Below are positions 1-64,000 of a stretch of DNA of 64,000 bases, in pieces (the first letter of the stretch is position 1; every line of letters starts with the position of its first letter). This DNA comes from Methylococcus capsulatus (GTDB lineage Bacteria; Pseudomonadota; Gammaproteobacteria; Methylococcales; Methylococcaceae): assembly GCF_036864975.1 (NCBI RefSeq), contig NZ_CP104311.1, positions 2,086,001 through 2,150,000 on the forward strand, written 5' to 3'. Below the pieces are notes generated by a model. That model was not told the DNA's origin, searched no databases, and worked only from the letters and a program-made list of their open reading frames with translations. Position numbers and translations under genes: made by a program.

Positions 1-42
1 AGATGATCGCCCATTGACCCCGGTCAGTTTACAGGCGGCTGG

Positions 43-2475
43 TCAAGGGGATGGGTTTTGCAGCAACCGTCGCAGGGCTTCTTCGATCCGGGTGAGCATC
101 CGCCCATAGGGCTCGGTCTCGCCCCCTCGCAAAGGGGCGCCGAAGCGCACGCTCACGGGCGCTACGGCGCGCGGGACGATTTTGCCCGGCGGCATGACCC
201 GTTCGGTGCCTTCGATGACCATGGGTACCACTGGCACGCCCATGTCGACCGCTATGGTGCCGGCGCCCCGGCGTAGTGGCTGGATGCCCAGGCCGCTCCG
301 GTTCATCTGGCCTTCCGGGAAGATCAGTACGTTCCAGCCGTCATCCAGGAGGTGGCCGACGAGCTCGAGGCCGGGACGGATGTTCTCGTCGGGTTCACTG
401 GGGAGCGGGAAGGCATTGAGCGCGAGTTCGCCGACCGGCACGGCCCAGCGGTAGCGGGTGTAGAGCACGCCAGTGGCAGCGGCAATGGCGAGTCGATAGC
501 GGAAGCGCTCGGGCAGGGCGAAGGTGGCGATGGCGGAGTCGAGATAACTGCGATGGTTGGCCATGAATATCACTGGGCCTTCCAGCGCTGCCAGGTGCTC
601 CCAGCCCGAGATCCGGAGGCGGCAGAACGGTGCGATCCACCATTGCAGAAAAATCTTTTGCGCCAGGGGACGCAGCTTCGAAGCCAAGGGCGACAGCGAC
701 CAGCGGGGATAGGCGGCGAGTTGGGGCATCCGGCCACGGCGGTTTACCAGCAGGGCCTCGAGATCGGCCACCGTGGTCTGCGGGCCGACGTCGGTTTCGT
801 CCAGGCAGACGCCGAGATCTTCTTCGATACGGGCCACGAGTTCGATACGGAGCAGGGAGTCGAGTCCCAGGTCGGGGATCAGGCGAGTGTCATCGCTCAG
901 GGCGCTGGCCTCGGTTCCGGCCACCTGGGCCAGGAGAAGTCGAAGTGGTGTCGTCCGTCCAGCGGGGCCCGCTTGAGCCGAGGGCTCCCGTCGCAGCCGG
1001 CGCAGGACTTCGTCCTTCTTGACCTTGCGCGTGACCGCACGCGGGAAGTCGGCGTCCGGCCAGACTGACCAGCTCACGATGCGCTGATGCGGCGCCAGGT
1101 GGCGGTTGGCTTCCGCGACGATGCCGGCTGCCCGTGCCTCGTCAGCCAGCAGCACGGCGTGGATGAGGGTGCGTCCGCCGCTTTCCAGTCCGACGACGGC
1201 GCAGTCCGTGACGCCGGCAGTGCGGTTGAGCACGGCCTCTATGTCCTCGGGAAATACGTTTTCTCCTCCCGGCCCGAGGATCATATAGCGTTTCCTGCCG
1301 TAGACGTAGAGGAAGCCGTCGGCATCGAGGCGACCAACGTCGTCGGTTTTCAACCAGCCGTCGGTGAAAGCCGCTTCGGTGCGTGCCGGGTCGCCGAAAT
1401 AACCGGCCATGACCATGGGGCCCTTCACCAGGATCTCGCCGTCGGGGGCGATGCGCAGCTCGACTTCCGCCAGCGGCTTGCCGACCGAGCCGATGCGATG
1501 GGCTTGGGGTGTGTTGGCGGCGATTACCGGGCTGGTTTCGGTCAGACCGTAGCCTTGCAGCACTTCGAAGCCCAGCGCCCACCATTTTTCCTCGACGATC
1601 GGATCCAGTGGAGCGCCGCCGCAGACGAGGGTCCGCAGGGATTTTGAAATCTGGGCTCTGATCCTGCCTCGCAGCAGAGGCCGCAGGAATACGGGGATCC
1701 CGCCGAGGCGGGCCTCCAGCCGGTCCAGCATGGTCTTGAGGACCTCCGGCACAGCGACGAGGTGAGTGGCGGGGGTGTGCGCCAGGGCATCGAGCACGCT
1801 GCGGGTGGTCGGCGCGGTGAGGTAGCTGACCGGACAGCCCGCGGCGAGCGGGCAGAACAGGCTGGTCATCTGGCCGTAAACGTGGAACAGCGGGACCAGA
1901 CTCAGGACATGGTCATCCGGTGCCAGCGGAACGGCACGCGCAACCGCGCTCAAGTCGGAGAGCAGGTTGGCGTGGGTGAGCATGACGCCCTTGGGATCAC
2001 CTGTGGTCCCCGAGGTATAGATGATCTCGGCCAGTTGTGCGGGACCGGTGGGGGCAGCCGGCCGGTCGGTTGGCACCGTCCCGAGACGTTCGATGTCGGC
2101 GACGGGCAGCGGGGCGCTTTCCCAGTGGCAGCGGGGCGACGCCAGGACCAGACTCGGCCCGGCCGATCGAACCAGATTGGCGAGCTGTTCCGGCGGGCTC
2201 CTGGGGTTGAGTGGCACCACGACCGCACCGCGTGCGGCGATGGCGAAGAAGGCCGCCACCCAGTGAGGCGAGTTTTCGGCGAACAGAAACACCCGGTCGC
2301 CGCAGCCGACGCTGTGTCTGTCCAGCAACGACGTCAGCTTTGCGGCGTGGGTTCCGAGTTCTAGGTAGCTCCAGCGTAGGGTGCGGTAGCGTGGACGGTA
2401 CTGTATGGCGAGGCGGGGACCGTAACGACCCACCACGCCGTCCAGGAATTCGGAAATTGACGCGACCGTTTCCAT
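43..2475 (-). CDS. Acyl-ACP/acyl-CoA synthetase - ACP - acyltransferase fusion protein
   Basis: An 810-residue three-part protein. Residues from about 10 to 500 form an AMP-dependent (ANL) synthetase: the phosphate loop YTSGTTGDPKG lies near residue 155, GYGLTETSP near 310 and a C-terminal GRKRYMI hinge follows. A carrier-protein domain follows, with LGLDSLLR providing the serine for phosphopantetheine. The last 200 residues are a PlsC-type acyltransferase with NHRSYLD (the HX4D box) and FPEGQMNRSG. The fusion suggests that a fatty acid is activated, loaded on the built-in carrier and transferred to a lysophospholipid or similar acceptor, as in Aas-type lipid recycling; the acceptor is an inference. 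The start is an ATG at 2475. The gene stands alone on the minus strand and its 3' end lies near the window edge. Confidence 0.85.
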   Translation of the reverse strand: METVASISEFLDGVVGRYGPRLAIQYRPRYRTLRWSYLELGTHAAKLTSLLDRHSVGCGDRVFLFAENSPHWVAAFFAIAARGAVVVPLNPRSPPEQLANLVRSAGPSLVLASPRCHWESAPLPVADIERLGTVPTDRPAAPTGPAQLAEIIYTSGTTGDPKGVMLTHANLLSDLSAVARAVPLAPDDHVLSLVPLFHVYGQMTSLFCPLAAGCPVSYLTAPTTRSVLDALAHTPATHLVAVPEVLKTMLDRLEARLGGIPVFLRPLLRGRIRAQISKSLRTLVCGGAPLDPIVEEKWWALGFEVLQGYGLTETSPVIAANTPQAHRIGSVGKPLAEVELRIAPDGEILVKGPMVMAGYFGDPARTEAAFTDGWLKTDDVGRLDADGFLYVYGRKRYMILGPGGENVFPEDIEAVLNRTAGVTDCAVVGLESGGRTLIHAVLLADEARAAGIVAEANRHLAPHQRIVSWSVWPDADFPRAVTRKVKKDEVLRRLRREPSAQAGPAGRTTPLRLLLAQVAGTEASALSDDTRLIPDLGLDSLLRIELVARIEEDLGVCLDETDVGPQTTVADLEALLVNRRGRMPQLAAYPRWSLSPLASKLRPLAQKIFLQWWIAPFCRLRISGWEHLAALEGPVIFMANHRSYLDSAIATFALPERFRYRLAIAAATGVLYTRYRWAVPVGELALNAFPLPSEPDENIRPGLELVGHLLDDGWNVLIFPEGQMNRSGLGIQPLRRGAGTIAVDMGVPVVPMVIEGTERVMPPGKIVPRAVAPVSVRFGAPLRGGETEPYGRMLTRIEEALRRLLQNPSP

Positions 2476-2608
2476 TCGTCAGACCTCGAGATTGCGGCGA
2501 GGATACTTGTTTAACTATGCTGCGATTGTAGGTGCTGCCCGCCGGTGTCGGTTTCTGGAACCGGGTGGCCGAACAAATCCTTGCGTTTTCTTCCGAACGG
2601 CTTTCCTC

Positions 2609-3265
2609 ATGAAAAACCAAGCCAGGGAAGTGGCCTTTCTTACCTGGATCGACCGGCTCAGACAACGGATCGGCTTCCGCAGCGGGGGTTGCCTTCTGTT
2701 CGGTATCATCCTTTTGTTCGGCCTGGCCGGTGCGATCGCTGATATCCGGCCGGGAACCTGGCTCAGGTATTTCGATCTCGACCGCGAATACACTGTGCCC
2801 ACCCTGTTTTCGGGCGGCCTGCTGCTGATGGCGGCGTGGGAGTCCTTTACCGCGGCATCTTCGAAGCGGCTCGACGCCTGGTCATTCGTGCTCGCGGCCA
2901 TGTTTCTTGAGATGGGTTTCGACGAGACGCTGATCATACACGAGCGCATCGAGCAGGCCACCGGTGTCGATTGGCAGATTCTTTACCTGCCGGTCATGGT
3001 CTTTGCCGGCATCGCCTGGTTTTGGGTCTTCACGCAGCTGCGAGAGGAGCTGCTGCGGCGGTTATGGATCGCCGGCGCCATCGCCTGGACCGCATCCCAA
3101 TTGTTCGAGGCCGCCGAGTGGGGGTGGGGGGGAGAGAGCAGGGTTTCTCTGCCCAGCTACCTCTATCTGGTGCATGTCGAGGAGATGCTGGAAATGTCGG
3201 GTTCCTCCTTTTTTCTGTTGACGCTGTGGCTCCTGAACGGCGGTCCTTCGATTTCACGGAAATGA
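2609..3265 (+). CDS. Multi-pass membrane protein of unknown function
   Basis: A 218-residue protein with about six hydrophobic segments, for example CLLFGIILLFGLAGAIADI near residue 28 and a VMVFAGIAWFWVF stretch in the middle. I do not recognise the family. Acidic and aromatic residues sit next to the membrane segments (FLEMGFDETLIIHERIE, FEAAEWGWGGES). The reading frame is open from 2492, but the first 39 residues of that longer version are Arg/Cys-rich and look non-coding, so I chose the ATG at 2609; no strong ribosome site precedes either. It lies between the divergent synthetase fusion and the PhoU-like gene, 93 bases upstream of the latter. Confidence 0.55.
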   Translation: MKNQAREVAFLTWIDRLRQRIGFRSGGCLLFGIILLFGLAGAIADIRPGTWLRYFDLDREYTVPTLFSGGLLLMAAWESFTAASSKRLDAWSFVLAAMFLEMGFDETLIIHERIEQATGVDWQILYLPVMVFAGIAWFWVFTQLREELLRRLWIAGAIAWTASQLFEAAEWGWGGESRVSLPSYLYLVHVEEMLEMSGSSFFLLTLWLLNGGPSISRK

Positions 3266-3358
3266 CACGCAACGATAACGTTTCGTGGAGGGAAGCCGGA
3301 TGTCCATCGTGGTAGTTTGTGAAAGATATCTTGCGCGTTCCGCCCTGCTGAAATCGAC

Positions 3359-3988
3359 ATGAAATTCGATTACGCCGCCCATTCACTCAAGAAAATCTTT
3401 CAGGATCATCTGAGCTGCTGCGTCGAGTGTGGCCAGGTTTTAGAGCGGCTGTTCGCCGAGCTCGACGCCGCAGAAACGCACATCGGCCTGATCCGGCAGC
3501 TCGAGGAAAAGGGCGATGCGCTGATGCGCGAAGCGTATGACGCGCTGGAGACCGCCCCTTATTCCGAGCTGGTGCTGCTGATCCAGCAGTTTGCCAGGCA
3601 TGTCGACGACATTCTTGACGGTCTGAACGATACCGCCAGGGTGATCGACATCTTCACGCCTCAACGGGCGGAAACCGCCGCGCTCGACCTGCTCGCGATC
3701 ATCCTGGGGATGGTCCGGCGGCTGTCGGCGGAAATGGACCACTATCCGGAAAACCCGCTCGCAGGCATCAAACAATGCCGAGAGGAGCTCAAGGTATCGG
3801 AGACGAGCGCTGACCTGGTGTATCACGAGTGGCGGAAGTCCCAGCGGCGTTATAGCACTTTGTCGCTCCTGGCCGAATCGGACTGGACCGAGATTTTAGG
3901 GATCCTGGAGAAAACCACGGATTCTTGCTATCACGCAGCTCTCGTGCTCGAGCGCATCACCAAATACCGGTTGAGACAGGCTTCCTGA
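3359..3988 (+). CDS. PhoU-like DUF47 family protein (possible phosphate-transport regulator)
   Basis: A 209-residue, mostly helical protein resembling the DUF47/PhoU-related family that usually accompanies Pit phosphate permeases. Family-like features are the repeated acidic helices and the pattern LEEKGDALMREAYDALE near residue 50, followed by a second set (FARHVDDILDGLNDTARVID) typical of PhoU three-helix bundles with metal-binding acidic residues. No pit gene is adjacent: upstream is a membrane protein of another type and downstream a convergent RNA-binding protein gene. Its partner is therefore unknown from this window. The family assignment is by pattern only. Confidence 0.7.
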   Translation: MKFDYAAHSLKKIFQDHLSCCVECGQVLERLFAELDAAETHIGLIRQLEEKGDALMREAYDALETAPYSELVLLIQQFARHVDDILDGLNDTARVIDIFTPQRAETAALDLLAIILGMVRRLSAEMDHYPENPLAGIKQCREELKVSETSADLVYHEWRKSQRRYSTLSLLAESDWTEILGILEKTTDSCYHAALVLERITKYRLRQAS

Positions 3989-4007
3989 CGCGCCTGCGGC
4001 CGACCTC

Positions 4008-4032
4008 CCGCGCGGCGGCCGGGGCCGCGCGG
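4008..4032. terminator. GC-rich hairpin between convergent genes
   Basis: A perfect 9-bp inverted repeat, CCGCGCGGC (4008-4016) and GCCGCGCGG (4024-4032), with a 7-base loop. It lies between the 3' ends of the DUF47 gene (3988) and the RRM gene (4058). There is no T-run on either side, so it may stall or protect both transcripts rather than act as a classical intrinsic terminator. Confidence 0.35.
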
Positions 4033-4057
4033 AAGCCAGAGACAGCGCCTTCTGCGC

Positions 4058-4342
4058 TCAGTAACGCCTGCCGCCGCCAGTGCCGCCGCGCCTCTCCGGC
4101 GGACGGGCTTCATTGACCATCAGATTACGTCCGTCCATCTCTTTGCCGTTGAGTCCGGCAATGGCGGCTTGAGCCTCCTGGTCGCTGCCCATTTCCACGA
4201 ACCCGAATCCCCTGGATCGGCCGGTGGCGCGGTCCATGACGACCTGGGCCGATTTCACGGTGCCGTATGCTGCGAAAGTCCGTTCCAGGTCGGCATCGCC
4301 GACACGATAGTTCAAGTTGCCTACATATAGCTTGCTGCCCAC
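4058..4342 (-). CDS. Small RRM-type RNA-binding protein
   Basis: A 94-residue single RNA-recognition-motif protein. RNP2 is LYVGNL at residues 5-10 and RNP1 is RGFGFVEM near residue 45. The short C-terminal tail is Gly/Arg-rich (RRGGTGGGRRY). Such bacterial RRM proteins are often cold-induced RNA-binding proteins. The start is a GTG at 4342, placed just before the RRM and preceded by a run of Gs about seven bases upstream; the frame is open further upstream but that extension is not RRM-like. It is divergent from a DEAD-box RNA helicase gene across a 307-base spacer, so the two could share cold or stress control (inference). Confidence 0.85.
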   Translation of the reverse strand: MGSKLYVGNLNYRVGDADLERTFAAYGTVKSAQVVMDRATGRSRGFGFVEMGSDQEAQAAIAGLNGKEMDGRNLMVNEARPPERRGGTGGGRRY

Positions 4343-4649
4343 GAAAGACCCCCGTCGAGGTTCATGAAAACCTGCAATCCACAATAAAACAAAAATGCCT
4401 GATTCGACAGGGGAGGACTGAAAAATATTTCCGGCCGTCTGCGCTGCCGGCATGGATTGGGGGGGCACTCCGGCTGTTTTGAGCTTTTGGGTGACATTGG
4501 GAGGCAGTCGCCTTATAATTTTGACTACGGCACGTTCAACCAATCATCGTGCCGTGTTCTTCTTGAACCCTCCCGATCCATTGAATCGTCTGCCTCGATT
4601 GGTGCCGTTTTTCCCTGGAACGGCAGGCCGTCGCAGGACACCACTAAAT
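4343..4649. other. 307-base divergent spacer between RRM and DEAD-box helicase genes
   Basis: No supported gene. The left part (4370-4430) is A/T-richer than its surroundings (ACAATAAAACAAAAATG), fitting a promoter region for the RRM gene. The right part would be a long untranslated leader for the helicase. An open frame from 4452 runs into the helicase but its translation is not helicase-like. Confidence 0.4.
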
Positions 4650-5996
4650 ATGTCATCTGATTTGAATTCTGCCGGCCCGGCTTTTGCCGATCTGGGGCTG
4701 GCTCAGCCCCTTTTGCGCGCCGTTTCCGAAGCCGGTTACGTCCGTCCCACCCCCATCCAGGCACAGGCGATCCCGCTTCTGCTCGCCGGCGGCGATCTGT
4801 TGGCGGCGGCCCAGACGGGAACCGGCAAGACCGCCGGGTTCACCCTCCCGATTCTGCACAGGCTGCTGGAGAAACAAGTTCCGCGCCGGCCGCGGCGTCC
4901 GCGCTGTCTCATCCTCACTCCCACTCGCGAGCTGGCGGCGCAGGTGCTGGAATCGGTCGAAACCTACGGCAAGTACGTCCCGCTGAAAGCCACGGTCATG
5001 TTCGGCGGGGTGGGGCTCAACCCCCAGGTCCGTGCTCTCGGGGCCGGCATCGACATCCTCGTTGCCACGCCGGGTCGACTGCTCGACCATTGCGGACAGA
5101 AGACCGTTGACCTTGCCGGTGTGGAAATCCTCGTACTGGATGAGGCGGACCGTATGCTCGACATGGGGTTTATCCGCGACATCCGGCGGATTCTGGGACT
5201 GCTGCCGAAGCAGAGGCAGAACATGCTGTTTTCGGCCACGTTCTCGGATGAAATCCGGGCGCTCGCCGACGATCTGCTGAACAATCCCGGCTATGTCGAA
5301 GTGGCACGCCGCAACGCCGCTTCCGATCTGGTCGACCAGACCGTCCATTTGGTCGCGCAAGAACACAAACGCGATCTGCTCACCCATTTGATCCGCCGGC
5401 ACGACTGGCGCCAGGTGCTGGTATTCACCCGGACCAAGCATGGTGCGAACCGGTTGGCGGAAAAACTGGCCGAGGATGGCATTCCGGCGGCGGCGATTCA
5501 CGGCAACAAGAGCCAGTCGGCGCGCACCCGGGCGCTGGCGGATTTCAAGGATGGCAGGGTGCCGGTCCTGGTGGCCACGGACATCGCGGCACGCGGACTG
5601 GACATCGATCAGCTACCCCATGTAGTGAACTTCGAGTTGCCGAATGTGCCGGAGGACTACGTCCATCGGATTGGCCGCACCGGGCGGGCCGGCAACACCG
5701 GGTCCGCTGTGTCGTTGGTGGCGAAGGAGGAGCTGAAGCTGCTGAATGGTATCGAGCGTCTGATCAAACGCCCGATTCAGCGGGGGGCGGTGGAGGATTT
5801 CGCCCCGCAGGCCGAGCGCCGGGAAGACCGGTCGCGGCGGTCGTCGCAAGAGGTGCGTGAGGGGGGCGGCAGGCAGTCTCCCCCGGACCAGCCCAAGGCG
5901 CGGGCAGGGCTGGCGCCCCGCAGCGCCGCCCGGCATTTGCCGAAGCCGCAGAGGGCAGGCAACCGGCTGCGCAGCCAGGGCGGCAAACGCGGTTGA
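4650..5996 (+). CDS. rhlE: DEAD-box ATP-dependent RNA helicase, RhlE-like
   Basis: A 448-residue superfamily 2 helicase that unwinds short RNA duplexes, with likely roles in ribosome assembly or RNA decay. All core motifs are visible in order: the Q motif ([14 protein letters not shown]), motif I (AQTGTGKT), Ia (PTRELAAQ), GG, Ib (TPGRLLD), II (DEAD in [13 protein letters not shown]), III (SAT), IV (VLVFTRTK), V ([12 protein letters not shown]) and VI ([10 protein letters not shown]). The tail of about 80 residues is Arg/Lys-rich, as in RhlE proteins, and likely binds RNA. The start ATG at 4650 is chosen by alignment with the compact RhlE N-terminus; only a weak AGGA precedes it. Confidence 0.92.
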
Positions 5997-6244
5997 CGGT
6001 CTGCTGCGAGCCGGAGGGCATCTCCGCCTTGCCGGCTTCCCGTGCGCGGCCGTTCGTTTCGCTCAACAGTTTGTCACCCCGTGCTTTGTTGCCGTCAACG
6101 CCGGCAGCGGATAGTCTGAATCCGGCCTTGGATTAACCGGGGGACTCCAGTCATTCCGTGACCGGCCCGCTGTGTCGAGCGGAGCCGTTTCTCCCGGGTT
6201 CAGCCAGGGTTTCTTTCAGACAGCATTCGTGCGGAGGAAAGATC

Positions 6245-7258
6245 ATGATCCTGAGCAATCTGACGTCGCACCTGAAGTTTCCCAGCATCGACCGTCTGTG
6301 GCCGGATGTAACCGTCGAGGACGTGCTGTCGGCGGTGATTCTAATCACGTTTGCTTCTTTGATGGCGATCGAGATCCGCTATGGCGGGGGCGTGCGAACC
6401 GACCCCTCGGTGCGGAAATCGTACCGGACGAACCTGTCGCTGTTCCTGTTCAACGACTTACTGATGTCCGCCTTGTCGGTGTCTTCCCTGCTGGTATTGG
6501 CGGAGTGCCATGCCGGCGGTGGACTCCTGGCCGGCGTGAGCACCCCCTGGCTTCGTGGGCTGCTGGCCTTGCTCCTGCTCGATCTGGTGCTGTATTGCTG
6601 GCACTGGGCCAGCCACCGCCTGCCCTGGCTGTGGCTGTTCCACAAGGTGCACCACAGCGATCATTCGATGAACGTGACGACCGGTTTCCGACTGCATTTC
6701 GCCGAGGTGCTGTTGACGGTACTGGTCAAGGCCGGCTTCATCGTGGTCACGGGCGTACATGCCGCCCAGGTCCTGTTCAGCGAGGCGCTGATCACCCTGG
6801 CCGTGTTGTTTCACCATGCCGATATTTCGTTTCCGGGGGAGTGCCGGCTGGGTCATATCTTCATCGTGCCAAGCCTGCACCGTGTGCATCACTCGGCTTT
6901 GCGCAGCGAGCACGATCGTAATTACGGCGCACTGTTTTCGTTTTGGGACCGGTTTTTCGGCACACTGCTGGAAGTCCAGCCGGCACAGATCGGATTACGC
7001 GACGTGGAGCCCTTGAATTTCACCGAAACCCTGAAGTTCGGTTTCACCTATGTCTATATGCCGACGCCACGTCCTCTTCGACTTCGCCCCCGGCAGCCAT
7101 TGGAACCGATGATCGCCGAAGCCGCCTATTTCCGGGCCGAAAAGCGCGGATTCGTTCCGGGGTTCGAAATGTTCGACTGGCTGGCCGCCGAGCGCGAAAT
7201 CGAGGAGCGGTTGAACGGTGGGAGCGGTAACGCCGGCGCTGTCCGCCAGACGCCGTAA
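6245..7258 (+). CDS. Sterol desaturase / fatty acid hydroxylase family membrane protein
   Basis: A 337-residue integral membrane protein of the fatty-acid-hydroxylase/sterol-desaturase superfamily. The di-iron histidine boxes are complete: HWASH (120-124), HKVHH (133-137), H190-H191 and HRVHH (212-216). Hydrophobic segments lie at about 28-42, 65-85 and 105-120. The ATG at 6245 has a GGAGG site at 6233-6237. It lies 200 bases upstream of bstABC and sdmAB on the same strand, which makes a sterol substrate likely, but the position oxidised cannot be read from sequence. Enzymes of this fold perform C-5 desaturation or C-4 methyl oxidation in eukaryotic sterol synthesis; in Methylococcus the C-4 step is assigned to the Rieske enzyme instead. 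Function here is an open question. Confidence 0.85.
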   Translation: MILSNLTSHLKFPSIDRLWPDVTVEDVLSAVILITFASLMAIEIRYGGGVRTDPSVRKSYRTNLSLFLFNDLLMSALSVSSLLVLAECHAGGGLLAGVSTPWLRGLLALLLLDLVLYCWHWASHRLPWLWLFHKVHHSDHSMNVTTGFRLHFAEVLLTVLVKAGFIVVTGVHAAQVLFSEALITLAVLFHHADISFPGECRLGHIFIVPSLHRVHHSALRSEHDRNYGALFSFWDRFFGTLLEVQPAQIGLRDVEPLNFTETLKFGFTYVYMPTPRPLRLRPRQPLEPMIAEAAYFRAEKRGFVPGFEMFDWLAAEREIEERLNGGSGNAGAVRQTP

Positions 7259-7270
7259 AGCCTACGACAG

Positions 7271-7307
7271 CGGGCCACTTGTCCGCAATTTCTGAGGAGG
7301 TGGCCCG
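7271..7307. repeat. Inverted repeat between desaturase gene and bstA
   Basis: CGGGCCAC (7271-7278) and GTGGCCCG (7300-7307) form a perfect 8-bp stem 13 bases after the desaturase stop codon. No T-run follows, so it could be an mRNA 3'-end or processing hairpin or an operator. It marks a possible boundary between the desaturase transcript and the bst genes. Confidence 0.4.
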
Positions 7308-7458
7308 AACGGAGTCATGACATTACGATTTTATTTTAAGGTGCTCACAATTTAGACTATGCATCGAAAGCACTGCCGTGGAGTGTTTTTTTGCGTCCGG
7401 CCCACCGGAGATCCAGTTCGGACACCGTCCCGCAAGGCCTTGAAACGAACCCCTTCGA

Positions 7459-10098
7459 GTGAATATTCCCCAACTGGCCGCCAATATGGCCGAACGCTTC
7501 GCCCGCCGGCCGGGGCGGGTCCTGGCTCTCGCCATGGCGTTCTCGGTGTTGTCTCTCTGGGCGGTTTTCCAACTGCCGGTCTATACTTCCCGCCAGGCCC
7601 TGCTGCCGCACGACAACGCCGTTGCCCAGCGCTTCGACGCTTTCCTGAAGAAATTCGGCGCCGCTTCCGACCTGATCGTGGTCCTGGAAGGGGCACCTCC
7701 GGATGAACTGAAGACATTCGCCGACGAACTGGCGAGCGCCCTCGCTGCCGAGCCCGAAATCGCCCAGGCGACGGCACGGGTCGATCTGCGTTTTCTGCTG
7801 GAGCACGCCTATCTGGCCGTACCTGAAGATCGGCTCAAAGCGCTGGCGGGCACGCTCGACAGGTTTGCGGGAGCTGCCATCCCCAGCGATGCCCCTCGGA
7901 TCGACGCGGCTCTGGACCGCCTTCGCGAGCGCCTCGAAGAGGCGCCCGCCGCGCCCGATGCCGGTATCGACATTCCCACGGCCGAGACCGGCCTGAAACT
8001 GCTGGCGGTTCTGCTCGACGAGTGGCACCGCTGGCTCGCCGCGGGCGAGGTGCCGGCCGCGCTCGACTGGGGACGGCTGCTGGCCGGCCAGGGCGGGAGC
8101 GAGGTCGCCAATGAAGGCTATTTCGTCTCGCGCGACGGGCGTATGTACTTCCTGTTCGTGCACCCGGCGAGCGCTTCGGAGGATTTCACCGCCACCGGGC
8201 CGTTCATCGAAAAGGTGAGAGACGTGGCGGCAACGCAGGCGGCGAAGACTCGGGCAGCCGGCCGGGTCGCGCCCAAGGTGGGGCTGACCGGGCTGCCGGC
8301 CATAGAGTACGAAGAGCACGTCAGCATCCGCCACGACATAGCGCTGGTGGTCGGTTCCGCCGCCAGCCTGATCGTCCTCCTGATTCTGGCGGTGGTGCGG
8401 AGCTGGCGCTGGGCGCTGGTCATCTTCGTTCCCATGGGCCTCGGGGTGTTGTGGAGCCTGGGCCTGGCGCTGGTGACCGTCGGCCATCTCACTCTCATCA
8501 CCGCCAGCTTCATTGCCATCCTGTTCGGTCTGGGTGCGGATTACGGCATCTTCACCTCGGCGCGGATCGCCGAGGAGCGTCGTCGCGGTAAACCGCTGAC
8601 CGAGGCGATCGGGGCAGGGATGGGCGCTTCCTTCCAGGCGGTGTTCACCGCGGGCGGCGCCTCGGTGGTGATTTTCGGGGCTTTGGCCACGGTCGATTTC
8701 CCCGGCTTTTCCGAACTGGGGCTGGTGGCGGCCAAGGGAGTGATGCTGATCCTGGTCAGTACCTGGCTGGTCCAGCCGGCGCTGTATGCCTTGCTGCCGC
8801 CGAAACTCGCGCCGTTGCCGGCCGCGGCGTCTGCCGGGGCGATCGAGCCGGGCCGTATGCCTTTCCGGGGAAGCGTCGCCGTGATCCTGGTCGCGGGGGC
8901 GTTGGCTACGGCGGCATTCGGCATCGGAAGCGGCTACGAGCTTCCCTTCGATTACGACGTGCTTTCGCTGTTGCCGAAAGACTCCGAGTCAGCCTACTAC
9001 CAGAACCGTATGGTCGCGGAGAGCGACTATCAGGCGGAAGTGGTCATCTTTACCGCACCAGACCTCGAAGAGGCCCGACGCATCGCAGCGGAGGCGGGCA
9101 GGCTGGGGAGCGTGGCCAAGGTGCAGTCGCTCATGGACCTGTTTCCGCCCGACGCCGACGCACGCGCCCTCGAGGCCCGGCGCATCGGCGAACTTGCTGA
9201 CGACGGCTATGCGGTCCGATTGGCCAGGCTCGCCGCCATCGGTCTGCCGGAAGGGACTTTCGGACGCGTGCGGACGATTCTGGAGAAGGGCGGCGATTTC
9301 ATCGACCAGTCCCAGGAGCTGGCATTCTCGGCCGGGCATTCCGGGCTGGTGGCGGCTTTGGAAGACGTACGGGGGAGGCTGGATGCAGTCCGGTCCGCCA
9401 TCGAGGCCGATCCCGTCCAGGCCCGGGAGCGCAGCGAGCGGTTCTTCCGGATGCTGCTGTCGGCGGCGGAGCGGGGCGTGGCACTGCTGGCGGAGTGGCG
9501 CCAGGCGCGGCCCATCACCCCGGCCCAACTTCCGCCGGCTTTGCGGGACCGGTTTTTCGCCGCCGACGGGACGGTTGCAGTGTACGCTTTTCCGGCAAAA
9601 ACTGTGTATGATCCCGCCAACCTCGACAGGCTGATGCAGGAAATTTATGGCGTGTCGCCCGATGCGACCGGCTTCCCGGCCACCCATCAGGTGTTCTCCA
9701 AGTCCGTGGTGGAAAGCTTCACCCATGGAACTCGTGAGGCGGTGACCGTTTGCCTGCTGTGGCTGATGGCTCTCTGCGGCATCCGCTACAACTATGCCAA
9801 CATCATCGCTTTGCCCCTGGTCATCGCCCTGGCGGTGGATTACGGCGTATGGTTCTCCCAGCGCTGGTTCGACCTCAAGGACCGTTCGCTGACGCAGATC
9901 AATCGGGTCGCGGGGAGGGTGATCGGGCTCGCCGCCGGCACCGAGCTGGCGGGACTGGGGGCGATCACCCTGGCGAACTATCGCGGCGTGTCCAGCCTGG
10001 GCGTCAACATCACCGTCGGTCTCCTGTGCTGCTTGGCCGCGACCCTGTGGGTGGCACCGGCGATCGGACAGCTTCTCGATTCAAGAAAGAAACCATGA
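7459..10098 (+). CDS. bstA: BstA: RND/MMPL-family sterol transporter, inner membrane
   Basis: An 879-residue RND-superfamily pump of the HpnN/MmpL type. A transmembrane helix near residue 20 is followed by a large periplasmic domain, a cluster of helices (about 280-440), and then a second copy of the same plan (helix near 475, periplasmic domain, helices about 755-875). Each half has the MMPL signature with the proton-relay aspartate, GADYGIFTSARI in the first and AVDYGVWFSQRWF in the second. Its place directly before a periplasmic binding protein and a TPR lipoprotein, ahead of the sterol demethylase genes, matches BstA of Methylococcus capsulatus, known to take part in sterol transport. Start is GTG at 7459 without an evident ribosome site; ATG at 7486 is an alternative. 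Its stop overlaps bstB by four bases (ATGA). Confidence 0.9.
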   Translation: MNIPQLAANMAERFARRPGRVLALAMAFSVLSLWAVFQLPVYTSRQALLPHDNAVAQRFDAFLKKFGAASDLIVVLEGAPPDELKTFADELASALAAEPEIAQATARVDLRFLLEHAYLAVPEDRLKALAGTLDRFAGAAIPSDAPRIDAALDRLRERLEEAPAAPDAGIDIPTAETGLKLLAVLLDEWHRWLAAGEVPAALDWGRLLAGQGGSEVANEGYFVSRDGRMYFLFVHPASASEDFTATGPFIEKVRDVAATQAAKTRAAGRVAPKVGLTGLPAIEYEEHVSIRHDIALVVGSAASLIVLLILAVVRSWRWALVIFVPMGLGVLWSLGLALVTVGHLTLITASFIAILFGLGADYGIFTSARIAEERRRGKPLTEAIGAGMGASFQAVFTAGGASVVIFGALATVDFPGFSELGLVAAKGVMLILVSTWLVQPALYALLPPKLAPLPAAASAGAIEPGRMPFRGSVAVILVAGALATAAFGIGSGYELPFDYDVLSLLPKDSESAYYQNRMVAESDYQAEVVIFTAPDLEEARRIAAEAGRLGSVAKVQSLMDLFPPDADARALEARRIGELADDGYAVRLARLAAIGLPEGTFGRVRTILEKGGDFIDQSQELAFSAGHSGLVAALEDVRGRLDAVRSAIEADPVQARERSERFFRMLLSAAERGVALLAEWRQARPITPAQLPPALRDRFFAADGTVAVYAFPAKTVYDPANLDRLMQEIYGVSPDATGFPATHQVFSKSVVESFTHGTREAVTVCLLWLMALCGIRYNYANIIALPLVIALAVDYGVWFSQRWFDLKDRSLTQINRVAGRVIGLAAGTELAGLGAITLANYRGVSSLGVNITVGLLCCLAATLWVAPAIGQLLDSRKKP

Positions 10099-10940
10099 CA
10101 GACAAGATTACGCGCTTTTCCCTCCTGGCGGCCCTGCTGGCCCCCTTCGTTCCCGCGCAGGCCGGCGCCCCCGCACCGGTGGTCGTCTGTTACCCGGGGG
10201 GAGCCGTGAATGAGCGCGACGCCGATCAGGCGATGGATGCGATGCTGCGGGTGGTGGAGCGGGTAGGGCAGTGGCCGGAGAAGAGTTTCAGCAGCGTGTT
10301 CACCGCGAAGGTGGCGGATTGCGGAAAACTCATGGCGGAAATGAAGCCCGCGTTCGCGATCACTTCGCTGGCGCTATACCTGGACATGCGCGGCCAATAC
10401 GATCTGGTGCCTGTGGTTCAGCCCAGGATCGACGGACGTACCAGCGAGCGTTACCGGGTCGTGGCAAAGCAGGGCAGGTTCCACGACATGGACGAACTCA
10501 AGGGCAGGACGCTGGGGGGTACCATGCTGGATGAACCGGCCTTCCTCGGCAAGATCGTGTTTGCGGGCAAGTATGATCCGGAAAAGGATTTCGCCCTCCA
10601 GCCTTCGCGCCAGGCGATCCGGGCCCTGCGCTCCCTGGACAAGGGCGAGCTGGATGCGGTGGTGCTCAATGAACAGCAGTTCGCGGGTCTGAGCGCGCTG
10701 CAGTTGGCGAGTCCGGTGGAGACGGTGTTCACATCCGCGGAGATTCCGCTGATGGGTGTGGTGGCCAATGCCCGGTTGACTTCGGCCCAGGAACGGGCGC
10801 GCTTCGCCCAGGCGCTGGAAACCCTGTGTGCCGATCCCGAAGGCAGGAAGCTGTGCGACCTGTTTGGTATCCAGTCTTTCGTAGCGGTGGATCCCACCGT
10901 GTTCGATCCCATGGCCAGGCTCTGGCTGGCGCGGAACTGA
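10095..10940 (+). CDS. bstB: BstB: periplasmic sterol-binding protein
   Basis: A 281-residue secreted protein with an N-terminal signal peptide (TRFSLLAALLAPFVPAQAGA) followed by a two-lobed periplasmic binding fold of the PhnD-like type. Visible features include the N-terminal strand PVVVCYPGGAVNERDADQ, the crossing segment RYRVVAKQGRFHDMDELKG and LGGTMLDEPAFLGKIVF. In Methylococcus BstB binds sterols and is thought to carry them across the periplasm. The start ATG at 10095 overlaps the bstA stop by four bases, indicating translational coupling. Family members usually bind small polar ligands such as phosphonates, so use for sterols is a striking change of ligand class. Confidence 0.88.
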   Translation: MTDKITRFSLLAALLAPFVPAQAGAPAPVVVCYPGGAVNERDADQAMDAMLRVVERVGQWPEKSFSSVFTAKVADCGKLMAEMKPAFAITSLALYLDMRGQYDLVPVVQPRIDGRTSERYRVVAKQGRFHDMDELKGRTLGGTMLDEPAFLGKIVFAGKYDPEKDFALQPSRQAIRALRSLDKGELDAVVLNEQQFAGLSALQLASPVETVFTSAEIPLMGVVANARLTSAQERARFAQALETLCADPEGRKLCDLFGIQSFVAVDPTVFDPMARLWLARN

Positions 10941-10944
10941 CGCA

Positions 10945-11748
10945 TTGCATACCGTGCGTCTGTTTGCTGCCGGTATTCTGGCGGGGGTCCTGGCCGGTTG
11001 CGGCGGCCTCCACCGCGATGGCATTCCGGCAGGTCCGTCGGCGGGCTGTCCCCGGCTGACCGCCGCCGCCCTGAGTGCCGGTCAGGATGCACTCGGTCCT
11101 TCCAGCGAAACGCGGGAGCTGGAATGTGCCCTGGATTTCCTGCGCGGCTCGGATGACCCAGCGTTACGCCGCAGTTCCCTGGGCAGCCGGATTTGCCTGC
11201 ATCTCGCCGAGCGCAATTCCGATCCGGCGGAGCGTGCGCGCTTCGCCAGGGAGGGGGTGGAGCGCGCCGAAGCCGCGCTGGCGCAAGGCGGAGAGGATGA
11301 CGGCGCGGTCCATTATTATCTGGCTGCAAACCTGGGGCTGGCCGTGCGCGATGACATGACGGCGGCGCTGGCGAATCTGCACCGGCTGGAGCACGAGTCC
11401 GAGGCGGCGGTGAAGCTGAGTCCCGATTTCGATGACGGCGGCCCCTTGCGGCTCTTGGGCATGTTGTACCTCAAGGCCCCGGCCTGGCCCGCAGGGATGG
11501 GCGACGGCGACAAGGCTCTGGACCTGCTCGGACAGGCGGTGGAAAGACACCCCGGGCACCCCCTCAACCATCTGTTCTATGCCGAGGCCCTGTGGGAAGT
11601 GAACGGCGAGAGCGAAAGCCGGCGAGTCGAGGAGGAAATGGCCGCCGGTTGGAGATTGCTGGAGTCCGGAAGCTGGGGATACAACAAACAAATATGGGAA
11701 CGGGAGTTCGCCGATCTTCGCCAGGAGATCGGGGCGCCCGCTAGGTAG
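10945..11748 (+). CDS. bstC: BstC: TPR-type sterol-binding lipoprotein
   Basis: A 267-residue helical protein with a lipoprotein signal (LFAAGILAGVLAGC), so it should be anchored by the cysteine, probably to the outer membrane. The body resembles TatT-type TPR proteins: paired helices such as AREGVERAEAALAQGG, YYLAANLGLAVRDD and LNHLFYAEALWEVNGE. It follows bstB by four bases and is the third part of the transporter. The start is TTG at 10945 or, in the same frame, GTG at 10954; both give a workable signal peptide. It was identified as BstC from the order bstA-bstB-bstC and the TPR lipoprotein character. Confidence 0.87.
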   Translation: MHTVRLFAAGILAGVLAGCGGLHRDGIPAGPSAGCPRLTAAALSAGQDALGPSSETRELECALDFLRGSDDPALRRSSLGSRICLHLAERNSDPAERARFAREGVERAEAALAQGGEDDGAVHYYLAANLGLAVRDDMTAALANLHRLEHESEAAVKLSPDFDDGGPLRLLGMLYLKAPAWPAGMGDGDKALDLLGQAVERHPGHPLNHLFYAEALWEVNGESESRRVEEEMAAGWRLLESGSWGYNKQIWEREFADLRQEIGAPAR

Positions 11749-11781
11749 CATTCTCTTCCGCTCTTTTCCGAGGCGCCGACC

Positions 11782-12891
11782 ATGAGCCGATCGATCAGAA
11801 ACCAAGATGTCCCCGAACTGCCCCGTCGGCGGCAGGTCCGCACCGTCGGCATGAGCGGCAATTACTGGTATGTGGTCGAGATCGACGGCAGGCTCAAGCC
11901 CCGGCAAGTCAAACGGGTGCGTTTCTGGGGACAGGACATCGCGTTGTTCCGCGACGCTGCTGGCGAACTGCATGCCGTGGAAGACCGTTGCCCGCATCGG
12001 CAACTCCCGCTGTCCCAGGGCTTCGTCGAGGGGGGAAACCTGGTCTGTACCTATCATGGATGGAAATTCGATGGCTGCGGCCGGTGCACCGAAATCCACC
12101 ATGAGCTTGGCAAGGGCCGTACCAGGTTACCTAGAATCCGCATCAGGACCTATCCCGTCAAGGCGCAATGGGGGCTCATCTGGCTGTTTCCGGGCGATCC
12201 CGCCCTGGCGGACGGCACCCCGCTGCCGACGATCCCGCAGCTCGAAGGGGGGCAGCCCTGGCCGTTCTTCCCGATCGACGTGACGATCAAAGCGCACTTC
12301 TCGATGATCGTGGAGAACGTCTGCGACTTCAACCACGAATACCTGCACCGGCACAAACGCCCCTTCCTGCAGCCTATCCTGCGCGAGTGGAAGCAGGACG
12401 CCGACAGTGTTCGGGTCTACTACGACACCCGTTTCGACGGGAGCCCCGTCGCCAAGCTCTTCATGGAAGGCGGGGCGCGTGATCTCAACGAGATCGAGAT
12501 CTGGTACCAGTACCCTTATCAGGGTTCCGACATCGGCGGCAAGTACATCCACTGGCTGTTCATGCTGCCGGAGGACGAGCGCACCACCCGCTGTTTCTTC
12601 GTCTTCCTGTTCGGGCCGATCCATGTCCCGATCGTGAACTGGAAGATGCCCGAATTCCTGCGCAAGCCCATCCTCTGGTTCACCAACAAGTGGTACATCG
12701 AGCCCCTGTTGGGCGAGGACAAATGGGCGCTGGAATTGGAGCAGGACGGTTTCGAGCGCCATCCCGATGCGCCGCAGATCGAGCTCAATCCGGCCATCAG
12801 CTCGTTCCAGAAGTTGTCGCTGGAGAAGTGGAAGGCTTACCAGCAGTCCATGGAGAGAGCCGGGCCAAAGCCGGCGGCAGACCCGGCATGA
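11782..12891 (+). CDS. sdmA: SdmA: Rieske-type sterol C-4 demethylase oxygenase
   Basis: A 369-residue Rieske non-heme iron oxygenase. The [2Fe-2S] ligands are C70 and H72 (CPHRQ) and C89 and H92 (CTYHGW). The mononuclear iron site lies in ENVCDFNHEYLHRH, with D182, H185 and H189 the likely metal or bridging residues. In Methylococcus SdmA oxidises a C-4 methyl group of the sterol, a job done in eukaryotes by an unrelated di-iron membrane oxidase. No reductase or ferredoxin gene is next to it, so the electron donor must be encoded elsewhere. The gene starts 33 bases after bstC and overlaps sdmB by four bases. Confidence 0.9.
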   Translation: MSRSIRNQDVPELPRRRQVRTVGMSGNYWYVVEIDGRLKPRQVKRVRFWGQDIALFRDAAGELHAVEDRCPHRQLPLSQGFVEGGNLVCTYHGWKFDGCGRCTEIHHELGKGRTRLPRIRIRTYPVKAQWGLIWLFPGDPALADGTPLPTIPQLEGGQPWPFFPIDVTIKAHFSMIVENVCDFNHEYLHRHKRPFLQPILREWKQDADSVRVYYDTRFDGSPVAKLFMEGGARDLNEIEIWYQYPYQGSDIGGKYIHWLFMLPEDERTTRCFFVFLFGPIHVPIVNWKMPEFLRKPILWFTNKWYIEPLLGEDKWALELEQDGFERHPDAPQIELNPAISSFQKLSLEKWKAYQQSMERAGPKPAADPA

Positions 12892-13874
12892 CCACACTGG
12901 TCACCGGCGCCACCGGCCATCTCGGCGCCAATCTGGTTCGGGCGCTGCTGGCCCGGGGCGAGAAGGTGCGCGCCTTCATCCGCCGACAAAGCGACGTCGC
13001 GGCGTTGGACGGCTTGGCGGTCGAGCGGGCCTACGGCGATCTGCGCGACCGCCGCTCGATCCGGGATGCGCTGGAAGGTGTGGAGCGGTTGTACCACACC
13101 GCGGCCTTCGTCAGTATCCGCGACGGTGACCGCCAGGAGCTGTTCGACGTCAACGTGGTCGGCACTCGCATGCTGATGCAGGAGGCGCGGCGGGCCGGCG
13201 TGCGTCGGGTGGTGCATACCAGCTCCTTCGGCGCGGTCGGCATCAACCCCCAAGGCGCATCGAACGAACACTGGACAGTCAGCCCGTTCGAACCGGGCAC
13301 CGACTACGAACGGACCAAGGCCGTGTCGGAACACGACGTGATCCTCGAAGCCGTGCGCGGCCTCGACGTGACCATCGTCAACCCGGCCGCGATCGTCGGT
13401 CCGTGGGATTTCCGGCCCAGCCTGGTCGGCCGTACCATCCTCGACTTCGCCCATGGCCGGATGAGGGCGTTCGTTCCCGGTGCCTTCGACTTCGTCCCGA
13501 TGCGCGACGTGGTGGCTGCGGAACTGCTGGCCATGGACAAAGGCATCCGCGGTGAGCGCTATCTCGTCACCGGCGAGCACTGCACCATCGGTCAGATACT
13601 GCAATGGCTGGAGGAGCTGACCGGGCAGCCGCGTCCGAAGCTCGCGATCCCGCCGCGCCTCATGCAGGGCATCGCGCTGCTGAAGGACCCGCTGGAACGC
13701 CGTTTTTTCCCCCGCCGGACGCCACGCTTCAACTACCACTCCATCCGCCTGCTCAACTCGGGCAAGCGCGGGGATTCCTCACGGAGCCGGCGCGAACTGG
13801 GCCTGGTCCCGACTTCCACCCGTGCGGCTTTCGCCGATGCCGTGGCCTGGTTCAGGGAGAGGGGGATGATCTGA
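12888..13874 (+). CDS. sdmB: SdmB: NAD(P)-dependent sterol C-4 dehydrogenase/decarboxylase
   Basis: A 328-residue extended short-chain dehydrogenase of the 3-beta-HSD/NSDHL type. The dinucleotide loop is GATGHLG at residues 7-13, and the catalytic Tyr/Lys pair is Y140 and K144 (YERTK) with S112-S113 upstream. It is expected to oxidise the 3-hydroxyl after SdmA has made the 4-carboxylate, releasing CO2 and leaving a 3-ketosterol. The ATG at 12888 overlaps the sdmA stop (ATGA). Its last 23 bases overlap the end of the convergent L,D-transpeptidase gene. A 3-ketoreductase to finish the cycle is not seen nearby. Confidence 0.9.
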   Translation: MTTLVTGATGHLGANLVRALLARGEKVRAFIRRQSDVAALDGLAVERAYGDLRDRRSIRDALEGVERLYHTAAFVSIRDGDRQELFDVNVVGTRMLMQEARRAGVRRVVHTSSFGAVGINPQGASNEHWTVSPFEPGTDYERTKAVSEHDVILEAVRGLDVTIVNPAAIVGPWDFRPSLVGRTILDFAHGRMRAFVPGAFDFVPMRDVVAAELLAMDKGIRGERYLVTGEHCTIGQILQWLEELTGQPRPKLAIPPRLMQGIALLKDPLERRFFPRRTPRFNYHSIRLLNSGKRGDSSRSRRELGLVPTSTRAAFADAVAWFRERGMI

Positions 13875-15297
13875 CCCCGGGCCGGTCGCGCTGCGGTTCT
13901 TCCAGGGCGATGCGGGTGGAAGTGGATGACGGTGGCGAATGCATGACCGTCACCGGCACTCCGAGCGAGGCCCACTGATACAGCCAGCCGGCATCTTCGG
14001 GCGCCTTGGGCCAGCGCACGTTGTGCTTCTGGGTCGACATGTTGACGCAGCCATGGCTTGCAGGGCGGCCGAAGCCATTGTGCCACCAGGCGCCGTGGAA
14101 GGCGTAATCCGAATAGAAATACTGGGCATAGGGAACGTTTTCCACGATGTAATGCCCTTTTTCCCCTTTTTTGGCCCTGCTTTTCATGGTCTTCGTGGGA
14201 AAGCGCGCATAGATGTAGAACGAGCCGGTGACCGTCGGTGTCTGCGGTTTGCCCGTGCTGACCTTGAAGGTCCGCACGGTTTGGCCGTTTTCCACCGCTG
14301 TCATCGTCTGGGTGTCGAGGTAGACGAAGATTTTCCGGTCGGTTCCCGTCGAGAAGCTCAAATCCAGCGGGGGCTCGAGATAGCCCCCCTGGACACCGCG
14401 GAAAGCGCCGGGTTCCGCGCTGACCCGTATCACACTGGAGGGCGGCCAGCCGTTGAGCGGGGTGAATTGCAGCCGGGTTTTGCCGATCCAACCCCATTTC
14501 CCGGTCATTTCTTTGCCGTCCTGAGTCTGGATCCGGACCTGCCGGCCGGCGTTTTCCCGTTCGGCCAACGGCTCGCTGAAAGTAATCTGCAAAGGCATCG
14601 CCGTGCCGAGATTCTCTGCTCCACGGAGGTTCACGTCTGCGGACACTGGCGGCGGCGTCGAAATGCGCAGCTCGAATGGAGGTAGCGGCACGCCGGTGGT
14701 GGTTTCCCAGCGAATCTGCGTCGGATAGGTGCTGCCCTGGGTGTAGTCCGAGGCGTGCAGCCTGAAGACGGTACGGGTTTCATCCGGCTGGACGGCGAGT
14801 TTCAGTCCGCCGACAGGCTCGAGTTTACCCACCGGTTGATCGAACACGAGCGTCACCGATGCGTCCGGAGCCAAGCTGCGATCCGGCGGTCCTTCCAGGG
14901 TGGGCATACCCACGGTCGTGAATTCCGCCACTTCGGTTCGCTTCTCGTTGGACCAGATACGTTCCACCGTCACGGTGAGGGTATAGTGCTTGCCAAAGGC
15001 GAGTGGAGGGGGGAACTCGAAACGCTCCGGTTCCCTGGCGGCCGTCACTACCGTTCCGTCGTCTTCCCGCAGTTCCACGGCTGCGATCCGGGTACCTACA
15101 CCGACGGGTTCCGCCGTGACGGCCAGACGCGGATCGGCCATTGCCGTGCCGTTCGCCGGATATGTCACTATGCCGAAAGGAGTGAGGCGGGCGTGGAGTT
15201 CCACGGTGACCAGTGCCATCACCGCCACGGCCAGGATGCCCGCTACTACCCGGCCGCTCCCTGATCGGATCGAGCGTACGTTTGCGGATCGGTTCAC
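13852..15297 (-). CDS. L,D-transpeptidase with N-terminal Ig-like domains
   Basis: A 481-residue membrane-anchored periplasmic enzyme. One signal-anchor helix (VVAGILAVAVMALVTVELHA) is followed by about 270 residues of beta-rich Ig-like repeats (TLEGPPDRSLAPDASVTLVF and similar) and a YkuD catalytic domain from about 310. The active site is HGAWWHNGFGRPASHGC, with catalytic cysteine near residue 417. It should form 3-3 peptidoglycan cross-links or attach a protein to peptidoglycan. The layout resembles the multi-domain Ldt proteins of Actinobacteria more than the short E. coli enzymes. The start is GTG at 15297 with GGGAG seven bases upstream. Confidence 0.87.
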   Translation of the reverse strand: MNRSANVRSIRSGSGRVVAGILAVAVMALVTVELHARLTPFGIVTYPANGTAMADPRLAVTAEPVGVGTRIAAVELREDDGTVVTAAREPERFEFPPPLAFGKHYTLTVTVERIWSNEKRTEVAEFTTVGMPTLEGPPDRSLAPDASVTLVFDQPVGKLEPVGGLKLAVQPDETRTVFRLHASDYTQGSTYPTQIRWETTTGVPLPPFELRISTPPPVSADVNLRGAENLGTAMPLQITFSEPLAERENAGRQVRIQTQDGKEMTGKWGWIGKTRLQFTPLNGWPPSSVIRVSAEPGAFRGVQGGYLEPPLDLSFSTGTDRKIFVYLDTQTMTAVENGQTVRTFKVSTGKPQTPTVTGSFYIYARFPTKTMKSRAKKGEKGHYIVENVPYAQYFYSDYAFHGAWWHNGFGRPASHGCVNMSTQKHNVRWPKAPEDAGWLYQWASLGVPVTVMHSPPSSTSTRIALEEPQRDRPGVRSSPSP

Positions 15298-15541
15298 GCC
15301 ATGTCTCCCTTTTGGTTTCGATGCCAGAAACCCTGATTTTGAATTTTATCGGGATTTGCGCTCAAACGTTATATGGGCCGGCAGCGTTGCTCGGGGCCAG
15401 AATGCCGCGCAGCGGGCCGCCGGTCGTCGCATAGGCAACGAGGCATCGAGCCATCGATCGACTTGCAGGCCCGGAACACGTAAAGTGTCGCGGTCTTGAA
15501 CTATCGGTACCTAGCGACCCGGTTCCGTCAACACAGAAGCC

Positions 15542-17050
15542 ATGACCAACTATTCCGAAAATCTCGAAAGGCATCTCACCCAGGAAAATCCAGTGCTGCT
15601 GGGAGCGGCGCGGAGTTTCGAAGAGCTGGACAACATCGCCCGCGAACTGGGCCTGATCGATCCGGAATACGCCAGTGCCGGGCAGATTTCCTGGTGGCCG
15701 GTGATTTCAGTATTGGGCACCTTTTCCGCAGGCAAGTCGACTTTCATCAATCACCTGCTCCAGGCCAAGATCCAGCGTACCGGCAACCAGGCCGTAGACG
15801 ACAAGTTCACGGTGCTGAGCTATTCCGATGACGTCGAGTCCAGGACCCTGCCCGGCATCGCCCTGGACGCCGATCCTCGCTTCCCTTTTTTCCAGATCAG
15901 CAAGGAAATCGACCAGGTTCTGCAAGGCGAGGGCGATCGCATCAATACCTATCTCCAGCTCAAGACCTGCAACAGCCCTTTTCTCAAGGGCAAGATCATT
16001 ATCGATTCACCCGGATTCGACGCCGACCCGCAGCGCGATGCCGTTCTGGCGATTACCAAGCACATCATCGACATCTCCGACCTGGTGCTGGTGTTTTTCG
16101 ATGCCCGCCATCCCGAACCGGGCGCGATGAAGGACACCTTGCGCTATTTGGTGACCGAAACCATCAAGCGCCACGATTCCAACAAGTTCCTGTTTATCCT
16201 CAACCAGATGGACACGACGGCCCGGGAGGATAATCCCGAGGAGGTGGTGGCGGCCTGGCACCGGGCCCTGGCCGAATCGGGCCTGGTCACGGGGCGGTTC
16301 TACACGATTTTCTCGCCCGATGTCTCCGTGCCCATTGCCGATGAGACCCTGCGCCAGCGCTATCTCCAGCGGCGCGACCGCGACTGGGCGGAGATCAACG
16401 CGCGTATCCAGCAACTCGAAATCGAACGATCCTACCGCATCCTCGGTACCCTGGAACGTCTGGTCGAGGAGTTCCAGGACGTGGCGTTGCCCGAAATCGA
16501 GAAAGTGTTCAAAACCTACCGCAAACGGTTGATCCGGACCGACTGCGCGACTTTCCTGCCGGTATTGGGAGCCGCCGGTTATGGGATGGTGGAATTCGTC
16601 CCGCTGGAGCCGAATCTGCTGGTGATGGCAGGTTCGGGTGTACTCATCGGCTTGCTCCTGGTGTGGTCCCGGGTCCACATCATGCTGAACGGGATTTTTG
16701 CGGCGTTGGGTGTGCGGACTCTCAAGAAGCGCCAGAAGGTGCTCAACATCCGTTGGGACATGGTCCGCGGTTTCCGGGTAAATGCCGTACCTTGGCCGTT
16801 TTTCCGCAAGCCGGGTCTGATGGGCTGGAGCCGGCGCTGCGAGCTTCAGTTGTCCGCGATCCGCCAGCGCTGTAAGGAATCGATCCAATCGCTGAACGAT
16901 CTGTATACGAATCCCTCAGGCAGGCCGGAAACGGTCCGGCTTGCCGAGCCGCTCTCATCACCGGCCATCGAGTCGTCGGTCGTACCCGGCGAGCCAGCGC
17001 CGGCGTCGCCGCAGGATCTGTCCATCGAGTCGGAGCGGGCATCTTCCTAG
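15542..17050 (+). CDS. Dynamin-like GTPase with membrane segments
   Basis: A 502-residue protein of the bacterial dynamin-like group. The P-loop is GTFSAGKST at residues 59-67, G3 is DSPGF near 157 and G4 is NQMD near 221. After the GTPase domain comes a helical region and two hydrophobic stretches at about 340-395 (FLPVLGAAGYGMVEFV and LLVMAGSGVLIGLLLVW), suggesting membrane anchoring in the middle of the protein. The role is probably membrane remodelling or repair, but no substrate is known. The tail after residue 460 is Pro/Ser/Glu-rich. It is followed by a 362-base spacer and a coiled-coil membrane protein gene on the same strand. Confidence 0.75.
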   Translation: MTNYSENLERHLTQENPVLLGAARSFEELDNIARELGLIDPEYASAGQISWWPVISVLGTFSAGKSTFINHLLQAKIQRTGNQAVDDKFTVLSYSDDVESRTLPGIALDADPRFPFFQISKEIDQVLQGEGDRINTYLQLKTCNSPFLKGKIIIDSPGFDADPQRDAVLAITKHIIDISDLVLVFFDARHPEPGAMKDTLRYLVTETIKRHDSNKFLFILNQMDTTAREDNPEEVVAAWHRALAESGLVTGRFYTIFSPDVSVPIADETLRQRYLQRRDRDWAEINARIQQLEIERSYRILGTLERLVEEFQDVALPEIEKVFKTYRKRLIRTDCATFLPVLGAAGYGMVEFVPLEPNLLVMAGSGVLIGLLLVWSRVHIMLNGIFAALGVRTLKKRQKVLNIRWDMVRGFRVNAVPWPFFRKPGLMGWSRRCELQLSAIRQRCKESIQSLNDLYTNPSGRPETVRLAEPLSSPAIESSVVPGEPAPASPQDLSIESERASS

Positions 17051-17412
17051 CGTAAGTCCTCAAAGAAGATTTCAGGCACGATGTTCAGGGGCGAGAAATC
17101 CCGTATCCGGGGCGCTTTCGCGGCAGCCTGACGGCCTGTTGCGAGGGGTGCTGCCTGGCGGCTTTCCTGCCGTAGCCTCGCCTGCATGGCATGCGACCGC
17201 GTTGGCTCCCGGCCAACGGGTCTTTGACCGGGCCAAGACAAGGCGCTGGGGGGGGATGGAGATAGGTGAAAAAGCCAGCCCCAAGGGCAAGCCCCTTAGA
17301 CGTTTTTTTGAGTGTCACCTACCTTCGAGAGCGTAAATCCGATGCAAATCATCGACTCAGCGATAGCCTCGTCCCATGCTAAACTGCGACGCAAGGCGTT
17401 TCCGGGACGACC
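17051..17412. other. 362-base spacer, no gene recognised
   Basis: No convincing protein or RNA gene. Several short frames exist on both strands but none resembles a protein I know. A hairpin AAGGG-CAAGC-CCCTT near 17283-17297 is followed by a T-run at 17305-17311 and could weakly terminate rightward transcription from the GTPase gene. The last 60 bases should hold the promoter of the coiled-coil gene. Confidence 0.35.
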
Positions 17413-18009
17413 ATGAGCGTAGCGCTACGACTGTACGAACAACTGACCGAGGCGGGCGAAGACAAGACGCGCGCCAAACTGATCGCGGAAGCCTTCGAGC
17501 ATCTGGAGGACCGCTATCCCCAGTTGAAGGACGTGGCGACCGCCGGCCAGGTGCGCGAGACCGAATTGCGGCTGCAGAAGGAGATCAAGGAAGTCGAAGC
17601 GAGACTGCAGAAGGAAGTCAAGGAAGTCGAAGCGAGACTGCAGAAGGAAATCAAGGAAGTCGAAGCCGGATTGCGGACGGAGATCGAGTCGATCCGGCTG
17701 GATATGAAAGAGATCGACGCCAGGCTGCAAAAGCAGATCAAGGAAATCGAGGCGACGCTTCGTCTGGAAATCGAAAAAACCCGGTTGGAGATCCGCGAAG
17801 TCGAAGCGGCACTGCGGCTAGAGATCGAAAAAACCCGCCTGGAGATCCGCGAGGTGGAGGTCAGGCTGCAAAAGGAAATCAAGGAGGTGGAAGTGCGTCT
17901 GACGCAGGCCATCCATCGCCAGACTCTCTGGGTGGTCGGTTCCGTCGGTGCGGTGGTGGGAATGATCCGGCTGCTGGAATGGTTCCTCGCCCATCTGCCA
18001 AGCGCTTAG
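17413..18009 (+). CDS. Repeat-built coiled-coil membrane protein (DUF1640/CCDC90-like)
   Basis: A 198-residue protein: a helical head (residues 1-45, LYEQLTEAGEDKTRAKLIAE), a long charged coiled coil (about 46-165) and one C-terminal membrane helix (VVGSVGAVVGMIRLLEWFL). The coiled coil is built from 11-residue units of the form RLQKEIKEVEA and from 18-residue units beginning LRLEIEKTRLEIREVEA. The plan resembles the DUF1640/CCDC90 family, which form trimeric stalks anchored by a C-terminal helix; function in bacteria is unknown. The DNA repeats suggest that the stalk can grow or shrink by unequal recombination. Confidence 0.7.
   Translation: MSVALRLYEQLTEAGEDKTRAKLIAEAFEHLEDRYPQLKDVATAGQVRETELRLQKEIKEVEARLQKEVKEVEARLQKEIKEVEAGLRTEIESIRLDMKEIDARLQKQIKEIEATLRLEIEKTRLEIREVEAALRLEIEKTRLEIREVEVRLQKEIKEVEVRLTQAIHRQTLWVVGSVGAVVGMIRLLEWFLAHLPSA
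17566..17900 (+). repeat. In-gene tandem repeats (33-base and 54-base units)
   Basis: Inside the coiled-coil gene, three nearly identical 33-base units (core CTGCAGAAGGAAATCAAGG, from about 17570 to 17665) encode 11 residues each. Two nearly identical 54-base units lie from about 17758 to 17865. One more 33-base-like unit follows to about 17900. All repeats keep the reading frame. Confidence 0.8.
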
Positions 18010-18205
18010 CTTACCGTTTCGTCCGTTTTGCAAGCGGCGCTGTGTAGCAGACTCTCGGCTACCCGACGCGTTACGGAAGTCCGGCGGGTGCGTTATACGA
18101 GGCCGGTTCGTCGTGTCCTGAAGGGACGGAAAGTGTCATACTTTTACGATAGGCTTTTCGGGAGCGGCGCCTACCGGGCGGCGGAAATTCGACGAGAGGT
18201 TTGAA

Positions 18206-19216
18206 ATGCGCTTGGGAATGATCGGTGTGGGCCGGATGGGAGCCAACATGGTTCGGCGGCTGCTGCGGGCCGGCCATGAGTGTGTGGTGTTCGATCTCGA
18301 CCGGGCCGCGGTCGATGTGTTGGCAGCGGAGGGTGCGGTGGGTGCATCGACGCTCGAGGAGTTGGCGGCGGCGCTCGCCCCGCCGCGGCCGGTGTGGCTG
18401 ATGCTGCCGGCCGCCGTGGTGGACCGCGTGGCCGAGCAGCTTGTCGGTGTGCTGGAAGCCGGCGACATACTGATCGATGGAGGCAACTCCTACTACGTTG
18501 ATGACATCCGGCGGGCGGAAAGCCTGGCCAGTCGCGGTTTGCATTACCTGGACGTGGGAACCAGCGGCGGCGTTTGGGGCCTGGAGCGCGGTTATTGCCT
18601 GATGATAGGCGGCGAAGCGGGACCGGTGGCGCATGTGGAGCCGGTCTTCCAGGCCCTGGCGCCGGGGAAGGGTGAAATTGCGGAGACCGCCAGCCGTAAG
18701 GACCGCCGGAGCACCGCCGAGTACGGCTATCTCCATTGTGGCCCGGCCGGTGCCGGACATTTCGTCAAGATGGTCCACAACGGTATCGAGTACGGCCTGA
18801 TGGCGGCTTATTCGGAAGGCTTCAACATCCTCAGCCGGGCCAACGTCGGTAAAGCCGGCAAGGCCCAGGACGCGGAAACCGCTCCATTGCGCCATCCCGA
18901 GCATTACCGCTACGACCTGCCGATCGCCGACATTGCCGAGCTGTGGCGGCGTGGCAGTGTGGTGTCCTCCTGGCTGCTCGATCTCACTGCCGAAGCGCTG
19001 GGTCGCGATTCGGAGCTAGCGAAGTTCGGCGGACGGGTCTCCGATTCCGGTGAGGGCCGCTGGACGGTGGCGACCGCCATCGATCAGGGCACTCCGGCGC
19101 CGGTACTCAGCGCGGCACTGTATCAGCGCTTCTCATCCCAGGGCGAAGACGAGTTCGCCCGCAAGATCCTGTCGGCGCTGCGTTTCGTTTTCGGCGGCCA
19201 CGAGGAAAAGGCGTGA
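18206..19216 (+). CDS. gnd: 6-phosphogluconate dehydrogenase (decarboxylating), short type
   Basis: A 336-residue enzyme converting 6-phosphogluconate to ribulose 5-phosphate and CO2. The Rossmann loop is GVGRMGANM near residue 6; the substrate-binding GTSGGVWG and the catalytic [13 protein letters not shown] segments are present. The length of about 330 residues marks the short GndA/YqeC class, which is often NAD-dependent, rather than the 470-residue NADP type. It overlaps zwf by four bases (GTGA). In a RuMP methanotroph zwf plus gnd complete a cyclic route oxidising formaldehyde to CO2. Confidence 0.92.
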
Positions 19217-20727
19217 GCGTCGAGATCGCGCCGGTGCACACCGGCGACTCCTGCATCATGGTCATTTTCGGGGCCACTGGCGACTTGACCAGGCGCAAGC
19301 TGGTGCCGGCCTTATACAACCTCGCCAAGGCCGGGCTGCTGGCGAAGAAATTCGCGGTGGTCGGCGCAGCCTTCGATGATATGGACACGGAAGGTTTCCG
19401 CCGCCATCTTTCGGAAGCGATCCACGAATTTGCCGCGGTAGAGTTGGACGATGCCCTTTGGAGCGGGTTGGAAGAGCGCATCTTCTTTTCTCAAGGGGAT
19501 TTCCGCGACGCCGATTATTATCGGCGGCTGAAGGAACTGTGTGAGCGGGTCCGGGGCGAACTCGGCATCGAGGACAACTATTTCTATTACCTGGCGACCG
19601 CGCCGATGTTCTTCGGCGAAATCGTGCAGCAGGTCGGCCGGGCAGGTCTGGCGCAGGAATCGGCCGGTCACTGGCGGCGGGTCATCATCGAGAAGCCGTT
19701 CGGGCATGATCTGGATTCGGCCAGGGCGCTGAACGCCCTGATTCGTCAGGTGCTGCATGAGCACCAGATTTACCGGATCGACCATTACCTCGGCAAGGAA
19801 ACCGTGCAGAACATCATGGTGTTCCGCTTTGCCAACAGTATCTTCGAACCGATCTGGAACCGACGCTATATCGACCATGTGCAGATCACTGCCGCCGAGA
19901 CTGTCGGTGTCGAACGGCGCGGGGGGTATTACGACAACGCCGGCTGCATGCGCGATATGGTGCCCAATCATTTGTTCCAACTGCTGTCCCTGACCGCCAT
20001 GGAGCCGCCGATTTCGTTCGAGGCCGATGCGGTGCGCGACGAACAGACCAAGGTGCTGCGCGCCATCCAGGCTCCGACACCGGAAGAGGTGTTGAGCAGG
20101 ATGGCCCGCGGCCAGTATCGGGAAGGTTCGGTGGACGGCGAACCGGTGCCGGCCTACCGTTCCGAACCGAACGTGGCGCCGGATTCGCATACCGAAACCT
20201 TCGTAGCCCTGAAGTTGAATCTGGACAACTGGCGCTGGGCCGGCGTGCCGTTCTACCTGCGTACCGGCAAGCGTATGCCCAAGCGGGTGACGGAAATCGC
20301 GATCCAATTCCGGCGCGCCCCCTTGGTCCTGTTCCGTAACACCCAGATCGAGCAGTTGCAGACCAACCGGCTGGTGATCCATCTGCAGCCGAACGAAGGC
20401 ATTTCGCTCCAGTTCGGTGCCAAGGAGCCAGGCCCGGTCATGAAGCTGGGCGCGGTCAAGATGGATTTCGACTATGAGGACTATTTCGGCGCCAGTTCCA
20501 GTACCGGTTACGAACGTCTCCTGCACGATTGCATGACCGGGGATGCCACGCTGTTCCAGCGCGCCGACATGGTCGAGGCCGGCTGGAGCGTCATCCAGCC
20601 CATACTCGACGTCTGGAAGGCGCTGGTGCCGCGCTCGTTCCCCAATTACGCCGCCGGGACCTGGGGCCCGAAGGAGGCCGACGAGCTGATGGAAGAGGAC
20701 GGCCGTCACTGGGCCAACGCCGTGTAG
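19213..20727 (+). CDS. zwf: Glucose-6-phosphate 1-dehydrogenase
   Basis: A 504-residue enzyme that oxidises glucose 6-phosphate to 6-phosphogluconolactone with production of NAD(P)H. The dinucleotide loop [12 protein letters not shown] lies near residue 19, and the active-site signature RIDHYLGKE lies near 189. The length is normal for the family. The GTG start at 19213 overlaps the gnd stop, so translation is probably coupled; the order gnd before zwf is the reverse of reaction order. A 6-phosphogluconolactonase gene is not seen here. Confidence 0.95.
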
Positions 20728-20734
20728 CCCGGCG

Positions 20735-21196
20735 GTGAAGCGTATCGGCTTCATCGCCGACACCCACGGCCTGCTGCGTCCGGAGGCCGTCGCGGTGCTG
20801 ACGGGCAGCGACCTTATCATCCACGCAGGCGACGTCGGTGGCCCTGAGATACTCGCCGGCCTGGGCGTGCTGGCGCCGGTGGTGGCTGTGCGCGGTAACA
20901 ACGACCGCGGCAGCTGGGCCGAAAGCCTTGCAGAAACCGCGGTGGTCGAATGTGCAGGTCTTGTGTGCTATGTGCTGCACGATTTGCAGGAACTGGCGAT
21001 CGATCCGGCAGCCGAAGGTATCGGCGCGGTGGTTTCCGGCCATTCCCACCGCGCAGCGATTCGCAAAGACGCCGGCGTGCTCTATCTCAACCCGGGCAGC
21101 GCGGGTCCCCGGCGCTTCAAGCTGCCGGTCAGCGTCGCCCTGGTCGATGTTGTCGACGGTACGCCTTTGCCCCGTATCGAATGGATCGCCGTGTGA
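20735..21196 (+). CDS. YfcE/MJ0936-type metallophosphoesterase
   Basis: A 153-residue calcineurin-like phosphoesterase. The metal motifs are ADTHG near residue 8, HAGDVG near 31, GNND near 55 and SGHSH near 100, giving the full dinuclear site. The substrate is unknown; YfcE relatives hydrolyse phosphodiesters. The GTG start at 20735 lies seven bases after zwf, so it is probably the third gene of the gnd-zwf operon. It ends 10 bases from the convergent aminotransferase gene. Confidence 0.85.
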   Translation: MKRIGFIADTHGLLRPEAVAVLTGSDLIIHAGDVGGPEILAGLGVLAPVVAVRGNNDRGSWAESLAETAVVECAGLVCYVLHDLQELAIDPAAEGIGAVVSGHSHRAAIRKDAGVLYLNPGSAGPRRFKLPVSVALVDVVDGTPLPRIEWIAV

Positions 21197-21206
21197 GGCC
21201 GAGTAT

Positions 21207-22370
21207 TCAAAGTGCGCCGGCGATGCGTTCCAGCGCCTCGGCGATGATCCTTCGCGGTGCGCCGATATTGAGGCGCATGAAACCGCTGCCGGCTGCGCCG
21301 AACGTGATGCCGGGATTCATGCCGACCCGGGCCCTGCGTACGAAGAACTGCTTGAGTTCCGCATCGCTCATCCCCAGCTCGCGGCAATCCAGCCAAAGCA
21401 GGTAAGTGCCTTCGGCTGGGATGGGCTTGATGGCCGGAGCGTGGCGGTCGAGGAAGCCGGCCACGAAGTCGCGGGTCTCAGCGAGATAGGGCAGCAGACG
21501 TTCCAGCCAGTCTTCGCCCCCGCGATACGCTGCTTCGAAGGCGGTGATGCCGAACGGCGTCGATGCGCCGATGTGGAACAGCTCATAGATATCGCGCAGT
21601 GCCTTGCGCCGGCCGGCGTCTGGAACGACCAAGGCGGACAGCCCCAGGCCGGGGATGTTGAAAGTCTTGGATGGCGCCACCGCAGTCAGAACGTGAGGGG
21701 GATTGTCTGCCAGCGCGGCCAGCGGCGTGTGCCGGAAGCCCGGATAGACCAGGTCGTGGTGAATTTCGTCGGACAGGATGGTCACGCCGTAGAGGTCGGC
21801 GATGCGCAGCACTTCGACCAGTTCGTCCTGCGACCACACCCGCCCGACCGGATTGTGCGGCGAGCAAAGGATCATGAATCGGGCGCCTTCGGCGCACAAG
21901 CGTTCCAGACCCTCGTAATCCATCTGGTAGCGCCCATGCTCGAGCCGCAGCGGATTCAGTGCCAGCCGGCGGCCGGGAGCGGTGACTGCGCTGAAGAAGG
22001 GATGGTAGACGGGTGGCTGGATCACCACAGACTCATGGGGCCGGGTGAAAGCCATCACCGCAGCGTGGAGCGAAGGCACGACTCCAGGAGACAGGAGGAT
22101 CCATTCCTGCCGGATATCCCAACCATGGCGCTTTTTCAGCCAGCCGATCAGTGCATCATACAAGCTGTCCGGGCACAGCGTGTAGCCGTAGATCGGATGG
22201 GCCGCGCGTTCCGCCAAGGCCCGCGTGACGGCGGGTGGCGCGGCGAAGTCCATGTCGGCGATCCACAGCGGGATCACGTCGTCACTGCCGAAATAGGCAC
22301 CGCGCCCCTCGTATTTGACGGATGCCGTGCCGTTGCGCGGGATTTCGAAGTCGAATTCGGAAGCCACCAC
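21207..22370 (-). CDS. patB: PatB/MalY-type PLP-dependent C-S lyase (aminotransferase class I/II fold)
   Basis: A 387-residue fold-type I PLP enzyme. The N-terminal IPLWIADMDFAAPPAV segment is typical of the MalY/PatB cystathionine beta-lyase group. The cofactor lysine is in APSKTFNIPG, and LCSPHNPVGRVW and LSDEIHHDLVYPG are the PLP-ring motifs. It likely cleaves cystathionine or other cysteine S-conjugates to homocysteine or thiol, pyruvate and ammonia. The start is GTG at 22370 with AAGGAG eight bases upstream. It is divergent from cysK, another sulfur amino-acid gene. Confidence 0.88.
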   Translation of the reverse strand: MVASEFDFEIPRNGTASVKYEGRGAYFGSDDVIPLWIADMDFAAPPAVTRALAERAAHPIYGYTLCPDSLYDALIGWLKKRHGWDIRQEWILLSPGVVPSLHAAVMAFTRPHESVVIQPPVYHPFFSAVTAPGRRLALNPLRLEHGRYQMDYEGLERLCAEGARFMILCSPHNPVGRVWSQDELVEVLRIADLYGVTILSDEIHHDLVYPGFRHTPLAALADNPPHVLTAVAPSKTFNIPGLGLSALVVPDAGRRKALRDIYELFHIGASTPFGITAFEAAYRGGEDWLERLLPYLAETRDFVAGFLDRHAPAIKPIPAEGTYLLWLDCRELGMSDAELKQFFVRRARVGMNPGITFGAAGSGFMRLNIGAPRRIIAEALERIAGAL

Positions 22371-22564
22371 CCAGTTGTCTCCTTAAAGAATGCATCGTTC
22401 AAAAGATTTTCAAGTTTAACGGATGACGCCGCTGGGGGACGGAGACGCAGCGCTTCACGAAAGAAATGACCCACTTGCCTTCTGGGGATATAGAATGCCG
22501 CGACGAGCGGTGTATCCTCCGTTCAAGCCGTCATTACCCCTGGAATCTTTCGAGTGCCACACCC

Positions 22565-23497
22565 ATGAAAATCGCCAACAGCGTCACCGATCTCATCGGC
22601 AATACTCCCTTGGTTCGAATCCGCCGGCTCAGCGCAGGCTGCGGGGCGGAGATCGTCGCCAAACTCGAATTCTTCAATCCGGCCCACAGCGTCAAGGACC
22701 GCATCGGCGCGGCGATGATCGATGCCGCCGAGCAGGCCGGCCTCCTCGGTCCGGACACCGTCATCGTCGAACCGACCAGCGGCAATACCGGCATCGCCCT
22801 GGCCATGGTCTGCGCGGCACGCGGTTACCGCTGTGTCTTGACCATGCCCGAAACCATGAGCAAGGAGCGCCGTATGCTGCTGAGGGCCTACGGGGCCGAG
22901 CTGATCCTAACACCGGGCCCGGAGGGTATGGGCGGGGCGATCCGCAAGGCCGAGGAACTGGCGGCTTCCGATCCGAAATATTTCATGCCGCAGCAGTTCA
23001 AGAATGCCGCCAATCCGGAGATCCACCGCAAGACAACGGCGGAGGAGATCTGGCGCGATACCGATGGTCGGGTCGACATCGTGGTGGCGGGTGTCGGCAC
23101 CGGCGGTACCATCACCGGGGTGGGCGAGGTCCTGAAGCAGCGCAAGCCTTCCATCCGGTGTGTCGCGGTGGAGCCGGACGCGTCCCCGGTACTGTCCGGC
23201 GGCGAGAAAGGGCCGCATCCCATCCAGGGCATCGGTGCCGGCTTCGTACCGCCGATCCTGAACACCTCGATCTACGACGAGGTCGTCCGGGTGAAGAACG
23301 ACGATGCTTTCGAATTCGCCCGGCGCGCGGCGCGGGAAGAGGGCCTCCTGGTCGGCATTTCTTCCGGTGCGGCGCTTTGGGCCGCACTGGAGTTGGCACG
23401 TCGGCCGGAGAACGCCGGGAAGCTGATCGTGACGATCATTCCCTCGTTCGGTGAGCGCTACCTCAGTACGGCTCTATTCGCGGACCTGGCGGACTGA
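22565..23497 (+). CDS. cysK: Cysteine synthase A (O-acetylserine sulfhydrylase)
   Basis: A 310-residue PLP enzyme making cysteine from O-acetylserine and sulfide. The N-terminus [14 protein letters not shown] is standard, and the PLP lysine lies in [11 protein letters not shown] near residue 42. The substrate loop PTSGNTGI, the phosphate loop [10 protein letters not shown] and the C-terminal GISSGAA are all present. The ATG at 22565 is chosen because the family begins here; the frame is open 99 bases further upstream without similarity. It is divergent from the patB-like gene with a 194-base spacer. Confidence 0.95.
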
Positions 23498-23598
23498 AAG
23501 TTCGGGCAGCGGCGTGAACCGAAGGCGTGAGTCCTGTATCTTATCGGTTCGGTGGGACGAAGGCCCATGTAGAAATAACAAACGATGGAGGAGAAATT

Positions 23599-23883
23599 AT
23601 GATCGGCGGCATCGTCGCAATTCTAATTGCGATCTGGTTCTACCGTTCGGCGGAAGGTCGCGGTTTGCCCGCGGTGCAATGGGCATTCGCCGGGCTGGTG
23701 GCCTATTACGTTCCGAATTTCATCTGGAGCCTGGTCGTGGCCAAACCTTTGATGGCCGAATTCCATGCCAGATCGGCCGTCATGATGGCGGGACTGATCG
23801 GGCATTCATCCGTGTTGGTGGGAGCGGTGGTGGCGATAGCCGTTCGCCACTATTTCCTGCTGCGGGCTCCGACCAACGGCTGA
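23599..23883 (+). CDS. Small two- or three-helix membrane protein
   Basis: A 94-residue hydrophobic protein with helices IGGIVAILIAIWFY at the start, WAFAGLVAYYVPNFIWSLVV in the middle and MMAGLIGHSSVLVGAVVAIAV near the end. No family is recognised. The start ATG at 23599 is well supported by GGAGGAG at 23587-23593. It follows cysK by 101 bases and is closed by a strong bidirectional hairpin. Confidence 0.7.
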   Translation: MIGGIVAILIAIWFYRSAEGRGLPAVQWAFAGLVAYYVPNFIWSLVVAKPLMAEFHARSAVMMAGLIGHSSVLVGAVVAIAVRHYFLLRAPTNG

Positions 23884-23887
23884 GCTA

Positions 23888-23921
23888 AAAGCGCGGGGGA
23901 GGCCGGCTCCACCCGCGCTTT
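23888..23921. terminator. Bidirectional terminator hairpin
   Basis: A perfect 10-bp inverted repeat, AAAGCGCGGG (23888-23897) and CCCGCGCTTT (23912-23921), between the convergent small membrane protein and peroxiredoxin genes. Each arm begins or ends in A/T bases, so the hairpin can terminate transcription from both sides. Confidence 0.8.
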
Positions 23922-23945
23922 CATGAGAGCCGTGTGCCGTCGGGA

Positions 23946-24551
23946 TTACAGTTTGTCGGCGTTCTGGCTCAGATAGGCGGCGACCCCTTCCGGATCGGCT
24001 TTCATGCCGCTCTGGCCTTTGTTCCATCCCGCAGGGCAGACTTCCCCATGCTCCTCGTGGAACTGCAGGGCGTCCACCATCCGGATCAGCTCATCCATGT
24101 TGCGACCCAGCGGCAGATCGTTGACGACCTGATGGCGCACGATGCCCGACTTGTCGATCAGGAAAGTGCCGCGATAGGCCACGGCCGCGCCTTCGACTTC
24201 GACATCGTAAGCCTTGGCGATGGCATGGCTGACATCGGCGACCAGGGTGTACTTGACTGGTCCGATGCCGCCCTTGTCGATAGGGGTATTGCGCCATGCA
24301 TTGTGGGTGAACTGGGAGTCCACCGAAACACCGATGACTTCGACACCTCGCTTCTTGAGCTCATCGACGCGGTGATCCAGCGCGATCAGCTCCGACGGGC
24401 AGACGAAGGTGAAATCCAGCGGATAGAACACGATGGCGGCGTACTTGCCCTTCGTTTCCTTCGAAAACCAGTAGTTGTCGACGATGGTGCCGCAGCCGAG
24501 GACCGCCGCCGCCTTGAAATCCGGGGCCGGTTTGCCTACGAGAACGCTCAT
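23946..24551 (-). CDS. Typical 2-Cys peroxiredoxin (AhpC/TSA family)
   Basis: A 201-residue thiol peroxidase that reduces hydrogen peroxide and organic peroxides. The peroxidatic cysteine is in FYPLDFTFVCPSE near residue 50 and the resolving cysteine in GEVCPAGW near 171, so it is of the typical 2-Cys class. The start ATG has AAAGGAG upstream. It lies 156 bases downstream of a possible heme-related protein gene on the same strand; a shared oxidative-stress theme is possible but not shown. Confidence 0.93.
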   Translation of the reverse strand: MSVLVGKPAPDFKAAAVLGCGTIVDNYWFSKETKGKYAAIVFYPLDFTFVCPSELIALDHRVDELKKRGVEVIGVSVDSQFTHNAWRNTPIDKGGIGPVKYTLVADVSHAIAKAYDVEVEGAAVAYRGTFLIDKSGIVRHQVVNDLPLGRNMDELIRMVDALQFHEEHGEVCPAGWNKGQSGMKADPEGVAAYLSQNADKL

Positions 24552-24707
24552 TTACAGATCTCCTTTGAATGAATGGACGGTATTGAATCGCGGTGCCGGG
24601 CGAAACCTGGGTTCCGGCCCGGCGACCCTCTGAATGTTGCGAGAGAGCCAGAAATCGGCAACCGGATTGTACACAAATTTACTCAGAAATAGTCCAGCGC
24701 CGGTGTT

Positions 24708-25157
24708 TTACAAAGTGGAGTGCGAAAAGGCGTCCATCAGATCCTGCCATACTGCGCCGATTACCGGATCCGGCAGCCCGCAGATGCGAGTGATCAGGTC
24801 GCCGTCACGGTGATAGAGCTCGACTGCGGCTCCGGATTGGCCGTCGTCATCCTGTTCTGCCAGGTAAATCCGTCCAATCATCCGCTCTTCCAGCCCAAGG
24901 CTGAACTGATCGCTTTCGATTACAATGCGGCCGTTTTGCCGCACGCATTGGCGCAAGGGGCCCATGAACAACTGCCCCACCCCGGGGCCGTTCAAATAAA
25001 CCATGCAGGGCAGACCGATGTTGGCCAACAGGCCAAGGCGTTCGCAAAAAGCTTCCAGGCCGAGCCGTACCCCAGGCTTGATCCGGGATGCGTTGGTCGG
25101 CGAAACGTGCGGTGGGTGCAGATGTCCCGGATTCAGGCCGGTCGAGGGATCAGACAT
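24708..25157 (-). CDS. Small cytoplasmic protein, possibly HemS/ChuX-like
   Basis: A 149-residue soluble protein. I do not recognise it with certainty. The second half (IESDQFSLGLEERMIGRIYLAE then AAVELYHRDGDLITRICG and a final VWQDLMDAF) follows the order of the heme-utilisation HemS/ChuX half-repeat, in which a beta-strand with FNLHL and R-I-A is followed by a VTSLELFDAEGE-like strand and a final tryptophan helix. If correct, it would be a single-domain heme-handling protein. The start ATG has GGAG upstream. Neighbours are peroxiredoxin downstream and a small membrane protein upstream on the same strand. Confidence 0.55.
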   Translation of the reverse strand: MSDPSTGLNPGHLHPPHVSPTNASRIKPGVRLGLEAFCERLGLLANIGLPCMVYLNGPGVGQLFMGPLRQCVRQNGRIVIESDQFSLGLEERMIGRIYLAEQDDDGQSGAAVELYHRDGDLITRICGLPDPVIGAVWQDLMDAFSHSTL

Positions 25158-25381
25158 ATGCGGCTCCGTTGTCGTTCAGCGGGAGTAGCAGGAAGACCTG
25201 CGTTCGGGATTCCATGCAGCAAATTGAGTGCCACGGTCGCTTCCGGCGTCCTCGGGCTGCTCGAGACCGCTTCGCTGGGTGATCAGGGTAGCCTTCCGAA
25301 TTTAACGGATTATGACGCCGGCTGTGTGGACTCACCCATGAGCGCGGGAAATCGCGCTGGTTTCCGACGCGCCGCTCGTCT
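25158..25381. other. 224-base spacer, nothing recognised
   Basis: No gene, RNA or hairpin of note was seen between the two minus-strand genes. The promoter for the HemS-like gene should lie at its left end. Confidence 0.3.
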
Positions 25382-25735
25382 TCAATGTGCCCGCGGATAA
25401 CGCCGTTCCAAGTTGTTAAGGAATCGGTCGATCTGCCGCAGTCCCCCGTAAAGGAGCTTGGGTGCGCGCCGGTGCAGCCAACGTTCCAGGCGGTGGCCCA
25501 TCCGGGGCCACAGTACGAGCATCCCGGCGATCCAGAAAGGCGTCCCGATGACGCCCGGTGCCACTTCAGCGACGATACCGGCGGTAATCAGTAGCCAGCC
25601 GACATCGCGGGGCAGGCTTTCGAGGTAACGAACGGCCGCTCCCGGCTCGGCGGGATCGATACGCACCGGGAGCAGGGACTTCCCGGCAGGGTCCTGTCGG
25701 TGTTCTACTTCGGTCTTGGTTTGGGGTACTGTCAC
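25382..25735 (-). CDS. PGPGW-type small membrane protein
   Basis: A 117-residue protein with a polar N-terminus and two adjacent hydrophobic segments (VGWLLITAGIVAEVAPGVIG and PFWIAGMLVLW) separated by a short Pro/Gly turn, followed by a basic amphipathic tail. This pattern resembles the PGPGW family of putative membrane proteins, whose function is unknown. The start is GTG at 25735 with no clear ribosome site. It is transcribed towards the HemS-like gene. Confidence 0.6.
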   Translation of the reverse strand: MTVPQTKTEVEHRQDPAGKSLLPVRIDPAEPGAAVRYLESLPRDVGWLLITAGIVAEVAPGVIGTPFWIAGMLVLWPRMGHRLERWLHRRAPKLLYGGLRQIDRFLNNLERRYPRAH

Positions 25736-25850
25736 GGATCGTTGCCGTGTGAGGTGAACTTCGAGTTATACAGTCTGCGCTCATGCCGTTACAGAGCGAT
25801 GAAAATTTTGGCCGGGGTGGTTTTCTTCGAGGCCGCCATCGCACGGGCCG

Positions 25851-25883
25851 GAAAAAACTATCCCCGCCAAGTTGCGGGGATAG
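25851..25883 (-). terminator. Intrinsic terminator of the minus-strand gene at 25913-26350
   Basis: On the minus strand a perfect 10-bp stem, CTATCCCCGC (25883-25874) and GCGGGGATAG (25867-25858), with a six-base loop, is followed directly by six Ts (25857-25852). It lies 30 bases after the stop codon. Confidence 0.88.
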
Positions 25884-25912
25884 CAAAGAACGGCATCCGA
25901 TGCGAAAGTGCC

Positions 25913-26350
25913 TCAGGTCGTCGCCATGCCTTCCTCGGACTCGGCGATCGATGTGCGTTCTTCCTTACGCCTGGTGAAATCCTTGACTGCAGAGTCAGCC
26001 CCATCGCATACGCCTTTGGCGATGGCGCTGTTTTTGGGAATCAGGCTGCCGATCATCAGGCCGCCGAACACTAGGCCGTAGGTGATGCCGTAGGAGCCGG
26101 TGTAGACGACCTTGGAGATGGTACGGCTCAGGGCGGGAATGAATTCGCCCGCGGCTTTGCGTGCCTGGCTGGCGCCCTCTTTCAAGCCTTCCACGGCGAC
26201 TGCGACTGCCGTGAGCGCGGTGGATTTGGAGGCTTCAGTCTCGGAAGCCGATTCCGTCGAGGTTTCCGTAGCGGAACCCTCGGTCAGGGTTTCAGTAGTG
26301 CTTTCTACGTCGGTATCCTGAGAAATTCGGGATGAAGGTCTCTTGGCCAT
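25913..26350 (-). CDS. Ser/Thr/Glu-rich protein with one or two membrane segments
   Basis: A 145-residue protein of unknown family. Residues 10-45 are almost only Ser, Thr, Glu and Ala (TETLTEGSATETSTESAS), probably disordered. A hydrophobic segment (GSYGITYGLVFGGLMIGSLI) follows near residue 95, then a charged tail. The start ATG at 26350 has AGGAG upstream; the frame is open further upstream but that part looks non-coding. It has its own terminator and lies 142 bases downstream of the PepSY gene. Confidence 0.65.
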   Translation of the reverse strand: MAKRPSSRISQDTDVESTTETLTEGSATETSTESASETEASKSTALTAVAVAVEGLKEGASQARKAAGEFIPALSRTISKVVYTGSYGITYGLVFGGLMIGSLIPKNSAIAKGVCDGADSAVKDFTRRKEERTSIAESEEGMATT

Positions 26351-26492
26351 CGATACGTTCTCCTGCCAACACGGTTGAGGCGATTTTTTTTTCCGCTGCG
26401 ATCGGGAAATACGGCGGCGGAAAATCCTGGTTTTCGCCTGGGGAAAACCATGAAAATTAATATAACAAGATTTTCTTTTTACGTCGTACATG

Positions 26493-27824
26493 TCATTGTG
26501 ACGGTCCCGGAGGGGTTGGGGCTCGCGGGCGGCCGCGCTGCCGTTGCGACCAGAGCTCCAGCACTTTGTTGACCAGGGTGACTGTGATATGAGCGATTTG
26601 CGCTGCCCCAGCGCGGGCAAGAGCCGACGGCAGGGCCTTCAGGGCGGGCCAGTGGCGGCGCCAACGCCGGCTCCATTCCGTAGGAATACGGGGACAATAG
26701 CGGGCCACCTCGATTCGCCGCTTGTGCAGCCAGTAAACCATGCCGGTCAGATAGAGGGCGAGGGGAAGGAAACCAGCCAGGAAGCCCAGGGTGCGGCCGG
26801 TCGCGCCGAGTAAGCTGCCATTGTGCAAGGGGCGGATAGCGTTGACGAAACGCTGTCCCCGCCCGAAGTGGACGGAGTTACGGCTGTGGCGGATCTGGCC
26901 GCTGTAGGGGTCTACCCAGACCGCGGTGAGGGCATGATGCTCTCCGGGCCTGCGGAAGTCCACCCGGTACATGCCGTTGCTGGTGCGCGGGGTGGTCACA
27001 CTGTCGACGACGGCATTCGGAAACAAACCGCGGGCCATCAGTATGGCCTGGCTCAGGTTCAGGGGGGTGTCGGAAATGGCGGACGAAGCAGCGATTTCTT
27101 CCGTATCGGGCGTTTCATGATGTCCGAAGTCCGAGGTTCCGGTCACGGTCGTCAATAATGAGGGAAAGGCGAGATGCAGTCCGGTGAGGACGGTAGTCAT
27201 CAGTATCGGCAGGCTGTAAATTCCCGCGACCCGGTGTAGATCGAAAATCCTTCGCTTGAAGCCGGCCCGGGGCTTGACGGTCAGGGCCTGGCGCAGGCGG
27301 TGGCTGGTCGGTAGCCATAGCCAAAGACCGGTCACGAGACTGGCCAGGAGTGCCAGGCCCATCAGGCCGACAAGCGTTTGACCGGTTCCGCCAAGCAGCC
27401 ATTGGGAGTGCAGGCGGTGGATCCAGCTTGCAAACGTATGGCCCCAGAATCGGTTGGCCAGTATTTCCCCCGTGTAAGGATCGATGGCCACCATGAGGGG
27501 GGCGTAGGATTCTCCGCTGGTTTCGATCGGTTGGTCATACCAGGCGACTGCTGGGCTGTCGGGCGATGCCGGGAATTGCAGCCGCCAGGACCCGAAGCGC
27601 CGAGGATGGGCGGATCTAACGGCTGCCATCAGCTGATCCGGTGACAAGCCGGCGCCGGGGTGGGGGGGCACCCTGAGCTCGGGATTGAGCCAACGGTCGA
27701 GTTCGGGTCCGATCAGGTTCAGACTGCCGCTGAGTCCGGTGAGGACGAACAAAAATCCGAGGCTCAAGGCGAGGGTCGAATGAATCCTGAGCCAGAGCTG
27801 GCGACGCCGCCGGTTGGTCATCAT
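26493..27824 (-). CDS. PepSY-associated transmembrane protein (PiuB/FecR-type iron-reductase group)
   Basis: A 443-residue inner membrane protein with four or five helices and two PepSY-like periplasmic stretches. The N-terminal RRRRQLWLRIHSTLALSLGF helix, a HSQWLLGG loop, the second helix group (GLMGLALLASLVTGLWLWLP) and LHRVAGIYSLPILM give the usual PepSY_TM order; several intramembrane histidines (H15, and those in RLHSQ, DLHRVAG) suggest heme binding as in siderophore-uptake-associated reductases. It follows the nuclease gene by six bases and is probably co-transcribed with it. A TonB receptor is not seen nearby. Confidence 0.82.
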   Translation of the reverse strand: MMTNRRRRQLWLRIHSTLALSLGFLFVLTGLSGSLNLIGPELDRWLNPELRVPPHPGAGLSPDQLMAAVRSAHPRRFGSWRLQFPASPDSPAVAWYDQPIETSGESYAPLMVAIDPYTGEILANRFWGHTFASWIHRLHSQWLLGGTGQTLVGLMGLALLASLVTGLWLWLPTSHRLRQALTVKPRAGFKRRIFDLHRVAGIYSLPILMTTVLTGLHLAFPSLLTTVTGTSDFGHHETPDTEEIAASSAISDTPLNLSQAILMARGLFPNAVVDSVTTPRTSNGMYRVDFRRPGEHHALTAVWVDPYSGQIRHSRNSVHFGRGQRFVNAIRPLHNGSLLGATGRTLGFLAGFLPLALYLTGMVYWLHKRRIEVARYCPRIPTEWSRRWRRHWPALKALPSALARAGAAQIAHITVTLVNKVLELWSQRQRGRPRAPTPPGPSQ

Positions 27825-27830
27825 TTCGTT

Positions 27831-28793
27831 TTATTCTTGGTCAGGTGGAGCAAGGGGTTGGCGATGCCTGGAAGAACGCTGGCCGGGCAACCGGCCGAGT
27901 TGCTGCAGTTCCCAGGGTTGTGGTGCGATTTCTGCTTCCAGGTTCGCTTCGGCGGCGTCTTCGAGCTCATGGAAAAAATCTAGGCCGGATAAGGCTTCGA
28001 CCGTGTCCACGCTGGCCAGGAAACGGTCCAGGGGGGCGTTTGCGGGGGCGTCCTGCGGTACGACGAAGGCTAGGAGGCGTGGAGCACCCGATGCAGTCGG
28101 AGCCGCATAGATTCGGAAGAATGCGTCGGGAATTTCGACCCGGAAAGCCGATTTCAGCCGTTCCGTCCGGGCATCGAACAAGGGGCCGGTGACGACCCAG
28201 ACGGGATCGAACAGACGGGTGAAATGGCCCAGTTCGGTCTCCTCCAGGCGCTCCCAAAGCTTGCGGTTCAGTTCGGCCTTTTGTGGGACGACGTTGGTCA
28301 TCAGGAAACTGTCGAGCTGTCCCGGCCGACCAAACAGCAGGTCCATCGCATGGTTGGGGGCCATGTGTCCCCGATCGTAGCCGCTGCGGGTATAGTCGTC
28401 GGGGCTGACCCGCGTCAGGTTGCGCCAGTCGGTCCTGAAATGGCGGGGGCGGGGGTGAGTTTCCCCGCTGTGAACGACCGGCCGCAAGGTGAAGGTGACC
28501 CAAAGCGGATTGCCGCGCAGTTCCGAATAGCCAAGCATGAACCCGTGGTTGCGGAGTACGTGAGTCCAGGTCTGCGGCCGTTTCCAGTCGGTCGCGCGAG
28601 GAACGCCCAGATAGGCCATGCGGGGTCTGGCCCGGAAGACCTCATAGGCATACCAGGCCGATGTGGCGATCAGCGCCAGCCCCCACAGGGCGGCGTGAAG
28701 ACGGCGGGGTGCGTATGTCGCAGGCGATGCGCGTCGGCATCGGCGTGTTCTGGCGCGGGTATGGCGGCGGGAGAATGGAAGCAAGGACGGCAA
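27831..28793 (-). CDS. DNA/RNA non-specific endonuclease (NUC1 family)
   Basis: A 320-residue nuclease with an N-terminal membrane or signal segment (LHAALWGLALIATSAWYAY, residues 33-51), so it acts in the periplasm or outside the cell. The beta-beta-alpha metal active site is YDRGHMAPNHAM, with the catalytic histidine in DRGH, followed by FLMTNVVPQKAELN, where the conserved Asn binds the metal. The N-terminal 30 residues are very Arg-rich, so translation may start later than the ATG at 28793. It lies in an apparent operon with the PepSY protein. Confidence 0.88.
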   Translation of the reverse strand: MPSLLPFSRRHTRARTRRCRRASPATYAPRRLHAALWGLALIATSAWYAYEVFRARPRMAYLGVPRATDWKRPQTWTHVLRNHGFMLGYSELRGNPLWVTFTLRPVVHSGETHPRPRHFRTDWRNLTRVSPDDYTRSGYDRGHMAPNHAMDLLFGRPGQLDSFLMTNVVPQKAELNRKLWERLEETELGHFTRLFDPVWVVTGPLFDARTERLKSAFRVEIPDAFFRIYAAPTASGAPRLLAFVVPQDAPANAPLDRFLASVDTVEALSGLDFFHELEDAAEANLEAEIAPQPWELQQLGRLPGQRSSRHRQPLAPPDQE

Positions 28794-28822
28794 GCGGCTC
28801 CGGTTATCGCTGGGGGGAAACG

Positions 28823-28860
28823 AAAAAAGCCGCTGGACCGGTGGTGACCGGTCGGCGGCT
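28823..28860 (-). terminator. Intrinsic terminator downstream of the His/Gly-rich lipoprotein
   Basis: On the minus strand, AGCCGCCGACCGGT pairs with ACCGGTCCAGCGGCT (28860-28828) around a short loop, with one bulge, and is followed by six Ts (28828-28823). It lies 27 bases after the stop codon of the 28887-29519 gene. Confidence 0.85.
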
Positions 28861-28886
28861 CGATGGAAGCAGGAAGCCTTGCCTGC

Positions 28887-29519
28887 TCAGGGCTGCATGG
28901 GCTGTGCGGCCGGGGCGGGCGTGGCTGCCGAGTGGGTCCCGTGGCCGCCTTCGCTTGCCCCGTGGCCACCGTGGCCGCCGCGACCGGTGCCGCCGCCGCT
29001 CTGGCCAGGACCGGCACCGCCGCCGCCGGCCCCGGCGCTGACCCCCTGGCTTTGACGCAGACCGATGGCCCCGCCCGAGGCTTTGGCAATGTTCTCGGCG
29101 GTCAGTCCGCCGAGGGCGATGGCGGAATCGACCACGATGGTCGAAACGGCGGTGACGTCCTGACGGTCGGCGATGTCGCTGGTTACCACGGCTTTTACCG
29201 GCGCCGTGGATGCGGCATGGGGGCTCGTGGGTGTCACGGTGATGACGACTGGATAGGCCGTCCCGGCGGGGATGGTCAGTTCGAAATGGTTGGTGCCTTT
29301 CAGGTCGAACGCAGTGACGACCGCGCCATTCTTGTCGGTGACCTGCAGATGCCCTTCGTTGATCGGGCCGGTCTGGTCGCTGACGTTACCGCTGATGTGC
29401 GCTTCCGAGCCCGACGCCGCGGGGATGGAGTTGCCGTTGTCGTCGCAGCCGGTGAGGATCAGGGCAAGCGCGGCGGTTTTCAGAAGGTAAAGCATGTTCT
29501 TTGTATACTGCATCGCCAT
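28887..29519 (-). CDS. Lipoprotein with Gly/His-rich C-terminus
   Basis: A 210-residue predicted lipoprotein: the signal helix ends in LALILTGC, putting the lipid on C25. The middle part is beta-rich (SGNVSDQTGPINEGHLQVTDK), similar in style to carboxypeptidase-regulatory-like or Ig-type domains. The last 55 residues are low-complexity Gly/His/Ser (GGHGGHGASEGGHGTH), which could bind metal such as copper, nickel or zinc; this is inference. I do not recognise the family. It stands alone with a strong terminator. Confidence 0.65.
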   Translation of the reverse strand: MAMQYTKNMLYLLKTAALALILTGCDDNGNSIPAASGSEAHISGNVSDQTGPINEGHLQVTDKNGAVVTAFDLKGTNHFELTIPAGTAYPVVITVTPTSPHAASTAPVKAVVTSDIADRQDVTAVSTIVVDSAIALGGLTAENIAKASGGAIGLRQSQGVSAGAGGGGAGPGQSGGGTGRGGHGGHGASEGGHGTHSAATPAPAAQPMQP

Positions 29520-29690
29520 GTCTGTGTAACCACTTTCCGTCTAGAACAGGGAGGGATGGTCTGTTCGTCAGAACAGCGTAATATCCGTATGGTACGCTTG
29601 AGGCGTCGCGGATTGCGTGGTTTTATAGCACATGGGCGAACACGGTGTACACGGGGCGAGCATCCTCGTTGAGACGGCAAGGCGCGACGT

Positions 29691-30827
29691 TCAGGCCGTT
29701 CCCTTGTTTGTGGACAAACCGCTCCAGCGGCGGTAGCCCATGGCTTTGACGATCGGCTTAATCGCAAGCTGGATTGCCGCCTCGCGGGGCAGGGTGCCAT
29801 CGGTTTCGACCGACTGCAGGATTTTTTCCGTGTTGCGCCGGATTTTCTCCTTGATGGCGCTCAGAATCTGGGTTTTATTGGCGCCCCGGTATTCCATCGC
29901 CGCACCGATCAGGCCACCGGCATTGGCGATGAAGTCCGGGACGCAGATGACGCCTTTTTCATGGAGATAGCGCTCCGCCGAGGGGGGCAGTGACGCATCG
30001 GCGGCTTCGACCACCAGCCTGGCTTTGAGCCGGTCGACGTTGACCTGGGTGATGGCATCGGTCCCGGCCGCCGCTATCCAGATATCGCAGTCGAGGTGGA
30101 CCGCGGCATCCCGTGCGAGGCGCTCGCCTTCGGTCGAATCGGTGACGCTGCCGCCGTTCTTCTTGAGGGCGACCAGTTCTGCGATGTCGAGCCCCCGGGG
30201 ATGGTAAAGCGTCCCTCCGCTGTCGGAGATACCCACCACGACGGCGCCGTTTTCCGCGAGGTAGCGGGCCGTGTTCTGGCCGACCGTGCCGAATCCCTGG
30301 ATGACGACCCGGGCATCCTCGAGTTTGAAGCCGCAGTACCGCAGCGCCACCTCGGTGGCGTGGTAGATTCCCCAGCCGGCCGCGCCGATGCGACTCAGTG
30401 CGATGCCACCCAGCTCCCGCGGCAGACCCATCGCCCTCCCGTTTTCATCGTGGATCCAGGCCATGGCAGTTTCATCGGAGCCCATGTCCGGTGTGAAGAT
30501 GAACTGGTCTTCGCTGCGCAGCGCCCCCGCCAGCGCCCGCACCCGATGTTGGTTGTAGGCGTTCTCGAGGCTTCCGGGGGCAGGGTGGAGTACCGCGATT
30601 CCCCCGCCATGCGGGAGATCGGCTGCGGCACATTTGAGGGTCATGGTTCGAGCGAGGCGACAGCATTCGCTGGTGGAAGCGACGGCGGCGATGCGTAATC
30701 CACCGATCGCCGGTCCCAATATGTTGTTGTCGATGATGACAGTCGCCTTCAGCCCGATCGAAGGCTCCCAGAGGTGGATGATGCGGGTGGGGCCGAACTC
30801 GTCGGCGGCGTCGAATATGTCCCTCAT
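29691..30827 (-). CDS. Glu/Leu/Phe/Val dehydrogenase homologue lacking the catalytic lysine
   Basis: A 378-residue protein with the amino-acid-dehydrogenase fold closest to leucine dehydrogenase. The NAD loop GFGTVGQNTARYL is complete, and the C-terminal FIANAGGLIGAAMEYRG is conserved. In the substrate domain the first lysine is kept (K65 in LKCAAADL), but the second catalytic lysine of the GGGK signature is replaced by isoleucine (GGGI, residue 77; codon ATC), with the twelve-residue spacing intact. Normal oxidative deamination of an amino acid is therefore doubtful. It stands alone between two minus-strand genes of other function. Confidence 0.85.
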   Translation of the reverse strand: MRDIFDAADEFGPTRIIHLWEPSIGLKATVIIDNNILGPAIGGLRIAAVASTSECCRLARTMTLKCAAADLPHGGGIAVLHPAPGSLENAYNQHRVRALAGALRSEDQFIFTPDMGSDETAMAWIHDENGRAMGLPRELGGIALSRIGAAGWGIYHATEVALRYCGFKLEDARVVIQGFGTVGQNTARYLAENGAVVVGISDSGGTLYHPRGLDIAELVALKKNGGSVTDSTEGERLARDAAVHLDCDIWIAAAGTDAITQVNVDRLKARLVVEAADASLPPSAERYLHEKGVICVPDFIANAGGLIGAAMEYRGANKTQILSAIKEKIRRNTEKILQSVETDGTLPREAAIQLAIKPIVKAMGYRRWSGLSTNKGTA

Positions 30828-30969
30828 GCAAGGCTTCCTTAGGCAGGACTGATCGTCGTCAAGCCTAACAGGCTAACCCGCCCATATTACAGTTGAGGGT
30901 TGGTCTGCTGGATATAATAGGGACGGCTTTCCGGGGGACCCGCCGGTGGCATGGCGGGTCCTCGGAGAT

Positions 30970-31329
30970 TCAGATCGTCTGGGGTGCCTGATGGTTTTTG
31001 ACTTCGCCGCGCTGGATGCGGACATATTCTTCGAGCTGGCGCTTGATCGCGTCGAACGCATCGCGCAGCGCGACGTAGACGTCTTCGTGAGCCTGTTTGT
31101 CGTGATGTTCCCGGCTGACCACCAGATGCTTGTTCGGGACGGCCAGGTCGATGCGCACATGGTAGAGATTACCCTGGTGCTGGTGATGGTGCTCGGCTTC
31201 CACGGCGACCCGGCAGCTGATGATGTGGTCGCAGAACTGCTCCAGTTTGTCCGCTTTTTCGCGAATCCGGGTTTCCACCGCGTCGGAGTGCGGAATGCCA
31301 CGAAACGTAATCTCCAGAGGTACTTGCAT
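30970..31329 (-). CDS. hpf: HPF/RaiA-family ribosome-associated protein
   Basis: A 119-residue protein of the ribosome hibernation factor family (sigma-54 modulation/YfiA group), which binds the 30S decoding region in resting cells. Features: MQVPLEITFRGIPHSDAVE at the start, the helix RIREKADKLEQFCDHI and the strand DLAVPNKHLVVSREH. The tail after residue 100 is short. The ATG at 31329 is chosen as the family start; the frame is open to 31542 but that part is unlike the family. It lies downstream of nothing obvious on this strand and is divergent from tex. Confidence 0.8.
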   Translation of the reverse strand: MQVPLEITFRGIPHSDAVETRIREKADKLEQFCDHIISCRVAVEAEHHHQHQGNLYHVRIDLAVPNKHLVVSREHHDKQAHEDVYVALRDAFDAIKRQLEEYVRIQRGEVKNHQAPQTI

Positions 31330-31601
31330 AATCGATCCCGATAACTGTTCGATGAGTATGAGCTTGGGAAAAGACATCGGGCCGGTGGTCTTCGTCTTTT
31401 TGGCGTTCATGTCCAGCCGGCCCGCGTTTCCCGGTCGCGAGGCGCACGTCAAATTGCGGCGCAATTGTGCATTATGGCATTGCTTTAGGACGGTGTCGAA
31501 CGGGGCTTGCCCGGCATCTTCCCGAGGCCGGCGGTGTCGCAAGGGATCGGGACTGTTAAAATCCAGGGTCTTTTACTGGCTCTATCTAAGGATCCAAGAC
31601 G

Positions 31602-33899
31602 ATGGACGTGATCGCTCGTATCGCGCAGGAACTCGGCGTTCAGGCACGCCAGGTACAAACGGCGGCGGCACTGCTGGACGAAGGCGCCACCGTGCCTTTC
31701 ATCGCGCGCTATCGCAAGGAAGCGACAGGGGGCCTGGATGATACCCAATTGCGTACCCTGGAAGTACGGCTCAGCTATCTGCGGGAGCTGAACGACCGGC
31801 GCGCTGCCATTCTGGCCAGCATCGCCGAACAGGGCAAGCTGACAGCGGAGCTGGAGCAGGCCATCCGTGAGGCCGATACCAAGACCGCTCTCGAAGACTT
31901 GTATCTTCCCTACCGGCCGAAGCGGCGTACCAAGGCTCAGATCGCTCGTGAGGCGGGGTTGGAGCCTCTGGCCGATGCGCTGCTGGCAGAGCCGGGGCTC
32001 GATCCTCTGGCGGTGGCGGCCGGCTACGTCGACGCCGGCAAAGGCGTGGCCGATGCCGGCGCAGCTCTGGACGGTGCCCGTCAGATCCTGATGGAGCGCT
32101 TTGCCGAGGAGGCGACCATAGCGGGCGAATTGCGCGAAAAGGTGTGGAGCGAAGGGTTGCTGGTTTCATCCCTGGTCAACGGCAAGGCGCAGGAAGGAGC
32201 GAAGTTCAAGGATTATTTCGACTATGAGGAGGCGCTGGGGAGGATCCCTTCGCACCGCGCCCTGGCCCTGCTGCGCGGGCGTAACGAAGGCGTCCTGGTG
32301 CTGGGTCTGCAGGTGGCCAAGGACGAGGAATCCGGCCACCGGTTCGCCGAACATCGCATTGCCAGTGCTTTCGGCATCGCCGACCGCGGCCGTCCGGCCG
32401 ATGGCTGGCTGTTGGAAACCGTGCGCCTGGCCTGGAAGGCAAAGCTCCTGACCCGCATCGAACTCGATCTGATGCAGCGCCTGCGGGAGACGGCAGAGGC
32501 CGAGGCCATCCGGGTGTTTGCCAGCAACCTGAAGGATTTGCTGCTGGCGGCGCCGGCCGGGCAGCGTGCCACCCTGGGGTTGGATCCAGGGTGGCGCACC
32601 GGCGTGAAGGTCGCTGTGGTCGATGGCACCGGCAAACTGGTGGCCACCGACACGATCTATCCGCATGCCCCCAGGAACCGTTGGGACGAGTCCATCGCGA
32701 CGCTGGCGGCGCTGATCGCCCGTCACGGCGTCAGCTTGGTTAGTATCGGCAATGGTACCGCTTCGCGCGAGACTGACCAATTGGTGGCCGATCTGATGCA
32801 GCGCCATCCGGAACTGGGCGTGACCCGGGTGGTGGTGTCGGAGGCCGGGGCCTCGGTGTATTCGGCGTCGGAGCTGGCAGCGCATGAGTTTCCCGAGCTC
32901 GACGTGTCGTTGCGGGGTGCGGTGTCCATCGCTCGCCGCCTGCAGGATCCGCTGGCGGAGCTGGTCAAGATCGAACCCAAGTCGATTGGCGTCGGCCAGT
33001 ACCAGCACGATGTCAACCAGACCCAACTCGGCCGTACCCTCGATGCGGTGGTGGAGGACTGCGTGAACGCGGTGGGGGTGGATGTCAACACCGCTTCGGT
33101 CTCGCTGCTGCGTTACGTCTCCGGCCTATCGCAGAGTCTGGGTCAGAATATCGTGGAATACCGCAACCAGCATGGGCCGTTCTCCAATCGGGAGCAGTTG
33201 AAGAAGGTCTCGCGGCTCGGGCCCAAGGCCTTCGAGCAGGCTGCCGGCTTCCTGCGCATTGCCAATGGCGAACATCCGCTGGATGCTTCCGCCGTGCATC
33301 CGGAAGCCTATCCGGTGGTGGAGAAGATCGTCCAGCGCACCGGCAAGGATATTCGCGAGCTCATCGGTAACGTGGCCTTCCTGCGCAGCGTGAATGCCGA
33401 ACAGTTCACTGACGAGCGCTTTGGGCTGCCCACCGTCACCGACATCCTGCGCGAACTGGAGAAGCCCGGCCGTGATCCCCGGCCGGAGTTCAAGACCGCC
33501 CGTTTCAAGGATGGGGTGACCGAGCTCAAGGACCTCCAGCCAGGTATGCGGCTGGAAGGGGTGGTGACCAACGTCACCAATTTCGGCGCTTTCGTCGATG
33601 TCGGCGTGCATCAGGACGGTCTGGTTCACATCTCCCACCTGGCGGACCGGTTCGTGCGCGACCCGCGCGAGGTGGTCAAGGCCGGGGACGTGGTTCAAGT
33701 GAAGGTGCTGGAGGTCGATGTCCCGCGCAAGCGGATCGCCCTGTCGATGCGCAGCGACGCGGTGAAGAGCGAAGCGGGGCCGCCGCGTCCGGAGGCGAGA
33801 GGGCCGGCCGGCAAGCCGCGCAGCAAGGCCACTCCGCAGCCGGTACCCCAAGGCGCCATGGCCGAGGCGCTGGCGCAGGCCTTGAAGCGCGGGCGCTGA
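31602..33899 (+). CDS. tex: Tex-like RNA-binding protein with S1 domain
   Basis: A 765-residue transcription accessory protein. In order: an N-terminal helical Tex domain ([16 protein letters not shown]), a YqgF/RNase H-like domain ([20 protein letters not shown] near residue 325), two helix-hairpin-helix elements ([14 protein letters not shown] and [17 protein letters not shown]), and a C-terminal S1 RNA-binding domain ([20 protein letters not shown] near 650). Tex binds nucleic acid and influences RNA degradation and transcription. The length is normal for the family. AAGGA precedes the ATG. Confidence 0.95.
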
Positions 33900-33909
33900 G
33901 TTTACCGTT

Positions 33910-34920
33910 TCAGGTGCCGTCCGCTGCCGGGAGGTCTTTGGCGGCCTGGCGTTCCTCCCCGGATGGCAGCGGCGCCGCCGGTGTCGTGATCCAGGCCGCG
34001 ATGTCACGCCAGGGCCTCTCAGCCTGGAGGTCGCGCAACAGCAGGTGGTAACCCTGGCGGTAATAGGCGAAGCGGGTGCCGGCTGGAAGTTTGTCCAGCA
34101 GGATCATGAGCGGCGCTTTCGGAATGATCTCGTCGCGCTCACCATAGAGCACGAGGGTCGGAATCTTGAGTCCTGAGACACGTTCCTGGGCGGTGTCCAT
34201 CAGGTCTGCCAAGCCTTTTATCGCGTCGACCCGGGTGGCTTTGATGACGTTCGGATCCCGCCCCAGTCCGCGGAGCATCTCGATGTTGTCCGATGCCATC
34301 ACCCCCAGTCCTTCGCCGGTGATGCGCAACCAGGGGAGGGTATGCGAGCTCACAGCCAGCAACAAGCTTTGGTACCACGGCATGGTGTTGCGCGACCATA
34401 CCGCCGGCGCGGACAGGATCAGGCCATCGACGCGTGGCGGGCGGGCGGAGGTCATGGTGACGATGGCCACGGCGCCGCCCATGCTTTCCCCGAGCAGATA
34501 GACCGGCACGCCCGGATGTCGAACCCGGACCTGGCCGACGAAGGTTTTGAGATCCCCGGTATAGGCCTCGACTCCCGCCCAGAGGCCGCGCCCCGGCGCC
34601 AGCCCGAAGCCGCGTTGGTCGTAGGCGTAGCAGCCGATTCCCTGGGTCTTTAGATAACTGCCCAAAGGCTCGAAAGCTAGGCTGTAGTCGTTGAAGCCGT
34701 GGACGGCGACGATGACGGCTTTGGGCCGTGTTCCGGGCGGCAGCCAGTGCCGGACCGGCAGCACCGCGCCATCGGGGGCGATGAAATGGCCGGCGTACAG
34801 TCGCGGCGGCGCCACATTCGGGCCGGGATGGTTGACCACAGGGGTACAGGCCGCCTGTATCATGAGGAGTGTCAGGCAAAGTACGGCACGTCTGGGTGCG
34901 ATGACGACACGATGGTCCAT
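33910..34920 (-). CDS. Alpha/beta-hydrolase lipoprotein (monoacylglycerol-lipase-like)
   Basis: A 336-residue serine hydrolase carried on a lipoprotein signal (LCLTLLMIQAAC). The nucleophile motif is GESMGG, with the oxyanion strand VHGFNDYS upstream and DQRGFG as in monoglyceride lipases. The acid residue is probably in YGERDEIIP, and the histidine in GYHLLLRD. The likely substrates are acylglycerols or other lipid esters at the cell envelope. It is convergent with tex and only 10 bases separate the stops. Confidence 0.87.
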   Translation of the reverse strand: MDHRVVIAPRRAVLCLTLLMIQAACTPVVNHPGPNVAPPRLYAGHFIAPDGAVLPVRHWLPPGTRPKAVIVAVHGFNDYSLAFEPLGSYLKTQGIGCYAYDQRGFGLAPGRGLWAGVEAYTGDLKTFVGQVRVRHPGVPVYLLGESMGGAVAIVTMTSARPPRVDGLILSAPAVWSRNTMPWYQSLLLAVSSHTLPWLRITGEGLGVMASDNIEMLRGLGRDPNVIKATRVDAIKGLADLMDTAQERVSGLKIPTLVLYGERDEIIPKAPLMILLDKLPAGTRFAYYRQGYHLLLRDLQAERPWRDIAAWITTPAAPLPSGEERQAAKDLPAADGT

Positions 34921-35265
34921 AGCGGACGTGGCGGTGAGGAGACGAATGGGAAATTATACCGCCGGATGGCAAACCTTATGAGGCGAAAAAATCAACCAGG
35001 GACGAGCAGTCGAGTGAGAAGACGAGAGTGCAAGACTTGGGAGAGGAGAAGGTGGTCTTCGCGAAGAAGAAGTGTGTCGGTCCCCGGCGTACCCCAGAAA
35101 GGCAAAGCATTCGTTTGGTGAGTACACAAAATCCATGCCATTCATTCGACGCGCCGTGTCTTCGTGGATCGGCATCAGTCTTTCCGGTGGAACCGGGGTC
35201 GGGGCTGTGGCAATCGCCCCGGTTTGTGTGGGATATCACCTGATTTGCCGTCGCTGAGAGAGGCC
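34921..35265. other. 345-base spacer with an inverted repeat
   Basis: No gene was recognised; short frames on both strands do not look like proteins. AACCGGGG (35191-35198) and CCCCGGTT (35217-35224) form a perfect 8-bp stem about 40 bases before the spermidine-synthase-like gene. This could be an operator or leader hairpin for that gene. Confidence 0.35.
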
Positions 35266-36099
35266 ATGGTTGTTTCGACGACGTGCATGCCGTCCAGGAA
35301 GTTCGGGGGGGACCTCATCCACTTCGCGCGGGACGCTTACGGTTCGATCGAGGTGGTCGATACGTTCGGTGTACGGACCTTGCATTTCGGTACACCGGCG
35401 CGGCAAAGCGCCATGTGTCTACAGGAACCGGACCGGGTCGAGCTGCCTTATGTGCGGGCGATGCTGAGCGCCTTACTGTTCCATCCCCAGCCTTCCGACG
35501 TTCTGTTGCTCGGGCTCGGTGGCGGTTCGCTGGCGAAGGCATTGTTCCAGCACTTTCCGGCCTGTCAGATCGACGTGGTGGAGCGGCGCGGGGTGGTCGT
35601 CGAGATTGCCCACCGGTTCTTCGGACTGCCGTTGCACCCGCGGTTATCCGTCACGGTCGGTGACGCTGGGGAATTCGTCAAACAGGCGGGGAGGCTTGCC
35701 GCCTACGATCTCATTCTCGCTGATCTGTTCGACGGGGAGGGCATGGCCTCGCCGGTGGCGGAGGAGTCGTTCTATTTCGGCTGCGCGGGTATGCTACGGC
35801 CGGCCGGCGTGTTCGGCATCAATCTCTGGGGTTCGCAGACCGCAGCTTGCAACCGGGCTCTGGATATGATGAGAAAAGCCTTTGACGGGCCGGCATTCCG
35901 GCTGGCGGTTCCGGGGCGGGGTAACCTGATCGGGTTTTCGCTCGCCTCCGAACCGAAGCGGGCGGCCATGGATGCGATGGAACAACGGGCACGCCGGCTC
36001 GAGACGAGGCTGGGCATCGAATTCAGCCGTTTTCTATGGGCCTTGAAAGCTGCGGGCCGGGCGTTTCCCAAGTCGGAGTCCAGGACACGGGGCGGCTGA
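35266..36099 (+). CDS. Spermidine synthase-like methyltransferase-fold protein
   Basis: A 277-residue protein with the SpeE/spermine-synthase fold. The nucleotide-binding loop is LLLGLGGGSLAKALF, followed by QIDVVERRG (ribose acid), VGDAGEFV and DLILADLFD. The usual aspartates that hold the aminopropyl group and putrescine are not clearly kept, so it may be one of the many orphan SpeE homologues rather than a true spermidine synthase. The ATG at 35266 is preceded by GAGAGAGG. No speD was seen. Confidence 0.75.
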   Translation: MVVSTTCMPSRKFGGDLIHFARDAYGSIEVVDTFGVRTLHFGTPARQSAMCLQEPDRVELPYVRAMLSALLFHPQPSDVLLLGLGGGSLAKALFQHFPACQIDVVERRGVVVEIAHRFFGLPLHPRLSVTVGDAGEFVKQAGRLAAYDLILADLFDGEGMASPVAEESFYFGCAGMLRPAGVFGINLWGSQTAACNRALDMMRKAFDGPAFRLAVPGRGNLIGFSLASEPKRAAMDAMEQRARRLETRLGIEFSRFLWALKAAGRAFPKSESRTRGG

Positions 36100-36100
36100 C

Positions 36101-36418
36101 TCAGTCCATTGCCGCGCCGGCGAGGCGTAAGCCGTCTTCGTTGAAATCCAGGACGGTCAGCTCGCCCTCGGCATCGGTGATTTCCGCGCGCCTGAGTTTG
36201 CCATTCCGGTGATAGGCATAGCGGTGCTCCATCTCGACCTCGCCGTAAACCATCTTCTGCAGGCCGACCAGGCGGTCCTGGTCGTCGAAAAACCCTTGAA
36301 AATAGGTGTTTCTGTGGCTGAGCTGTTCCGGTTCGAGTTCGGTCGTCAACTTGAGAGGGAGGTTCACACCGCTGTAAGTCAGGAAGAACCGGCAGGTGGC
36401 GGCGATCGCTTCGGACAT
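36101..36418 (-). CDS. Small conserved-looking protein (DUF6156-like)
   Basis: A 105-residue soluble protein beginning MSEAIAATCRFFLTYSGV. The pattern CRFFLTYSGVNLPLKL, FQGFFDDQDRLVGLQK and VYGEVEMEHRYAYHRNGKL repeats a strand-turn-strand plan reminiscent of toxin-antitoxin-immunity or MORN-like beta proteins. I recall this start pattern from an uncharacterised protein family (DUF6156) but cannot confirm it. It is convergent with the spermidine-synthase-like gene (one base between stops). Confidence 0.6.
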   Translation of the reverse strand: MSEAIAATCRFFLTYSGVNLPLKLTTELEPEQLSHRNTYFQGFFDDQDRLVGLQKMVYGEVEMEHRYAYHRNGKLRRAEITDAEGELTVLDFNEDGLRLAGAAMD

Positions 36419-36713
36419 GGTTGCACCCAGGGCTTTATTCGTGGAGCGACGATGATGGCATAAGTGTGGGCTGGCGTGGAATGGCGGGAACTGCGTGAAA
36501 AGACTTGCTTGTTTCCGGGTTTTGACCTGCCGTATCCGGAGCGGAACCGGTTCGTAGTCCTCAAACCGTGCAAATCATGGGCTGGCTTTGTTGGCATCGG
36601 TCTTGCTAGATAGCTGGCGCATAACCTCACTTTTGGCCTGGCGGCAGAGTGTCTTTGAACTGAAGAACTGTCATGGATGCGCCACTTTCCGCCAGCTTTT
36701 TTTGTGGGTGCGT
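36419..36713. other. 295-base spacer, nothing recognised
   Basis: No gene is supported between the small protein and the end of uvrD, both on the minus strand. No strong terminator hairpin follows uvrD; a T-run at 36696-36702 on the plus strand has no matching stem for minus-strand termination. Confidence 0.3.
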
Positions 36714-38894
36714 TCAGATTGGTTCCAGGTTGGCGTAGGCCAGCATCAGCCATTTGGCGCCCACCTCCGCGAAATTGACATGGACCCGCGCCTGGGCTCC
36801 GTCGCCCTCTTGTTGCAAAATCACGCCCTCGCCGAACTTGCCGTGGCGGACCCGCTGGCCCAACCTGAATCCCCCGCGAGCGCCTGCGCCGGGCATGGCC
36901 GACGTATCGGCCGACTGCATCGCGGATGCGACAGGCCGGCTGACCCCGCCCTTCATCCGGACCTCTTCCAGACAGTCTGGCGGCAGTTCCCGCAGGAAAC
37001 GGGATCGCCGCGGATAGGTCTCCTTGCCGTAGAGCCGCCGGCACTCGGCGTGGGTGATATAGAGCTTGCGCCGCGCCCGGGTGATACCGACGTAGCAGAG
37101 GCGGCGTTCTTCTTCGAGGCGGGCGGGGTCTTCCAGCGACTGCAGGCTGGGAAACAAGCCTTCCTCCAGGCCGACCAGGAACACCAGGTTGAATTCCAGG
37201 CCCTTGGCCGCATGCAGGGTCATGAGCTGGACGCAGTCCTCGCAACTTTCGCCCTGGTTCTCGCCGGCCTCCAGCGCCGCGTGGGCGAGGAATTGGTCGA
37301 GGCCACCCAGTTCGGGATCGATCAGCGGATCCAGCTCGAACTGGCGGGCGGCGCCGACCAGTTCCTCCAGATTTTCCACCCGGGCTTCCGCCTGCTCGCC
37401 TTTCTCCTTACGGTAATGTTCCAGTAAGCCGGAGCTTTTGACCGCGAGCTCTACCTGTTCCCACAGCGCCCGCCCCTGGGCCGCGGCGGCCATGGTTTCG
37501 ACGAGATCCAGGAATCCGGCCAGGGCGCCTGCGGCCCGGGCGGGCAGCACGCCGTCGCCGATCAACTTCTCCGCGGCGGCCCACAACGACAGCTGCTCGA
37601 AGCGCGCCAGTTCGCGGACGAGGTCGAGGGTCTTGGCGCCGATGCCGCGGGTCGGAGTGTTGATGACCCGTTCGAAGCCGGGATCGTCGTGATGGTTGGC
37701 TATCAGCCGCAGGTAGGCGAGGGCGTCCTTGATCTCGGCGCGCTCGAAGAAACGCAGGCCGCCATAGACCCGGTAGGGGATGCCGAGGGCCAGCAGCTTT
37801 TCCTCGAACTGGCGCGACTGGGCGTTGGAACGGTACAGAATGGCCGCGTCGCTGCGCCTTCCGCCTTCCTCCACCCAGCGGCGGATCCGCTCGATCACGA
37901 AACAGGACTCGTCCTGCTCGTTGAAGGCGGCATAGACCGAGATCGGTTCCCCCCGGCCGCCTTCGGTCCACAGATTCTTGCCGAGCCGCCCCTCGTTCCG
38001 GGCGATCAGAGCATTGGCGGCGCTGAGGATGTTGCCGGTGGAGCGGTAGTTCTGCTCCAGGCGGATCATCCGGTGGCGCGGGTAGTCCCGCCGGAAACGG
38101 TGCAGGTTTTCGATCTTGGCGCCGCGCCAGCCGTAGATGGACTGGTCGTCATCGCCCACTACGCTGAGATTGTCGCGGTCCTGGGTCAATAACCGTAGCC
38201 AGGCGTACTGCACGCTGTTGGTGTCCTGGAATTCATCGACCAGCACGTGCTGGAAGCGTTCCTGATAGTGTGCGAGGGCGTCGGCGTTGTCGCGCAGGAA
38301 TTCGTGGGTGCGCAGCAGCAGCTCGGCGAAATCCACCAGGCCGGAACGCTGGCACAGTTCCTCATAGGCGAGATAGATCCGCCGCATCTGCTGTTCGAAC
38401 GGGTCGTAGGAGTCGGGCAGGTTCCTGGCCCGGCGGCCTTCATCCTTCTGGGTGTTGATGTACCACTGGATCTGGCGCGGCGGCCAGCGCGCCTCGTCCA
38501 GTTCCAGGGTTTTGAGCAGCCGGCGGATCAACCGGTACTGGTCGTCGGAATCGAGGATCTGGAAGCCCTCGGGCAGTCCGGCTTCGGGCGCATGGCGACG
38601 CAGGAAACGGTGCGCCAGGCCGTGGAAAGTGCCGACCCACAGGCCCTGAGTCGACAGCTCGAGCAGCGCTTCGATCCGCGCCTTCATCTCGTTCGCGGCC
38701 TTGTTGGTGAAAGTCACGGCGAGGATGGCATGCGGCGAGACGCCTTCGGCCCGAAGCAGCCAGGCGATGCGATGTACCAATACGCGGGTCTTGCCACTGC
38801 CTGCTCCGGCCAGCACCAGCAGCGAGCGGTCCGGTGCGGTGACGGCCTCACGCTGGGCTTCGTTCAGGGGAGCGATGATGTCGGTGATGTCCAT
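36714..38894 (-). CDS. uvrD: DNA helicase II (UvrD)
   Basis: A 726-residue superfamily 1A 3'-5' helicase for nucleotide excision and mismatch repair. Motifs in order: Q (LNEAQREAV), I (AGAGSGKT), Ia (TFTNKAANEM), II (LVDEFQDTN), III (VVGDDDQSIYGWRGA), IV (LEQNYRSTGNIL), V (LMTLHAAKGLEFN), VI (VGITRARRKLY). The C-terminal 45 residues (GQRVRHGKFGEGVIL) form the tudor-like domain that binds RNA polymerase in UvrD/PcrA. The ATG at 38894 (MDITDIIAPLN) matches the E. coli start; an in-frame ATG three codons upstream is an alternative. Confidence 0.95.
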   Translation of the reverse strand: MDITDIIAPLNEAQREAVTAPDRSLLVLAGAGSGKTRVLVHRIAWLLRAEGVSPHAILAVTFTNKAANEMKARIEALLELSTQGLWVGTFHGLAHRFLRRHAPEAGLPEGFQILDSDDQYRLIRRLLKTLELDEARWPPRQIQWYINTQKDEGRRARNLPDSYDPFEQQMRRIYLAYEELCQRSGLVDFAELLLRTHEFLRDNADALAHYQERFQHVLVDEFQDTNSVQYAWLRLLTQDRDNLSVVGDDDQSIYGWRGAKIENLHRFRRDYPRHRMIRLEQNYRSTGNILSAANALIARNEGRLGKNLWTEGGRGEPISVYAAFNEQDESCFVIERIRRWVEEGGRRSDAAILYRSNAQSRQFEEKLLALGIPYRVYGGLRFFERAEIKDALAYLRLIANHHDDPGFERVINTPTRGIGAKTLDLVRELARFEQLSLWAAAEKLIGDGVLPARAAGALAGFLDLVETMAAAAQGRALWEQVELAVKSSGLLEHYRKEKGEQAEARVENLEELVGAARQFELDPLIDPELGGLDQFLAHAALEAGENQGESCEDCVQLMTLHAAKGLEFNLVFLVGLEEGLFPSLQSLEDPARLEEERRLCYVGITRARRKLYITHAECRRLYGKETYPRRSRFLRELPPDCLEEVRMKGGVSRPVASAMQSADTSAMPGAGARGGFRLGQRVRHGKFGEGVILQQEGDGAQARVHVNFAEVGAKWLMLAYANLEPI

Positions 38895-39068
38895 GACGGG
38901 CATTTTACACCCGTCTTGCGCAATACCTGGGGAGCCTGCACAATCGAGAAGCTTTACCCCAGGGATATGGCCCAATGCGCCGTGCCCGTTTTCCTCGCCC
39001 GGCCCTCCCTCCGCAGAGGGCAAGGGTTTTCCCTTAAGCGACCGCACGTTCAAGAGGAGGTTATGACA

Positions 39069-39332
39069 ATGGCTTTTGATTATAAGAAAATGCTAAAGCG
39101 TGAGCTCAACGTCGGCCTGAAAGATCGCCAGTACCGCATGATAGGCGGCGCCGTAGCGCTGCTGCTTTCAGTGTTCCTCGGGAATATCTTCCTGCTGCTG
39201 ATCGGCATCGTCCTCGTGGCCACCGCACTCATGCGCTGGTGTCCGGTGTATTCCGGGCTCTCCAAGAGCACCGTCGATCCGAATGAACCGGCACCCGATA
39301 GCGGTTCCCATTCCGGCACCGAATCCCACTGA
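39069..39332 (+). CDS. DUF2892-type small membrane protein
   Basis: An 87-residue protein with two hydrophobic segments packed as a hairpin (MIGGAVALLLSVFLGNIFLLL and IGIVLVATALMRWCPVYSGL). The final part of that hairpin, RWCPVYSGL, is typical of DUF2892 inner-membrane proteins, which are sometimes fused to rhodanese domains. The start is ATG at 39069: GGAGG at 39056-39060 gives eight bases of spacing, against two for the ATG at 39063. No rhodanese gene is adjacent. Confidence 0.75.
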   Translation: MAFDYKKMLKRELNVGLKDRQYRMIGGAVALLLSVFLGNIFLLLIGIVLVATALMRWCPVYSGLSKSTVDPNEPAPDSGSHSGTESH

Positions 39333-39367
39333 TGGACAGCGGTCCTCCGGCGCAGGGATGCGCCCGG

Positions 39368-39799
39368 CTAGTCCTCGCGTCGGAACTGTCCTTCGAGGGT
39401 TCGGGCGCCGGAATCCGGTGAGTCCGGTGGCTGGAAATCCCGGAGCATGTGCTCGACGAGATAGGCCGCAATCAGCCGGCGCGATGCCGGCAGCAGCAGG
39501 ATAAGGCTCGCCCCGTCGGACAGGAAGCCGGGTATCAGAAGAAGAATGCCGGCAATCAGGATCAGACCGCCTTCGATCATGTCCTGTGCAGGGATACGCC
39601 CGGCTTCCAGGCTTTGCTGGATGCGAGCGAAGGTTTTCAGTCCCTGGGTTTGCATGAGATAGGTTCCGGCCAGTGCTGCCGAGCCGAGCAGCAGAAGGGT
39701 CGGCAGAAAACCGAGCACGCTGCCGACACGGATCAAGACGTAAATTTCTGCGATCGGCAGCAGCAGTAGCGCCAGGATGGCGAGTTTCAACGGATTCAT
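39368..39799 (-). CDS. fxsA: FxsA family membrane protein
   Basis: A 143-residue inner-membrane protein, homologous to FxsA, whose overproduction in E. coli counters F-exclusion of phage T7. The plan is typical: an N-terminal helix (LAILALLLLPIAEIYVLI), RVGSVLGFLPTLLLLGSAALAG, then a QTQGLKTFARIQQSLEAG amphipathic segment and ILIAGILLLIPGFLSD. It is divergent from cutA and dsbD, as in many gammaproteobacteria where these genes cluster. Confidence 0.92.
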   Translation of the reverse strand: MNPLKLAILALLLLPIAEIYVLIRVGSVLGFLPTLLLLGSAALAGTYLMQTQGLKTFARIQQSLEAGRIPAQDMIEGGLILIAGILLLIPGFLSDGASLILLLPASRRLIAAYLVEHMLRDFQPPDSPDSGARTLEGQFRRED

Positions 39800-39845
39800 C
39801 GATACGGGTTTCTGTAAACTTTAAACAACGGGCGCACTTTTTCCC

Positions 39846-40169
39846 ATGACATCGGTCTACTGTCTAGTCGTTTGCAGCTGTCCGGATGAGGAAACCGCCG
39901 GTGTTTTGGCGGAAGGGTTGGTCGAAGGGAGACTGGCGGCCTGCGTGAACATTGTCTCCGGGGTACGGTCGGTCTACCGGTGGCAGGGTGTTCTCGAGAA
40001 ATCGGCGGAATGTCTTCTGTTTGCCAAGACTCGGGCGTCCCGTCAGGTGGAACTGCAGACCTGGTTGAGGGCGCGGCATCCTTATGAACTTCCAGAAATC
40101 ATCGCGATCCCCATCCAAAGCGGATTGCCGGAATATCTCGAATGGGTCGGAACATGCGTGACGCCGTGA
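39846..40169 (+). CDS. cutA: CutA divalent-ion tolerance protein
   Basis: A 107-residue trimeric protein of the CutA1 family, historically linked to copper tolerance. Features: CSCPDEETAGVLAEGLVEGRLAACVNI near the start, VYRWQGVLEKSAECLLFAKT in the middle and the C-terminal HPYELPEIIAIPI with the conserved histidine. The ferredoxin-like fold and length are standard. It overlaps dsbD by 28 bases, as in E. coli where cutA precedes dsbD. Confidence 0.95.
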   Translation: MTSVYCLVVCSCPDEETAGVLAEGLVEGRLAACVNIVSGVRSVYRWQGVLEKSAECLLFAKTRASRQVELQTWLRARHPYELPEIIAIPIQSGLPEYLEWVGTCVTP

Positions 40170-42391
40170 GATGGATCGGCCTGCTCCTGGTTTTTGGGCT
40201 GGCCAGTGCGCCTGTGCTCGCCGTAGACGGCCGTGACCTCCTGTCGCCGGAGCGGGCGTTCCCGGTAACTGCTCGGCAGTCCGGCGCCGGCATGGTTTCG
40301 CTGGCGTGGGACATCGCCGACGGCTATTACCTCTACCGGAGCAAATTCAAGTTCGCATCGCGCACCCCAGGTGTCCGCCTCGGCGAGCCGGTCTTTCCGG
40401 CAGGCTACAAGAAGCAGGACGCATTTTTCGGCGAAGTCGAAACTTACCGGGGACATGTCGAGGTCCAGCTACCTCTCGTTGCGGAATCCGCACTGCCGGA
40501 GTCGCTGGAACTGGAGGTGACGGTGCAGGGCTGTGCCGATGCCGGTGTCTGCTTCCCACCGTACCAGCGGCGGATCGGGGTGACAACCGCTGCGATCGGC
40601 GGTGGTGGGGCGTTCACGCGGCTGGCCGGTGCGCTCCGGGGTATCGGCAGTGGGCCGGCGAACGGGGACTTGCTGCCGGCGGATCAAGCGTTCCGCTTTT
40701 TCGCCGAGGCGCCGACCGGCGACGTCCTCCGGCTGAGTTGGCAGATCGCGCCCGGTTATTACCTCTACCGCGAAAAATTCCGCATTGTCTTGCGCGATTC
40801 CGAGGGCGTCGCTCTGGGGGGCTATGCGTTCCCGCGCGGGGAGCCGAAGATCGACGAAGAGTTCGGCGCGGTGGAAATCTTCCATGGCGAGGTCGCCGTT
40901 GACATTCCCTTGGTCAGGACCGACAGCGGTCCTCGCACCCTCACCCTGGAGGCCGGCTTCCAAGGGTGCGCCGAGCGGGGCGTCTGCTACCCGCCGATGG
41001 CGAAGACGGTCGAGCTCGCCCTGCCGGCCGCTGCGGAAGGAAAAAGTGTCTCGGCGGTGGCCGGAGCGACCGTCATCACCGAGCAGGACCGCATTGCCGA
41101 CGGGCTCTGGCGCGGTTCGCTCTGGCTCAACATGCTGAGTTTCCTCGGTTTCGGCGTCCTGCTCGCCTTCACCCCCTGCATTTTCCCGATGATCCCGATT
41201 CTTTCCGGCGTCATCGTCGGCCACGGTCATGCCATCACCACGCGCCGGGCGTTTTCGCTGTCGCTGGCCTATGTGCTCGCCCATGCCTTGGCTTACACCG
41301 GCTTCGGAGTTCTGGCCGCCCTGTTCGGTGCTAACCTCCAGGCCACATTGCAGAACCCATGGGCGATCGGAGCTTTCAGCGGCCTGTTCGTGGTGCTGGC
41401 GCTATCCATGTTCGGCTTCTACCAGCTTCAGCTCCCGATCGCCCTGCAGTCGCGGATCGCGGCGCTCAGTTCGCGGCAACAGGCGGGCAGTCTGGCTGGC
41501 GCGGCCGTGATGGGACTGCTGTCGGCCGGCCTCGTGGGGCCTTGCGTGGCGGCACCGCTGGCGGGGGCGCTGATCTACATCGGCCGGAGCGGCGATGCGC
41601 TGCTGGGTGGGGTCGCCCTGTTTTCCCTTGGCCTGGGCATGGGACTGCCGCTGCTGGCAATCGGCACCTCGGCGGGCAAACTGCTGCCCAAGGCCGGCAT
41701 GTGGATGAATGCAGTCAAGTCGGTGTTCGGCGTGGCCATGCTGGCTGTGGCGGTATCGATGCTGGAGCGGATCGTCCCCCTGTCCCTCGCCATGCTGATG
41801 TGGGCGCTGCTGCTCATCGTGCCGGCCGTATACATGGGGGCGCTCGATGCCCTGCCCGCGGGGGCTTCGGGCTGGCGCAAGCTATGGAAAGGACTGGGTG
41901 TGGCGATGGCCGTCTACGGCGTGTTCATGCTGCTTGGAGTGGCGGCTGGCAGCCGCGATCCATTACAACCTTTGCGGGGGGTGGCCGCTCCCCCGGCTGC
42001 CGTCGCCGATGCCGGTCCCCCGCCTTTCTTGAGGGTGGCGAGCCTGGCGGAACTGGAGGCTCGTCTGGATGAGGCCGCTTCTGCCGGACGCTGGGCGATG
42101 CTCGATTTCTACGCCGATTGGTGTGTGTCGTGCAAGGAGATGGAGCGTCACACCTTCAGCGATCCTGCGGTCAAGGCGAAGCTGAAAGAGATGGTGCTGC
42201 TCAAGGCCGACATCACCGAAAACGGCGATGAGGACCAGGCATTGCTACGGCGCTTCGGTCTGGTCGGTCCGCCGGCGACGCTGTTTTTCGGTCCCGACCG
42301 GAGCGAGCGGAAACCTTTCCGGCTGGTGGGCTTTACCGAGTCGGAAAAGTTCGTCCATCACCTCGAGCGGCTGTTCGACGGTGTCCGATAG
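40142..42391 (+). CDS. dsbD: DsbD thiol:disulfide interchange protein with duplicated N-terminal domain
   Basis: A 749-residue inner-membrane reductant carrier that passes electrons from cytoplasmic thioredoxin to periplasmic thiol proteins. E. coli DsbD has about 565 residues; here the periplasmic N-domain is present twice, each with its redox pair: C131/C137 (QGCADAGVCFPP) and C276/C282 (QGCAERGVCYPP). The membrane core carries FTPCIFP and GLVGPCVAAP, and the C-terminal thioredoxin domain has CVSC in YADWCVSCKEM. A signal peptide opens the protein. The start is ATG 40142 or 40154. It overlaps cutA and the thioredoxin gene that follows. Confidence 0.95.
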   Translation: MGRNMRDAVRWIGLLLVFGLASAPVLAVDGRDLLSPERAFPVTARQSGAGMVSLAWDIADGYYLYRSKFKFASRTPGVRLGEPVFPAGYKKQDAFFGEVETYRGHVEVQLPLVAESALPESLELEVTVQGCADAGVCFPPYQRRIGVTTAAIGGGGAFTRLAGALRGIGSGPANGDLLPADQAFRFFAEAPTGDVLRLSWQIAPGYYLYREKFRIVLRDSEGVALGGYAFPRGEPKIDEEFGAVEIFHGEVAVDIPLVRTDSGPRTLTLEAGFQGCAERGVCYPPMAKTVELALPAAAEGKSVSAVAGATVITEQDRIADGLWRGSLWLNMLSFLGFGVLLAFTPCIFPMIPILSGVIVGHGHAITTRRAFSLSLAYVLAHALAYTGFGVLAALFGANLQATLQNPWAIGAFSGLFVVLALSMFGFYQLQLPIALQSRIAALSSRQQAGSLAGAAVMGLLSAGLVGPCVAAPLAGALIYIGRSGDALLGGVALFSLGLGMGLPLLAIGTSAGKLLPKAGMWMNAVKSVFGVAMLAVAVSMLERIVPLSLAMLMWALLLIVPAVYMGALDALPAGASGWRKLWKGLGVAMAVYGVFMLLGVAAGSRDPLQPLRGVAAPPAAVADAGPPPFLRVASLAELEARLDEAASAGRWAMLDFYADWCVSCKEMERHTFSDPAVKAKLKEMVLLKADITENGDEDQALLRRFGLVGPPATLFFGPDRSERKPFRLVGFTESEKFVHHLERLFDGVR

Positions 42392-42899
42392 GTTCGTGCT
42401 GGTTCTGGTCGCTGTGTTGGCCCTTCTGGCGGGGGCGCTGGCGCAGCGTTGGCTGTCGGTTGCAGCGCCCGACTGGCAGGGGCCGGAATCGGTGTTTCCC
42501 GACCTTTCCGGCCACCCCGTGCGTCTGTCCGATGAGCGTTCCGAAGTGCTGCTGCTGAATTTCTGGGCAAGCTGGTGCGAACCGTGCCGGGAGGAAATGC
42601 CGGTGCTGGACGACCTCCATGCGGAATTCGGGCCGCGCGGGCTCAAGGTCGTCGGTCTGGCGCTGGAGGACCGTGAGGCGGTTGCGGCGTTTTTGCGGCA
42701 GCTGCCGGTGGGCTATCGTATCCTGGTCGGTGAGCACGGTGGCGATACGTTGGCGGCGCACCTCGGGAATGCCGGCGGAGGCTTGCCCTTCAGCGTGGCT
42801 TTCGACGGCCGCGGGCGGGTGCTCGCGACTTTCCTGGGGCCCCAGACGAAGAACGGCTTTCTGGCCGCCATCGGGCCGCGGCTCATGTCGCCCCGATGA
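42381..42899 (+). CDS. TlpA/ResA-like membrane-anchored thioredoxin
   Basis: A 172-residue protein with an N-terminal membrane anchor (FVLVLVAVLALLAGALA) and a periplasmic thioredoxin domain of the AhpC/TSA-Redoxin type. The redox motif is WASWCEPC near residue 63, followed by EEMPVLDDLHAEFG. The cis-proline loop is GLPFSVAF. It probably receives electrons from DsbD, encoded just upstream, and may serve cytochrome c maturation or copper centre assembly, which matter in a methanotroph. The GTG at 42381 overlaps the dsbD end by 11 bases. Confidence 0.87.
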   Translation: MSDRFVLVLVAVLALLAGALAQRWLSVAAPDWQGPESVFPDLSGHPVRLSDERSEVLLLNFWASWCEPCREEMPVLDDLHAEFGPRGLKVVGLALEDREAVAAFLRQLPVGYRILVGEHGGDTLAAHLGNAGGGLPFSVAFDGRGRVLATFLGPQTKNGFLAAIGPRLMSPR

Positions 42900-43008
42900 T
42901 GCCGCCAACCGGCCTGTTGCTGCATTTGTGGACAAGATACTGTCATTTCGGCAGAATACCGCCGCCTGTTTGGGCGATTTCATCGATATTTAAGAGCTGG
43001 CACGCGCA

Positions 43009-43455
43009 ATGGCGGGTATCTTGGTGCTGAACGGGCCTAACCTCAATCTGTTGGGGGTGCGTGAGCCCGGCATCTATGGCAGCGACACGCTTTCGGATAT
43101 CGAATCGCGCCTGGAGGCACAGGCCAGGGCGGCGGGCATGCCGATCGATTTCTTTCAGAGCAATGCCGAACATGCTTTGATCGAACGCATTCACCAGGCG
43201 TTCCGCGACGCGGTCGACATGATCATCATCAATCCCGGTGCGTTCACCCATACCAGCGTCGCTTTGCGCGATGCGCTGCTGGCCACCGCCGTGCCTTTCA
43301 TTGAAGTACACATTTCGAACGTGCATGCGCGCGAGCCGTTCCGCCGTCATTCCTATCTTTCCGATATTGCCAAGGGGGTCATCTGCGGATTGGGCCCCGT
43401 GGGCTACGAACTGGCGCTCCAGGCCGCCCTGCAAATGACATATAGGTCGTTATAG
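43009..43455 (+). CDS. aroQ: 3-dehydroquinate dehydratase, type II
   Basis: A 148-residue shikimate-pathway enzyme that dehydrates 3-dehydroquinate. The signature [18 protein letters not shown] opens the protein. The lid tyrosine is Y24 in GIYG, the catalytic histidine is in NPGAFTHTS near residue 80, and [17 protein letters not shown] is the C-terminal substrate loop. The gene heads an aroQ-accB-accC cluster, the same order as in E. coli, and stops at the base before the accB start. Confidence 0.96.
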
Positions 43456-43911
43456 ATGGATATTAGAAAAATAAAAAAACTGATCGATATCATCGAGGGA
43501 TCGGATATCGCGGAGATCGAAATTCGCGAAGGGGAAGAGTCCGTCCGGATCAGTCGTTACACCTCCAGCCTCGCGGTCCCCGCCGCCTTGGCGGCGGGGA
43601 CGATGCCAGCGGCGGTATCCCAGGTTCCCACCGGGCAGCCGGCACCGCCACCCACCGAAGCGGCCAAGGAAACTACCGGCCACGAGGTGCGATCCCCCAT
43701 GGTGGGCACGTTCTACCGGGCACCCTCTCCCGGTTCCAAGGCGTTCGTGGAAGTGGGGCAGCGGGTCGAAGTCGGCGACACGCTCTGCATCATCGAAGCG
43801 ATGAAAATCCTCAATCAGATCGAAGCCGACAAGGCCGGCATAGTGACCAAGATTCTGGTGGAGAACGGTCAGCCCGTGGAGTACAACCAGCCGCTGTTCG
43901 TGATCGAATAG
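43456..43911 (+). CDS. accB: Biotin carboxyl carrier protein of acetyl-CoA carboxylase
   Basis: A 151-residue carrier for the first step of fatty-acid synthesis. A short N-terminal helix ([18 protein letters not shown]) is followed by a Pro/Ala linker (residues 40-70) and the biotinyl domain. The biotin lysine is K117 in EAMKI. The protruding thumb [21 protein letters not shown] typical of bacterial AccB is present. The ATG directly follows the aroQ stop. The accA and accD genes are not in this window. Confidence 0.97.
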
Positions 43912-43953
43912 CCTTCGGCCCGTTTCGGCTCAACAGTCTCCAAGGTACTCACT

Positions 43954-45300
43954 ATGCTAGGTAAAGTCGTCATCGCCAATCGCGGTGAAATCGCTTTGCG
44001 CATCCTCCGTGCTTGCCGCGAGCTTGGGATCAAGGCCGTCGCCGTACATTCCGAAGCGGACCGCGATCTGAAGCACGTGCGCCTGGCCGACGAGTCGGTC
44101 TGCATCGGACCGGCGGCCTCGCGTGACAGTTATCTGAATGTTCCGGCGATCATCAGTGCCGCCGAGGTCACCGATGCTCTGGCGATCCATCCCGGCTATG
44201 GCTTTTTATCGGAAAACGCCGATTTCGCCGAAAAGGTGATTCAGAGCGGATTCATCTTCATCGGACCGAGGCCGGAAACCATCCGCATGATGGGAGACAA
44301 AGTCGCGGCCATCGAAGCGATGAAAAAGGCCGGGATCCCCACTCTGCCGGGCTCGGACGGCCCTCTGGGAGAGAACGAGCAAGAGAATCTGGTAATCGCC
44401 AGACGGATCGGTTTTCCCATCATCATCAAGGCTGCCGGTGGCGGTGGCGGGCGCGGCATGCGGGTCGTGCACAGCGAGGCCAGTCTTGCCGCTTCCATTG
44501 AACTGACCCGGAGCGAGGCCGGCGCCGCGTTTGGGAACGACATGGTATACATGGAGAAGTTTCTGGAGAATCCGCGCCACATCGAGTTTCAGGTGATCGC
44601 GGATTCACACGGCAACGTGGTTCATCTGGGGGAGCGTGACTGCTCCACCCAGCGCCGTCACCAGAAGGTCGTGGAAGAAGCGCCGGCACCCGGCATCACC
44701 CAGGCACAGCGGGATGAGATGGGCATGCGTTGCGTGCAGGCATGCAGAGAGATCGGTTATCTCGGCGCCGGCACGTTCGAATTCCTCTACCAGGATGGCC
44801 AGTTCTATTTCATCGAAATGAACACCCGGGTCCAGGTCGAGCACCCCGTGACCGAAATGGTCACCGGCTTCGACATCGTCAAGGAACAGCTGCGGATCGC
44901 CGCCGGCGAGCCGCTTTCGATCCGTCAGGCCGAAGTGGAAATGCGCGGGCATGCCATCGAATGCCGGATCAATGCAGAGGATCCCGTCAATTTCATGCCA
45001 TCGCCGGGGCTGATCGAGCAGTTCCATATGCCGGGCGGGCCGGGTATCCGTGTCGAGACCCACATCTACAACGGCTATCGTGTTCCGCCGTATTACGATT
45101 CCATGATCGGCAAGCTGATTGCCCATGGTGAAACTCGCGCCGGAGCGATCGCCCGGATGCGTACGGCCTTGAACGAGATGGTGATCGGCGGAATCAAATG
45201 CAATATTCCGCTGTTGCTCGATATCGTCAACGACAGTGCTTTCGAGGCGGGCGGGCAGAACATCCATTACCTAGAGCAGAAGCTGGGGCTCAAGCACTAA
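43954..45300 (+). CDS. accC: Biotin carboxylase subunit of acetyl-CoA carboxylase
   Basis: A 448-residue ATP-grasp enzyme that carboxylates biotin on AccB. Visible: the N-terminal [20 protein letters not shown], the glycine-rich ATP loop [12 protein letters not shown] near residue 160, HIEFQVIAD, the catalytic [14 protein letters not shown] near 288, and [13 protein letters not shown]. The length matches E. coli AccC. It follows accB by 42 bases in the same operon. Confidence 0.98.
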
Positions 45301-45304
45301 AGTC

Positions 45305-46186
45305 ATGTGGCAGCAGTTGATGGTGACCGTCGACGAGGAACTGGCCGAAGATGTGTCGGATGCGCTGATGGATGCCGGCGCCTTGTCCGTCAGTTTCCTG
45401 GACGCCGGGGATCAAGCGTTGTTCGAGCCTCCGCTCGGTACGACTCCGGTGTGGACGCAAACCCGAGTGGTGGGTCTGTTTGAGAAGGATGGCGACTTGG
45501 CAGCAATCCGCTCGGCGCTCGGTGGGCAATTCGGCGAGGAAAGGCTTAGGGACTGGAGCGAGGAAACGCTGGCCGACCAGGTCTGGGAGCGGGCCTGGCT
45601 CGAACATTTCCACCCCATGCGTTTCGGCAGCCGGTTGTGGGTCTGCCCAACCGGTTTCACGGTCGAGGAAACCGATGCAGTGGTCATGCGGCTGGATCCG
45701 GGGCTGGCGTTCGGCACCGGGACCCACCCGACCACCGCGTTGTGCCTGGAATGGCTGGATGCGGCGGATTTGCACGGTGCATCGGTGTTGGATTATGGCT
45801 GTGGCTCCGGCATCCTGGGCGTTGCCGCGGCGTTACTCGGGGCCGCCCGCGTCCATGCCGTCGACATCGATCCGCAGGCGCTGGCGGCCACCGTGGAAAA
45901 CGCCCGGCAGAACCGCGTCGGGGACCGAATCGAGGTGGCCTTGCCCTGGGATCTGGTGGACGGCGAGAGCGACATCGTATTGGCGAACATACTGGCCAAT
46001 CCCTTGATGGAACTGGCCGATGCCTTGCGGTCGCGGTTGCGGCCGGACGGCCGGATTGTACTCTCAGGCATTCTGGCGGAGCAGGCGGACGCTGTGGCCT
46101 CTGTGTATGCGCGAAAAGGCTTCGAAATGGAACCCGCCGTGCTCAGTGAGGGCTGGGTCCGGCTCGCTGGGGTCAGACGGACTTAA
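45305..46186 (+). CDS. prmA: Ribosomal protein L11 methyltransferase
   Basis: A 293-residue SAM-dependent enzyme that trimethylates L11. The N-terminal substrate-recognition domain (WQQLMVTVDEELAEDVSDAL) is followed by the SAM domain with LDYGCGSGILGVAAALLGA near 163 and DIVLANILANPL, the NANI-like catalytic motif. The segment FGTGTHPTT is conserved. It starts four bases after accC, and the gene for its target, rplK, is also in this window at 59979. Confidence 0.95.
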   Translation: MWQQLMVTVDEELAEDVSDALMDAGALSVSFLDAGDQALFEPPLGTTPVWTQTRVVGLFEKDGDLAAIRSALGGQFGEERLRDWSEETLADQVWERAWLEHFHPMRFGSRLWVCPTGFTVEETDAVVMRLDPGLAFGTGTHPTTALCLEWLDAADLHGASVLDYGCGSGILGVAAALLGAARVHAVDIDPQALAATVENARQNRVGDRIEVALPWDLVDGESDIVLANILANPLMELADALRSRLRPDGRIVLSGILAEQADAVASVYARKGFEMEPAVLSEGWVRLAGVRRT

Positions 46187-46188
46187 AG

Positions 46189-46878
46189 GTGTTTACCCGC
46201 TGCCCCTCCTGTGGTACGGCTTACGGAATCTCGGTGCGCCAGCTACGGGAAGGGCGGGGTGTCATGTTATGCGACCACTGCGGTCGTGTTTTCAATGCCC
46301 TCCCGGGACTGGAGGAGAGTGTTCCCGATCCGTATTCGCAGCCGCCGAAGGCCGGGGCGGGACGCTGGTTCCGGGGAGGGACGAGAGGATATGATCAGTC
46401 CCCCCGCCCGGGGTTTTTCCTCCGGCTGGCCTGGGGTGTCGGCAGCATCGCCCTGGCGATCGCTCTGCTCGGCCAGGTGGCCTATTTCGGCAGCACTCGA
46501 TTTGCCCAGGATGAGGCTCTGCGGCCATGGCTGGTGATGCTGTGCAATGCCGTAGGATGCCAGCTACCGCCCTACAGCGACGTCGAATCCATCCAGATCG
46601 TTGAGCGGACCCTACGGCCGGTGCCGGCCACCGGCGGCTACGAATTCCGGCTGGTCATGGCCAACCAGTCCACGGCGGCCCAGGTGTTTCCTTCGATCGT
46701 CCTGCGTGTGGTCGACCGGCAGGGGAAGCCGGCGGCGGGTAGGGTGTTTTCGCCGGCGGAATACCTGCCGAAGGGAACCGGTATGTCCATGATGCCGGTC
46801 GGGAAGTCTCTGGAAGTCCGCCTGGAACTGGCGAAGCCCGCCCGGGACATCAGCGGTTTCACCTTCGAATTGATCTGA
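46189..46878 (+). CDS. Zinc-ribbon and DUF3426 domain membrane protein
   Basis: A 229-residue protein starting with an MJ0042-type zinc ribbon (CPSC near residue 5 and CDHC near 28), then a linker, one membrane helix (LAWGVGSIALAIALLGQVAYF) and a periplasmic DUF3426 domain (CNAVGCQLPPYSDVESIQI, then a beta-rich region ending in ISGFTFELI). Function is unknown although the gene commonly follows prmA. The GTG start lies two bases after prmA. Confidence 0.88.
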   Translation: MFTRCPSCGTAYGISVRQLREGRGVMLCDHCGRVFNALPGLEESVPDPYSQPPKAGAGRWFRGGTRGYDQSPRPGFFLRLAWGVGSIALAIALLGQVAYFGSTRFAQDEALRPWLVMLCNAVGCQLPPYSDVESIQIVERTLRPVPATGGYEFRLVMANQSTAAQVFPSIVLRVVDRQGKPAAGRVFSPAEYLPKGTGMSMMPVGKSLEVRLELAKPARDISGFTFELI

Positions 46879-46955
46879 CCCTGTTCCAGGCGTGTCCCCT
46901 TCGGGAACCGCCTTTTCTTTATTCAAGCGCCAATGGTGCTTGGGTTGGCGACTGT

Positions 46956-48155
46956 ATGTCTGAATTGTCGGTATTGCGGCTGAAGAAGAACGAGGAGCGT
47001 CGTTTGCGGGCGGGGCACCTGTGGGTCTTCAGCAACGAAGTGGATGGCGAAAAGACTCCACTCAAACGGTTCGTTCCCGGTGAATACGTGGTGGTGGAGG
47101 ATTCCCGCCAACAGCCGCTGGGCTTGGCTTACGTCAACCCGGAATCGCTGATCTGCGCGCGGCTTTTGAGTCGCGACCACCGCGTGGCGATCGACCATGC
47201 CTTTCTGTTAAAGCGCCTGAGCCGGGCCCTGCATCTGCGCGAAATGCTTTTCGCCAAGCCTTATTACCGTCTGGTGTATGGTGAAAGCGACGGCCTCCCC
47301 GGCTTGGTGATCGACCGTCTGGGCGACGTGCTGGTGTTGCAGGCCAGCACGCTCGGCGCGGAGCGGCTGCAGGACCCAGTGATGGAGGTGCTCGACAAGC
47401 TGCTTTCACCCCGTACCCTGGTGCTGAAAAATACTTCGAGTCTGCGCCAGTTCGAAAAGCTTGAGAATTACGTGCGGGTGCTGGGTGCGCCGCTCGAGGG
47501 GCTGGTGCCGATCGAAGAGAACGGCGCGAAGTTCCTGGTCGATCCCGTGGGAGGGCAGAAGACGGGGTGGTTCTTCGACCATCGCCAGAACCGTGCCGTG
47601 GTGGCGCAGTTATCGAAATGTCAGCGTGTACTCGATCTGTTCTGCTATACCGGAGGCTGGGGTGTCCAGGCGGCCCTGGGAGGGGCAGAATCCGTGGATT
47701 GTGTGGACAGCTCCGAATCGGCGCTTGCGCTCGCCGCGGAAAACGCCAGGCTCAACGGTGTGGGCGATCGCATGGGCTTCATCCGGCAAGATGTTTTCGA
47801 GTTCCTGAAGCAGCTTCGGCACAAACGCCATCGCTACGATTTGATCGTGGTGGATCCGCCCGCCCTCATCAAGCGTAAGAAAGACGTCAAGGCGGGCGTG
47901 GAGGCATACCACCGCCTCAACCAGGCGGCCATGCAAGTGCTGAATCCCGGGGGGGTTCTGGTGTCAGCCTCCTGCTCATACAATCTGCCGCGATCCACCT
48001 TGCACGATATCCTGCGCACCTGCAGCCGGCATCTCGATCGGCATCTGGTGATCCTGGGTCAGGGTTGCCAGGGGCCGGATCATCCGGTCCATCCCGCGAT
48101 TCCCGAGACCGAGTATCTCAAGACCTTTTTCTGCCACCTGTCGATGCCGCTCTAG
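46956..48155 (+). CDS. rlmI: Class I SAM-dependent rRNA methyltransferase, RlmI-like
   Basis: A 399-residue RNA methyltransferase. An N-terminal PUA domain (RLRAGHLWVFSNEVDG) is followed by an EEHEE-type middle domain and a SAM domain with LDLFCYTGGWGVQAALGGA near 228, DSSESAL, VVDPPALIK (motif IV) and VSASCSYNL with a conserved cysteine. RlmI methylates C1962 of 23S rRNA; that exact site is inferred from similarity. It stands between the prmA-linked gene and the convergent prmC. Confidence 0.88.
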   Translation: MSELSVLRLKKNEERRLRAGHLWVFSNEVDGEKTPLKRFVPGEYVVVEDSRQQPLGLAYVNPESLICARLLSRDHRVAIDHAFLLKRLSRALHLREMLFAKPYYRLVYGESDGLPGLVIDRLGDVLVLQASTLGAERLQDPVMEVLDKLLSPRTLVLKNTSSLRQFEKLENYVRVLGAPLEGLVPIEENGAKFLVDPVGGQKTGWFFDHRQNRAVVAQLSKCQRVLDLFCYTGGWGVQAALGGAESVDCVDSSESALALAAENARLNGVGDRMGFIRQDVFEFLKQLRHKRHRYDLIVVDPPALIKRKKDVKAGVEAYHRLNQAAMQVLNPGGVLVSASCSYNLPRSTLHDILRTCSRHLDRHLVILGQGCQGPDHPVHPAIPETEYLKTFFCHLSMPL

Positions 48156-48164
48156 GCGGGGTTT

Positions 48165-49019
48165 TCAGCCCTCGGTTGGCCATGTCGCCGCGGTGACACG
48201 CTCATGGCCATGCAGATCGCGATGATGACGGACGTCGCGGTAGCCCAGCTCGCCGAGGACCGTGGCGACAGCGTCGGCCTGGTCGAAGCCGTGCTCTATC
48301 ATCACTCTGCCATCGGGCAGCAGATATGGGCCGGCGTTTTCGGCGATCAGGGCGATGTCATGCAGTCCATCCTTCGCTGATACCAGGGCCTGTCTAGGTT
48401 CGTAGCGGAGATCGCCGCGCAGGAGGTGCGGGTCGGTTGGGCTAACATAAGGAGGGTTGCTGACGATCAGGTCGAAGCGGATGCCTGCCGGCAGCGGGGC
48501 AAACCAGGTGCCCCGCAGGAACCGGACAGTTTCGGCACCGAGGGCGGCGGCATTATGGCGGGCCATTGCGAGAGCGGATTCGCTAACATCCACCGCCCAG
48601 ACTTCGGCGTCCGGACATTCGAGAGCCAACGTCACGGCGATGACGCCGCTGCCGGTACCCAGATCAAGGATGCGGGGGCGGTTTCTGCGGGAGGCTGCCT
48701 CGACCGCAAGTTCCACTAGCAGTTCGGTTTCCGGGCGCGGAATCAGCACATCGGGGCAGACCTTGAAGGATCTGGACCAGAATTCTCGTACTCCCGTCAG
48801 ATAGGCGACAGGGACACCACGGGCGCGCGCTGCGATGGATGCCAGAAAGCGCTGTTCTTCGTCGCCTTGCAGCAGACGTTCGGGCCAGGCCCTGAGATAG
48901 GCGCGGTTTTTCCCGATTACATGGGCCAGCAGCACTTCGGCATCGAGGCGGGCCGTTTCGCTGACGGAGCTGAGTTCGCGGCTGGCGGCCTCCAGCGCTT
49001 CCCAAAGGTTGGCGGGCAC
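48165..49019 (-). CDS. prmC: Release factor glutamine methyltransferase
   Basis: A 284-residue enzyme that methylates the glutamine of the GGQ motif in release factors 1 and 2. An N-terminal helical domain is followed by the SAM fold with LDLGTGSGVIAVTLALE near residue 118 and the substrate-binding NPPY (SNPPYVSP near 185). The GTG at 49019 lies four bases after the prfA stop, so the modifying enzyme follows its own substrate gene, as in E. coli. Confidence 0.95.
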   Translation of the reverse strand: MPANLWEALEAASRELSSVSETARLDAEVLLAHVIGKNRAYLRAWPERLLQGDEEQRFLASIAARARGVPVAYLTGVREFWSRSFKVCPDVLIPRPETELLVELAVEAASRRNRPRILDLGTGSGVIAVTLALECPDAEVWAVDVSESALAMARHNAAALGAETVRFLRGTWFAPLPAGIRFDLIVSNPPYVSPTDPHLLRGDLRYEPRQALVSAKDGLHDIALIAENAGPYLLPDGRVMIEHGFDQADAVATVLGELGYRDVRHHRDLHGHERVTAATWPTEG

Positions 49020-49023
49020 GTCT

Positions 49024-50106
49024 TCAGCTTCCGGCCAGACTGGCCAGCATGTCGGCCTGATGCTCCTGCAGCAGGGGATCGATGACCGGGTCGAGGTCGC
49101 CGTCCATGATGGCCTCCAGCCGGTAGAGCGTGAGATTGATACGATGGTCGGTCAGCCGGCCCTGCGGGAAGTTATAGGTCCGGATGCGTTCGGAGCGGTC
49201 GCCGCTGCCTACTTGCAGTTTCCTCGATGCGGCGATCTCGGAATTTTGCTTTTCCTGGGCGGCGGCCAGAATGCGGGCCTGCAACAGCGACATGGCGCGC
49301 GCCCGGTTCTTGTGCTGGGAGCGCTCATCCTGGCACTCCACGACGGTGCCGGTCGGGATGTGGGTGATGCGTATGGCCGAATCGGTCCGGTTGACGTGCT
49401 GACCGCCAGCCCCCGAGGCACGGAAGGTGTCAACGCGCAGATCGGAAGGGTTAATGTCGATCTCGACATCATCGAATTCCGGGAGAACCGCCACGGTGCA
49501 AGCCGACGTATGGATGCGGCCCTGAGCTTCAGTGGCGGGCACCCGCTGGACGCGGTGGGTACCGGCTTCGAACTTGAGCCGGGAATAGACATTCTGGCCG
49601 CTGATGCGCATCACGACCTCCTTGTAGCCGCCGTGCTCACCCTCGCTTTCGCTGACTATCTCGGCTCTCCAGCCCTGCCGTTCGGCGTAGCGGCTGTACA
49701 TGCGCTGTAGGTCGCCGGCGAAGATCGCCGCTTCCGCACCGCCGGTGCCGGCCCGGATTTCGAGGAACACGTTACGCTCGTCGTTGGGGTCGCGCGGCAG
49801 CAGCAGGATTTGCAGCTCCTGCTCCAGGGCGTCGCAGCGCTTGCGTCCGGCTTCGAGTTCCTCCCGCGCCAGACTGCGGACTTCGGGATCCTGATCCTGC
49901 AGCAATGCTTGCGCATAATCCAGGCCCTCCAGCGTTTCCCGGTAGCGCCGGAAACAGGCGACACAGGGTTCAAGCTGGGCGTATTCCCGGCTCAGGGCCT
50001 TGAACCGGTTTTGATCGTTCTGGACTTCCGGGGTGGCCAGGAGGCCGGTGATTTCTTCGAAGCGATGGGATAGGTTTTCGAGTTTCTGCTGAACGGAAGG
50101 ATTCAC
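49024..50106 (-). CDS. prfA: Peptide chain release factor 1
   Basis: A 360-residue RF1, which recognises UAG and UAA. The peptidyl-hydrolysis motif is [13 protein letters not shown] near residue 230. The PxT-type codon-recognition tripeptide lies in [10 protein letters not shown] (PAT). The coiled-coil domain 1 ([18 protein letters not shown]) is complete. The GTG at 50106 is the family start and overlaps the hemA stop by four bases, so hemA and prfA are translationally coupled. Confidence 0.96.
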
Positions 50107-51365
50107 GTATCGGGGTCTTTGAGTTGAAAAAGTTCGCGCGCCGCGGCGACGATGTCGGCGCGTTCGTTCACGCCCGCCTGCCAGATCTGCGAACTGGGCG
50201 CGTGAATGATCTTGTTGGTGAGGGTATCCGCCAGCCAACGCAGGGTGTCTTCGGCGCTCTTGCCGCGGCGCAGCTGCCGCAGCGCCCGTTGCAAAGCCAC
50301 GTCGCGGTGCCGTTCGGCTTGGCTCCGGACGTCGCGGATCGTTTCGGTAGCCGCCTGAGCCCTGAGCCAGGCCAGGAAATGTTCGACTTCCAGGTCGATG
50401 ATTTCTTCGGCTTGCAGAGCGGCTTCCTGACGGGTCTTGAGGTTTTCCTCGACGGTGTGCCGCAGATCGTCGACGGTGTAAAGATAGACATCCTGGAGCT
50501 GCTCGACCTCGGGCTCGATATCCCGCGGCACCGCCAGGTCCACGATGAACATCGGCTTGTGGCGGCGGCTTCGCAGCGCGCTCTCGAAGCTGCCTTTGCC
50601 GAGGATGGGCAGGGGACTGCCGGTGGAGGTGACGATGATGTCCGCCTTGGCCAGATGTTTGGGCAGCTCTTCCAGAGAGATGGCGAAAGCGCCGAACTGA
50701 TTGGCCAGGGTATGGGCCCGGTCGAAGGTCCGGTTGGCGATGATCATGTGCCCGATCCGGTTCTCGCTCAAGTGCCGCGCGGTCAGCTCGATGGTCTCAC
50801 CGGCGCCGATGAGGATGGCGGTCAGATCGCCGAGATCGTCGAAAATGCGCTGGGCCAGCCGGATGGCGGCGAATGCGACCGAGACGGGGCTGCAGCCGAT
50901 CGCCGTGTCGGTCCGGACCTTCTTGGCCGCGGCGAAGGTGCGATGGAACAGCTTGGTCAGAATCTTCCCTGCGGTACCGGCGTCGCGTGCCGCCTGGTAG
51001 GCGGTCTTCATCTGGCCGAGGATCTGCGGCTCCCCCAGGATCATCGAGTCCAGCCCGCAGGCGACGCGGAACATATGCCGGATCGTGCCGGCGTCGAAGT
51101 GGGAGTAAAGATATTGGGAGATGTCCTGACCGTCGAACTGCCGCTGATCGCGCATCCAGTCGACGATGGGCCGCTGGTCGCGCCCGTCGAGTTCGCAATA
51201 CACCTCGGTGCGGTTGCAGGTCGACAGGATCGCCGCCTCCCCCACCTGCGGCAGGCCGATCAGGTTCCGCAGCGCGGATTGCAGGTGCTCTGCGGGGAAT
51301 GCCAAACGTTCCCTGATCGAAACCGGTGCGGTGGTGTGATTGACGCCTAAAGTCAGGATCGCCAT
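50103..51365 (-). CDS. hemA: Glutamyl-tRNA reductase
   Basis: A 420-residue NADPH enzyme for the first step of tetrapyrrole synthesis. The active-site cysteine is in [15 protein letters not shown] near residue 50. The NADPH domain carries [17 protein letters not shown] and the dimerisation domain of long helices closes the protein. The N-terminal [21 protein letters not shown] is typical. The gene is divergent from a TPR lipoprotein and lolB, the same arrangement as in E. coli. Confidence 0.96.
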
Positions 51366-51641
51366 GGCGGGCAGGTGGCTGAAACGGACGACGATTTTAA
51401 TGAAAACGCGATCCTAATCCAATTTCGCTTAAGCACAAGTCTTGCCGGTTCAACGGGAAAGGGTACAATTCCGCACGGAAAAATCGGTTCTGGCCCGGGT
51501 CGCAAGCAATATAGGCAATCCCTCGTTCTCCTCAAAATATCCCAGAATGTCGGCGCAGGCGGGATGCAGGGAAAGCTTCAGCCCGTCCGGTTGCTCCTCT
51601 CTCAAGCCTTTGAATTCCTACGCGCAATTCGCGGGACGATA

Positions 51642-53402
51642 GTGCCTAAAATTCGGATACGAAAGTTCTGGCCCAGTGCTACAGGTACTGTGCCAGGTTT
51701 GCTGTTGATTGCCCTGGCATTCGGGTGCGTGGGCCAAAGGGCCAAATTTGCGGATGAAGCATTCTGGAGTGACGAGACCGAGATCCGTTCCGCGGTCGAG
51801 CCGCTGACGCCCAAAGCTCAGCTGGTTTACCTGGTGCTGGCCGGAGAGTTGGCCGGCCAGCGCGGCCGCTACGAGGTTGCGCTCGAGCATTATCTCCAGG
51901 CCGCCCGCTTGTCACGCGACGCGCGTCTTGCGGAACGGGCGACGCAGATTGCCTTGTTCGTAAAAAAATATCCCGAAGCGATCGAAGGGGTGTCGCTCTG
52001 GCTGCAGGCCGAACCCCGCAACGCAGGGGCCCGCCGCATGGCAGCCTTGCTCTACCTGAAGGTGGGAAGGCGCGAGGAGGCCGTGGCGCAGATGAAAGTA
52101 TTGCTGACACTGCCGGACGCCGAACTGGAAAATACGCTCATCGAATTGGTGAAGGTGCTCGACAGCGAGGTGCCCAAACAGGACGCGGCGGAATTCATGA
52201 ACGCCTTGTTGCGGGCGTCCCCAGGTATGGCGGAGCTTCATTTCGCAGCCGCCCTTCTCGCCGCCAACCAGGGCGAATTCCAGCGGGCCTTGAATGAGGC
52301 CGAGGAGGCCCTGAAGCTGCACCCGGACTGGAGCCGGGCCCGGGTGCTACAGGCGCAGGTCATGGCACAGATGGGGGATTCTGCGGCTGCTGGGGACATG
52401 ATTCAGCGCTCACTCAAACGGGATCCGGACAACGCCAGGCTTCGCCTGATCTACTCGCAGCTGCTCATCAAGTCCGGTGACATCGAAGGCGCGCGGCGCG
52501 AATTGGCGCGTATCGTAGCCAAGGAACCCGGGAATCAGGACGCCCGGTTCGGACTTGGACTGGCGCTCATCGATCTGGGCCGGCTCGATGCGGCCCGCCG
52601 CGAGTTCATGGCGCTGGCCATGTCCGAAAAGTGGCGGGTTCAAGCCTACTTTTATCTGGGGCTGATCGATGCCCGCAAGGGTAGGCTGAGTGAAGCTCTG
52701 GGCTGGTTCGACCGCGTCACGACCGGTCCGACCGAGTTCGATGCCCGGGTGAACGGCATCACTGCCCTGATCAGTCTGGGCCGGCTGACGGAGGCGCGAA
52801 CCCGTCTCGCCGACGTCCGGAGGCGTTTTCCGAACGAGTCGGTTCGTCTGTATCTTCTGGAGGCCGAGCTGCTTTCCAAGAACAGGGACTATGAAGACGC
52901 CTTCAATCTGTTGACCGAGGCGCTCGGTGAAATCCCAGGGCAGAGCGATCTGCTCTATGCCAGGGCTCTGGTGGCGGAAAACCTCGGCCGGTTCGACGTG
53001 CTGGAGGCGGATTTGCGTCAAGTGCTGGAAAAGAGCCCCGATGATCCCAATGCGCTGAATGCCCTGGGCTATACGCTCGTCGAGCGGGGCGAGCGGTTGG
53101 ACGAAGCCAAGGGCTATCTCGACCGGGCGATCCGGCTCAGGCCCGATGACCCGGCGATACTCGACAGTTATGGCTGGCTCCTGTACCGGCTGCGCAACTA
53201 TGCCGAAGCCGCTGAGTACCTGCGCCGAGCTTATGAAAAGGTCCAGGATCCGGAGATCGCATCGCACCTGGGTGAGGTGCTGGTGGAGTCTGGGCGACGC
53301 CAGGAAGCCAGGAAAATTCTGCGGGAGGCATGGAAGAAGGCGCCCGAGCACGAGGATATGCAGCGGATCAAGGCGCGCTATCCGGATCTGCTGGCGCCGT
53401 GA
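51642..53402 (+). CDS. TPR-repeat lipoprotein
   Basis: A 586-residue protein composed almost wholly of TPR helices, such as ALEHYLQAARLSRDARLAERA, ALNEAEEALKLHPDWSRARVL and AKGYLDRAIRLRPDDPAILDSY. A lipoprotein-type signal (GLLLIALAFGC) puts a cysteine near residue 29. A GTG at 51642 gives a compact signal peptide; the frame is open to 51375 but the added residues are not signal-like. Its stop overlaps the lolB start by one base. It may be an envelope scaffold; the gene commonly stands before lolB. Confidence 0.8.
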   Translation: MPKIRIRKFWPSATGTVPGLLLIALAFGCVGQRAKFADEAFWSDETEIRSAVEPLTPKAQLVYLVLAGELAGQRGRYEVALEHYLQAARLSRDARLAERATQIALFVKKYPEAIEGVSLWLQAEPRNAGARRMAALLYLKVGRREEAVAQMKVLLTLPDAELENTLIELVKVLDSEVPKQDAAEFMNALLRASPGMAELHFAAALLAANQGEFQRALNEAEEALKLHPDWSRARVLQAQVMAQMGDSAAAGDMIQRSLKRDPDNARLRLIYSQLLIKSGDIEGARRELARIVAKEPGNQDARFGLGLALIDLGRLDAARREFMALAMSEKWRVQAYFYLGLIDARKGRLSEALGWFDRVTTGPTEFDARVNGITALISLGRLTEARTRLADVRRRFPNESVRLYLLEAELLSKNRDYEDAFNLLTEALGEIPGQSDLLYARALVAENLGRFDVLEADLRQVLEKSPDDPNALNALGYTLVERGERLDEAKGYLDRAIRLRPDDPAILDSYGWLLYRLRNYAEAAEYLRRAYEKVQDPEIASHLGEVLVESGRRQEARKILREAWKKAPEHEDMQRIKARYPDLLAP

Positions 53403-54010
53403 TGCGTGATTGGATCCGGCTTGCGGCGGTGTCCCTGACGGTCTTGTCGGCGGCAGCCGCTATGCAGGGTTGTGCCCCAGCGCCGGTCCGGCCAGGCATG
53501 CCGGACGCGGCCCGATTGGCCAGCCTCGAACGCTGGCGGCTGGAAGGTCGTGTTGCGGTGCAGACTGCGGACGACGCCTGGCAGGCCAGTTTGTCCTGGG
53601 ATCACGACGGCCGTCAGGATCGGCTGTGGATTTCCGGTCCTTTGAATCAGGGAACGGTTTCCATCGTTCTCCAGGAGGACTTGATTCTGGTCAACGAAGG
53701 CCATGGGAACGAGAGGATTTCCCGCGATCCCGAAGGGCTGCTGAAAGAAAAACTGGGCTTTTCCATTCCGCTGCAGAGGCTGCGTTACTGGGTCCTGGGG
53801 GTTGTAGCACCCGGGGATGCGGGTGAAGAGATGGAATTCTATCCGGACGGGCGCCTGAAGCACCTCAGGCAGGCGGAATGGTCGCTCGATTACGAGCGTT
53901 ATCGCAGCTGGGACCGCTTCACCTTGCCACAGAAAGTGCTGATCCAGGGGCGTTCGCTCAAGCTGAAACTGTTTGCGGACGAGTGGACTGTCGGGAATCC
54001 TCCAGCATGA
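53402..54010 (+). CDS. lolB: Outer-membrane lipoprotein receptor LolB
   Basis: A 202-residue lipoprotein that receives lipoproteins from LolA and inserts them in the outer membrane. The lipobox ends in AAMQGC (C24). The fold motifs WRLEGRVAVQTADDAW, WISGPLNQGTVSIVL and the C-terminal SWDRFTLPQKVLIQG match the family. It overlaps ispE by four bases (ATGA), as often in gammaproteobacteria. LolB would also serve BstC, which carries a lipoprotein signal. Confidence 0.93.
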   Translation: MRDWIRLAAVSLTVLSAAAAMQGCAPAPVRPGMPDAARLASLERWRLEGRVAVQTADDAWQASLSWDHDGRQDRLWISGPLNQGTVSIVLQEDLILVNEGHGNERISRDPEGLLKEKLGFSIPLQRLRYWVLGVVAPGDAGEEMEFYPDGRLKHLRQAEWSLDYERYRSWDRFTLPQKVLIQGRSLKLKLFADEWTVGNPPA

Positions 54011-54858
54011 AGCCGTTTTCTCTGCGCTTGCCGGCACCGGCCAAGCTCAATCTCACCCTTCGTATCACCGGTCGCCGCCCCGACGGATACCATGATTTGC
54101 AGACGGTGTTCCAGTTCGTGGATGTGTGCGACTGGCTAGAATTCCGCTCCGATGCTTCCGGCGAAATCCGATTGCAGACTTCGCTGGCGGGGGTGCCGGA
54201 GGAACAGAACCTGATCGTCCGTGCCGCCCGCCTGCTCAAGGAATACGCGGGCGTAGCCGCCGGGGCAGACATCATCTTGGAGAAAAACCTGCCCTTGGGG
54301 GGTGGCCTGGGAGGCGGAAGCTCGGATGCAGCGACCACGCTGGTCGCGCTGAACCACTTGTGGGAGCTGGGTCTGGATCGGTACACGCTGATGAATCTCG
54401 GTTTGCGGCTGGGGGCGGATGTACCGATTTTCGTTTTCGGCCGGAGCGCCTGGGCGGAAGGGGTGGGCGAAAGGCTGCAGATCGTGGAACTGCCCGAGCC
54501 CTGGTACGTCATCGTCGTGCCACCGTGCCATGTCTCGACCGCCGAGATATTCAGTGCCCCCGATTTGACAAGAGATAACGACCCGATCACAATAACCGAC
54601 TTCCTTGCGGGATCCCATGACAATCATTGCCTGGATGCCGTCGTGCGTCGATACCCGGTAGTGGGCGAAGCGATGCGTGAGTTGGAGAAGTATTCCAGGG
54701 ATGTTCGGCTGACGGGCACGGGCGCCTGCGTTTATTCGGTCCACGGCAGTGAGGACGAAGCCAGGACCGCATGCGACGATTTGTCCCGCGACTGGGTCGT
54801 CCTTGTGACGCCTGGCCGCAACCTGTCGCCTCTGTATGAGGCGCTGAACGAACGATAG
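54007..54858 (+). CDS. ispE: 4-diphosphocytidyl-2-C-methyl-D-erythritol kinase
   Basis: A 283-residue GHMP kinase of the MEP isoprenoid pathway. The substrate loop PAPAKLNLTLRITGRRPDGYH opens the protein and the ATP loop LPLGGGLGGGSSDAAT lies near residue 98. The C-terminal VRLTGTGACVYSV is motif 3. This pathway supplies the squalene from which the cell makes the sterols handled at 6245-13874 and its hopanoids. It overlaps lolB by four bases and lies 16 bases before tRNA-Gln. Confidence 0.95.
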   Translation: MKPFSLRLPAPAKLNLTLRITGRRPDGYHDLQTVFQFVDVCDWLEFRSDASGEIRLQTSLAGVPEEQNLIVRAARLLKEYAGVAAGADIILEKNLPLGGGLGGGSSDAATTLVALNHLWELGLDRYTLMNLGLRLGADVPIFVFGRSAWAEGVGERLQIVELPEPWYVIVVPPCHVSTAEIFSAPDLTRDNDPITITDFLAGSHDNHCLDAVVRRYPVVGEAMRELEKYSRDVRLTGTGACVYSVHGSEDEARTACDDLSRDWVVLVTPGRNLSPLYEALNER

Positions 54859-54874
54859 GTTTTTTTCGCATTTT

Positions 54875-54949
54875 TGGGGCGTAGCCAAGCGGTAAGGCAC
54901 CGGGTTTTGATCCCGGCATTCCCAGGTTCGAATCCTGGCGCCCCAGCCA
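54875..54949 (+). tRNA. tRNA-Gln (anticodon TTG)
   Basis: A full cloverleaf of 75 bases with the CCA end encoded. The acceptor stem TGGGGCG pairs with CGCCCCA; the anticodon loop TTTTGAT lies at 54905-54911 with TTG at 54907-54909; the T loop is GTTCGAAT. It lies between ispE and prs as in other gammaproteobacteria. Confidence 0.96.
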
Positions 54950-54982
54950 ACTCCCTGTCTGCGTCGATATCTGGAGTGCACG

Positions 54983-55936
54983 ATGACCGACACCTCCTTC
55001 ATGGTGTTTTCGGGTAATGCAAATCTCCCCCTTGCTGAAGGCGTTGTGCGTAAGCTCAACATGCGTCTGGGCATGGCGACGGTAGGGCGGTTCAGTGACG
55101 GCGAGATCGCGGTCGAGATCGAGGAGCACGTGCGCGGACGCGAGGTGTTCGTCATCCAGCCCACTTCGCAGCCCATCAACGAGAATCTCATGGAGCTTCT
55201 CGTCATGATCGACGCTTTGCGGAGATCGTCCGCATCGGTCATCACCGCGGTCATCCCGTATTTCGGCTATGCCCGGCAGGACCGTCGCATCCGTTCGGCT
55301 CGGGTGCCGATTACCGCCAAGCTGGTGGCCAAGATGATTTGTGCCGCCGGTGCCGACCGGGTTCTCACTGTCGACCTGCATGCCGATCAGATTCAGGGGT
55401 TTTTCGACGTCCCTGTGGATAATGTCTATGCCTCGCCGATCCTGCTCGGAGACGTCTGGCGACAGAAATATCCCGATCTCATTGTGGTCTCGCCCGATGT
55501 CGGTGGCGTGGTCCGGGCCCGGGCTTTGGCCAAGCGGCTCGACGACGCCGACCTTGCCATCATTGACAAGCGCCGTCCGCGCGCGAACGAGGCGAAGGTC
55601 ATGAACATCATCGGCGATGTCCGGGGGCGGACCTGCGTCATGGTCGATGACCTCGTGGACACCGCGGGCACCTTGTGCAAGGCTGCCGGTGCCCTGAAGG
55701 AACATGGCGCCGAAAGGGTGGTGGCGTACTGTACCCATCCGGTACTTTCCGGTCCGGCCGTCGACAACATCGAGGCATCGATGCTGGACGAACTGGTGGT
55801 GACCGACACGATTCCCCTGCAGGAGCGTGCGCGGGCCTGTAATAGAATCCGGCAATTGACCATTGCCGAAATGCTGGCGGAAACGATCCGCCGGATCGCC
55901 ATGGGGGAATCGGTCAGTTCACTGTACGTGGATTGA
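54983..55936 (+). CDS. prs: Ribose-phosphate pyrophosphokinase
   Basis: A 317-residue enzyme making PRPP from ribose 5-phosphate and ATP. Key motifs: the flexible-loop region [16 protein letters not shown] near residue 95, the metal/PPi signature [12 protein letters not shown] near 131 and the PRPP loop [13 protein letters not shown] near 223. In a RuMP methanotroph it draws on the pentose phosphates made by Gnd. GGAG at 54971-54974 precedes the ATG. Confidence 0.97.
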
Positions 55937-55985
55937 TCGCGGTCCTCGTTTTTCAATATCTGCTAAGAGTATTTTGGAGAAAGAG

Positions 55986-56594
55986 ATGGTAGGCAGTTTC
56001 GTATTCGAAGCCGAATTGCGCGATCAATTGGGCAAAGGCGCGTCCCGTCGCCTGCGCCATGCGGGTAAGGTTCCCGCGGTGCTTTACGGAGGCGGCGGTG
56101 AGCCGGTGTCGCTGTTGCTGGATCATCACAAGGTCGTCAAAAACCTGGAAAACGAGGCCACTTACTCGCATGTGCTGACGATCCGTTTCAATGGTCGAGA
56201 AGAAAGCGCCATTTTGAAAGCCGTGCAGCGCCATCCGGCCAAAGCGATCGTGATGCACCTGGATTTTCAGCGTGTCAGCGCGGTGGAGAAGATCCGCGTT
56301 CATGTGCCGCTTCACTTCATCAACCAGGAGTCTTCGGTAGGGGTCAAGAAAGGTGGCGTGGTTTCCCATAGTATGGTGGATGTGGAAGTCGACTGCTTCC
56401 CCCAGGATCTGCCCGAGTATATCGAGGTCGATCTCGCGCAGGTAGACATCGGGGATATCGTGCATTTGTCGGATTTGAAGCTTCCCTCAGGCGTCGAAAT
56501 CCACGCGCTTGGGCAAGGTGCCGGCCATGACCTTCCGGTCGCGTCCGTGCATGCGCCGCGTACTGCAGAAGGTGGTGAAAGCGCAGCCGATTGA
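55986..56594 (+). CDS. rplY: 50S ribosomal protein L25 (CTC form)
   Basis: A 202-residue two-domain L25. The N-terminal 5S-rRNA-binding domain (RDQLGKGASRRLRHAGKVPAV) is followed by the C-terminal TL5/CTC beta domain (FINQESSVGVKKGGVVSHSM and VDLAQVDIGDIVHLSDL). The start ATG at 55986 has GGAG about 10 bases upstream. The prs-rplY-pth order is widespread. Confidence 0.94.
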   Translation: MVGSFVFEAELRDQLGKGASRRLRHAGKVPAVLYGGGGEPVSLLLDHHKVVKNLENEATYSHVLTIRFNGREESAILKAVQRHPAKAIVMHLDFQRVSAVEKIRVHVPLHFINQESSVGVKKGGVVSHSMVDVEVDCFPQDLPEYIEVDLAQVDIGDIVHLSDLKLPSGVEIHALGQGAGHDLPVASVHAPRTAEGGESAAD

Positions 56595-56607
56595 CCGGTC
56601 GGGGCAT

Positions 56608-57171
56608 ATGGTCAGGCTGATCGTCGGTCTCGGCAACCCGGGACCTGCCTACGACAGAACCCGGCACAATGCCGGGTTCTGGTTCATCGATAGGCTGGCA
56701 GCCGCGCACGGCTGCGCATTGCGGGAAGAGTCCCGCTTTCATGGTCGAGTCGGAACGATCAAGTTGACCGAGCCCGTCCATCTTCTGGCCCCATCGACAT
56801 TCATGAACCGGAGCGGGCTCGCGGTGGCGGCAATGGCCAAGTTTTACAAGCTCGCACCCGAGCAGATCCTGGTGGTTCACGACGAACTCGACTTCGGGCC
56901 GGGAATCGTTCGCATCAAACGGGATGGTGGTCATGGCGGGCACAACGGTCTCCGTGACATCATGGCGCACCTGGGAAGCGGCGGATTTCTGCGGCTGCGG
57001 ATCGGGATCGGCCGGCCGGCCGGCTCCATGGCGGTGGCGGATTACGTGCTGGCCGCGCCGTCCGTCAGCGACCGCCAAGCCATTTCCGGAGCGATCGACA
57101 AAGCCCTGGATTGTCTGCCCGAATTGCTGGCCGGTCATATTGAACAGACGATGAACCGCCTCCACGTTTGA
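56608..57171 (+). CDS. pth: Peptidyl-tRNA hydrolase
   Basis: A 187-residue enzyme that frees tRNA from drop-off peptidyl-tRNA. The family signature VGLGNPGPAYDRTRHNAGF holds the catalytic histidine. PSTFMNRSG and VHDELDFGPG (the conserved aspartate) follow, then GGHGGHNGLRDI. It begins 13 bases after rplY. The frame is open upstream but the chosen ATG gives the family length. Confidence 0.95.
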   Translation: MVRLIVGLGNPGPAYDRTRHNAGFWFIDRLAAAHGCALREESRFHGRVGTIKLTEPVHLLAPSTFMNRSGLAVAAMAKFYKLAPEQILVVHDELDFGPGIVRIKRDGGHGGHNGLRDIMAHLGSGGFLRLRIGIGRPAGSMAVADYVLAAPSVSDRQAISGAIDKALDCLPELLAGHIEQTMNRLHV

Positions 57172-57204
57172 GGGGGTCTCGTCGAGCAGAAAAGGCGTAT
57201 TTGC

Positions 57205-57233
57205 TTGACATGAACATTAGACTCTGAAAGAAT
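57205..57233 (+). promoter_or_regulatory. Sigma-70-type promoter for the tRNA-tuf operon
   Basis: A perfect -35 box TTGACA (57205-57210) is followed after 17 bases by a weaker -10 box AAGAAT (57228-57233). The tRNA-Tyr gene begins 17 bases further on, fitting a strong stable-RNA promoter. Confidence 0.6.
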
Positions 57234-57249
57234 GTACGCTTTCTGCTTT

Positions 57250-57334
<85 letters not shown>

Positions 57335-57351
57335 TTTGGATTTTGTGGTAT

Positions 57352-57425
<74 letters not shown>

Positions 57426-57455
57426 GTGTTGTGATAGCGTGCTGAAGATCGAATT

Positions 57456-57531
<76 letters not shown>

Positions 57532-57589
57532 TCATATATCTGTAAACCGTTATTTGATTGATAAGTAGCCGAATCAGGGGTGTTGGCGG

Positions 57590-58780
<1,191 letters not shown>

Positions 58781-58821
58781 GGGGCGGGCATGCCTTGTAG
58801 GCTGCCCACTCCCGGAAATCT

Positions 58822-58897
58822 AGGTCAGTAGCTCAATTGGTAGAGCAGCGGTCTCCAAAACCGCAGGTTGGGGGTTCGAGCCCCTCCTGGCCTGCCA
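58822..58897 (+). tRNA. tRNA-Trp (anticodon CCA)
   Basis: A 76-base cloverleaf with encoded CCA. The acceptor stem AGGTCAG pairs with CTGGCCT (one G-T pair), and the anticodon CCA lies in the loop CTCCAAA. It lies between tuf and secE, as in E. coli. Confidence 0.96.
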
Positions 58898-58908
58898 CTA
58901 CATGATGC

Positions 58909-58931
58909 GGGCGCCTGTCTAAGGGGCGCCC
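58909..58931 (+). terminator. Hairpin after tRNA-Trp, probable terminator or attenuator
   Basis: GGGCGCC (58909-58915) and GGCGCCC (58925-58931) form a 7-bp stem followed by a T-rich TCTGTTGTTTT. It may end the tuf-tRNA-Trp transcript or reduce read-through into secE, 27 bases downstream. Confidence 0.65.
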
Positions 58932-58958
58932 TCTGTTGTTTTCATAACGATCCGGCGC

Positions 58959-59333
58959 ATGTCTACTCAAACTACTTCGGAGTCCGGTGCTTCCGGTCTG
59001 GATACCGTCAAGCTCGTTCTTGCGCTGGTATTTCTAGTCGCAGGCATCGTCGCATACTATTATTTCGTCGATTATTCCATCGTCTATCGTACGCTGGGAG
59101 TCGTCGGATCGGGCATTGCCGCGGCCGCTTTGATTTCGGCGACGGCCAAGGGGCGCGCGCTGCTCGAGTTTTTCCGCGAGTCGCGCATCGAGGTCCGAAA
59201 AGTGGTTTGGCCGACGAGGCAGGAGGCGGCTCAGGCTACTTTGATGGTGGTCGCGCTGGTGTTTTTCGTCGGAATTTTTCTCTGGCTGCTCGATATGCTC
59301 CTGTTTTGGGCAATCACCTCGATCACCGGATAG
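58959..59333 (+). CDS. secE: Protein translocase subunit SecE
   Basis: A 124-residue SecYEG subunit of the long three-helix type found in gammaproteobacteria. Two N-terminal helices ([19 protein letters not shown] and [16 protein letters not shown]) are followed by the essential C-terminal part: [13 protein letters not shown] and the last helix. It is paired with nusG as in almost all bacteria. Confidence 0.96.
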
Positions 59334-59346
59334 CAAGGGGGCGATC

Positions 59347-59880
59347 GTGGCGCTACGCTGGTACGTGATCCAGGCATACTCTAATTTTGAAAACCGCGTC
59401 AAGCGCTCTCTGGAGGAGCGGATAGCCCGGGCCGGGCTGGAGCGTTATTTCGGCAAGATCCTGGTGCCAACCGAAGAGGTGCTAGAGATGCGGCAGGGCC
59501 AGCAGCGCAAAGGCGAGCGGAAATTCTTTCCGGGGTATGTCCTGGTCCAGATGGAGTTGAACGACGATACCTGGCATCTGGTGCGCGACGTTCCGCGCGT
59601 ACTGGGTTTCGTCGGGGGGACGCCAGACCATCCCGCGCCGATCAGTGATGCAGAAGCGGAAGCGATCTTGGCCCGCGTGGAGGAAGGGGTCAAGAAACCC
59701 AAGCACAAGGTGCTTTACGAGGTCGGCGAAGTTGTCCGCGTCATCGACGGCCCGTTCAAGGACTTCAATGGTGTCGTCGAGGAAGTCAATTACGAAAAGA
59801 GCAAGCTCAGAGTGTCCGTCCTGATTTTTGGACGATCCACGCCTGTAGAGCTCGAATTCGGGCAGGTCGAAAAAGGCTAA
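59347..59880 (+). CDS. nusG: Transcription termination/antitermination factor NusG
   Basis: A 177-residue RNA polymerase-associated factor. The NGN domain opens with [21 protein letters not shown] and contains [13 protein letters not shown]; the KOW domain has [22 protein letters not shown]. It couples transcription to translation and to Rho. The start is GTG at 59347, 13 bases after secE. Confidence 0.98.
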
Positions 59881-59978
59881 GCCAGGCATTTTTTGATAGA
59901 CGGGGCCGTGGCAGGCGCTGCGAGCCCTTTTTATTTTCGGGGAGCCGTGACAGGCGTTCGTACCCATAGGAGTCAAGA

Positions 59979-60410
59979 ATGGCAAAGAAAATAACCGGTT
60001 ACATCAAGCTTCAAGTCAAGGCCGGCGAGGCCAATCCGAGCCCGCCGGTCGGTCCAGCACTCGGCCAGCGCGGCGTCAACATCATGGAATTCTGCAAGGC
60101 ATTCAATGCCCAGACCCAGAACGTCGAGAAGGGCTTGCCGCTTCCAGTGGTCATCACGGTGTATGCGGACCGCAGTTTTACTTTCATCACCAAGACACCA
60201 CCGGCTTCTGTGCTGCTGAAGAAGGCGCTCGGGTTGAAGTCCGGAAGTTCCAAACCGAACACCGATAAGGTCGGGACGGTCACAAGGGCCCAGTTGGAAG
60301 AAATCGCCAAGATGAAGATGCCGGATTTGACGGCGGCGGACATGGACGCAGCCCTACGCACGATTGCCGGCAGCGCGGCCAGCATGGGTTTGATTGTGGA
60401 GGGGGTGTGA
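59979..60410 (+). CDS. rplK: 50S ribosomal protein L11
   Basis: A 143-residue ribosomal stalk-base protein. [25 protein letters not shown] opens the protein and the rRNA-binding C-terminal domain ([18 protein letters not shown]) closes it. The N-terminal lysines are the targets of PrmA, encoded at 45305. AGGAG (59968-59972) precedes the ATG. The 98-base leader (59881-59978) may hold the L1 autoregulation site known from E. coli, but I could not define it. Confidence 0.98.
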
Positions 60411-61105
60411 TGGCTCGTTTGACCAAGCGGCTCAAGTCGATCAAGGACAAGGTTCAGTCTGGCAAAGTGTATCCGATCGATGAGGCGTTCGAGGTGCTGA
60501 AATCGGTCAGTTCCGTCAAGTTCGTCGAGTCGGTGGACGTTGCCGTGAATCTCGGCGTGGATCCGCGTAAATCCGATCAGGCTGTCCGCGGTGCGACCGT
60601 ACTCCCCCATGGAACCGGTAAATCGGTTCGGGTGGCGGTTTTCGCTCAGGGTGCGAATGCCGAGGCCGCCTTGGCAGCAGGGGCGGATATCGTCGGCATG
60701 GACGATCTGGGCGCCCAGGTGAAGGCTGGCGAGCTCAATTTCGACGTCGTCATCGCGGCGCCGGATGCCATGCGCGTCGTCGGCCAGTTGGGCCAGATCC
60801 TCGGTCCGCGCGGCCTGATGCCCAACCCCAAGACCGGTACCGTCACTCCGGACGTTGCTACGGCGGTCAAGAATGCGAAGGCCGGTCAGGTCCGCTACCG
60901 TACCGACAAGAAGGGCATCATTCATTGCACGATCGGCAAGATCAGCTTCGAGCCATCGGCGCTGAAGGAAAACCTGGAGGCTTTGCTGGCGGATCTGAAG
61001 AAACTCAAGCCGAGCTCTTCGAAGGGCGTGTATGTTAAGAAGATCACCGTATCTTCGACCATGGGGCCGGGCTTGACAGTTGACCAGAACACGCTGGCCG
61101 CATAA
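60410..61105 (+). CDS. rplA: 50S ribosomal protein L1
   Basis: A 231-residue L1 stalk protein. RLKSIKDKV opens it and the signature [18 protein letters not shown] lies near residue 125. The ATG at 60410 overlaps the last base of the rplK stop. L1 represses its own operon in E. coli by binding the mRNA leader. Confidence 0.98.
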
Positions 61106-61321
61106 TCCAGCAACAAATTATCTGACTTTGGGTTGCCGGGTTTCCGGTGATCGTCAAAGACCGCAGGCGTGCCTTGAGCACTTAATCTGTCCAGCCTGCG
61201 CAGACGGTGACTGAAGCCGAGTTTCGGCGAAAGGAGCCGTTATGAGAGCCCCCGGCTTCGGTCGGGGTGGCATGGCTCTGAATGGTTTCCCAAAACTATT
61301 CAGTTTTTCTGGAGGTAACGA
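61106..61321 (+). promoter_or_regulatory. rplJ leader: probable L10(L12)4 autoregulatory site and promoter
   Basis: A 216-base leader before rplJ, conserved in position with the L10 leader of gammaproteobacteria, in which L10-L12 binds a folded mRNA region and blocks translation. Local signals: a GCCTGCGCAGACGGTGACTG segment at about 61193-61212 of the sort seen in these leaders, a hairpin GAGCCCCCGGCTTCGGTCGGGG-like region at 61245-61267, and CTGGAGG before the GTG. Assignment rests on position and these elements. Confidence 0.7.
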
Positions 61322-61849
61322 GTGGCACTGAGACTCGATGACAAGAAAGCGGTCGTCGCCGAGGTTGCAGCCGTTGCCGCCCGAGCGCACTCTGCAGTTG
61401 CGGCGGAATACCGGGGGCTGAGCGTCTCCGCTCTGACGCAACTCCGCAAGCAGGCGCGTGAATCCGGGGTTTACCTGCGTGTCGTCAAGAATACCTTGGC
61501 GCGCAAGGCCGTCGAAGGCACGAGTTTCGAGTGCATGCAGGACGGCCTGGTTGGACCCTTGATTCTCGCGTTCTCCCTTGAGGATCCGGGCTCCGCGGCC
61601 CGCATAGTCAGCGCGTTCGCCAAGACCAACGACAAGCTCGTCGTGAAGTTGGTGGCGGTCGGCGGCAAACAATATGGTCCTTCCGAGCTCGAGCGTTTGG
61701 CTTCACTGCCGAACCGCGAGCAGGCGATCAGCATGCTGATGGGCACGATGAAGGCGCCGATCGAAAAGTTCGTCCGTACCCTGGCGGAGCCGCACGCGAA
61801 GCTCGTGCGTACCGTGGCGGCGGTTCGGGATCAGAAGCAGGCCGCGTAA
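61322..61849 (+). CDS. rplJ: 50S ribosomal protein L10
   Basis: A 175-residue stalk protein that anchors L7/L12 dimers. The N-terminal rRNA-binding domain (AEYRGLSVSALTQLRKQARE, VVKNTLARKAVEGT) is followed by the helical C-terminus that binds L12. The start is GTG with GGAGG about six bases upstream. It is translated with rplL as an operon. Confidence 0.97.
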   Translation: MALRLDDKKAVVAEVAAVAARAHSAVAAEYRGLSVSALTQLRKQARESGVYLRVVKNTLARKAVEGTSFECMQDGLVGPLILAFSLEDPGSAARIVSAFAKTNDKLVVKLVAVGGKQYGPSELERLASLPNREQAISMLMGTMKAPIEKFVRTLAEPHAKLVRTVAAVRDQKQAA

Positions 61850-61888
61850 CCCGTAGGTCCGGCAGAAAGAAATTTCGGAGAAATGACA

Positions 61889-62266
61889 ATGGCAGTTTCC
61901 AAAGAAGATATCCTTGAGACTATTTCCAACATGACCGTCATGGAGATCGTGGATCTCATTTCGGCCATGGAAGAGAAGTTCGGTGTGTCTGCGGCGGCGG
62001 CAGTCGCCGTGGCGCCGGTTGCGGCGGGCGCCGCGGCACCCGCGGTCGAAGAAAAGACCGAGTTTGACGTCGTCATGACCAGCTTCGGTGCCAACAAGGT
62101 CAACGTGATCAAGGCGATTCGCGAGATCACCGGCCTGGGGCTGAAGGAAGCAAAAGACTTGGTCGAGGGTGTCCCCTCCACCGTCAAGGAAGGCATTTCC
62201 AAGGCCGAGGCAGAGGAGATCAAGAAGAAGCTGGAAGAAGCCGGCGCGGCCGTTGACGTCAAGTAA
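61889..62266 (+). CDS. rplL: 50S ribosomal protein L7/L12
   Basis: A 125-residue acidic stalk protein. The N-terminal dimer helices ([20 protein letters not shown]), the flexible Ala-rich hinge ([17 protein letters not shown]) and the factor-binding domain ([15 protein letters not shown]) are all normal. The ATG at 61889 is preferred over 61883 because GGAG at 61877-61880 is eight bases from it but only two from the other. Confidence 0.97.
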
Positions 62267-62311
62267 CGAAACGTTGCGCACCCGCTCCTTTTAGGAAAGA
62301 GCTTCGATTCA

Positions 62312-62336
62312 GGCTGGCAGCGTTGCGCTGCCGGCC
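62312..62336 (+). terminator. Attenuator hairpin between rplL and rpoB
   Basis: GGCTGGCAGCG and CGCTGCCGGCC form a stem of about 11 pairs with a tiny loop, 45 bases after rplL and followed by only three Ts (TTTCGG). A partial terminator at this place in E. coli sets the excess of ribosomal protein over RNA polymerase transcripts; the same role is likely here. Confidence 0.65.
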
Positions 62337-62527
62337 TTTCGGCGTTTGCGGATTGTTACGGAATCGGTTACCTTGTGGACTCCGAACATCCGTCCATGCC
62401 GTCCTCCGTATCACACGTGGCAATCCGATAACGAGCCAAGGCATATCCCCGATACTGCCGGCGCAGCCTCCCGGAGGCTTCAGGCTCACGATATTTCAAG
62501 CAAACCAAACTCAGGTCAGGAACCAAC

Positions 62528-64000
62528 ATGGCTTACTCGTTTACCGAGAAAAAACGAATTCGCAAGAGTTTCGGAAAGCGCCAGGACGTGCTGGAGGTCC
62601 CCTATCTTCTGGCGACACAGGTTGACTCGTACCGGCGGTTTTTGCAACTCGACAAGCAGCCCGCCGCCAGGAGCGACGAAGGCTTGCACGCGGCGTTGAA
62701 GTCGGTTTTCCCGATCAAGAGCCATTCCGGCAACATCGTGCTCGAATATGTGAGCTATCGCTTGGGTGATCCGGTGTTCGACGTCAAGGAATGCCAGCAG
62801 CGTGGAACCACCTATGCAGCCCCGCTCCGCGTGCTCGTCCGTCTGGTTGTCTATGACAAGGATGCGCCGGTGAGTGCCAAGGTCGTCAAGGACATCAAGG
62901 AGCAGGAGATCTACATGGGCGAAATTCCGCTCATGACCGATAACGGTACTTTCGTCATCAACGGCACGGAGCGGGTGATCGTTTCCCAGCTGCACCGGTC
63001 GCCCGGCGTGTTTTTCGACCATGACCGGGGTAAGACCCATTCTTCCGGAAAGCTGCTGTTCAATGCCAGAATCATTCCCTACCGCGGCTCCTGGCTGGAT
63101 TTCGAGTTCGACCACAAGGACTGCGTTTACGTCCGTATCGACCGGCGTCGCAAGCTGCCTGCCACGGTGCTGCTGCGTGCCCTGGGTTATGACAACGAAC
63201 AGATCATTGCTGAGTTTTTCGATACCAACCGTTTCCTGCTCACGCCCAGCGGCATACAGTTGGAATTGATTCCCGAGCGGCTGCGCGGCGATATCGCCAG
63301 CTTCGATATCCGGCTTGGCGATCAGATCGTGGTCGAGAAGGATCACCGGATCACAGCGCGTCACATCCGGATGCTGCAAAAAGAGAATGTGACTCTTCTC
63401 GATGTTCCCAAGGACTACCTGTATGGCAAGGTGCTTGCGCACAATGTCGTGGATACCTCGACGGGTGAGCTCATTGCCAAGGTGAATCAGGAGATTACAG
63501 AGGACGTCTATGCGCGCCTCGTCGCCGCAGGCATCCCTGAGATCCGTACCCTCTACGTGAACGATCTCGACCGCGGCCCATACATTTCCAACACCATGCG
63601 CATCGACCTGACCGAGACTCAGCTCGATGCCCTGGTGGAAATCTACCGCATGATGCGCCCGGGCGAACCGCCGACCAAGGAAGCCGCTCAGACTCTGTTC
63701 GAGAATCTGTTTTTCTCGGCCGAACGCTACGATCTGTCCGCCGTCGGTCGGATGAAATTCAACCGGCGCTTGGGACGGACCGATCCGACCGGCCCTGGTG
63801 TGCTGGAAAACGATGACATCATCGCGGTGCTGAAGGAGCTGATCAACATCCGCAACGGCGGGGGTACCGTCGATGATATCGACCACCTGGGCAACCGCCG
63901 CGTCCGGTCCGTGGGTGAGATGGTGGAGAACCAGTTCCGGCTCGGTCTGGTCCGGGTCGAACGGGCGGTGAAGGAGCGTCTGTCGCTACCCGATGCCGAC
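62528..64000 (+). CDS. rpoB: RNA polymerase beta subunit (5' part)
   Basis: The first 491 codons of rpoB, running off the right edge. The N-terminus [17 protein letters not shown] is typical of gammaproteobacteria. [19 protein letters not shown] and FDFEFDHKD-type protrusion/lobe segments follow, and the visible part ends in [19 protein letters not shown], before the rifampicin-region core. A 190-base leader separates it from the rplL-rpoB attenuator. Confidence 0.98.

Follow-up and report, generated by a model that had tools for sequence, protein, structure and literature searches.

The locus described here bears on how sterols move to the outer membrane of bacteria. Within a window of 64,000 nucleotides from the Methylococcus capsulatus genome, the initial annotation had claimed six genes in a row on one strand, and all six open reading frames were found on the forward strand at their given places (Table 1). 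Both overlaps it described, between bstA and bstB and between sdmA and sdmB, are ATGA overlaps, and its spacing of 33 bases between bstC and sdmA is correct. The 4-base gap given for bstB-bstC applies to a TTG start of bstC; with the published GTG start the gap measures 13 bases, and the BstC N-terminus given in the available text of PMC10942540, MRLF, matches the GTG. The order bstABC-sdmAB was kept in six of six Methylococcus genomes and is therefore not due to chance.

Table 1. Features of the bstABC-sdmAB locus, in window coordinates.
Feature	Position	Strand	Matches and sequence traits	Remark
FA_hydroxylase homologue (337 aa)	6245-7258	+	PF04116 92.5 bits; C-terminal DUF2934, PF11154 56.9 bits	neighbour, outside unit
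Conserved promoter-like block	7329-7361	+	TTTTATTTT-N15-TTAGACTATG	upstream of bstA; putative role
bstA, RND/MMPL inner-membrane transporter (879 aa)	7459-10098	+	NF045600 1500.8 bits; PF03176	GTG start
Recombined tract common with M. capsulatus Texas	8511-14400	.		3' bstA to sdmB and end of neighbouring gene
Junction of 81-bp (27-aa) in-frame gap	9757-9766	+	imperfect 9-bp repeat	versus other bstA genes
bstB, periplasmic binding protein	10095-10940	+	NF045601 456.7 bits	near-identical to PDB 7t1m, MCA1014
bstC, TPR / TRAP T-component-like lipoprotein	10954-11748	+	NF045602 424 bits; PDB 7t1s	GTG start; alternative TTG 10945
sdmA, Rieske 4beta-methylsterol monooxygenase	11782-12891	+	NF052579 710.1 bits	
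sdmB, NAD-dependent sterol demethylase partner	12888-13874	+	NF052578 689.2 bits	

Positions 7459 to 13874 correspond to the bstABC-sdmAB operon already described for Methylococcus; the observation is genuine and not new. All five products scored above their NCBIfam equivalog cut-offs (1400 bits for NF045600, 350 for NF045601 and NF045602, 600 for NF052579 and NF052578). Genes, order and strand are identical to those of the published operon, also present in strain Texas (L163), and the window BstB and BstC are near-identical to the 7t1m and 7t1s structures, whereas the window BstA is shorter by 27 aa. The operon is reportedly credited to Lee et al. 2018. A search of the literature for the locus tags MCA1012-MCA1016 returned an unrelated mention only. 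The view that the unit as a whole is less explained did not survive comparison with PMC10942540, the available text of which describes it as an operon and possible conduit to the outer membrane, with Bst proteins that bind 4-methylsterols and an SdmAB pair that removes one C-4 methyl group. SdmAB is dispensable in M. capsulatus according to the available part of a 2026 paper (PMC13277303).

We propose, with a probability of roughly 0.8, that bstABC-sdmAB is a unit with its own promoter and a probable function in outward sterol transfer, that the hydroxylase homologue is an unrelated neighbour, and that part of the locus derives from exchange with the Texas lineage. SdmA oxidises the 4beta-methyl group of a 4,4-dimethylsterol and SdmB completes its removal, as others have established. 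The three Bst proteins, BstA (inner membrane), BstB (periplasm) and BstC (at the outer membrane), bind 4-methylsterols and probably hand them outward; the binding has been demonstrated by others, while movement to the outer membrane by Bst is what we infer. Transcription would start from a promoter between 7258 and 7459, and the upstream hydroxylase homologue would be a genus-specific neighbour with some other lipid role. The region from the middle of bstA to past sdmB would be the exchanged tract, and an in-frame gap in bstA would fuse two membrane helices, unless it is an assembly error.

The initial annotation had counted the gene at 6245-7258 as the oxidation member of the unit, a membership that stands for the five genes bstABC-sdmAB and fails for this one. 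The FA_hydroxylase superfamily includes sterol oxidases, and the gene lies on the bstA strand, 200 bases 5' of bstA, adjoining it on the same strand in five of the six Methylococcus genomes and lying 3 kb off in the sixth (G003). These features could be read as a unit of six genes, with the hydroxylase/desaturase homologue modifying the sterol as well before its export, but this reading is very improbable. Among 201 genomes of the order, 44 with bstB, a homologue appeared within 10 kb of bstB in six of the 44 loci (some on short contigs), all of them Methylococcus, so that linkage is not conserved beyond the genus; the other 38 had none nearby. Homologues are common throughout the order (176/201) and showed no co-occurrence with bstB, being present in 41 of the 44 genomes with it versus 135 of the 157 without (p=0.30), and the promoter-like block separates the gene from bstA. 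Its best NCBIfam match, the ornithine-lipid hydroxylase OlsE (NF052566), shares the PF04116 domain of the superfamily but reached 60.3 bits against a cut-off of 475, and a PDB comparison up to E=1 gave no match. In one of seven loci of other genera examined (G055), a hydroxylase homologue lies near a PhoU-like homologue, as in the window, which also speaks against the six-gene reading. We therefore dropped the gene as a candidate member on the 38 unlinked loci and the absence of co-occurrence.

The motif TTARACTATG was found between the hydroxylase gene and bstA in six of six Methylococcus genomes by eye on the alignment, as TTAGACTATG in five of them and TTAAACTATG in G093. It is preceded by a T-rich stretch that is most divergent in G003, and the window genome (3.43 Mb) has a single copy of the long pattern. 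This conserved block is a putative promoter of the operon. Its retention in G003, despite the 3-kb distance of the hydroxylase gene there, supports a unit without that gene. A sigma-70 consensus scan did not call the block; it found a single site, which overlaps the start of bstA, at a chance level of 1.1, and terminator-like sites numbered four versus 6.5 expected. Separately, TTARACTATG was not found in the oxidosqualene cyclase (osc) regions scanned in G000, G037 and G093 (L076, L157, L158), and a regulon common to the bst unit and osc was rejected on these regions.

To what extent bst accompanies sterol synthesis is indicated by the same genomes. Counted at E<=1e-100, osc was present in 43 of the 44 bstB genomes (exception G130) versus 35 of 157 without bstB (p=4e-21). 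Genes for bstA and for bstC each appeared near bstB in 42/44. With a lower limit of about 284 bits, sdmA was counted in 48 genomes (16 above the curated cut-off; seven with best matches of 78-96 bits were left out), including 34 bstB genomes; ten of the 44 had no sdmA match of counted size and 14 of the 48 sdmA genomes had no bstB, and transport and C-4 demethylation are therefore separable. The expected proximity of bst to sterol genes was borne out in part: osc, smo or sdm lay within 10 kb of bstB in 26/44 loci, while the other 18 had none of the three in the stretch examined, seven of them flanked by 9 kb or more on each side. The available text of PMC10942540 places bst homologues in all other methanotrophs with sdmA/sdmB, always co-localised with sterol genes; both universal statements have exceptions in the larger sample used here.

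The arrangement of these loci also varies. Methylobacter-type loci are ordered osc-smo-sdmB-sdmA-bstABC, and their sdm proteins share about 41% identity with the window counterparts. A contig profile search with the BstB alignment returned 46 loci, four of which (L202, L205, L207, L208) are titled Myxococcales or Deltaproteobacteria and contain bstA and bstC; the stretch examined around these four gave no match to osc, smo or sdm. An sdmA fragment without sdmB precedes bstA in G190 (L050 6442-6795), a decaying sdm pair, and G055 (L044) has a bstB match with no bstA or bstC match in the 20-kb stretch examined.

An alternative in which sterol binding by Bst serves uptake, recycling or sensing, and not export to the outer membrane, is unlikely. 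Both PhnD-like binding proteins and TRAP T-components belong to families named for uptake, and the available text of PMC10942540 demonstrates binding alone; on the other hand, the near-confinement of bstB to osc genomes and the kinship of BstA favour export. Of the RND transporters, those of the HpnN group are closest to BstA, and HpnN is described in the same text as taking hopanoids out of the cytoplasmic membrane. Like these, BstA is an RND/MMPL protein and matches TIGR03480; unlike them, it groups in a clade of its own (100/100 support) and falls below both HpnN cut-offs (TIGR03480, 310.6 bits against 751.85; NF052374, 194.2 bits against 1100). Outward transfer thus remains the reading that we prefer.

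Comparison with M. capsulatus Texas disclosed an abrupt step in identity. From 8511 to 14400 the two genomes differ at 37 of 5890 sites (99.4% identical), whereas identity is 87.4% in the left flank (3359-8400), 89.3% in the right flank (14450-16970) and 88% in a further stretch (20673-23900). About the first 60% of the flank-side divergence in bstA ends near 8.5 kb, at the beginning of the shared tract. Other Methylococcus genomes were 79-90.5% identical to the window across the whole tract with no such step, and shorter stretches of 97-98% were seen between the window and G037 and G045. Judged from these identities, 8511-14400 is a recombined tract exchanged with the Texas lineage. The window and Texas stand at the same distance from G003 (90.5 and 90.4%), which gives no direction of transfer.

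The bstA gap falls inside this tract, and Texas does not have it; BstA has 879 aa in the window versus 906 in Texas because of the in-frame loss of 81 bp, located between residues 769 and 770 of the window protein (CTGTGGCTG versus CTGGGGCTG in the Texas comparison). Of the other loci, 41 have BstA matches that cover the site, and each of the 41 contains all 27 residues; two more gave no BstA match, and the window contains none of the 27. An intact RND fold has twelve membrane helices. As read from the sequence, the gap would remove the end of one hydrophobic helix, the short loop after it and the beginning of the following helix. By a crude hydropathy count each of the two proteins has 11 peaks, because the window protein has a split peak elsewhere, in its first half, and so hydropathy does not itself prove the loss of a helix. 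The gap may be an assembly error or a real deletion, being known from one assembly only, and could leave the pump useless in the window strain.

If the deletion were real, the transporter could be broken in this strain and sterols would reach the outer membrane otherwise, for example by an HpnN-type RND protein, two of which are encoded in the window genome (G000:C1:1806790-1809387 and 684698-687298). We consider this doubtful. The missing segment is universal in the other bstA genes that cover the site, but the imperfect 9-bp repeat at the junction is also a spot where an assembly can collapse, the remainder of bstA is open and in frame, and the equal hydropathy counts do not favour a broken protein. 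The failure of published attempts to delete bstABC in strain Texas, as given in the available text of their authors, also argues against it.

Sterol makers without bst form a separate case. Seven genomes of a genus met in our searches (g24), probably Methyloprofundus, carry osc and sdmA above its cut-off; bstB was not found in any of the seven, and their best BstA matches are just 22-27% identical. Methyloprofundus includes mussel symbionts. An extra HpnN-type RND paralogue (76-100% identity) occurs in six of the seven and adjoins osc or sdmAB in four (G113, G174, G161, G137), and a TPR gene adjoins osc in five (those four and G098). A sulfotransferase gene is present in 4/7. The order in G113 is smo-osc, TPR, sulfotransferase (PF13469), RND and then sdmB-sdmA, the RND protein scoring 888 bits, above the TIGR03480 HpnN cut-off. 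All seven have another HpnN paralogue, whose neighbour is a cyclase with 30-32% identity to osc, putatively a squalene-hopene cyclase. In a tree of 38 RND proteins, for which the tool warned of long branches elsewhere in the tree, the two g24 sets were separate, each with 100/100 support, and both stood apart from BstA.

The row of TPR, sulfotransferase and HpnN-type RND genes was seen in four bstB-less genomes: beside osc-smo in G113 (L112 5906-14712) and G174 (L113 8254-18542), and on pieces without osc or sdm in G069 (L116 2801-7480) and G020 (L119 6138-10812), where the RND gene is the extra paralogue. G012 and G046 (L141, L142), of another family of the order, have an HpnN-like RND gene beside osc and smo, and no bstB. 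In the window genome itself, a bile-acid-symporter-family gene lies between a sulfotransferase gene and an HpnN-type RND gene (L258 10120-15377; G000:C1:682119-687376), the flanking pair being 32% and 37% identical, respectively, and away from the sterol loci found. As a marker of an alternative cluster, the BstC-like TPR proved weak: matches of 29-48 bits occurred in 14 of 19 genomes searched, and four g24 genomes have a second match away from osc.

These observations raise a tentative suggestion, which we think less probable than not, that Bst is not the sole sterol exporter and that g24 may move C-4 demethylated sterols by a duplicated HpnN-type RND protein and a BstC-like periplasmic TPR protein, some species doing so after the product of a linked sulfotransferase gene has sulfated the sterol. 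The weak BstC-like matches and the sulfotransferase/RND pair of the window genome count against a special sterol link. Judged from listings, the open-licence literature held no description of the g24 arrangement.

The known operon thus receives sharper limits, namely five genes, a putative start of its own and block-wise exchange between species. Three new points deserve following up: the gap in bstA, the tract of recombination and the sterol makers that lack bst. A natural bstA without a membrane segment, if real, would test the necessity of the pump, given the failed deletions in Texas. Should the suggestion for g24 be true, the hopanoid pump would have been duplicated and adopted for sterols on at least one occasion, separately from BstA. 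Sterol makers that have no bst and carry a second HpnN-type pump near their sterol genes allow the components required of a sterol exporter to be compared directly.
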